Shown: positions 1 through 24,066 of the stretch, one piece after another
Layout of the letters: every line of letters starts with the position of its first letter
Position numbering within the stretch: the first letter of the stretch is position 1
From: a virus
Length of the DNA stretch: 24,066 bases
IMG/VR virus record: IMGVR_UViG_3300038360_000332
Span: 1 to 24,066 of that record
Reading direction: 5' to 3' (one strand)
The notes under the pieces: model-generated
What the model saw: only the letters and a program-made list of their open reading frames with translations
The model's database searches: none
What the model was told of the DNA's origin: nothing
Program-made: the position numbers and the translations under genes

Positions 1-1
1 A

Positions 2-2950
2 ATCTCCTTTGGGATGAAGGCTGTTGGCGCGACCCAGACCGCGAGGGGGTTCGCCTCCGTCAGTGGTGCCATCAAGACCATGACAGCGGCTCTCACTGCT
101 GCCTCTGTGGCGATGACAAGGCTCGGCTCTACTTTTGAGCAGGGCATGGCCAATGTCCAATCGGTCTCCAAGAGTACCGTTGCTCAATTCTCGGGCCTGG
201 AGAGGGCTGCCAGGAGCATGGCCAGGGTCACCACCGTGTCCGCTAATGACGCTACCAGATCCATGTATGCCCTCGCCTCTGCCGGTCTTCAGGTCAATGA
301 GATTATGCAGGCTTCCAAGCCGATCATGACCCTGGCCGGTGGCACGATGTCTTCGGTGGGGCAGGTGTCCGAGCTTGTAGTCGCTGCCATGAAACAGTTC
401 AGGTTGGAGTTCACCCAGTCGAGGCATGTGGTCGATGTGTTCGCTGCCTCGATCCAGAACTCTCTCCTCAACATGGACCGTCTCACAGAGTCGATGAAGT
501 ATGTCGGCCCGATTGCCAGGGCCTCCAACATGACCCTGGAAGAGACTGCCGCCGCCCTCGCCGCCCTCCATGATGCAGGCCTCATGGGCTCTATCGCCGG
601 TACCACCCTCAGGCAGATGCTCCTAAAGCTCAACAAACCCACCAAGGAGTTGAGGGATGTCTTGGCCGGTGCGCGTCTTGAGACCCATGGCGTTGTCGAG
701 GTCTTCAAGAGGCTGAATGATGCCGGGATGTCCAACGAGGATATGTTCAGGATCTTCAATGTCAGGGCTGTCAACGCCGCCCTGGTGATGAAGTCCATCG
801 GCACCGATGCATTCGTTGAATACATCAAGAAGATGAATGACGCTGGGGCTGCCCAGAGGATGTTCAACATCCAGTTGGACACCCTGAAGAACAATGCCAT
901 TGTTGCCTGGAACCAGTTCAAGGATGCTGCCCTGAGTGCCTTCGCGGCTGTCGAACCGAGGCTTTCTGCTGTCATCAATTTGTTGCAGAAGCTCGGGTCG
1001 GTCATAGCCACTGAATTGCGTAGGGCCGACATGGGTCCCTGGGAGAGGATGGTAGCCGACCTGGAAATGATCGGCGTCACTGCCGACAAATCCACTCCTG
1101 CCATGAAGGCCTTCATCGAGGAGGCCAGAATCCAGCAGTTGGCAACAGACATGAAGGATCTCGCTGGAGACATGGCGGCCCTGGACAAGTTGTCCGGTCG
1201 AAGCTGGGCAAACAATTTCACCCAGGACACCCAGGAGGCCCAGGCAGAGCTTGTTAAGCTCCAGGCCGAATTGAAGCGGGTCATGGCGGCGTTAGATACA
1301 AAGTTGAGCGGTGGCCAGGAATCACCAATGGATGCCATCTTCTCGCCCGAGCAGATGGCCAATTTTGCGACAAACCTCAGAGGCCAGATCGCAGATGTGC
1401 AATCTGAACTGAGGGACATGGTTAAGGGCATGGGCAGCGTCTTGGGCACTACCTTCTCTCCTGCCCTTAAAGGCATCGGGAAGATAAGCAGCATTCTGGA
1501 GTCCATGCTTACCATCCCAGACAGTGAAAAGGCTGCCGCTCTGGCCGAGTTTGTCGGAGAGATTCAGGCCTTGCTTCACATGGCAGAGACCGACATCGCC
1601 AACCGCGCAGAATTCTCGGAGACCAAGGGGGTCACCGATAAGTGGGTGGCTACCATGGCCGACAGCCTTGGCCTTTCCCAGGAGGCATTTGTCGATGCGT
1701 TCCAGGACAATTGGGGGATGATAGTCCCCAAGTTGTCCGAGGTGACCATGCAGAGCCTCATCGCCTTGAACGAACACCTTGACCTCGGTGGCACAAGGGC
1801 TGGCCTTGATGCCATGTGGGTGGAATGGGGCGAACAGCTTGAGAGTGCCTATGGCATCACCCATGAGATGTGGGAGAGGATCACACAGTTCATCTCTGAG
1901 GGCGTAGAGGGCGTCTCCAAGCAATTGAATGTCGAACTCGACCCACAGGTGACCTTCTCCGGGGAGGCAGGCCTGGATCAAGCCCGAGAGGCGTTGATCG
2001 GATTCTCTGACGCCATGGAGGGCATGTCTGCCTCCACCTTGGACTTTGCCCTCCAGGGGTCTGCGAATCTAGCCCAATTCAAAATCATGCTTGGGTCTCT
2101 CGGTGTTGATGCAGACACGGTGGACATTGCCGCTGCCTTCTACCAACTCGCAGACGATATCACCATCTCTATGGGGTTGATCAATGAAGAGACCGGTGTG
2201 TTGACGAGGTTCGGTGAGGAAGTTTTCGCGCAACTCGGAATCCACCTAGAGGCCACCTCCGAAAAGGTCATGTCCTTCAACGAGAGACTTGCGGAGGAGA
2301 TCAAGGGCATGGAGGGCACATTCCTTCAGGTCTGGGATACCATCGCCTTCGGTGCGGAGGACCTCGGGGAACGCATGGAGGACATCTTCAAGATCATCAC
2401 CCGTGGCCTGTGGCGACTGGTAGGTCAGATGCTTATCGCCGCCGCGCAGGCAGCTTTTGCGTCCTCTCAGACCGCTGGAGCTATTGCCGATGCAACGGCA
2501 AAAACAAAAGCGGCAAAGGTCCTTGAGTCTGCCGCCCTCTCGCTCATGTCAGCAGAGGTTCTTGCGTCTGTCTCATGGATGGGGCCAGCGGCACCAGCCG
2601 CTGCCGCCACAATCCTGGCCACCATGATGGGCATTCACCTTGGCGCGAAGGTTGCCGCGTTTGCCCTGAGCTTCCCCCCTCAGGGTCTGGCCGAAGGTGG
2701 CTGGGTTGATGGCAACCCCGGGCATGACAACGTGCCTGCAATGTTGACCCAGGGTGAGTTCGTGGTCCCCCGTGATCAGGCCCTGTCGAATGCATCTCTT
2801 CTGGAGGCTATGCGCGATGGGACCACATCCGTCGAAGGAGGAGGGGGCACCAACCTCTCTGTGAGCTATTCCGGCATGTTCTACGCCAACGACAAGAAGC
2901 AGGTCAGGCAACATGCTAGGATGTTGATGGAAGCATTGGAGGACGTGTAA
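2..2950 (+). CDS. Phage tail tape measure protein (5' end outside window)
   Basis: This is the tail tape measure protein, which sets tail length and fills the tail tube. The frame is open from base 2; the first ATG at 14 has no convincing ribosome-binding site, so the true start lies upstream and at least 983 codons are present. Residues about 1-340 read like the TP901-family core (LQVNE followed by repeated Met/Ala-rich amphipathic helices). A coiled-coil and helical middle follows. A hydrophobic Ala-rich stretch lies at about 795-885 (counting from base 14). The C-terminus carries the typical glycine-rich motif GLAEGGWVDGNPGHDNVP followed by GEFVVP. The stop overlaps the next start as TAATG, so the two are translationally coupled. 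Identification is by motif and length, not by alignment. Confidence 0.93.
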   Translation: MSFGMKAVGATQTARGFASVSGAIKTMTAALTAASVAMTRLGSTFEQGMANVQSVSKSTVAQFSGLERAARSMARVTTVSANDATRSMYALASAGLQVNEIMQASKPIMTLAGGTMSSVGQVSELVVAAMKQFRLEFTQSRHVVDVFAASIQNSLLNMDRLTESMKYVGPIARASNMTLEETAAALAALHDAGLMGSIAGTTLRQMLLKLNKPTKELRDVLAGARLETHGVVEVFKRLNDAGMSNEDMFRIFNVRAVNAALVMKSIGTDAFVEYIKKMNDAGAAQRMFNIQLDTLKNNAIVAWNQFKDAALSAFAAVEPRLSAVINLLQKLGSVIATELRRADMGPWERMVADLEMIGVTADKSTPAMKAFIEEARIQQLATDMKDLAGDMAALDKLSGRSWANNFTQDTQEAQAELVKLQAELKRVMAALDTKLSGGQESPMDAIFSPEQMANFATNLRGQIADVQSELRDMVKGMGSVLGTTFSPALKGIGKISSILESMLTIPDSEKAAALAEFVGEIQALLHMAETDIANRAEFSETKGVTDKWVATMADSLGLSQEAFVDAFQDNWGMIVPKLSEVTMQSLIALNEHLDLGGTRAGLDAMWVEWGEQLESAYGITHEMWERITQFISEGVEGVSKQLNVELDPQVTFSGEAGLDQAREALIGFSDAMEGMSASTLDFALQGSANLAQFKIMLGSLGVDADTVDIAAAFYQLADDITISMGLINEETGVLTRFGEEVFAQLGIHLEATSEKVMSFNERLAEEIKGMEGTFLQVWDTIAFGAEDLGERMEDIFKIITRGLWRLVGQMLIAAAQAAFASSQTAGAIADATAKTKAAKVLESAALSLMSAEVLASVSWMGPAAPAAAATILATMMGIHLGAKVAAFALSFPPQGLAEGGWVDGNPGHDNVPAMLTQGEFVVPRDQALSNASLLEAMRDGTTSVEGGGGTNLSVSYSGMFYANDKKQVRQHARMLMEALEDV

Positions 2951-3336
2951 TGCCTATCGGTGCCTGGGACACTGCTGAAACCTCTGGAGCCTGGGAACAA
3001 TGGGCTGACCCCCATCACCCTACTGCCGCCCCTTCAGGCCTGACCTGGGGCGTTGCCCACACTGACGTACACAGGCGCATGGGCATTGTCATGGGCATCG
3101 TCCATCACGGGGACAAGTATCTGTGGAAGTTGCAATGGAAGTACCTCACCGAAGCGGAGATTCTCGTCATCAGGGATTGGTGGACCTCCAGGCTTTTCCA
3201 ATTCTCCCCCGCTTACAATACTGTCACCCCCTCCTCCAGCACTTGGTACGATGTCCTCTGGAGGGAGAAAGAGTTTAAGCCTGTCCCCCAGAGAGGGTGC
3301 ATGTATGCTCTCACGGCGACCCTTGAGGAGATCTGA
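2950..3336 (+). CDS. Small phage tail protein (minor tail / distal tail type)
   Basis: This 128-residue protein starts inside the tape measure stop (TAATG) and ends one base into the next gene (TGATG). It is rich in Trp and contains a pattern seen in small tail proteins downstream of tape measures: KLQWKYLTEAEILVIRDWW, then an aromatic strand, then WREKEFKPVPQ and a C-terminal YALTATLEEI beta strand. It probably forms part of the tail-tip complex joining the tail tube to the large tip protein encoded next. The family assignment rests on gene order and this pattern only; a specific gene name is not justified. Confidence 0.8.
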   Translation: MPIGAWDTAETSGAWEQWADPHHPTAAPSGLTWGVAHTDVHRRMGIVMGIVHHGDKYLWKLQWKYLTEAEILVIRDWWTSRLFQFSPAYNTVTPSSSTWYDVLWREKEFKPVPQRGCMYALTATLEEI

Positions 3337-6300
3337 TGGCCACTGACAGATGGATTCAGGTCCCACAGGGCTGGCTCGACCACTTCTCTTCCAGGTCAAC
3401 CTCTGTCGGCCCAGCCAATATCTGGATCTACACCCGCCCCTACGAGGGCGGGGCTCTCAGTCGGATAACTGACCATGAGGAATTGCTGTCGTGCGATGAC
3501 TTTGCATGGTCTATCGATTTTGAGAAATTCGGAGGCCTCGGCAAAGGCAAAGACACCTCCTTCGTCTTCACCAAGAAGACCGACTATTTCACCACGACCC
3601 TCACCAAAGACCAGATCGGTGACGATCTTGTCGTGTATGTCCGGTTCGGGGATGCCGACTTCGATGACGGCTCCTTTGGGATGAGAACCTTGTTTGTCGG
3701 TCGCATCACCGAGATCAAATACGAGGAAGACAGTACCGTAGAGATCACGGCGCACCACCACTTCGAATGGTCCATGGACAACGAGGCTCCTGATGATTGG
3801 TATGCCCTCACTCCCGACAGGTACGTCTCAAGCCCCAAGACCTTCAAGGGCCGCGACCCCGGTCAAGGAAACTTCATCCTCAATGACCAGATCGAGGATT
3901 CTGAGCGGTGGGAAGATGCCGACCTAACAAACTACGATGCGAACTGGCCGAAGACATACTCTGTCTGGATAGAAGAGGACGTTAACGACTGGTGGTACAC
4001 TGACACTAGCTCTGGTGGACCCCGGATATGCAACAGGGAAGGCAACACGCCATACGCCTACACCTGCGTCGATGACAACCGATCACTCGTTGTCGTTAAG
4101 ACCCAGGGGCATACCATCAGCGGGACCTGGGACACCGATGTCCAGAGCGGCCTGAATTGGTTTGGTGCCTATCACCCCTTCACCTCCGACCCTCCTTACG
4201 GGACCCAGACCGCCTACCTGAATGAGATCTACTACTGCATCACCCCACCAGCAATCAAGTACGTTGATGGCACAGGGCAGACGCCACCACTCGGCCTAGT
4301 AAACCAAGGCGCTACGGCGCTCGTCAGTGGGGGCTGCTCCGCATGGTCTGGGCCATCCCCCTCCAAGGGTTCCAGGAAGCCCCGTGGCGCTGATGTCTGG
4401 AAGGTGCATTTCCAGGAGGACACGCCGGTTGGAGATGGCAATGACGGGGTAACACATCCGATCTTCCTCCCGGACAGGATTGAGAGGCCCTCCCTCTCCG
4501 AGGGTAATCCGATTTCTGGCGCACGGTTCAATAACTGGCGGCTGTTCGGCATCAGGCAGGCCGCTGGGCTCAACAACAATGTTTGCCCCCACATGGGTTG
4601 GGACCCTGGGGGCAACCACAGCTACAGCCATCATGCATACGACTACTACCCCTGGAAGGTTAAGAAAGAGAATGGCGCGTGGGTGGACGATGCCCATGGC
4701 TGGATCTCCTACGCGGCCACATTCATGGACCTCAAGGAGGAGAACCAGTCGCTCTGGCCGGATGTAAGGCAAGGCCCAGGCGATGTTGCAACAAGCTGGC
4801 CCAGCGGTGACAAGGATTCACCATGGCTGAGAGTCGCCTATTGCCCCGGGCAACGCTGGTTAACTGGCATCAGCGGCATGGTGTGGCCAGGGTCGGCTGT
4901 GGTGTCCACCAGGGACGAGCCATGCCAGCTTATATACTCTGTCCTCTCCAAGGTGTGGAGGTACGGTAGGCCTCCCACCTTCGACATCGACACTGGGGTC
5001 TCCTCTGGGATAACCGGTGAGGACCTGTTCTGGCCCGATGGCGCTCACACCCTGACCACAGGCTCCTATGACAATTCTTATTCCTGGGTTGGTCAACAGT
5101 ATTACCAGCGGGACGCCAACCGATGGCCCGGGTCTTCTAAGTTCCAGGACCAACGTGGTGTGCGTGTCGGACTAACCGAGGCTGACATCACCCCCAAGGA
5201 GGCCTGGAAGAAGCCCATAGAGACTTTGTGTCGCGGCCTGGGCTTCTATGTGTTCTCCACCCCCTGGGGCGGGGTTGATGTCTGGTGCCAGAACGGTAGC
5301 CCTGGAGCCGGGGATAACAATTGGACTTTCTCTGCCGACCTGAGTGGCGACACACCGTTGCCTGGGGACCAGACAACCAGGAACGTCTGGGGTGTCGAAT
5401 ACGATTGGCATGACTGGAAGGTTGTCGAACATGTCGAATACAGGTACAGAGCCCTGTACGAGGAGACCATAGACCTGGAGTCCCCAGGCTTCATGCCGAC
5501 CGGCGTGATCAACACAGAGTCTCGGTCGGTGAAGTCCTCCTTAACGCCTACAGGGTTCAGGACAAAGCCGAAGCGTTTCGGGTCCGGGCAAGGGTTGGTC
5601 TTTGATGTAGGGTCGGACCCAGACGACACAACCTGGGTCCAGGGGATCTCTGATGATATCAACGCCCTGTATGGCACCCTTCATTCCAGCATCTCCTTCT
5701 CGACAACCATCGATGCCTTCTGGGATGACAGCAACGAATACTTCATGCGAATTGGCAGCGGGTTCTACTTCACCGACGCAGAGGCCGGTGTCAGCGGGTT
5801 CTACTGGGTGACCGGATTTTCCATGAACATCATCGCTGGCACCATGGAGATCTCTGGTGTCAGTGCTGGTGCCGAACCAGGCGTCTATGACCCTGTGACC
5901 GATGACCCTGCACCCTTGACCATCCCAGCGAACATTGTCATGACTGCCCCTGTCAGCACGACTGTCCATTCTGAAGGCCTCCTCTACAATATTGGCTGGG
6001 GCAACCTTACCGGCACCACGCTCATATCTGGAGATCCTGAATTCTCCCTGGATTGGGGCAGTGGGATCTACGACCTCCGTCATTACGAAACCGTAAGGCC
6101 GGTAGTTGCATTCACCCCGACCGGCGTGGGTACCTTCACCGGATACATCACCTTCTCCGGTGGCGACCATGGCATCATTCCGATAAATGGAACCGGCTGG
6201 GCACCAAGCCCCAGGGGGCTAACCAGCATAGACTTCAACCCTACCGATATGGGCAGGGGGTCTCAGGAGACCTGGATAGTCTCCAACACCTCGCCGTCGG

Positions 6301-6599
6301 GGTCTCCAGCACTGTCTTCCGTGGTATCCCTCACCAATGACAGCAGCAAGAACGCTTTCTCCATTACCTCGGCAGACAAAAACAAAGTTCCACAGTATCA
6401 GATGTATGTAGAGGCCGGTAGCGGCACGGACTCTATCGAGGTCTCCTTCTGGCCGACTTCCTCTGGCGTTCACACCGGGACTCTTTGGACAGACTTCCCG
6501 GCCCCTCATAATGAGATAACCTTGAGTGGTATGGGGGTCGATCCAAGGGCAGATTCTGCCGCAAGCACTTCCTCCATCTTCTTGCTCATGGGAGGCTAG
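3336..6599 (+). CDS. Large tail-tip/baseplate hub-like protein with C-terminal ASH (choice-of-anchor D) repeats
   Basis: This 1087-residue structural protein lies in the position of a tail hub or tip protein. The first 150 residues form an acidic beta-rich domain (strands around VFTKKTDYFTTTLTK and RTLFVGRITEIKYEE) like hub proteins. The middle is unusually rich in Trp, Tyr, Asp and Gly. Residues about 860-1066 hold two Ig-like repeats of the ASH/HYDIN choice-of-anchor D type: each has an FTPTGVGTFTGYITFSG or FWPTSSGVHTGTLW strand pair followed by a closing strand (IIPINGTGW, EITLSGMGV). Such repeats are usually adhesion or scaffolding modules on surface proteins, so I infer contact with host or capsule. 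A Ser/Ala tail ends the protein. The start overlaps the previous stop. Confidence 0.82.
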   Translation: MATDRWIQVPQGWLDHFSSRSTSVGPANIWIYTRPYEGGALSRITDHEELLSCDDFAWSIDFEKFGGLGKGKDTSFVFTKKTDYFTTTLTKDQIGDDLVVYVRFGDADFDDGSFGMRTLFVGRITEIKYEEDSTVEITAHHHFEWSMDNEAPDDWYALTPDRYVSSPKTFKGRDPGQGNFILNDQIEDSERWEDADLTNYDANWPKTYSVWIEEDVNDWWYTDTSSGGPRICNREGNTPYAYTCVDDNRSLVVVKTQGHTISGTWDTDVQSGLNWFGAYHPFTSDPPYGTQTAYLNEIYYCITPPAIKYVDGTGQTPPLGLVNQGATALVSGGCSAWSGPSPSKGSRKPRGADVWKVHFQEDTPVGDGNDGVTHPIFLPDRIERPSLSEGNPISGARFNNWRLFGIRQAAGLNNNVCPHMGWDPGGNHSYSHHAYDYYPWKVKKENGAWVDDAHGWISYAATFMDLKEENQSLWPDVRQGPGDVATSWPSGDKDSPWLRVAYCPGQRWLTGISGMVWPGSAVVSTRDEPCQLIYSVLSKVWRYGRPPTFDIDTGVSSGITGEDLFWPDGAHTLTTGSYDNSYSWVGQQYYQRDANRWPGSSKFQDQRGVRVGLTEADITPKEAWKKPIETLCRGLGFYVFSTPWGGVDVWCQNGSPGAGDNNWTFSADLSGDTPLPGDQTTRNVWGVEYDWHDWKVVEHVEYRYRALYEETIDLESPGFMPTGVINTESRSVKSSLTPTGFRTKPKRFGSGQGLVFDVGSDPDDTTWVQGISDDINALYGTLHSSISFSTTIDAFWDDSNEYFMRIGSGFYFTDAEAGVSGFYWVTGFSMNIIAGTMEISGVSAGAEPGVYDPVTDDPAPLTIPANIVMTAPVSTTVHSEGLLYNIGWGNLTGTTLISGDPEFSLDWGSGIYDLRHYETVRPVVAFTPTGVGTFTGYITFSGGDHGIIPINGTGWAPSPRGLTSIDFNPTDMGRGSQETWIVSNTSPSGSPALSSVVSLTNDSSKNAFSITSADKNKVPQYQMYVEAGSGTDSIEVSFWPTSSGVHTGTLWTDFPAPHNEITLSGMGVDPRADSAASTSSIFLLMGG

Positions 6600-6600
6600 G

Positions 6601-6930
6601 ATGGCCGACACCTACAAGATCCTCTGTCAGGTAGTCCCACTGGCGACCACCGAGACCACCATCTACACGGTACCGGCCTCCACCTCGGTCGTCATCTCAT
6701 CGCTGGTGGTCTGCAACCGTGGCGCAACCTCTTCCACGTTCAGGGTGTCCATTGCAGAGGATGGTGACGCTACCGGCATCACCGATTACCTCTACTACGA
6801 TGTCACGATCCCCGGGAATGACACCTTCATTCTCACAGGAGGGCTTACCGCTGGCGAGACCGATGAGTTCAGGGTCTATGCCTCTTCGGGGAACCTCACA
6901 TTCCAACTCTTCGGATCGGAGGTCACCTGA
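6601..6930 (+). CDS. Conserved small phage structural protein, beta-sandwich-like
   Basis: This 109-residue protein starts one base after the previous stop, with GGAGG just upstream. It opens with YKILCQVVPLATTETTIYTV, then SSLVVCNRG, YLYYDVTIPGNDTF and a C-terminal VYASSGNLTFQLFGSE. This order of motifs recurs in small proteins found among tail or head-decoration genes of many environmental phages, normally annotated only as hypothetical structural proteins. It is predicted to be all beta. Position between tip and fiber genes suggests a tail fiber accessory or decoration protein. A longer reading from an upstream start would overlap the tip gene and has no ribosome-binding site. Confidence 0.8.
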   Translation: MADTYKILCQVVPLATTETTIYTVPASTSVVISSLVVCNRGATSSTFRVSIAEDGDATGITDYLYYDVTIPGNDTFILTGGLTAGETDEFRVYASSGNLTFQLFGSEVT

Positions 6931-7823
6931 TGGCCCAAGGCTTTACCAGTACGAGCAGTTCGGGTGGCGTCGATACAACCGCCATCCACAAGGCCACCGC
7001 CGCCGAGATCTCTGCCCTCACCGAGAAGGCCACCCCGATTGCCGCCGACCTCTTCATCATCGAAGATTCTGCCGACTCCAACAGCAAGAAGAAGGTCCAG
7101 CACGGGAGCATCGACCACAATGCACTGACGAACTTCGCTGCCGGGGAACACCGGATCATCAACGATGGCGGGACCAGTTCAACCGAGCTTTACAGTGCCT
7201 CCAAGATCAGCACCGAGATCGACGCAAAGGTGACCGGCGCTGCCTCCGGGACCGACAATGCTCTGACCAGATTCAACGGGACCAACGGGAAGATCATCCA
7301 GGACAGTGGCGTGATATTGAATGACGCTGACAGCCTATCCGGCATCGTGAACATCACCCTCTCCGGCACGGTGGATGGCAGGGATGTTGCCACCGATGGC
7401 TCCAAGCTCGATGGCATCGAGGCTGCCGCCGATGTGACCGATGCCACGAATGTCGCTGCGGCTGGCGCGGTGATGAAGCAGAAGTACAAGAAGATCATCC
7501 ACATCGAGAACGGCGACGGCCTCAGTGCCACAGACACATGGCCGGTCTTCTCGGTACCCTTCGCTTGCACGATCACCAGGATCACCCACATCACTGATAC
7601 CGGGACGGTTGACTGGAACCTGGAGGAGAGGGCCGAGGCCACACCCTTCACGGCTGGCACCGATGTCTACGCCTCCGACGAGCAATCTAGCAGCACCAAC
7701 TCGGTGGACACCAGCTTCGCCAATGCCTCCCTGGCCGCTCACGCTGGCCTGGAATACGTTGCGAGTGCAGTGTCCGGTACACCGACGAAACTCCGAATTC
7801 AGATCAGCTTTGAGGAGGCTTAG
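6930..7823 (+). CDS. Tail fiber-like protein
   Basis: This 297-residue protein overlaps the previous stop by one base (TGATG). The N-terminal 60 residues include the ADLFIIEDSADSNSKKKV pattern common in fiber proteins that trimerise on a hub. Residues about 145-180 carry GTVDGRDVATDGSKLDGIEA, a repeat motif found in many phage tail-fiber shafts. The C-terminal 110 residues are beta-rich with Thr/Ser and probably form a trimeric knob. Role: host recognition at the tail tip (inferred from motif and context). Confidence 0.83.
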   Translation: MAQGFTSTSSSGGVDTTAIHKATAAEISALTEKATPIAADLFIIEDSADSNSKKKVQHGSIDHNALTNFAAGEHRIINDGGTSSTELYSASKISTEIDAKVTGAASGTDNALTRFNGTNGKIIQDSGVILNDADSLSGIVNITLSGTVDGRDVATDGSKLDGIEAAADVTDATNVAAAGAVMKQKYKKIIHIENGDGLSATDTWPVFSVPFACTITRITHITDTGTVDWNLEERAEATPFTAGTDVYASDEQSSSTNSVDTSFANASLAAHAGLEYVASAVSGTPTKLRIQISFEEA

Positions 7824-7825
7824 GG

Positions 7826-8041
7826 ATGATCATCAACCCAGACCACCGACAGTATGTTGCGGCCCTGGAAGACCTACAGTCCATCTATACCAACTTCAAG
7901 GACCGGTACCACCCGATCATGAGCCGGATGACCGAGGAGCAATTGCGATGGCTGTACCAGCGTGACCCCCTACTTCGGGAGTTCGTGAAGATTGCAAAAC
8001 AGGTCGGCAATTTTGCCGATAGGGCGGGGATACAGATATGA
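7826..8041 (+). CDS. Small hypothetical protein between fiber genes
   Basis: This 71-residue, mainly alpha-helical protein begins two bases after the fiber stop with GGAGG in the preceding codons. It has no transmembrane segment. Sequence features are a Tyr/Arg-rich helix (KDRYHPIMSRMTEEQLRWLY) and a second helix ending FADRAGIQI. It overlaps the next gene by ATGA, so it is translated as part of the fiber operon. It might be a fiber chaperone or small tail component, but I do not recognise a family. Confidence 0.75.
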   Translation: MIINPDHRQYVAALEDLQSIYTNFKDRYHPIMSRMTEEQLRWLYQRDPLLREFVKIAKQVGNFADRAGIQI

Positions 8042-8427
8042 TCACTGAGAAGAACTTCTTCGGTGAGACCGATCCAGATGTCGGCGGTGAGACCGAGTTC
8101 ACCAATTGCAATTTCGCGCATCCACAACCTGTCCTCGATGGCGCTGATTACATCGGTGTCCGTGTCTTCCCTGGTGATGACACACCCAGGACCTTCACTC
8201 GCTGCAATCTGGTGAACTGCGAAGTCCCTCCTGGCAGCACCATGACCAAGTGCAACAGAGCGATTGTTCGCAGGAACGTTGTCACCAACTCCGAGGACAT
8301 TGTAATCGGTGCCGAGACCATCACGGTGGAGATCAAAGCCAACCTTTGCTATGGCCACCAGATCGGCCCCGGGATCTACAACTACTACGCCGTGCCGTCT
8401 GAAGACGGGATCGACCCGGAGGAATAA
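8038..8427 (+). CDS. Beta-helix-like tail accessory protein
   Basis: This 129-residue protein starts in an ATGA overlap and ends in TAATG with the next gene. It has spaced Asn/Cys ladders: FTNCNF, FTRCNLVNCEVPPGSTMTKCN, then VIGAETITVEIKANLCYG. Repeats of this kind are typical of short right-handed beta-helix or pentapeptide-like turns, and similar short proteins sit beside fiber or spike genes. It is probably a fiber tip or spike accessory. The Cys residues fall at ladder positions rather than in a metal-binding CxxC pattern. Confidence 0.75.
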   Translation: MITEKNFFGETDPDVGGETEFTNCNFAHPQPVLDGADYIGVRVFPGDDTPRTFTRCNLVNCEVPPGSTMTKCNRAIVRRNVVTNSEDIVIGAETITVEIKANLCYGHQIGPGIYNYYAVPSEDGIDPEE

Positions 8428-9470
8428 TGGCCACCTACTACGTTGACACTGCTGTCGGGAACGATGGGAACGCTGGCACCAGTGAAGGTGCTGGCAACGC
8501 TTGGGCCACCATCGACCACGCCATGAACACCCTCTCCGCTGGTGATCACATCTACGTCAAGGCCTCCGGCGATTATACCGAGATGGCGACCATCGACACC
8601 GCTGGCACGGCATCCGCCTCGGTCATCATCGAGGGTTACACATCAACCCCCGGCGACGGCGGCATGGCGACCATCGACGCCACGGGCCTGAATAATGGCA
8701 TCTTCTACACCACCTCGACCTACCAGTATTATGCCTTCAGGAACATCACGGTGGAGAACGCCGACTATGACGGGTGGAACCTCTCCAGCCGGTACCTCAT
8801 CATGTTCGAAAACTGCCAAGCCCTGAATTGCGGAATCCGTGGGTTCGACACTGGGGGGTTCACCAGCTTTGTCGATTGCGTGGCCACGGGCAATTCCAGT
8901 GATGGCATCTATGCCGAGAACGATATCAAGGTCATCGGTGGAGATATCAGCGGCAATGGCGGGTATGGAGTCCGGTGTCCTGGGTACAGTGGTGTTGCCT
9001 TCGGCGTGATGGCGAACTCCAACGCAAGCATCGGCCTCCAGGTCAGGCGTGGTGGCACTGCGATCAACTGCACCGTTGATGGTGACAGCAAGGACACTGG
9101 CTCCGGCGTGGACTTCTCGGGCTACTCAGACTTTACCCATGTCCTCGTCAATACCATCATCTACGACTGCGTGAATGGGATCAACGGAGATGCGACCCCA
9201 TGCAATGGGTTTGCCATTGGCCGGAACAATCTCATCAACGGGAACACAAACCAGTATGTCAACTGGGAGACGGATGCCCAGGCCACAGACATCACAGATG
9301 CGCCTGGGTTCACGGCAGAGGGTAGCGACTACACCCTTGGGGCAAGCTCCGCTGCCAGGAACGCCGGGTATGATGGCAGTGGGTCGAGTTCCCCTGGCAT
9401 GGACATCGGCGCTCATCAGTCTGCCGATGCTGGTGGAGGGGGCGTCACCACTGTGGTCATCACCGGGTAA
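8427..9470 (+). CDS. Right-handed beta-helix tail spike/fiber protein
   Basis: This 347-residue protein begins MATYYVDTAVGNDGNAGTSE, the start expected for pectate-lyase-like parallel beta-helix (DUF1565-type) repeats, followed by AWATIDHAMNTLSAGDHIYV. Repeated coils rich in N, G, V and I (FENCQALNCGIRGF, FVDCVATGNSSDGIYAEN, VIGGDISGNGGYG) run to about residue 300. The end reads GSSSPGMDIGAHQ, a common C-terminal closure of such helices. It may bind or degrade a host surface polysaccharide, but no catalytic residues can be assigned by eye. It is the last structural gene before the lysis gene. Confidence 0.85.
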   Translation: MATYYVDTAVGNDGNAGTSEGAGNAWATIDHAMNTLSAGDHIYVKASGDYTEMATIDTAGTASASVIIEGYTSTPGDGGMATIDATGLNNGIFYTTSTYQYYAFRNITVENADYDGWNLSSRYLIMFENCQALNCGIRGFDTGGFTSFVDCVATGNSSDGIYAENDIKVIGGDISGNGGYGVRCPGYSGVAFGVMANSNASIGLQVRRGGTAINCTVDGDSKDTGSGVDFSGYSDFTHVLVNTIIYDCVNGINGDATPCNGFAIGRNNLINGNTNQYVNWETDAQATDITDAPGFTAEGSDYTLGASSAARNAGYDGSGSSSPGMDIGAHQSADAGGGGVTTVVITG

Positions 9471-9479
9471 AGGAGCCAC

Positions 9480-9995
9480 ATGCTCTCCCCACATTTTGGC
9501 CTACATGAGTTCACGAAGGCGTCGGTCGGGAGGAAGAAGTTCCAGGTCAAGCTGTCCTCGGTGGGGTATTACCTTGCCGAGAGACTCGCCCTCGACATTC
9601 TTGAGCCTGTCAGGGTCAATGAGGGACGGCCAGTCCGGGTGACCTCTGGGGCACGGTCCTGGGCAGTCTATGATGCGATGGTCAAGGACCGAGAAGGCAC
9701 GAACAAGAGCAAGCCCTCAAAGAGGTCCGACCACTTCTACGCCAACCATGTCCATCCCTATGGAGTTGGGGCTGCCGACATCACCTTCCACGGTATCGAC
9801 CCCTTGCACCTGATCGCCTGGATCATGGCCGAGGGGATTCCAGTGGGTCAGGCAATTGCTTACCCGTCCAACAGGTTCGTCCACCTCTCCAACCCAAGGA
9901 CTGTCCTGTTCGCCCTGGAGGCCATTGAGGTCTTGCCGCCGAAGGCTCGGTTCCTGGTCTGGACACCCGACTTGGGATACAGGAACCTTGCCTGA
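9480..9995 (+). CDS. Endolysin-like peptidase, M15 (D-Ala-D-Ala carboxypeptidase/VanY-like) family
   Basis: This 171-residue zinc peptidase probably cuts peptidoglycan peptides. It has the M15 architecture: RVTSGARS at 53-60, then SDH at 83-85 and GVGAAD at 95-100, and a third ligand in RFVHLS (His135). The ligands I infer are His85 or His92, Asp100 and His135. An insertion (FYANHVHPY) separates the first His from the Gly-x-Ala-x-Asp part. There is no signal peptide, so release would need a holin; none is adjacent. The start has AGGAG six bases upstream. Position directly after the fibers fits a lysis gene. A structural role as virion-associated lysin is also possible. Confidence 0.85.
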   Translation: MLSPHFGLHEFTKASVGRKKFQVKLSSVGYYLAERLALDILEPVRVNEGRPVRVTSGARSWAVYDAMVKDREGTNKSKPSKRSDHFYANHVHPYGVGAADITFHGIDPLHLIAWIMAEGIPVGQAIAYPSNRFVHLSNPRTVLFALEAIEVLPPKARFLVWTPDLGYRNLA

Positions 9996-10020
9996 CAATG
10001 CCATGAGACTGATAGTCATG

Positions 10021-10106
10021 TCAACCCCTTTCCCCCCTCCTCTCCCCTTCCCCCCCTCCCCCTTACAATCCCCCTCCCCCCTAACCCCCCTCCACCCCCC
10101 AATCCC
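10021..10106 (+). terminator. G-free polypyrimidine tract; candidate Rho-utilisation site after the late operon
   Basis: These 86 bases contain no G on the + strand and are almost all C and T, with runs of five to seven C. They lie just after the endolysin stop, in a 250-bp gap that lacks a hairpin-plus-T terminator. C-rich, G-poor RNA is the hallmark of Rho-dependent termination sites, so I infer that the late transcript ends here. The complementary strand has many G runs of four or more and could form G-quadruplexes. Confidence 0.5.
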
Positions 10107-10173
10107 GTAAAGGCGAAATGTCTTTCCGGTAGAGATTCTAATTTTATGGCTGACATTAGTATCAAAATGGATG

Positions 10174-10202
10174 TTGACATGTTTGCCAGCATTCGGTATT
10201 CT
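10174..10202 (+). promoter_or_regulatory. Sigma70-type promoter for the recombination/replication block
   Basis: A perfect TTGACA at 10174-10179 is followed after 17 bases by TATTCT at 10197-10202. It lies 44 bases upstream of the start of the first gene of the block (10246) and immediately after the polypyrimidine tract, so it can begin a new transcript. Confidence 0.6.
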
Positions 10203-10245
10203 GTGCCTCGGACACCCGGAAAAGACAGACCGTATGGAGGGAACG

Positions 10246-10482
10246 ATGACAGATGGATACACAGTGCTGGGCGTGAACAAGGATGTTGCCGATGCCTGCC
10301 GCAAGGTGGCAAAAGACAGGGGCATCTCGATCAAGGACTTCATGTCCGACACGCTCTTGACCAACCATGAGATTTGGGAAGCCTACAAGGCCGGTGTCGC
10401 TGCCAGGGGTGGCCTCACCGATGATCTCAAACAGCCCGTTGTCGAACCTCCCCGGGTCAAAGACTCATACATGGGAGAGTGA
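10246..10482 (+). CDS. Putative ribbon-helix-helix (CopG/Arc-like) small protein
   Basis: This 78-residue protein starts at the ATG preceded by GGAGGGAACG; a longer reading from 10171 would run through the promoter. Residues 5-40 (YTVLGVNKDVADACRKVAKD then GISIKDFMSDTL) fit a short strand followed by two helices, as in ribbon-helix-helix DNA-binding proteins. The C-terminal half is charged and Pro-containing. It is the first gene after the promoter and precedes the Rad52-like gene by three bases. It may regulate this operon. The RHH assignment is by pattern and only moderately sure. Confidence 0.75.
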   Translation: MTDGYTVLGVNKDVADACRKVAKDRGISIKDFMSDTLLTNHEIWEAYKAGVAARGGLTDDLKQPVVEPPRVKDSYMGE

Positions 10483-10485
10483 GAG

Positions 10486-11406
10486 ATGGAGACTGACCTG
10501 AAGCAGTTCGGCATACCGGACAACTTCCCGATAGTGATCAATACCGACTCACCTGACTGGGAGACCAGGGCCAAGTTGCAGGCCCCCTTCCCGGCTCATG
10601 ATGTCGAATGGAGGATTGATCGGGTTGGCAAGAAGCGCGGTGGAGGTATTTGGGCGAAGATCCTTGCCTACATCAATAACCGCGCAATCATGAACCGACT
10701 CGATGATGTCTTCGGCCCCTTGGGCTGGGATACCGTCATCGCCCCGGTTGGCAATGGTGGCTTCCTTTGCACCATCACGGCAGGAGGAGTAGGCAAGACA
10801 GACGGCTCCGAGGTGACCAACTTTGCAGCCTTCAAAGGCGGCATCTCTGGTTCGATGAAGAGGGCCGGTTCTCAGTGGGGCATTGGCCGATACCTGTACT
10901 ACCTGGAGGAGGGCTGGGCACAGATCGATAGCTCCTCATCCCTGGTGACCCCCAACTTTGCCAACGTCAATCTGGCCAAGAAGGGCCAAGCCGCCGATTG
11001 GGCGAAATTCTACTGGGGGCCTCCCGAGATGCCGTCCTGGGCCTTGCCTCCTGAAGGCTTTGTGAGGGTCCCTGGGAGCGCGGTGTTGGCCGCTGGGTCA
11101 TCCACTGTGATAGGTGACGAGGATGGAACCCCAACGGCCCCTCAGGTGGACACAGACGGCTATGCCACGAAGAAGCAGATGTACTTCATCCATGGTCTGG
11201 CCAAGGAGCGCAAGACAGCGGAGGCTCTCAAGGACCCCGAGTTTGTGGCCATCTACGAGAAGTATGTCCAATGGGTCAACGAGGGCCGGGAACGCAAGGG
11301 TGGCAGGGTGGCTGACACCGTACCCTTCAAGGCGATGGCCTTGACAGACTCAGAGGCCGACAGGGTGATTGAGGTCCTTGAAAGTTGTTCGAAACACCCC
11401 GAGTAG
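10486..11406 (+). CDS. Rad52/Sak-family single-strand annealing protein
   Basis: This 306-residue protein looks like a phage Rad52-superfamily recombinase, which coats single-stranded DNA and anneals complementary strands. Signature segments are AYINNRAIMNRLDDVFGPLGW, a beta strand region FLCTITAGG, and SGSMKRAGSQWGIGRYLYYL, which match the Rad52/Rad22 core of Sak-like proteins. The core spans about residues 35-180. The C-terminal 100 residues (KKQMYFIHGLAKERKTAEALKD onward) form a helical domain that may bind partners such as SSB. GAGAGTGAGAG supplies the ribosome-binding site. An SSB gene two genes downstream supports the role. Confidence 0.88.
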   Translation: METDLKQFGIPDNFPIVINTDSPDWETRAKLQAPFPAHDVEWRIDRVGKKRGGGIWAKILAYINNRAIMNRLDDVFGPLGWDTVIAPVGNGGFLCTITAGGVGKTDGSEVTNFAAFKGGISGSMKRAGSQWGIGRYLYYLEEGWAQIDSSSSLVTPNFANVNLAKKGQAADWAKFYWGPPEMPSWALPPEGFVRVPGSAVLAAGSSTVIGDEDGTPTAPQVDTDGYATKKQMYFIHGLAKERKTAEALKDPEFVAIYEKYVQWVNEGRERKGGRVADTVPFKAMALTDSEADRVIEVLESCSKHPE

Positions 11407-11426
11407 AGGCTCGTGGTTTTGGCGGT

Positions 11427-11494
11427 CCCCAGGTAGGTCTCATCGCCTCCTCCAGGCCGTCTTTGATGCCCTGACCTGGGGATAGGGGCATTTT
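11427..11494 (+). promoter_or_regulatory. Possible pseudoknot/attenuator leader
   Basis: In the 102-base gap before the next gene, CCCCAGGT (11427-11434) can pair with ACCTGGGG (11474-11481). Separately, ATGCCC (11466-11471) can pair with GGGCAT (11486-11491), followed by TTTT starting within that arm. The two stems cross, so the RNA could form a pseudoknot or switch between a weak terminator hairpin and an alternative fold. The start codon lies 15 bases further on. Confidence 0.35.
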
Positions 11495-11508
11495 CTAACG
11501 AGGAGAGA

Positions 11509-11697
11509 ATGATGACCAAATCAGAGAGACACAGTGCGATGAAGAGAGTCCTGGCCAATGTGCCGAAGGAAGTCCTGTCTGGCATTGCCGGTGATCTGGC
11601 TTATGTCGGTGATGCCGATGCCCTGGTGGTCGTGGCCGACGCGATCAATCAGGCCACTGTCACGGCACCCGTCGAAACCGACCCCCTGGAGGCCTAA
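11509..11697 (+). CDS. Small hypothetical protein between annealing protein and SSB
   Basis: This 62-residue protein has a good ribosome-binding site (GAGGAGAG) just before two successive ATG codons; the second at 11512 is equally possible. It is helical at the N-terminus (KSERHSAMKRVLANVPKEVL) and Ala/Val-rich in the middle, without membrane or metal-binding features. It ends three bases before the SSB start, so it is co-expressed with recombination genes. I do not recognise the family. Confidence 0.7.
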   Translation: MMTKSERHSAMKRVLANVPKEVLSGIAGDLAYVGDADALVVVADAINQATVTAPVETDPLEA

Positions 11698-11700
11698 ACC

Positions 11701-12144
11701 ATGGCAAGCCTCAACAAGGTGACCCTGATTGGACGGTTGGGTCAAGACCCGGAACTGAAGACCTTCGACAACGGCTCCCAGGTGTGCAATGTTTCACTCG
11801 CCACCGACGAGACCTGGAAGGACAAGGACACCGGGGAGAAGAAGTCGAAAACCGACTGGCACAGGATCGACTTCTGGGGCAAGTTGGCAGAGATCGTCTC
11901 CAAGTATTGCCACAAGGGCAAACAGATCTATGTCGAGGGCTCGATCCACACCAGGAAGTACACGCAGGACGGTGTAGAGAAATATGCAACCAGCATCAAG
12001 GCCTACAAGATGTTGATGCTGGGGTCCAAGTCAGATGACGGTGGTGGGCAGACCGCTGCCCCCAGTGGAGGGGATTCCGGTCAGGTGACTGGTGGCCCTG
12101 GTGGAGATTCATGGCGCGATGAAGAGGATGATCTGCCCTTCTGA
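11701..12144 (+). CDS. ssb: Single-stranded DNA-binding protein (SSB)
   Basis: This 147-residue protein is a standard bacterial/phage SSB. The OB fold spans about residues 1-105: LNKVTLIGRLGQDPEL, then VCNVSLAT, WHRIDFWGKLAEIVSKYCHK and IYVEGSIHTRKY. A Gly/Ser-rich linker follows, and the C-terminus ends in the acidic tail DEEDDLPF, the known docking peptide for replication and repair partners. It binds ssDNA as a tetramer and would work with the Rad52-like protein and the phage initiator. The stop is followed by an intrinsic terminator. Confidence 0.97.
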   Translation: MASLNKVTLIGRLGQDPELKTFDNGSQVCNVSLATDETWKDKDTGEKKSKTDWHRIDFWGKLAEIVSKYCHKGKQIYVEGSIHTRKYTQDGVEKYATSIKAYKMLMLGSKSDDGGGQTAAPSGGDSGQVTGGPGGDSWRDEEDDLPF

Positions 12145-12202
12145 GTTGACATGGCGGTGGACCGTGGCCCATTCTTCCAATCTCTGTTCATCGCCTTCCG
12201 TG

Positions 12203-12238
12203 GCCCTGGTCGGACCTGTCTCCCGACCAGGGCTTTTT
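12203..12238 (+). terminator. Intrinsic terminator after ssb
   Basis: GCCCTGGTCGG (12203-12213) pairs perfectly with CCGACCAGGGC (12223-12233) across a 9-base loop, followed by TTTTT (12234-12238). This separates the annealing-protein/SSB unit from the genes downstream, at least in part. Confidence 0.9.
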
Positions 12239-12254
12239 CTATAGGGGTAATTCG

Positions 12255-12482
12255 ATGGACTGGAAACCCTGCTCATCCTGTGCATCACAGGAAATCCCGG
12301 ACATCACCAAGCACCGTGTCAGCGACATGGAATACAATGCCCAGGCAACGTGTTGGCAATGTGGAGCCGAGACGAAGGTCTGTTGGGCAAGGTGTGGTGG
12401 CTTTATAGAGGCTGAGATGAAGGCCATGTATCTGTGGAATTCTGGGGAGGTGAGAGCATCAAAAACATCTGGACAGTATTGA
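12255..12482 (+). CDS. Lar-like (restriction alleviation family) zinc-ribbon protein
   Basis: This 75-residue protein has Cys6-x2-Cys9 near its start and Cys33-x2-Cys36 (CWQCG) later, with further Cys at 43 and 47, then the segment AMYLWNSGEV. A CxxC, then CxxCG, then a terminal LWN(R/S) is the layout of Lar-family proteins, some of which counter host restriction enzymes. The actual function here is not shown. The ribosome-binding site is weak (AGGGG). The next promoter overlaps its 3' end. Confidence 0.75.
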   Translation: MDWKPCSSCASQEIPDITKHRVSDMEYNAQATCWQCGAETKVCWARCGGFIEAEMKAMYLWNSGEVRASKTSGQY

Positions 12483-12498
12483 CAATCCTGTATACAAT
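12470..12498 (+). promoter_or_regulatory. Promoter with GACAGTATT element and TGTATACA palindrome
   Basis: TGGACA (12470-12475), a 17-base spacer and TACAAT (12493-12498) form a promoter upstream of the GTG start at 12525. A second TTGACA lies at 12479. The -10 overlaps the palindrome TGTATACA (12489-12496), and GACAGTATT follows the -35. The same parts recur at 13.94 kb and in part at 15.0 kb. Confidence 0.6.
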
Positions 12499-12524
12499 GC
12501 CGACCTAGAGACAGGAGGCCCACA

Positions 12525-12779
12525 GTGCCAAAGAAGGAAGAATACATCCGGCCCGACAGAGGGTCTGCCGCCGAGGCCATGGAGGCCATCAGGGACCTTG
12601 CAAAGGCTCGATACAATACCCAGTTGGAAAAGGTCCCTTACAACTACATCAGGGGATGGATCATACCAGCGGTGCTGGAAGCCTTCCCGGGCCGGTGGGA
12701 CGAGAGAGAAGTCTACGACGAGTTCGCAATATTGAGGGGCCAGATGGATCGCCCCAACCGCGAACTATTCGGTGGTTGA
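12525..12779 (+). CDS. Small hypothetical protein upstream of the initiator gene
   Basis: This 84-residue protein uses a GTG start with ACAGGAGG eight bases upstream, directly downstream of a promoter. It is charged and helical at the N-terminus (SAAEAMEAIRDLAKARYN), then contains NYIRGWIIPAVLEAFPGRWDE, which could be a short DNA-binding or protein-binding module. It ends two bases before the O-like initiator start, so the two are probably co-translated. I cannot assign a family. Confidence 0.75.
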   Translation: MPKKEEYIRPDRGSAAEAMEAIRDLAKARYNTQLEKVPYNYIRGWIIPAVLEAFPGRWDEREVYDEFAILRGQMDRPNRELFGG

Positions 12780-12781
12780 GG

Positions 12782-13504
12782 ATGGATGAATGGACAGGAA
12801 ATCCACAGTGCGAAGACGGGTATGTAAGGATTGCCAACGAACTCTTCGAAGTCCTCATGGCAATGCCGATGACAGTGCGAGAATTCAAGGTCATGCTGGG
12901 CATCATGAGGATGACCTATGGGTGGAACAGGAAGACCGCGAGGCTGGTCCAGAAGAATCTCGCCATCATGACTGGCATCGATCCCACCAACCTCTCTAAG
13001 ACGATCAAGGCCCTCAGGGCCAAGGCTATGATTTTTGTGGATGAGAACCGCATGGTCACGGTCAACAAGAGGTACCGCGAATGGGTGGTCGGGGACATGA
13101 AGTTGTCCATCGAGACCACGTTCATCGGTGCCCTTCGGAAGAGGGGTCTGTGGAATGGCAAGAAGTCTGGCCTAGTCCCGGCTGATTGGGTCAGGTTGGC
13201 AAGGTGGGCTGGTGAGGTCGGCCTAGAGCCCTTTGTGGATAAGGTGGAGTCGAAGATGGCCAAGGTGAGAATCAACTCCCTTGGCTTCTTCTTTGCCGAC
13301 ACCCATGGGTCGTGTGTGTTTGAGAGGGTCTACTTCAGGGAGATGGAGGCGGCATGGGAGAGAGAAAAGCGCTCAGAGGCCGATTCGTTACCGCGAAGGC
13401 AGCACGAAGAGAACTCAGGGAGCTTGGCATCATCAAGGGACATTTTAAGGGGCTTGTTCGGCCAGGAGTTCGGGGAGACTCAGGAGCCCTTGTCGCAGGA
13501 GTAG
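12782..13504 (+). CDS. Replication initiator, lambda O-like N-terminal domain
   Basis: This 240-residue protein probably binds the phage origin and recruits helicase. Residues about 12-95 read as a phage replication protein O N-terminal winged-helix domain: GYVRIANELFEVLMAMPMTV, then FKVMLGIMRMTYGWNRKTAR, LAIMTGIDPTNLSKTIKALR and MVTVNKRYREW. The start at 12782 is preferred because it follows the previous stop; a longer reading from 12656 overlaps the previous gene. The last 50 codons overlap the next gene in another frame, an unusually long overlap. No helicase or helicase loader is recognisable nearby, so the host helicase is likely used. Confidence 0.83.
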   Translation: MDEWTGNPQCEDGYVRIANELFEVLMAMPMTVREFKVMLGIMRMTYGWNRKTARLVQKNLAIMTGIDPTNLSKTIKALRAKAMIFVDENRMVTVNKRYREWVVGDMKLSIETTFIGALRKRGLWNGKKSGLVPADWVRLARWAGEVGLEPFVDKVESKMAKVRINSLGFFFADTHGSCVFERVYFREMEAAWEREKRSEADSLPRRQHEENSGSLASSRDILRGLFGQEFGETQEPLSQE

Positions 13505-13938
13505 ACCCATCATCGCAAGGCCACTGCATCACTTTCATGCTCTCCAGTCCTCAAGTCCCCCAGTATTATTCCCTGCAAGTGGACAATGATACGTCGTCCT
13601 ATGCCAGCCTGTACCGACGGCTGGCTGAGTTGCCGGTGAACGATCACACCGTCTTCATCGAGGACGCCTACCTGGGACGAAACCCCAAGAGCCTCATCGT
13701 GGCCGTGACTGCACGGGCGAAGTTGCAGGTCATCTTTGAACTGGCTGGATGGAGGGTCGTGATGGTCAAGCCCTCGTCCTGGCAATCGCCAATTCTGAAA
13801 CAGGGCTGGGGGGCACACCGTCCAGAGTTGAAGGGCGCGGCCAAATGGTTAACCAAGCTCCTCACGGGGGAGAGCCCCAAGAGCGACATGTGCGACTCCT
13901 TCTGCATCTGCATCTATGGACGAGGAAGAAATTCTTGA
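13354..13938 (+). CDS. RuvC-like Holliday junction resolvase
   Basis: This 194-residue protein has the RuvC/RNase H-fold active-site pattern: Asp51 in VAGVDPSSQG, Glu103 in VFIEDAYLGRN, and Asp178 and Asp181 in SDMCDSF, with VVMVKPSSWQ between. It would cut branched DNA formed by recombination or replication before packaging. The core runs from about residue 45; the first 45 residues are basic and overlap the end of the initiator gene by 151 bases. GGAGATGGAGGCGG precedes the ATG, supporting this start, but a later non-ATG start cannot be excluded. Family fit is by motif and spacing. Confidence 0.83.
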   Translation: MGERKALRGRFVTAKAARRELRELGIIKGHFKGLVRPGVRGDSGALVAGVDPSSQGHCITFMLSSPQVPQYYSLQVDNDTSSYASLYRRLAELPVNDHTVFIEDAYLGRNPKSLIVAVTARAKLQVIFELAGWRVVMVKPSSWQSPILKQGWGAHRPELKGAAKWLTKLLTGESPKSDMCDSFCICIYGRGRNS

Positions 13939-13971
13939 CAGTGTTATCGTGTGTTGTATACAATTCTGTCA
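13935..13971 (+). promoter_or_regulatory. Promoter with flanking TGACAG/CTGTCA inverted repeat
   Basis: TTGACA (13935-13940) is followed by TATACA (13957-13962, 16-base spacer) or TACAAT (13959-13964, 18-base spacer). The -10 lies in the perfect palindrome TTGTATACAA (13954-13963). TGACAG (13936-13941) and CTGTCA (13966-13971) form an inverted repeat around the promoter, as expected for a repressor site. The next gene encodes a LexA-type winged helix. Confidence 0.65.
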
Positions 13972-13993
13972 GAACAATGGAGAGGAGGTGACT

Positions 13994-14284
13994 ATGACAA
14001 CAGTATGGAGAGGGAAGGAGGCGAGGATGGACAAGTGTCTGATTGCCTTCGCCCACCTGGCCAAGGAGAGGAAGTTCCCACCGAGCCTGAATGAGATTGC
14101 TGAAGAGATGGGCGTTGCCTATGCAACGGCTCACCTCGCGTGTGCCGATCTGATCGAGGCTGGCTTAATGGTGAGGGAAGTTCCGAATCAGGCACGATCC
14201 CTTTGTTTGACGGGTGATGGAAAACGCCGACTGCCAAGAGCGCGGTCGAGAAAGACGAGGGCCAATGGTGGAAGGGCGGCGTAA
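13994..14284 (+). CDS. LexA-type winged-helix DNA-binding protein without protease domain
   Basis: This 96-residue protein has residues about 15-65 (LIAFAHLAKERKFPPSLNEI, AEEMGVAYATAHLACADLIE, AGLMV) that match the winged helix-turn-helix of LexA's N-terminal domain. The autoproteolytic domain is absent and the C-terminus is a basic Arg/Lys tail (KRRLPRARSRKTRANGGRAA). The start at 13994 has the very strong site GGAGAGGAGGTG and lies 30 bases past the promoter; an upstream start would overlap that promoter. It is a candidate regulator of the shared promoter element. Target and ligand are unknown. Confidence 0.8.
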   Translation: MTTVWRGKEARMDKCLIAFAHLAKERKFPPSLNEIAEEMGVAYATAHLACADLIEAGLMVREVPNQARSLCLTGDGKRRLPRARSRKTRANGGRAA

Positions 14285-14633
14285 GCTCAGGCCTGAGGCA
14301 GAGGCTGCCTGGGACTTAATGGCCAGAGAAGTGGAAGAGATGCACGGGAAGACCGTCACCGACATCGGGCTTGGTGTGGTCAGGGATGAGGACGGCATTC
14401 CAGTGTCGGCCCTGATGTTTGGCATATCAGATGAGGGAGACAACTTGTGCCTCATCGAATGGGAGTATGCCTACAACTTCCACCAGGATGGTGAGTGCGA
14501 TTGTTTCGGGTGCCTACTGGAGGGCGACCCAGACGGGGCAATGTTCATGGCCGGTTTAGACTTCACCTGTTCAGAGGTGACGTTGATGTCCATGCCCCTG
14601 GAACGGGAGGGTGGCAGTGAAATGGTTCACTAA
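14265..14633 (+). CDS. Hypothetical acidic protein
   Basis: This protein has 122 residues from the ATG at 14265, overlapping the previous gene by 20 bases; an alternative ATG at 14214 would overlap by 71. It is acidic with a pattern of DEDGIPVSALMFGISDEGDN, LCLIEWEYAYNFHQ and a CDCFGC cluster that might bind a metal. No membrane segment is present. The end overlaps the start of a small membrane-protein gene. I do not recognise the family. Confidence 0.72.
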   Translation: MVEGRRKLRPEAEAAWDLMAREVEEMHGKTVTDIGLGVVRDEDGIPVSALMFGISDEGDNLCLIEWEYAYNFHQDGECDCFGCLLEGDPDGAMFMAGLDFTCSEVTLMSMPLEREGGSEMVH

Positions 14634-14760
14634 GATCCTCAAGCTGGCATACTTTCTACTGCGAGTCGCCATCTCATTAGGGGTGGCGATTCTCACAATC
14701 ATAGCAGGGGCGCTGATCGGTACATCATTCAAATACGACCCCTGGAAGGAGGAGCGATGA
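14617..14760 (+). CDS. Small single-span membrane protein (47 aa)
   Basis: A 47-residue reading starts at GTG (14617) with GGGAGG six bases upstream and ends in an ATGA overlap with the next gene, so it fills an otherwise empty 120-base gap. Residues about 10-37 (LAYFLLRVAISLGVAILTII then AGALIG) form one hydrophobic helix, preceded by a basic KWFTKILK segment and followed by a charged tail KYDPWKEER. The topology fits an inner-membrane miniprotein. It could be holin-like or a host-interaction peptide; position far from the endolysin makes a holin role only a guess. Confidence 0.68.
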   Translation: MKWFTKILKLAYFLLRVAISLGVAILTIIAGALIGTSFKYDPWKEER

Positions 14761-14996
14761 AGCTGCCCGGGAACCCGAACTGGAACCTACCCCCTGGAGT
14801 CACACCGTCGATGGTGGACAATGCCACGGAGGTGGAGGAGTGCGAAGAATGTGGCGAGGCCCTTGAAGAGAACAGTGACTGCAACCTCGTCTGCATGAAT
14901 GAGAATTGTGACGACTACGAGATCGACCGGATCGCCATGAAGGCCGATGATGACTATGACCGATGGAAGGACGATCAATTGATGGGCGACCGGTAG
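14757..14996 (+). CDS. Small acidic zinc-ribbon protein
   Basis: This 79-residue protein starts in ATGA overlap with the membrane miniprotein, with AAGGAGGAGCG as ribosome-binding site. Cys29-x2-Cys32 (CEECGEAL) and Cys42, Cys46 and Cys51 in DCNLVCMNENC suggest a zinc ribbon. The C-terminus is strongly acidic and helical (DDDYDRWKDDQLM). Such proteins often contact nucleic acids or host RNA polymerase, but no function can be assigned. It ends at the promoter at 15.0 kb. Confidence 0.78.
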   Translation: MKLPGNPNWNLPPGVTPSMVDNATEVEECEECGEALEENSDCNLVCMNENCDDYEIDRIAMKADDDYDRWKDDQLMGDR

Positions 14997-14998
14997 GT

Positions 14999-15041
14999 GT
15001 TGACAGTGGTGACAGTATTATCATATGATTACCCTGTCAAC
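14999..15041 (+). promoter_or_regulatory. Promoter flanked by GTTGACAG/CTGTCAAC inverted repeat
   Basis: TTGACA (15000-15005), an 18-base spacer and TATGAT (15024-15029) form a strong promoter for the gene at 15059. GTTGACAG (14999-15006) and CTGTCAAC (15034-15041) are a perfect 8-base inverted repeat enclosing it. A further TGACAGTATTATCAT (15010-15024) closely matches TGACAGTGTTATCGT (13936-13950). Confidence 0.68.
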
Positions 15042-15058
15042 CACAGAAAGGCGATAGA

Positions 15059-15598
15059 ATGTGGACAGCATCTGAACTTGAGACAGAGATCGACGATCTG
15101 ACATCACAGATCAACGATACCGTTTACCAATCACTCCAGAGTCGGGATTTCAGCCAACTGGAGGATGAGATCAGTGACCTAGTGACCCAGGTGGACAACT
15201 GCACAGGCAGGATCTCAGAGCTTGATGATGAGAACGAAGATGAACGCATCGATGGTGGGGCGAGGATCATGGTCGAGCGTGTTCGACTGGTGACGCCCTT
15301 TGGCCCTGAGATCATTGTCAATGACGGTGACAACCTTCAGGGGTACGAGATCGATGTGCCAATAGTGTGGGAGAATGACAGCATTCCCGACCACCTGAAA
15401 GCTGGCACCAACGGATGGGAACTCTCCTCCTATGGCAGCAAATGTGAGGTGGGGGACTCTCTCATGGAAGAGTTGGATGGCATGGTGGCGGCAATCACCA
15501 GACACCTGCATGACGCCTACAGGCTAGGCCTTGAGGATGGACGGGAGGGCAAACATCTGTTCACTAAAGGAACCGGATCGGTTGAAAGCCTCTCTTAG
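15059..15598 (+). CDS. Hypothetical coiled-coil protein
   Basis: This 179-residue protein lies directly downstream of a regulated promoter, with AAAGGCGA before the ATG. Residues 5-65 are heptad-like and acidic (ELETEIDDLTSQIND, LEDEISDLVTQVDN, ISELDDENEDE), a probable coiled coil. The middle is beta-rich (VERVRLVTPFGPEIIVNDGD) and the last 50 residues are helical (LMEELDGMVAAITRHLHDAY). It overlaps the next gene. It is probably a soluble phage-specific protein of unknown role. Confidence 0.76.
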   Translation: MWTASELETEIDDLTSQINDTVYQSLQSRDFSQLEDEISDLVTQVDNCTGRISELDDENEDERIDGGARIMVERVRLVTPFGPEIIVNDGDNLQGYEIDVPIVWENDSIPDHLKAGTNGWELSSYGSKCEVGDSLMEELDGMVAAITRHLHDAYRLGLEDGREGKHLFTKGTGSVESLS

Positions 15599-15896
15599 GG
15601 CTGTGAAGGCAGGGGACGGCATAGGCATCGAGAGCGCGGCGCAAGTGCTGGTGATCTTCTCCGATGCCATAGCCGCCAAATTCTGTGGCCCAAGCCTCAA
15701 TGGGCTGATCGATGGGATCAGACGCGAAGACAGTCTTGGCCTGTGGAAGGATGTCGTTGAAGTCGAGGATGAGGCTGGAGAGACCCAGAAAGTGTTGTGG
15801 TGGATCGAGGACTATCGAGAGATTCAGGGCTACCTCCCTTGCTCTTGTGTCTGGCTCCTCACAATCCAACTTGAAAGTGAGCGCACTGATGTCTGA
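15537..15896 (+). CDS. Hypothetical protein
   Basis: This protein has 119 residues from the ATG at 15537. Other starts are TTG at 15531 and TTG at 15582, the latter with AAAGGA upstream and a shorter overlap with the previous gene; the choice is uncertain. The core (KAGDGIGIESAAQVLVIFSD, AIAAKFCGPSLNGLIDGIRR) is helical and the end is Trp- and acid-rich (VLWWIEDYREIQGY). No motif is recognised. The stop overlaps the next start by eight bases. Confidence 0.65.
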   Translation: MDGRANICSLKEPDRLKASLRAVKAGDGIGIESAAQVLVIFSDAIAAKFCGPSLNGLIDGIRREDSLGLWKDVVEVEDEAGETQKVLWWIEDYREIQGYLPCSCVWLLTIQLESERTDV

Positions 15897-16170
15897 GAAG
15901 CACTGGGCAGACGCCATGACCAGGGAAGTAGGAGGCCACATCTTTCACGATGGTGTCGGCCTGTACGCCCAGATCACCCGAGACAGGCTCAAGAGGAGGC
16001 TCTGGGCCAGGGAGATATTACTCCGTGAGATGGCATGGTATGAATACCAACTGAAGGAAGGCAGTAATGGGAAAGAGAATTTCACTGATGCCCCTGCATC
16101 CAGCCATGGAGACCAGGAAGGCAGTCGAGACCCGGGTCAACGATACCCGGATAACGGTGAGGAAGCATAA
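15889..16170 (+). CDS. Hypothetical small helical protein
   Basis: This 93-residue protein starts at an ATG that overlaps the previous stop by eight bases. Residues 1-60 are mostly helical and basic (AQITRDRLKRRLWAREILLR). The last 33 residues are low-complexity, polar and charged, and lie entirely within the overlap with the HTH gene in another frame, so that tail may be under little constraint. The ribosome-binding site is weak. Function unknown. Confidence 0.6.
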   Translation: MSEKHWADAMTREVGGHIFHDGVGLYAQITRDRLKRRLWAREILLREMAWYEYQLKEGSNGKENFTDAPASSHGDQEGSRDPGQRYPDNGEEA

Positions 16171-16699
16171 CAGGGAGGACTTCGGCCAACTGGTGAAGGC
16201 CCTCCGTGAGACACATGGACACAAACAGAACTGGTACGGCAAGAAGCTCGGCAGGTCCTACGACTGGTTGAGCCGGATCGAGAGGGCTCACCACAAGAGC
16301 ATCAACCTCCAGGCTCTCCGTGGCCTTGAGAACATACTGGGCCTGGAGGAGGGCAAGCTGGTCTCCTGGGCCAAGTATTGTGGGTACTCCTTCATCATCC
16401 CCAAGGGGTACACGGTCTCGGCCTCTGTCACGGCCCTTGTCGAGGGTTACTGCAACAGTGAGAAGTTGCCGAAGTTGCCAGCCAAGGCCGACGACCTCCC
16501 ACTGTTCGAACCGAAGGTATCCACAGTCACGACCGGGATCGAAGTCCTGGAGTCGAGGTGTCTTGTGGTGGACGGGTGGACCCTTGAGGACTGTGAAGGG
16601 TACTGGAGCCTGAAGAACGACAAGAACGGAAAGGTTATGCCCATCCTCCACAGTGACATGGACAAGATCCTGGCTCTCTTCGAAAGGGCACAGTCATGA
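16067..16699 (+). CDS. XRE-type helix-turn-helix regulator
   Basis: This 210-residue protein carries a Cro/C1-type HTH at about residues 38-95: DFGQLVKALRETHGHKQNWY, GKKLGRSYDWLSRIERA, INLQALRGLENILGLEEGKL. The C-terminal 100 residues (TVTTGIEVLESRCLVVDGWT and after) are not the S24 peptidase of C1/LexA-type repressors, so it would not be cleaved during SOS. The start at 16067 has GAAGGAAGGCAG upstream but overlaps the previous gene by 104 bases; ATG 16109 is an alternative with poor ribosome-binding site. It overlaps the next gene by ATGA. It is a possible repressor for the phage operators. Confidence 0.8.
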   Translation: MGKRISLMPLHPAMETRKAVETRVNDTRITVRKHNREDFGQLVKALRETHGHKQNWYGKKLGRSYDWLSRIERAHHKSINLQALRGLENILGLEEGKLVSWAKYCGYSFIIPKGYTVSASVTALVEGYCNSEKLPKLPAKADDLPLFEPKVSTVTTGIEVLESRCLVVDGWTLEDCEGYWSLKNDKNGKVMPILHSDMDKILALFERAQS

Positions 16700-16932
16700 C
16701 CTTCGAAGAAGCCCAGAAGAGGGTGGGCCAGCGGGTCGAGAGGTTGGGCGAGGTGCGGCCCCATGTGTGGGAGCCGCTGGAGGAGGGCGTGATCATCGAG
16801 TGCGTCCCCGCCACTGAAGACAAGAAGGGTATAGTGTTCATCCGATGGGACGGCGAACCCTTCTCGGAGGCAAGTCGAGAGGATGACCTTGGGGCGATGA
16901 GGCCCTTGGGTAACTTGGAAGGAGGGCAGTGA
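16696..16932 (+). CDS. Small hypothetical protein, SH3-like beta fold possible
   Basis: This 78-residue protein begins in ATGA overlap with the HTH gene. A short N-terminal helix (FEEAQKRVGQRVERLG) is followed by strands EEGVIIECV and KGIVFIRWDGEPFSE. The pattern of short strands with a WDGE turn is compatible with a small SH3-like barrel, as in many phage nucleic-acid-associated miniproteins. That is only an impression. Its stop overlaps the next start. Confidence 0.75.
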   Translation: MTFEEAQKRVGQRVERLGEVRPHVWEPLEEGVIIECVPATEDKKGIVFIRWDGEPFSEASREDDLGAMRPLGNLEGGQ

Positions 16933-17174
16933 TGGAGGGTGTAGCTCTTTCGAACCCACACGCGATTGGCCTGTACCGGCTGACCGTGTTGAAGTCGGCC
17001 CTGAGGCTGGAGATGATGGGCATGACAAGGCGTGGTCGGTCCACCTACGCGATTGTGAAGGAGGAGTTCGGATTCAGGGGCTCCAAGCGCAAGGTCTTGG
17101 ACCGCCTGTCCGACTACCTCGAAAAGGCACGGGAGGGGGTGGTCGCAGTTGACGAAAAGGGGCATATCGCCTGA
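16932..17174 (+). CDS. Small basic hypothetical protein
   Basis: This 80-residue protein is best started at ATG 16932 (GGAGG with six bases' spacing); an in-frame GTG lies three bases upstream. It is basic and helical (RLTVLKSALRLEMMGMTRRG, RSTYAIVKEEFGFRGSKRKV), suggesting nucleic-acid contact. The MTRRGRSTYAIVKEEFG stretch resembles short segments found in many phage proteins of unknown role. The 3' end overlaps the lipoprotein gene by 26 bases. Confidence 0.74.
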   Translation: MEGVALSNPHAIGLYRLTVLKSALRLEMMGMTRRGRSTYAIVKEEFGFRGSKRKVLDRLSDYLEKAREGVVAVDEKGHIA

Positions 17175-17412
17175 ATGGTGGATCAGTCTTGTTCCTGCGA
17201 TCTGGTTGATGGCGATCCTGATGGGATGCGCTGGAGGTGGTGAGTACAGGAACACTGACCCCGACCAACCCTGGAACAGTCCGGGGGAGGCCGATGACAT
17301 TACTCAGCCTTGGCATGACCCTGCCTACCGGGACGATCCGATGGCACCATGGAATCAGTGGCACCCCAACGAGACCCTGGAAGAGTACGAAGAGAGGACG
17401 GGCCTGAGGTGA
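17149..17412 (+). CDS. Phage-encoded lipoprotein with PW-rich mature domain
   Basis: This 87-residue protein has a signal peptide (WWISLVPAIWLMAIL) and lipobox LMGC with Cys27, so the mature part would be a 61-residue lipid-anchored peptide. It uses a TTG start (17149) with GGGAGGGGGTGG upstream; the first in-frame ATG falls inside the signal. The mature part repeats QPWNSP, QPWHDP and APWNQWHP with acidic residues between. Small Pro-rich phage lipoproteins include Rz1-type outer spanins and superinfection-exclusion factors. No Rz partner or overlapping reading frame was seen, so the role is open. Confidence 0.76.
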   Translation: MTKRGISPEWWISLVPAIWLMAILMGCAGGGEYRNTDPDQPWNSPGEADDITQPWHDPAYRDDPMAPWNQWHPNETLEEYEERTGLR

Positions 17413-17495
17413 TGCCTCGTCGGGAACGGGAGGCCCTGAGGGAACTGAAAGACATGGGTTCATATCAGGACGAGATACTGAAACAGGAGGAAACG

Positions 17496-17669
17496 ATGAA
17501 GATCAATTTCGAGGACTACCGGGAGTACATGACCAAGTTGAGGGACAGCGGGAAGACGAACATGTTCGGCGCTGACAGGTACCTACTCAGGGACCACCCG
17601 GGCCTGACGAAGGCCGAAGCCAGAGAGATCACGATCTGGTGGATCGAGAGGGGGGCTGAGAGTGCCTAA
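17496..17669 (+). CDS. Small conserved phage protein
   Basis: This protein has 57 residues from ATG 17496, chosen because AGGAGG lies seven bases upstream. An in-frame ATG at 17412, which overlaps the lipoprotein stop as TGATG, would add 28 residues and is a real alternative. The body reads INFEDYREYMTKLRDSGKTN, MFGADRYLLRDHPGLTKAEA, then an ITIWWIE helix. Short proteins with a (K/R)SGxTNMFGA motif followed by an E-A-R-x helix recur in many phages without a known function. It overlaps the next start by eight bases. Confidence 0.74.
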   Translation: MKINFEDYREYMTKLRDSGKTNMFGADRYLLRDHPGLTKAEAREITIWWIERGAESA

Positions 17670-17895
17670 GATCATCGAAGACGATTATCTCGGGGATGGC
17701 GTCTATGCCTCCTTCGACGGCTACCAGATCCTGTTGGACTTGAGGGGCCAGCCCGGGTGCCATTCACAGTCCGACATCTGCCGGATCGCATTGGACGAAC
17801 ATACCCTTGACGCCTTGATGAGGTACAAGAGTCGTGTTCAGTTGGCCCTCCTTGCTGCCGAGAAAGCCTTTGTGGAGGACGAAGAGAAGTCGTAG
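17662..17895 (+). CDS. Small conserved phage protein (YLGDGVYA motif)
   Basis: This 77-residue protein has a GTG start with GAGAGGGGGG upstream. It opens DDYLGDGVYASFDGYQILLD, a motif widely seen in short phage proteins of unknown function, followed by ICRIALDEHTLDALMRYKSR and a helical acidic tail. It is the last gene of the rightward block and is followed by a strong terminator, 28 bases after the stop. Confidence 0.8.
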   Translation: MPKIIEDDYLGDGVYASFDGYQILLDLRGQPGCHSQSDICRIALDEHTLDALMRYKSRVQLALLAAEKAFVEDEEKS

Positions 17896-17925
17896 GGGGT
17901 TACTGCCTTTCCTCTCTATGACGGG

Positions 17926-17959
17926 GGACCCTGGCCAGACCGGCTGGGGTCCTTTTTTT
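17926..17959 (+). terminator. Intrinsic terminator of the rightward block
   Basis: GGACCC (17926-17931) pairs with GGGTCC (17947-17952), with a further inner stem (GGCC-type pairs with two G-T wobbles) and a short loop. It is followed by seven T (17953-17959). Confidence 0.9.
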
Positions 17960-18139
17960 GGGCTCTCCCGCCACACTACCACCAGAGGCCCTGAGAGGCC
18001 CTGTGCGGCCAGCAGGAGGTAGGTGGCCCATCGGCCCACCTTTGCCCCTCGACGGCCCTCCTGGGCCATCTGGGGGCCTTGATATGACAGTTTCCGGGGA
18101 TCTCCTGGCCCAGGTGGAGACTTTGGGGGGTATGGAGCC
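17960..18139. other. Gene-less GC-rich gap between convergent terminators
   Basis: No convincing gene is seen in this stretch. It is rich in GGCC and contains AGGTGG/CCACCT (18018-18038 region) as a short hairpin, plus near-repeats of GAGGCCCTG. It lies between a + strand terminator and a - strand terminator, so little transcription is expected. Confidence 0.5.
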
Positions 18140-18171
18140 AAAAAATGCCGAGGCCCGACTGGACCCCGGCA
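18140..18171 (-). terminator. Intrinsic terminator of the leftward lysine-rich gene
   Basis: On the minus strand TGCCGGGGTCC pairs with GGCCTCGGCA across a short loop (10 pairs, two wobbles), followed by TTTTTT (plus-strand 18140-18145). It lies 15 bases downstream of the stop of the lysine-rich protein gene. Confidence 0.9.
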
Positions 18172-18186
18172 CCCAAAGGTGGAGGA

Positions 18187-18624
18187 CTATTTGGACTTGC
18201 CTACCGATCCCCCAGCGGCCTTCTTCGCCTTGGTCTTGGCATCCTTCAGCTTCTTGACCCTCTCGTCCCAGGCCGTGGAGGCCTTCGGGGACAGTTCCTT
18301 GTTCTTCGTGAAGATCCACTTGCCCCTGACCGACTTGGCCTTGCCAGAGATGGTGACTCCACCGAGGTTGATGGCTGCCGACCTGGACCCATCGTCCCTC
18401 TCCTTGTTGGAAGTCAGGTAGATCTTACGATCACTGCCGAGGTCCAACCCCTCGACGGTGCCATTCTGGTGACGGTCAGGGATTGCCACGTTGGTGGCTG
18501 CCTTCGGGTCGATGACCCTCTTGACGGTGACCTTCTTGGCCACTGCCTTCTTGGCCACTTTCTTGACAGCCTTCTTGACCGTCTTCTTGGGGACCGATTT
18601 GCTGGTCCCAGTGGAGGTGTTCAT
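18187..18624 (-). CDS. Lysine-rich basic protein, histone-H1-like N-terminus
   Basis: This is a 145-residue protein. Residues 8-40 are Lys/Ala/Val repeats (SVPKKTVKKAVKKVAKKAV), like the tails of bacterial histone-H1-like proteins, and the C-terminus is again Lys/Ala-rich. Between them lies a compact beta-type domain (GTVEGLDLGSDRKIYLTSN, GGVTISGKAKSVRGKWIF). It probably binds DNA, perhaps compacting phage or host DNA. GGAAGGCG precedes the ATG, a promoter lies 55 bases upstream and a terminator follows, so it is a single-gene unit. Confidence 0.84.
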   Translation of the reverse strand: MNTSTGTSKSVPKKTVKKAVKKVAKKAVAKKVTVKRVIDPKAATNVAIPDRHQNGTVEGLDLGSDRKIYLTSNKERDDGSRSAAINLGGVTISGKAKSVRGKWIFTKNKELSPKASTAWDERVKKLKDAKTKAKKAAGGSVGKSK

Positions 18625-18679
18625 GTTCGCCTTCCTTGTTGGTTTGTATGGGGACCGTTATGGCCCTGTCTCTACACAC

Positions 18680-18709
18680 ATTATACCGCATAACTGACCG
18701 CCCGATCAA
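18680..18709 (-). promoter_or_regulatory. Leftward promoter for the lysine-rich protein gene
   Basis: On the minus strand TTGATC (18709-18704), an 18-base spacer and a perfect TATAAT (18685-18680) form a promoter 55 bases from the start codon. Confidence 0.62.
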
Positions 18710-18722
18710 CCCCAACTGGGCT

Positions 18723-18890
18723 CTATTCGGTAGTGTCAACCCTGACCTTGGAGACTCTCCACTCCTCGCAGATTGGGCACTTGAAGCTGCCCATGTCTCC
18801 TTCGAAGCCCTCGTAATATTCGATGTTCTCGATGTCAGTGCAGAACCGCCAGTCGCGGCACTTGCCACACCAGACCTTTGTCCTACTCAT
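18723..18890 (-). CDS. Small zinc-ribbon protein (55 aa)
   Basis: This 55-residue protein is encoded leftward and read directly from the sequence. It has CGKC at residues 8-11, a further Cys at 17, and CPIC at 38-41, a two-knuckle zinc ribbon: MSRTKVWCGKCRDWRFC then SFKCPICEEW. GGAGG lies six bases before the ATG, inside the upstream gene, whose stop overlaps this start by eight bases. It is translationally coupled to it. Function unknown; small zinc ribbons often bind nucleic acid or RNA polymerase. Confidence 0.78.
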   Translation of the reverse strand: MSRTKVWCGKCRDWRFCTDIENIEYYEGFEGDMGSFKCPICEEWRVSKVRVDTTE

Positions 18891-19059
18891 CGAGGGCCTC
18901 CAGGTCGTTGATCAGTCCAGAGAGTTCCTCGGCACACCGACTGAATGTCCAACCGATGCCGCGCTCCTTGTCGTAGGCCTTGGGGTGTTCACTTTGGCAC
19001 TCATCATCCATGGCCTCGACTTCCTGGAGGATCTCGTAGATCCGTTCCGATTTCTTCAC
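18883..19059 (-). CDS. Small hypothetical protein (58 aa) coupled to RadC
   Basis: This 58-residue, acidic, helical protein starts with GTG in a GTGA overlap with the RadC-like stop and has GGAGGTG as ribosome-binding site. It reads MKKSERIYEILQEVEAMDDE then GWTFSRCAEELSGLINDLEA. It has one buried Trp/Phe cluster and no metal-binding set. Overlaps on both sides show it is in one operon with the RadC-like and zinc-ribbon genes. No family is recognised. Confidence 0.74.
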   Translation of the reverse strand: MKKSERIYEILQEVEAMDDECQSEHPKAYDKERGIGWTFSRCAEELSGLINDLEALDE

Positions 19060-19487
19060 AGTTCACCTCCCTCCTCAAGCTCCATGGAGTACCATTTGTC
19101 ATGCCCCACGATCAGGTGGTCCAGGAGCGGGATTCCGACAATCTTGGCTGCACCGGAGAACCGACGGGTCATGTCTCGATCCTCGGGGGACGGATACACC
19201 ATCCCGGACGGGTGGTTGTGGAGCAGTACGAAGGTGGCAGCCGGAACAAGGAGGGCTGCCCTCAGGACATCCCGTGGATTGGCGATGCACTGGTCCATGG
19301 TCCCGACTCCAAGAGTCATGTGGTCTATAAGCTGGTGCTTGGTGTCGAAGAACACGGCTACCAGATGCTCCTGCACTGGGTCACCGTACTCCTCCTTGAA
19401 CCAACGGGCGACAGTGACAGGGCCGCTGATGTTGGTCGGATAGGAGCCCGTCTCCTCCCTCACCAGCATACATGTTACTTTCATCAT
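19056..19487 (-). CDS. RadC-family JAMM-domain protein
   Basis: This 143-residue protein keeps the RadC/DUF2466 metal site: Glu40 in QEHLVAVFFDTKHQLI, then LLHNHPSG (His90, His92) and Asp103 in SPEDRDMTRRF, with the helix around MDQCIANPRDVLRAALLVPA between. Only the catalytic domain is present; the N-terminal helix-hairpin-helix part of chromosomal RadC is missing, as in many mobile-element and phage forms. Despite the name, no DNA-repair role is proven for the family; it is common on mobile elements. The start is one of two adjacent ATGs with GGAGG upstream. Confidence 0.9.
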   Translation of the reverse strand: MMKVTCMLVREETGSYPTNISGPVTVARWFKEEYGDPVQEHLVAVFFDTKHQLIDHMTLGVGTMDQCIANPRDVLRAALLVPAATFVLLHNHPSGMVYPSPEDRDMTRRFSGAAKIVGIPLLDHLIVGHDKWYSMELEEGGEL

Positions 19488-19519
19488 TTACCTCCAGTAG
19501 GGTGTCGATCTGTGCCTAT

Positions 19520-19549
19520 ATAATAGAACACCTACTGATGACTCTTCAA
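19520..19549 (-). promoter_or_regulatory. Leftward promoter for the RadC operon
   Basis: On the minus strand TTGAAG (19549-19544), an 18-base spacer and TATTAT (19525-19520) lie 33 bases upstream of the start. It is divergent from the rightward promoter at 19590. Confidence 0.55.
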
Positions 19550-19589
19550 TGGCATAAGGTCGCATGGCCTTGCCCACTACCGGTTTCCA

Positions 19590-19619
19590 TTGCATCGACG
19601 ACAGCCCCCATGGTATCAT
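19590..19619 (+). promoter_or_regulatory. Rightward promoter divergent from the RadC operon
   Basis: TTGCAT (19590-19595), an 18-base spacer and TATCAT (19614-19619) precede the short gene at 19647. Elements are moderate matches only. Confidence 0.42.
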
Positions 19620-19646
19620 TCTCTTAGATGGAAGGAGAACACTCGG

Positions 19647-19748
19647 ATGAACATCTTCAAAGTAACATTGAATAAGGTGACAGCCCTGTGGTACTTCCAT
19701 GTAACCACCCGACGGAACCTGAATCGATACACTGGAGGAAAGAGATGA
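19647..19748 (+). CDS. Possible 33-aa leader or miniprotein
   Basis: A 33-residue reading starts at ATG 19647 with GAAGGAG upstream and ends exactly in an ATGA overlap with the next gene. It reads MNIFKVTLNKVTALWYFHVT then a basic TRRNLNRYTGGKR. The last codons contain the next gene's GGAGG, so translation here could control the next start. It may be a real basic miniprotein or a leader peptide. Confidence 0.55.
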   Translation: MNIFKVTLNKVTALWYFHVTTRRNLNRYTGGKR

Positions 19749-20083
19749 ACGACATTCGCAAGATCGAGGGCCTGGACTTGGAGGTTGGCGATCAGATGGA
19801 GATCACCCGGGACGGCGAGGTTGTCTGCAACATCACGATGACCGACATCGGTCTGGCTGTCACCGCCGACACCTCGATCAACCCTGGTGTCGCCAACCTG
19901 AGGCGGTCGCCCATGGACAATCTGGCCACGGTGATGCACAACACCTGCCCCAGTGAACAGGACTTCTTCGATTGGGACCCTGACGCCAAGAGCAGGGTCA
20001 TCCACGATGCCATCGGTGGTGAGGAGAGCCCTCTCGCTGGCCTGGATCTCGGTGGACTCCTTAAGAGCCTTGGTGGTCAGTAG
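19745..20083 (+). CDS. Hypothetical acidic protein
   Basis: This 112-residue protein is started at ATG 19745 (GGAGGAAAG upstream). It is acidic, with strands around GDQMEITRDGEVVCNITMTD and a helical C-terminus ending LAGLDLGGLLKSLGGQ. The end resembles a flexible amphipathic tail. A hairpin with T-tract follows. Family not recognised; gene partners are the small upstream ORF and DUF2958 protein. Confidence 0.76.
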   Translation: MNDIRKIEGLDLEVGDQMEITRDGEVVCNITMTDIGLAVTADTSINPGVANLRRSPMDNLATVMHNTCPSEQDFFDWDPDAKSRVIHDAIGGEESPLAGLDLGGLLKSLGGQ

Positions 20084-20094
20084 GGGTGGTGGTG

Positions 20095-20128
20095 GGGGGC
20101 TGGCCTTCGGGCTGGCCCCCTTTTCTTT
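20095..20128 (+). terminator. Intrinsic terminator or attenuator with TTCG tetraloop
   Basis: GGGGGCTGGCC (20095-20105) pairs with GGCTGGCCCCC (20110-20120) around a TTCG loop, followed by TTTTCTTT. It lies 17 bases upstream of the DUF2958 gene, so read-through is needed unless another promoter exists. Confidence 0.85.
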
Positions 20129-20144
20129 CACGGAAGGATTGACC

Positions 20145-20468
20145 ATGAAGTTACTGACCAAGGAGATCATCCAGTCTCTGCCTGCCCTCGGATCGACCGA
20201 CGGTGACGGTGATGAGGCAATCGCTCGGGTGAAGTTCTTCAATCCGGCTGGTTCCGGCACATGGTATGCCACGGAGTTCGACCTGGAGAGTGGGCAGTTC
20301 TTCGGACTGGCCCACATCCTTGAGACCGAGCTTGGGTACTTCTCCCTCCAGGAGCTTGAGGGGTTCAAGGGACGGTTTGGCCTGGGCATTGAACGGGACC
20401 TGCACTGGACCCCCAAGACACTGAGGGAATGTCGCGAGGAATTGCTCCGAGTTACCACAGCGCGGTAG
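20145..20468 (+). CDS. DUF2958 domain protein
   Basis: This 107-residue protein matches the DUF2958 pattern: LLTKEIIQSLPALGSTDGDG, then VKFFNPAGSGTWYATEFD, FFGLAHILETELGYFSLQEL and GLGIERDLHWTPKTL. This small domain is common on plasmids, integrative elements and phages and has no established function. GGAAGG precedes the start. A much longer reading from 19953 would overlap the previous gene and terminator and is rejected. The stop is followed by a palindromic hairpin facing the opposing operon. Confidence 0.92.
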   Translation: MKLLTKEIIQSLPALGSTDGDGDEAIARVKFFNPAGSGTWYATEFDLESGQFFGLAHILETELGYFSLQELEGFKGRFGLGIERDLHWTPKTLRECREELLRVTTAR

Positions 20469-20501
20469 TCAGTCCTGGGCAGAGTGTCTGGGAGGAGCAA
20501 T

Positions 20502-20534
20502 GAGAGGCCCGGGTTCACACTCCCCGGGCCTCTC
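20502..20534. terminator. Palindromic hairpin between convergent operons
   Basis: GAGAGGCCCGGG (20502-20513) pairs perfectly with CCCGGGCCTCTC (20523-20534) across nine bases. It sits between stops at 20468 (+) and 20544 (-). The T-richness after it is weak on + (TCTTGCTATCT) and absent on -. It probably ends or stabilises both transcripts. Confidence 0.7.
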
Positions 20535-20543
20535 TCTTGCTAT

Positions 20544-20741
20544 CTACTTGTATCGAGGGAAGTAGGACACTGGTATGCAGTTGGCTCCCAGGTTACTGGT
20601 CACAGGTTCATCGAACTCTTCCGACCCTGCCACTGAGGGCACAGAGTCTTCGTCAAAGGTCAGGTAGAACCTCGTCCCATCGGGCAGGTTGAACTGATAT
20701 TTCACGATCTCCCCTTCGGGCAGGTCAACGGTGATCTTCAT
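20544..20741 (-). CDS. Small beta-rich hypothetical protein
   Basis: This 65-residue protein is best started at the ATG with GGAGG six bases away; a GTG one codon upstream also fits. The start overlaps the previous stop as TGATG. It reads MKITVDLPEGEIVKYQFNLP then GTRFYLTFDEDS: two or three strands, acidic, then a Tyr-rich end (VSYFPRYK). Last gene of the leftward cluster. Function unknown. Confidence 0.72.
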   Translation of the reverse strand: MKITVDLPEGEIVKYQFNLPDGTRFYLTFDEDSVPSVAGSEEFDEPVTSNLGANCIPVSYFPRYK

Positions 20742-20959
20742 CACTCACCTCCCTTCATCACTGAGGCCATCATCTGGAGGACTTCAGCCTTCCTGGCCAT
20801 GTCGTCCTCGGTGAGGACCCGTCCGGTCAGGTGGCACACTGGCGCGGCCATCCTGTGTTCGATTTGCAGTCGGGCCTGTTCGGTTCGTCCTATGGCCTCG
20901 ACCAGTGTCATCCAGGAGATGGTAGTCTTCCTGACGGGCGTCCTCTTGGGCTGTTCCAT
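20741..20959 (-). CDS. Small helical hypothetical protein
   Basis: This 72-residue protein is best started at the ATG directly after the previous stop, with GGGAGAGG upstream; a longer reading by five residues exists. It is basic at the N-terminus (MEQPKRTPVRKTTISWMTLV) and then helical (EAIGRTEQARLQIEHRM, EDDMARKAEVLQMMASVM). One Cys and one His are not enough for a metal site. It may bind nucleic acid; no family is recognised. Confidence 0.74.
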   Translation of the reverse strand: MEQPKRTPVRKTTISWMTLVEAIGRTEQARLQIEHRMAAPVCHLTGRVLTEDDMARKAEVLQMMASVMKGGE

Positions 20960-20961
20960 GG

Positions 20962-21264
20962 CTACCTCTCCCATTCGACTTCACCGGGGAAGGCCCCGGC
21001 CTCGACGGTGTTCGGTGGGTACTGGTCATCGATCCGGCTGCCACAGTGGTAACAGACCCGCTGCCCCCCATCGGGGGCGAGGCCCGACCATCCGTGGTCA
21101 CAGATCTCGGCTGCCTTGGCCCAATCGTCGGCCTTCATGGCAGCCCGGGTCCGGTCCAGTCGGTGGCCATGTTCACGCCCGAGGGCCTGCCACTCGGCCT
21201 GTTCCATGTCGGCGTCCCACCGTTCCTGTTCGATGGCTTCCTGTTCGTATCCTGGATCTTCCAT
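20962..21264 (-). CDS. Hypothetical protein with CYHC knuckle
   Basis: This 100-residue protein has an acidic, Glu/Gln/Trp-rich helical N-terminal half (EQEAIEQERWDADMEQAEW), then ICDHGWSGLAPDGGQRVCYH with CG, i.e. Cys, His and CxxC that may bind one zinc. The end is PNTVEAGAFPGEVEWER. GAGGTG lies upstream. It starts three bases after the previous stop. Probable phage-specific zinc-containing protein. Confidence 0.76.
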   Translation of the reverse strand: MEDPGYEQEAIEQERWDADMEQAEWQALGREHGHRLDRTRAAMKADDWAKAAEICDHGWSGLAPDGGQRVCYHCGSRIDDQYPPNTVEAGAFPGEVEWER

Positions 21265-21267
21265 GCT

Positions 21268-21477
21268 TCACACCTCACGGTAGGGGTCGTAGGGTAGGAT
21301 CTCGGTGAGTTCGAAGGAGGGGTAGTTCTCATACCCTTCCCGGATGAAGTCCTCTGTCTCATCTCCACGGCAATGGGCGACCTGATGATCTCCGTCGATC
21401 ACATAGGCCACGGTCACCTGTGCCCCACGGGGGGCAGTCAGGTGTTCGGTGATGAAGGACTCGGTTTCATGCATCAT
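21268..21477 (-). CDS. Small hypothetical protein
   Basis: This 69-residue protein starts at the first of two ATG codons, six bases after GGAGG and within the upstream gene, whose stop it overlaps. A longer reading from 21570 would overlap that gene by 104 bases and has no ribosome-binding site. It has a beta segment (QVTVAYVIDGDHQVAHCRGD) and an acidic/aromatic C-terminus (YENYPSFELTEILPYDPYRE). Function unknown. Confidence 0.74.
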   Translation of the reverse strand: MMHETESFITEHLTAPRGAQVTVAYVIDGDHQVAHCRGDETEDFIREGYENYPSFELTEILPYDPYREV

Positions 21478-21742
21478 CGTTGTCCTCCAGGTGACTGTGG
21501 GCAAACACGGTGGTGGCATGGGTCCGGCGACCGGCATGTGTTGTGACGAAATCGGTGTTGGGGTGGCCATCGTCCATGTAGGCGTTCATCTTGAGGGTTC
21601 CGAACTTCCATGCATCCTGGCTTCCCAGGAAGGCTCCCTGGATATCGACCACCAGTCTGTGGGTCCCTTCGTTGTCAACCAGGGCCAGGGTGACGGTCTC
21701 CCCTCCCTCGATCAACACGGTCCTGTCTTTGGCTTCTGTCAT
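21467..21742 (-). CDS. Small hypothetical protein, beta-rich
   Basis: This 91-residue protein has GGAAGGAAG upstream of the ATG. Strands run VLIEGGETVTLALVDNEGTH, RLVVDIQGAFLG, and the C-terminus is His-rich (TTHAGRRTHATTVFAHSHLE). The His cluster might bind metal. It lies mid-operon and overlaps the next start. No family is recognised. Confidence 0.76.
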   Translation of the reverse strand: MTEAKDRTVLIEGGETVTLALVDNEGTHRLVVDIQGAFLGSQDAWKFGTLKMNAYMDDGHPNTDFVTTHAGRRTHATTVFAHSHLEDNDDA

Positions 21743-21773
21743 CTCTGACTTCCTTCCTTTTGGCGTCTCTGTT

Positions 21774-22088
21774 CTAGGCTTCCTTCAGGTCCTCGTTCTC
21801 GATCTGTTTCTCAGTCATCAGGTCCCTGTTCTTGACTTCCTTGACGGTCCCTCCATCGGAGAAGAGGACGGTGTGCCCGGGTCGGCTGATGAGGCCTTCC
21901 TCGTCAACCTCGATGTCCATATCGTCTCTCATGGCATGGACAATGACTTGGGTGGTCTCGCCACACCCAGGGATCATGCAGGCCGTTATCAAGACGGACC
22001 CACCATGGGGACCGGAGACGAAGATCTCCTCCCCGTCCTCAAGCTTGACCTCCTGGATCTTGGTGCCGTTGTCTCTGTCGATTTTCAT
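21774..22088 (-). CDS. Hypothetical acidic protein
   Basis: This 104-residue protein is the first gene of the 22.1-20.5 kb leftward group, with AAAGGAACC before the ATG and a promoter with an operator-like dyad 54 bases upstream. It is beta-rich (IQEVKLEDGEEIFVSGPHGG, SVLITACMIPGCGETTQVIV, GHTVLFSDGGTVKEV) with an acidic C-terminal tail. CMIPGC may be a disulfide or metal pair. Function unknown. Confidence 0.78.
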   Translation of the reverse strand: MKIDRDNGTKIQEVKLEDGEEIFVSGPHGGSVLITACMIPGCGETTQVIVHAMRDDMDIEVDEEGLISRPGHTVLFSDGGTVKEVKNRDLMTEKQIENEDLKEA

Positions 22089-22141
22089 GGCTTGGTTCCT
22101 TTGGGTTTTGGGGCGGGAGTCGGTTCCCTGCCCTCATATTG

Positions 22142-22171
22142 AAGATACCAATCGACTGAAAGTCGGTGCAA
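22142..22171 (-). promoter_or_regulatory. Leftward promoter containing CGACT/AGTCG operator dyad
   Basis: On the minus strand TTGCAC (22171-22166), an 18-base spacer and TATCTT (22147-22142) lie upstream of the gene starting at 22088. The spacer holds a perfect inverted repeat CGACTGAAAGTCG (plus-strand 22153-22165), placed where a repressor would block RNA polymerase. Confidence 0.5.
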
Positions 22172-22220
22172 TGACATAAGATAGCCTATCCAGGGAAAGG
22201 GTAGTGCCCCTGGAGGCCCC

Positions 22221-22553
22221 CTAAGTCATATCGACCAGGAGGAGGTAGAACCGTTCTATGGCCCATCTCATGGTGGCCTCGCCAAAGCCAAGGTGGTATT
22301 GGGGGTCGTCGGTTGTCTCAAGACCCCTTAGCTCATGTTCAATGGCTTGGCCTATCTTGTCCCACCTTAGCTCGGTGTCATCTGTGGGTGGCCATAGCCA
22401 AGATTCCATCATCCCGGTCAGGTAAGCCGCCGTCCTCTCCTGGTCCAGGGTCCAGGTCAGCCTGTCTCCCCAACCTTCGCCAAGGACCTCGACCATCCTG
22501 GTGTGAACCTCGCCTTTATACATGATTTCGCCTTTCCGAGGGAGGACCGTCAT
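22221..22553 (-). CDS. Hypothetical Trp-rich helical protein
   Basis: This protein has 110 residues from ATG 22553 (AGGAGAGGAGG upstream); an internal ATG at 22523 with AAAGGCG is an alternative giving 100 residues. It is helical and acidic: HTRMVEVLGEGWGDRLTWTL, TAAYLTGMMESWLWPPTDDT, RWDKIGQAIEHELRGLETTD, MRWAIERFYLLLVDMT. It is the first leftward gene beside the repeat-rich region and so a likely early gene. Function unknown. Confidence 0.76.
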   Translation of the reverse strand: MTVLPRKGEIMYKGEVHTRMVEVLGEGWGDRLTWTLDQERTAAYLTGMMESWLWPPTDDTELRWDKIGQAIEHELRGLETTDDPQYHLGFGEATMRWAIERFYLLLVDMT

Positions 22554-22650
22554 TGGCCTCCTCTCCTGATAAGGATATCACCGTCAACCTAGTGCCTTCA
22601 ATGAGGATAGATCGTCCCAGGCTCAGATTCGGTCGCCATATCCGACGAGG

Positions 22651-22686
22651 TGTACCAAACGGTACAGGGGTGTACCATATGGAACA
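22651..22686. promoter_or_regulatory. Tandem operator-like dyads TGTACC-N4-GGWACA
   Basis: TGTACC-AAAC-GGTACA (22651-22666) is a perfect dyad with 6-base arms. TGTACC-ATAT-GGAACA (22671-22686) is the same with one arm mismatch. They are 20 bases centre to centre, about two helical turns, as expected for cooperative repressor dimers. Confidence 0.7.
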
Positions 22687-22874
22687 GTGTCTCCCCAACC
22701 TGACGAAAGAGGGAGAGAGAGGACGGAGATGTGTGGTGGAGAAGACGGAAAAAGGGGTAGTCGCCATGACTGGCCTGTTAACTTTCATCTGGGCGAGGAG
22801 ACCTCAGTCTAAGACCCCTAGCTCCAGTCCGTTAGTTGTAGGCGGGTACACACTGAGCATCAACCTGGGTAGGC

Positions 22875-22941
22875 ACTAGTCCGTTTCGGGGCGAAGTCCT
22901 CCCCTAGTCTCTTGAGATGACGATGACTAGTCCGTTTCGGG
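22875..22941 (+). repeat. Direct repeat ACTAGTCCGTTTCGGG, two copies
   Basis: Identical 16-base copies lie at 22875-22890 and 22926-22941, 51 bases apart. Each is followed by GGCGAAGT (22890-22897 and 22956-22963). The flanking sequence can form hairpins, e.g. GCCGGT (22941-22946) with ACCGGC (22973-22978). Confidence 0.75.
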
Positions 22942-23101
22942 CCGGTGACCTACCAGGCGAAGTTCTCGGGAAACCGGCTGAGGACCGTTCAAATTGTAAC
23001 AGCCATGTTCCAACTAAATTGTAAAAGCCATGTACCAACTAAATAGAAGAAGCCAGGAATAGGTGTTAGGCGAAGTTGGGTCATATCACCCAAGGCGAAG
23101 T
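22890..23101 (+). repeat. GGCGAAGT motif, four copies
   Basis: Exact copies lie at 22890-22897, 22956-22963, 23069-23076 and 23094-23101, all on the + strand. Four copies of an 8-mer in 212 bases is far above chance. Confidence 0.7.
22991..23057 (+). repeat. 25-bp tandem repeats (iteron-like)
   Basis: Two adjacent 25-base units at 22991-23015 and 23016-23040 differ at only two positions, and a degenerate partial third unit follows (23041-23057). Each full unit contains TTGTAA then AGCCATGTWCCAACT, i.e. the TGTWCC half-site of the upstream dyads. A further TGTACC followed by TTACAA lies at 23121-23134. Confidence 0.75.
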
Positions 23102-23178
23102 GGGGTTCGGATTCAAGATCTGTACCTGTTACAAAAGGTTCTTTTGGGGGATTTCACCCGAATCTCCCTGCTTGGTGT

Positions 23179-23205
23179 TGGCATGGTAATTGATGGTCCA
23201 TGCCA
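23179..23205. promoter_or_regulatory. Inverted repeat TGGCATGG/CCATGCCA
   Basis: TGGCATGG (23179-23186) and CCATGCCA (23198-23205) are perfect 8-base arms around 11 bases. They lie just upstream of an AT-rich stretch. This could be an operator or a hairpin; there is no T-run to suggest a terminator. Confidence 0.5.
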
Positions 23206-23255
23206 GAAATGAATAAAACCAAATAAAGATTCAATAGGAATATCAAAGATAGGTG

Positions 23256-23284
23256 TTGATATCATTGTCAAGGTTTGGTATCTT
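23256..23284 (+). promoter_or_regulatory. Rightward promoter for the basic 109-aa protein
   Basis: TTGATA (23256-23261), a 17-base spacer and TATCTT (23279-23284) give a promoter with a leader of about 40 bases before the ATG at 23329. Confidence 0.6.
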
Positions 23285-23328
23285 TAGGGCATGGGGAATT
23301 CTCCCCTACAAAGGAAAGAAGGAAAGAC

Positions 23329-23658
23329 ATGGAAAGGCACAATCTCAAGAAAGGCACCAAAATCAACAAGGCATGGGTTGCCAGGAAGACCGATAGAAGG
23401 GTCACCCTGGTCATGGATAAGGCCAGGACCCTCTACAAGACATCCCTAAAGAAGGGTGCCCTGTCCATCTCCGGCCGATCCTGTGGTGTCTCCTGGAAAT
23501 CTGTCAAGGGTGGCATCTTGATCTCGGCCAAGACCGATTCGAAGAACACACCTCTTCTTGCCTCGACCCTAGGCATTTCGGTTGCCGATCTGGCCAAGGG
23601 CAAGGTTTACAAGGTCGAGGGGGATACCTTCATCTCCCCCACAAAGGGCAAGGCCTAA
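23329..23658 (+). CDS. Lysine-rich basic hypothetical protein
   Basis: This protein has 109 residues from ATG 23329 (GGAAAGAAGGAAAG upstream); a longer reading would begin within the promoter -10 region and is rejected. It is strongly basic (RHNLKKGTKINKAWVARKTD, MDKARTLYKTSLKKG) with alternating strands and a C-terminal IKxEGD-like segment (VYKVEGDTFISPTKGKA). It probably binds nucleic acid. It is the first rightward gene past the repeat region, an early-gene position. A GC hairpin follows its stop. Confidence 0.8.
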   Translation: MERHNLKKGTKINKAWVARKTDRRVTLVMDKARTLYKTSLKKGALSISGRSCGVSWKSVKGGILISAKTDSKNTPLLASTLGISVADLAKGKVYKVEGDTFISPTKGKA

Positions 23659-23669
23659 CACCACAACCA

Positions 23670-23698
23670 GGGGGGAGGCCTTCTCCCCCCTTCTCTTT
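23670..23698 (+). terminator. Intrinsic terminator or attenuator after the basic protein gene
   Basis: GGGGGGAG (23670-23677) pairs with CTCCCCCC (23683-23690) over a five-base loop, followed by TTCTCTTT. It lies 15 bases before the next start and may attenuate the downstream gene. Confidence 0.75.
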
Positions 23699-23712
23699 CG
23701 AAAGGAAATGCC

Positions 23713-23982
23713 ATGAGAGAAATCATTCTACAAGAGGGGGAGACCTGCATCATCTCCCTTCCTGATTCAGATGAATGCCTCCATGCCCTATCCATGGGTG
23801 GGGAGATTGTGTCTGGGTATACAGGCCTCGGACCTGGGGAGAATGCAGAAGATCGGAACATAGAAGACCGAACCCATGAGGGGGAACATATGTTGACAAG
23901 GGTGGAGGCCTTCCTGGTGGGCATCATTGCAATTCTCCTTCTCCTGATGGTGGTCAATGTGTTGGGTGCATTAGGATATTAA
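23713..23982 (+). CDS. Small protein with C-terminal membrane helix
   Basis: This 89-residue protein has GAAAGGAAATG before its ATG. The N-terminal 55 residues are acidic and soluble (REIILQEGETCIISLPDSDE, PGENAEDRNIEDRTHEGEH). Residues about 65-88 form one hydrophobic helix (EAFLVGIIAILLLLMVVNVL then GALGY). An in-frame internal ATG at residue 60 (23890) is preceded by GAGGGGGAAC and could give a separate 30-residue membrane peptide. Tail-anchored topology suggests an inner-membrane role; holin-like or exclusion functions are possible but not shown. Confidence 0.76.
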   Translation: MREIILQEGETCIISLPDSDECLHALSMGGEIVSGYTGLGPGENAEDRNIEDRTHEGEHMLTRVEAFLVGIIAILLLLMVVNVLGALGY

Positions 23983-23991
23983 TTGGTTGAT

Positions 23992-24029
23992 ATGCCTCCC
24001 CCTGATGCATGGGGGGAGGCATTATTTTA
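23992..24029 (+). terminator. Intrinsic terminator at the window end
   Basis: ATGCCTCCCCC (23992-24002) pairs perfectly with GGGGGAGGCAT (24012-24022) across nine bases, followed by TATTTTA. It closes the small rightward unit that begins at 23256. Confidence 0.88.
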
Positions 24030-24066
24030 TGCCTTATGTGGGGTATGTGAGAAACCGGATATTTTC

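Follow-up and report, generated by a model that had tools for sequence, protein, structure and literature searches.

An 86-nt G-free tract as a candidate Rho-loading site at the late/early junction of an uncultured tailed phage

How does a phage end its late operon when no hairpin terminator follows the last late gene? We addressed this question at one junction of an uncultured tailed phage. The stretch analyzed, hereafter the window, is an entire IMG/VR record of 24,066 bases. Read rightward, it carries the tape measure and endolysin genes in its left part and genes for Erf, SSB, an O-like replication protein and a RuvC-like resolvase in its right part; in an overlapping contig of the same phage, the portal, terminase, protease and major head protein genes sit to the left of the endolysin gene. 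At the sole late/early boundary in the sequenced part stands a C-rich tract that has no G on the + strand. The most likely reading, which we hold with moderate confidence, is that this tract would serve as the rut site (the RNA-loading part) of a Rho-dependent terminator ending the rightward late operon, with termination possibly helped by G-quadruplexes. The features around the junction, in window coordinates, are as follows.

9480..9995, + strand: endolysin gene, last of the rightward structural (late) region (PHROG 894, E 1.5e-15)
10021..10106, + strand: G-free C-rich tract, by its composition a proposed rut site at which Rho would load on late RNA, with G-quadruplex motifs on the minus strand
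10105..10129, + strand: small RNA hairpin, candidate pause hairpin (-9.2 kcal/mol; z -2.31, uncorrected, for the best of four stretches folded)
10174..10202, + strand: sigma-70-like promoter TTGACA-17-TATTCT heading the early/replication genes (10/12 consensus positions)
10246..10482, + strand: small gene opening the rightward early operon (open reading frame; probable start from GGAGGG at 10236-10241)
10486..11406, + strand: Erf-like single-strand annealing protein gene (PHROG 1097, E 7.3e-55)
11701..12144, + strand: single-strand DNA-binding protein (SSB) gene (PHROG 44, E 4.5e-52)
12202..12234, + strand: first strong intrinsic terminator 3' of the tract (-24.5 kcal/mol stem-loop, then TTTTCTATA)

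Composition of the tract

On recount, the 86-base G-free run lay at exactly 10021-10106 of the + strand, where a first-pass annotation of the DNA had placed it. It consists of 59 C, 17 T and 10 A (69% C), contains nine C-runs of at least four and 55 YC dinucleotides out of 85, and is the longest G-free run in the window, the second-longest being 29 nt. The same annotation had called it near-pure C/T, which is slightly overstated: the tract is 88% pyrimidine, and the ten A remain. In 300 sequences simulated under a first-order Markov model, the longest run free of G or free of C had a mean length of 32 and a maximum of 50, and other viral contigs with a GC content of at least 0.5 held no G-free or C-free run of 60 or more in 709,811 bases (86 of the 105 loci with C-run tracts described below, with their own tracts and 100 nt around each cut out). 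The run was therefore not made by chance. Over 45 kb, made up of the window plus 20.9 kb from the left of the overlapping contig, the excess of C over G in the tract was 55 per 78 nt and that of the runner-up was 28, about half. It is the only tract of such a kind in these 45 kb of the phage. The tract is real, extreme in degree, ordinary in kind and well placed.

Setting at the late/early junction

The tract starts 25 nt past the endolysin stop codon and ends 67 nt before the promoter. Its position after a lysis gene, proposed at first pass, is confirmed by the family match of the endolysin, and so is the proposed absence of a hairpin terminator, since a scan for strong stems found none between the endolysin gene and 12202. 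The window holds six strong rightward intrinsic terminators (12202, 17923, 20094, 20502, 23669 and 23992), and a seventh belongs to the left contig, some 6.4 kb ahead of the window start; between that one and window position 12202, the strong-stem scan found no other, and a looser scan gave weak stems only, the nearest on the + strand at 11400-11413. The tract thus takes the place of a late terminator. We rejected an intrinsic terminator at the tract itself because no strong GC-rich hairpin with a U-run occurs from the endolysin stop codon to 12201. The hairpin at 10105-10129, whose first two bases are the last two C of the tract and which 6 of 200 shuffles matched in stability, is not an intrinsic terminator either, as it has no U-run.

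The promoter scan returned 4 sites versus 2.3 in shuffles, so the element at 10174-10202 is a consensus match only. Family searches with the small gene at 10246..10482 gave no match. Genes read leftward occupy about 18.2-22.6 kb, at a distance of 8 kb from the tract, where little leftward traffic is therefore expected. Coding strands differ in composition among the gene blocks: early rightward genes (10246-17900) are purine-rich (56.1%, GC skew +0.13), late genes (1-9995) are neutral (purine 50.4%, GC skew -0.015) and the leftward block is 54.3% purine on its own strand. Within that leftward block, 19056-19487 on the minus strand encodes a stand-alone RadC JAB-domain protein (Pfam PF04002, E 3.4e-35). 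The SSB and RadC proteins scored best with certain subfamily models, which we take to be proteobacterial, all scores being below the models' curated cut-offs. Rho is nearly universal in Proteobacteria.

The intrinsic terminators at 23669-23691 and 23992-24022 have G6/C6 arms, for example AGGGGGGAGGCCTTCTCCCCCCT, followed by a T-rich tail. The tract resembles them in being rightward and in sharing the kind of runs that they use. They, however, pair G arms with C arms and end in a T-rich tail, whereas the tract has C without G and cannot pair with itself.

Rho-dependent termination

Because the late genes run rightward, the late RNA would carry the C-rich sequence. If, as we infer, late transcription reaches the tract and the host Rho has its usual preference, termination would proceed as follows. 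Once RNA polymerase has passed the endolysin stop codon and the ribosomes have left, the RNA beyond would be ribosome-free, unstructured and C-rich nearly to the limit of what RNA can be; a host Rho hexamer would load there, travel toward the polymerase and release it within the next ~100 nt, perhaps during a pause at the hairpin at 10105-10129. Such termination would keep late transcription off the early promoter and the erf-ssb operon.

The authors of RhoTermPredict state, in excerpts of their paper, that Rho binds C-rich, G-poor, ribosome-free RNA of at least 70-80 nt, and they model its terminators as a 78-nt region with C>G and spaced C, followed within 150 nt by a pause site (PMC6407284). 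The tract resembles terminators of this model in length, in C>G composition (C59 G0 in 86 nt) and in regularly spaced C (it matches a regular expression for six C spaced 11-13). It also follows the last gene of an operon, and a hairpin whose stability most shuffles fall short of lies within 150 nt on its 3' side. Starting beyond the endolysin stop codon, the RNA would be untranslated, and it is predicted to be little structured: when 9970-10260 is folded, positions 10021-10106 stay mostly unpaired, and the total folding energy does not surpass that of shuffles (z 0.83). As a + frame stays open through the tract to 10110, translation of the tract from a chance start would be possible. On the + strand, 10107-10254 contained no complete GGN8YG pause element. 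In our re-implementation of RhoTermPredict step 1, a permissive scan that returned 115 sites on the + strand and 142 on the - strand in 24 kb, the tract was by far the top + strand site, with a C/(G+0.5) of 110 and the next site at 3.43.

By contrast, predicted E. coli Rho sites have a mean C/G of 1.6 in the excerpted text (PMC6407284), and a tract with 69% C and no G far exceeds what a Rho site needs. Unlike characterized Rho-dependent terminators, the tract is known from the sequence of an uncultured phage. Its extremity need not make it a strong terminator because, in the parts of the literature drawn on here, drop-off in E. coli was not predicted by the C/G ratio (PMC6407284) and the in vivo efficiency of rut sites was not predicted by Rho affinity (PMC9160355). 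In favor of the Rho reading, nearly all B. subtilis fragments with a high excess of C were Rho-terminated (PMC13323073). If it does terminate transcription, the tract would be a natural near-limit case for Rho loading, lacking G over 86 nt. It would then also be a clean part for separating the contributions of rut strength and of template quadruplexes, singly or together, to how efficiently transcription ends; published results on this question depart from the simple expectation.

The first-pass annotation had proposed a Rho site, and position, strand, composition and the lack of an intrinsic terminator speak for it; conservation does not add to the case, as the scans turned up no diverged relative. 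When viral contigs were searched with the terminase, endolysin and tail (3336-6599) proteins, every match was to a contig of the same phage, at 100% (IMGVR_UViG_3300038358_000286 and, for the terminase query, also IMGVR_UViG_3300038304_000190); among viral contigs, neither the Erf protein nor the right-flank DNA pattern had a match. The phage records yielded nothing for the endolysin or the tail protein; for Erf, portal and terminase, all their protein matches were below 60% identity. Genome contigs yielded none with the endolysin and two distant relatives with SSB (40% and 51%). With no diverged relative for comparison among the viral contigs, phage records and genome contigs scanned, selection on the tract cannot be demonstrated.

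G-quadruplex potential and polymerase direction

The potential of the minus strand to form G-quadruplexes, also noted at first pass, was upheld by prediction. Overlapping G3+N1-7 motifs, with the four G-runs expected of a quadruplex, extend across 10025-10106 of the minus strand, and G4Hunter gave a mean of -2.51 over the 86 nt and -3.04 in the best 25-nt window, versus extremes of -1.96 and +2.08 elsewhere. Shuffles of the same letters had 6.0 C-runs of at least four, versus nine in the tract; 2.3% of shuffles reached nine and 0.36% reached its G4Hunter value. The Cs are thus more clustered than composition alone would give.

The proposal that such structures block leftward polymerase had the orientation reversed. 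Rightward polymerase reads the G-rich minus strand as its template, and for leftward polymerase it is the non-template strand, so quadruplexes in it would hinder rightward, not leftward, polymerase. In vitro, T7 RNA polymerase is blocked by template-strand quadruplexes and transcription is enhanced by non-template ones, the block being complete only when quadruplexes are pre-folded (excerpts of PMC7341879). The tract is like those blocks in having many G-runs in the rightward template strand; by contrast, the published block concerns an in vitro T7 RNA polymerase template (PMC7341879, excerpts), and the quadruplexes of the tract are predicted. A replication fork moving leftward would have the G-rich strand as its lagging template, and quadruplexes in the tract may hinder such a fork.

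Alternative explanations

Might the tract act mainly as DNA, with one or two template-strand G-quadruplexes stalling the rightward RNA polymerase or the leftward fork and insulating the early promoter without Rho? The extreme G4Hunter values, the motifs throughout the minus strand, the excess clustering of Cs and the published in vitro block are all in keeping with this, but slippage could also give the clustering, duplex DNA competes with quadruplex folding, the polymerase used was that of T7 with its dependence on pre-folding, and no relative shows that the G-runs are kept. We regard this explanation as rather unlikely. An arrangement in which both activities combine, the RNA providing an ideal Rho-loading site while quadruplexes in the G-rich template stall the same polymerase and give Rho time, appears more doubtful still; if true, the tract would work in one direction, terminating rightward transcription strongly and leftward transcription weakly, with no terminator hairpin involved. 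A serious rival, albeit one that we also think unlikely, is a neutral low-complexity stretch whose C/T runs grew by slippage in a tolerant spacer and have no role. The tract contains an imperfect repeat (18 nt, 78%, 34 nt apart), as slippage might leave, it is like C-run stretches found inside open frames of other contigs (L011 and L105), and 91 distinct C-run tracts from viral contigs show no orientation bias. Yet it is the sole such tract in 45 kb of phage, it stands exactly at the late/early junction, it does not consist of a simple tandem array, and an idle stretch of 86 bases is seldom retained in a phage genome.

Two further explanations concern the integrity of the sequence. A second assembly, IMGVR_UViG_3300038358_000286 (30,944 nt), is identical to window positions 1-10078 (10,078 nt) and ends inside the tract, so that the first 58 of the 86 nt are present in two assemblies, and the final 28 nt, together with the junction to the right half, in that of the window alone. 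C-rich tracts do break assemblies, and an artefact or a false join of two sequences at the C-rich stretch would fit this reliance on a single assembly, but the presence of 58 nt in both argues against it, as does composition: the tetranucleotide distance between the left and right sides of the tract was 0.168, other within-phage comparisons gave 0.137-0.164, and the nearest of 43 other loci stood at a distance of 0.249 (right side) or 0.247 (left side). The two sides have about the tetranucleotide composition of one genome, and we consider an artefact very improbable. We give equally little credence to a physical genome end or packaging site at the tract, on which the 30,944-nt contig would terminate at window position 10078 for that reason. 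The ends of some linear phage genomes do lie at junctions of this type, where late genes end and early genes start. The window sequence, however, continues straight through, the terminase gene is more than 20 kb away, a search for a cos-like or repeat structure found none, and contigs stop at such tracts generally (19 of 105 versus 2.1 expected). Since contig ends at similar tracts are common, the break is most simply an assembly effect.

Other identities for the tract or its surroundings were discarded. For H-DNA (a mirror-repeat triplex), the best mirror was 14/15, which 16% of shuffles matched; a comparison with Rfam gave 0 matches; the region 12600-13600 with the O-like gene held one 12-nt pair only and no iterons; and the cumulative GC skew, whose minimum at the tract had seemed suggestive for the window by itself, reached its minimum elsewhere once the tract was removed and the left part added.

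C-run tracts in other viral contigs

A pattern search for tracts like the candidate Rho site recovered 105 viral contigs with 91 distinct tracts. After stop codons (stop-to-stop frames of at least 150 codons, 14 of the 105 tracts dropped for identical sequence), 9 were C-rich and 8 G-rich on the sense strand. With no strand bias, C-run tracts are not generally sense-oriented terminators and lend no general support to a terminator role. The two tracts examined in detail (L011 and L105) lie within open frames. We ruled out the 105 contigs as relatives of the phage because tblastn with 35 of its proteins gave only four weak matches (three SSB and one ParB-like protein). One practical warning is that contigs of metagenomic phages are prone to end at C-rich tracts, the 19 ends counted above lying at most 150 nt from a tract.

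Upstream of its terminase gene, the overlapping contig of the phage (L005, 9697-11404 on the minus strand) encodes a ParB-like protein and carries a gene resembling queuine tRNA-ribosyltransferase. Eight of the viral contigs (L046, L047, L057, L076, L085, L091, L093 and L110) have in common the motif CCCCCTCCCCCTAT(T/A)ATCCCCCTCCCCC, apparently an element conserved in some other group of phages.

Follow-up and report, generated by a model that had tools for sequence, protein, structure and literature searches.

A predicted tandem TetR/AcrR-type operator upstream of a leftward gene block in a phage sequence

The window analysed here, a whole linear virus record of 24,066 bases, contains two palindromes (dyads) of the form TGTACC-N4-GGWACA, which lie in noncoding DNA, 98 bp ahead of the start codon (ATG) of a small leftward gene, ORF 22221-22553(-). 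In form they are identical to sites that stand beside TetR genes in many bacteria. Judging from sequence comparison, we consider it fairly probable that the dyads constitute a tandem TetR/AcrR-type operator, predicted to repress the leftward gene block. We infer protein binding, repression and a TetR-family binder, which would be supplied either by the host or by phage sequence outside the known part.

The dyad pair and its surroundings

Both dyads (TGTACC-AAAC-GGTACA and TGTACC-ATAT-GGAACA; Table 1) were found where the first-pass annotation had placed them, the second following the first at a spacing of exactly 20 bp (gap 4). They are the only exact matches to the dyad form in the record. 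The motif scan of the window found no further copy with up to one mismatch, and permitting two mismatches added one site, at 8730. With a matrix built on TetR-adjacent sites, which gave the dyad scores of Table 1, the best site in the window after these two scored only -2.2. The TetR-type palindrome TGTACC-RNNY-GGTACA is present in the window, in dyad 2 with one arm variant, GGAACA, which was allowed by the search and is rare at TetR-adjacent sites (6 of 178).

Table 1. Features of the dyad locus and of the adjoining leftward gene block.
Feature	Coordinates	Strand	Description
Dyad 1	22651..22666	.	TGTACCAAACGGTACA; perfect 6-bp arms; N4 = AAAC (R..Y); score 27.1
Dyad 2	22671..22686	.	TGTACCATATGGAACA; one arm mismatch; N4 = ATAT (R..Y); score 22.4
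First gene of leftward block	22221..22553	-	110 aa; ATG preceded by Shine-Dalgarno-like AGGAGAGGAGG
Small leftward ORFs	21774-22088, 21467-21742, 21268-21570, 20962-21264, 20741-20974, 20544-20744	-	from ORF list
Noncoding region	22554..23274	.	~700 bp between leftward block and rightward genes; contains dyads and other short repeat sets
25-bp tandem repeat	22991..23055	+	2.6 copies; origin of half-sites 23006 and 23031

ORF 22221-22553, whose Shine-Dalgarno-like sequence is strong and whose product has no match in Pfam or PHROG, would be the gene regulated by the dyads. It probably forms one transcription unit with the further leftward ORFs of Table 1; nothing above the Pfam cut-off was obtained for those small ORFs that were scanned. 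No convincing sigma-70 promoter was seen at the dyads, and the sigma-70 type may not be that of the host. On the other side of the noncoding region the rightward genes start at about 23.3 kb, after a promoter-like sequence at 23256-23284.

Several other repeats were observed in the noncoding region. Between 22821 and 22954, AGTCCGTT occurs three times about 52 bp apart and the 16-bp ACTAGTCCGTTTCGGG twice, and GGCGAAGT is found four times within 22890-23106. Elsewhere in the window, ORF 18187-18624(-) encodes a lysine/alanine-rich protein with KKAVKK-type repeats, which resembles histone H1 and has no Pfam match. An Erf/Rad52-type annealing protein (10486-11406) and a RuvC-like resolvase (13354-13938) are encoded near an O-like initiator, and by their sequences these genes are a putative recombination-replication module.

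Relatives and extent of the phage genome

The genome is probably longer than the window, which would then be one piece of it. A search with the tape-measure protein identified one identical overlapping contig of 30.9 kb (G001), which has no dyads and stops short of the dyad region. Together they represent about 45 kb and probably fall short of the complete phage genome. The motif is not equally frequent elsewhere in the phage, a point on which the first-pass annotation had staked its reading: no copy occurs outside the locus in these 45 kb. DNA queries and protein queries (the products starting at 23320, 16067, 12674, which is O-like, and 19056, RadC) returned no relative covering the dyad region from viral_contigs and no close one from phages.

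The upstream part of the same phage (L136; contig IMGVR_UViG_3300038358_000286, 20066-30944) encodes QueC (8179-8742), GTP cyclohydrolase I (8739-9389) and, in the QueE position, a radical-SAM protein (9296-10036), which likely form a 7-deazaguanine DNA-modification cluster. Its ORF 5236-6339 has no Pfam match and is possibly DpdA-like.

The motif class in bacterial genomes

A collection of 84,980 bacterial and archaeal species (genome_contigs) was scanned for pairs of TGTACC-N4-GGWACA and of TGTWCC-N4-GGWACA dyads at most 28 bp apart. At least 117 stretches with paired dyads were obtained, in unrelated phyla, of which 101 loci were kept after minisatellites of Bacteroidales and Bacteroidetes MAGs had been removed by inspection. 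Among the matches listed, a TetR/AcrR-type frame lay at most 1 kb from the pair at 89 of the 101 loci, a TetR-like frame lay within 200 bp or overlapped it at 76, and only eight TetR-like frames were separated from it by more than 2.5 kb; these fractions hold for the paired sites listed, since a scan that demands pairs favours families using pairs, and the count is slightly favoured by eight of the loci's own regulators, from which our HMM profile for TetR-like frames was built. Pfam TetR_N matched all eight regulators that were scanned with it, six above the curated cut-off and two just below.

The spacer carries a preference of its own. N4 was left open in the scan, so the search did not impose it, and among the matches listed it took the form R..Y in 161 of 178 TetR-adjacent sites versus 13 of 58 minisatellite matches. 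The 20-bp spacing (gap 4) of the window recurs at four of the loci listed, three of them beside TetR genes.

Some of the bacterial loci resemble each other in gene content. A paired operator, a TetR-family gene and a Polyketide_cyc2 (SRPBCC) gene occur together at L043 and L024, and a paired operator, a TetR-family gene and a DUF1348 gene at L049 and L071, with Pfam assignments for L043 and L049 and assignments by eye for L024 and L071.

Paired dyads in other phages

When viral contigs were scanned with the same motif, four records were found. Three of these (L003, L004 and L006) are from unrelated phages and have their pairs in noncoding, intergenic DNA. The pair of the fourth (L005) was dropped, being an in-frame coding repeat (FVPIGTP). 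A scrambled motif of equal composition found one record in the viral contigs, again a coding repeat, and no intergenic pairs. Over the four phages that include the window, seven of the eight dyads obey the R..Y rule (P ~0.0004 if 0.25 is taken as the rate by chance), in a sample that is small, with four pairs in all.

No protein common to the window and the three other dyad-bearing phages was found, and a search for a regulator common to them likewise yielded none. Compared with the overlapping contig, the three gave two weak matches only, to terminase-like and ParB-like genes. Because the other three phages share no protein with the window, a common phage-encoded binder is unlikely.

Candidate binders

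TetR_N (PF00440) had no match in the window, the overlapping contig or the three other phages, and our own profile, run at full sensitivity, found no TetR in the phage sequences searched. Thus no recognisable TetR-family gene is adjacent to the dyads or present in the known 45 kb, and a host protein may therefore be the one that reads the site. The binder may also be encoded in phage sequence beyond these 45 kb, or be an unrelated protein whose specificity is similar.

The first-pass annotation had named the XRE-type protein encoded at 16067 or the replication initiator as possible binders, an assignment that the comparisons above do not support: the motif belongs to the TetR type, the XRE gene has no copy of it with up to one mismatch, and no protein of the window recurs in the three other dyad-bearing phages. 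The same evidence bears on a broader alternative, in which, on the pattern of lambda-like immunity, a regulator that the phage itself encodes and that is not a TetR would use the dyads as its operator, the likeness to TetR sites being no more than a resemblance. Repressors of lambda-type phages typically have tandem palindromes at an early operon, and the window does encode two candidates, an XRE/HTH_31 protein (16067-16699; HTH_31 E 1.5e-07) and a winged-helix protein (13916-14284) with weak matches. Neither gene adjoins the dyads, however, and with up to one mismatch the window has no motif copy at either gene, the XRE repressor's own promoter included, so that a site for autoregulation is lacking; both dyads, moreover, satisfy the N4 rule of TetR-adjacent sites. 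We regard this alternative as rather unlikely. An AlphaFold model of the 16067 protein was discarded for its low confidence (pLDDT 36.5).

Half-site density and chance

Around the dyads the first-pass annotation had reported a cluster of seven TGTWCC half-sites, denser than in random sequence. The density was borne out and the count was not: on both strands of 22651-23126 there are eight half-sites in 476 bp, GGTACA at 22845 having been overlooked, and the densest 476-bp stretch in 300 Markov-1 sequences as long as the window never held more than five. Four of the eight are the arms of the two dyads and two (23006 and 23031) come from one 25-bp tandem duplication, which we judged not to be part of the operator. 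As dyads and duplication account for six of the eight, the half-sites are not independent. Across the whole window TGTWCC is in mild excess (32 observed versus 23.3 expected).

The cluster had been read as the binding network of one dimeric protein. An operator pair for a dimeric repressor is well supported by the occurrence of the same motif beside TetR-family genes in bacteria; the extension to single half-sites is not supported. These lack a second arm at the spacing of a dyad, and the 16-mers in register at 22845, 23006, 23031 and 23121 score -25, -27, -21 and -9, far below the dyads. Since the lone half-sites fail as dyads, they should not be counted as members of one binding network.

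A second alternative holds that a chance palindrome was duplicated as a 20-bp tandem repeat in repeat-rich noncoding DNA and has no binder. The copies are indeed such a repeat, with 84% identity, and lie among other repeats. When 300 random 24-kb sequences were tested, with the half-site left free and gaps from 0 to 10 admitted, 13 contained two like dyads of comparable quality, so that by geometry alone such a pair is expected in about 4% of cases and goes beyond chance only modestly. Against this, the copies differ at three positions, two of which sit in the 4-bp spacer, meaning that the arms are preserved, and the motif matches a large class of real operators, whose N4 preference both copies meet. 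The occurrence of the motif elsewhere is the stronger evidence, and we hold a duplicated chance palindrome to be improbable.

That the dyads are RNA hairpins in a leader, or belong with the 25-bp repeats to a replication origin, is very improbable: the arms could pair in RNA, and several repeat sets, the 25-bp tandem repeat among them, are followed by an A+T-richer stretch, but RNA folding of the region showed no excess (z -0.27), Rfam had no match in it, the stem of dyad 2 has an A-A mismatch and the half-sites inside the repeats are not dyads.

Comparison with known systems and implications

The E. coli NemR box, TAGACC-N4-GGTCTA, is an operator of the TetR/AcrR family. The FadR operator of T. 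thermophilus, TTRNACYNRGTNYAA, belongs to the same family (PMC5597230). Like such operators, the sites described here are short palindromes of the kind bound by a homodimer, in this case of 16 bp with 6-bp arms, set in tandem beside a putative target promoter, and their sequence is the same as at sites near TetR genes in many bacteria; unlike them, they are not accompanied by a TetR gene, either as a neighbour or anywhere in the 45 kb of known phage sequence. With the OR/OL operators of lambda-type phages they have in common tandem dyads about two turns apart that head a leftward gene block, but the motif class is different and no repressor gene is adjacent. In phage GIL01, promoter P1 is controlled by host LexA (PMC4551915). 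The operator set in the window would work alike, being directed to a repressor that the phage itself would not encode, although its half-site is TGTACC rather than a LexA box, and the host control that we infer here has been shown for GIL01. Literature searches for TetR operators of the TGTACC type, and for phage-borne TetR operators in general, found nothing relevant.

In a tandem TetR/AcrR-type operator, each 16-bp palindrome TGTACC-RNNY-GGWACA would take one repressor dimer. The two dimers would lie side by side, their centres 20 bp or about two helical turns apart, over or beside the promoter of the small leftward genes, and the block would be kept off until the repressor releases.

Paired TGTACC-RNNY-GGTACA dyads offer a searchable handle for TetR-linked sites across phyla. 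As for the phages, we tentatively suggest that tandem operators for a TetR of the host stand at the head of a gene block in unrelated phages that have no TetR gene themselves, such that a small-molecule-sensing repressor times the expression of that block or, alternatively, that phage DNA titrates the repressor. If a host TetR reads the site, a phage gene block would be tied to the ligand sensed by the host, and the precedent of GIL01 and LexA would, if this is true, be extended to ligand-sensing repressors, of which the TetR family is a very large one.
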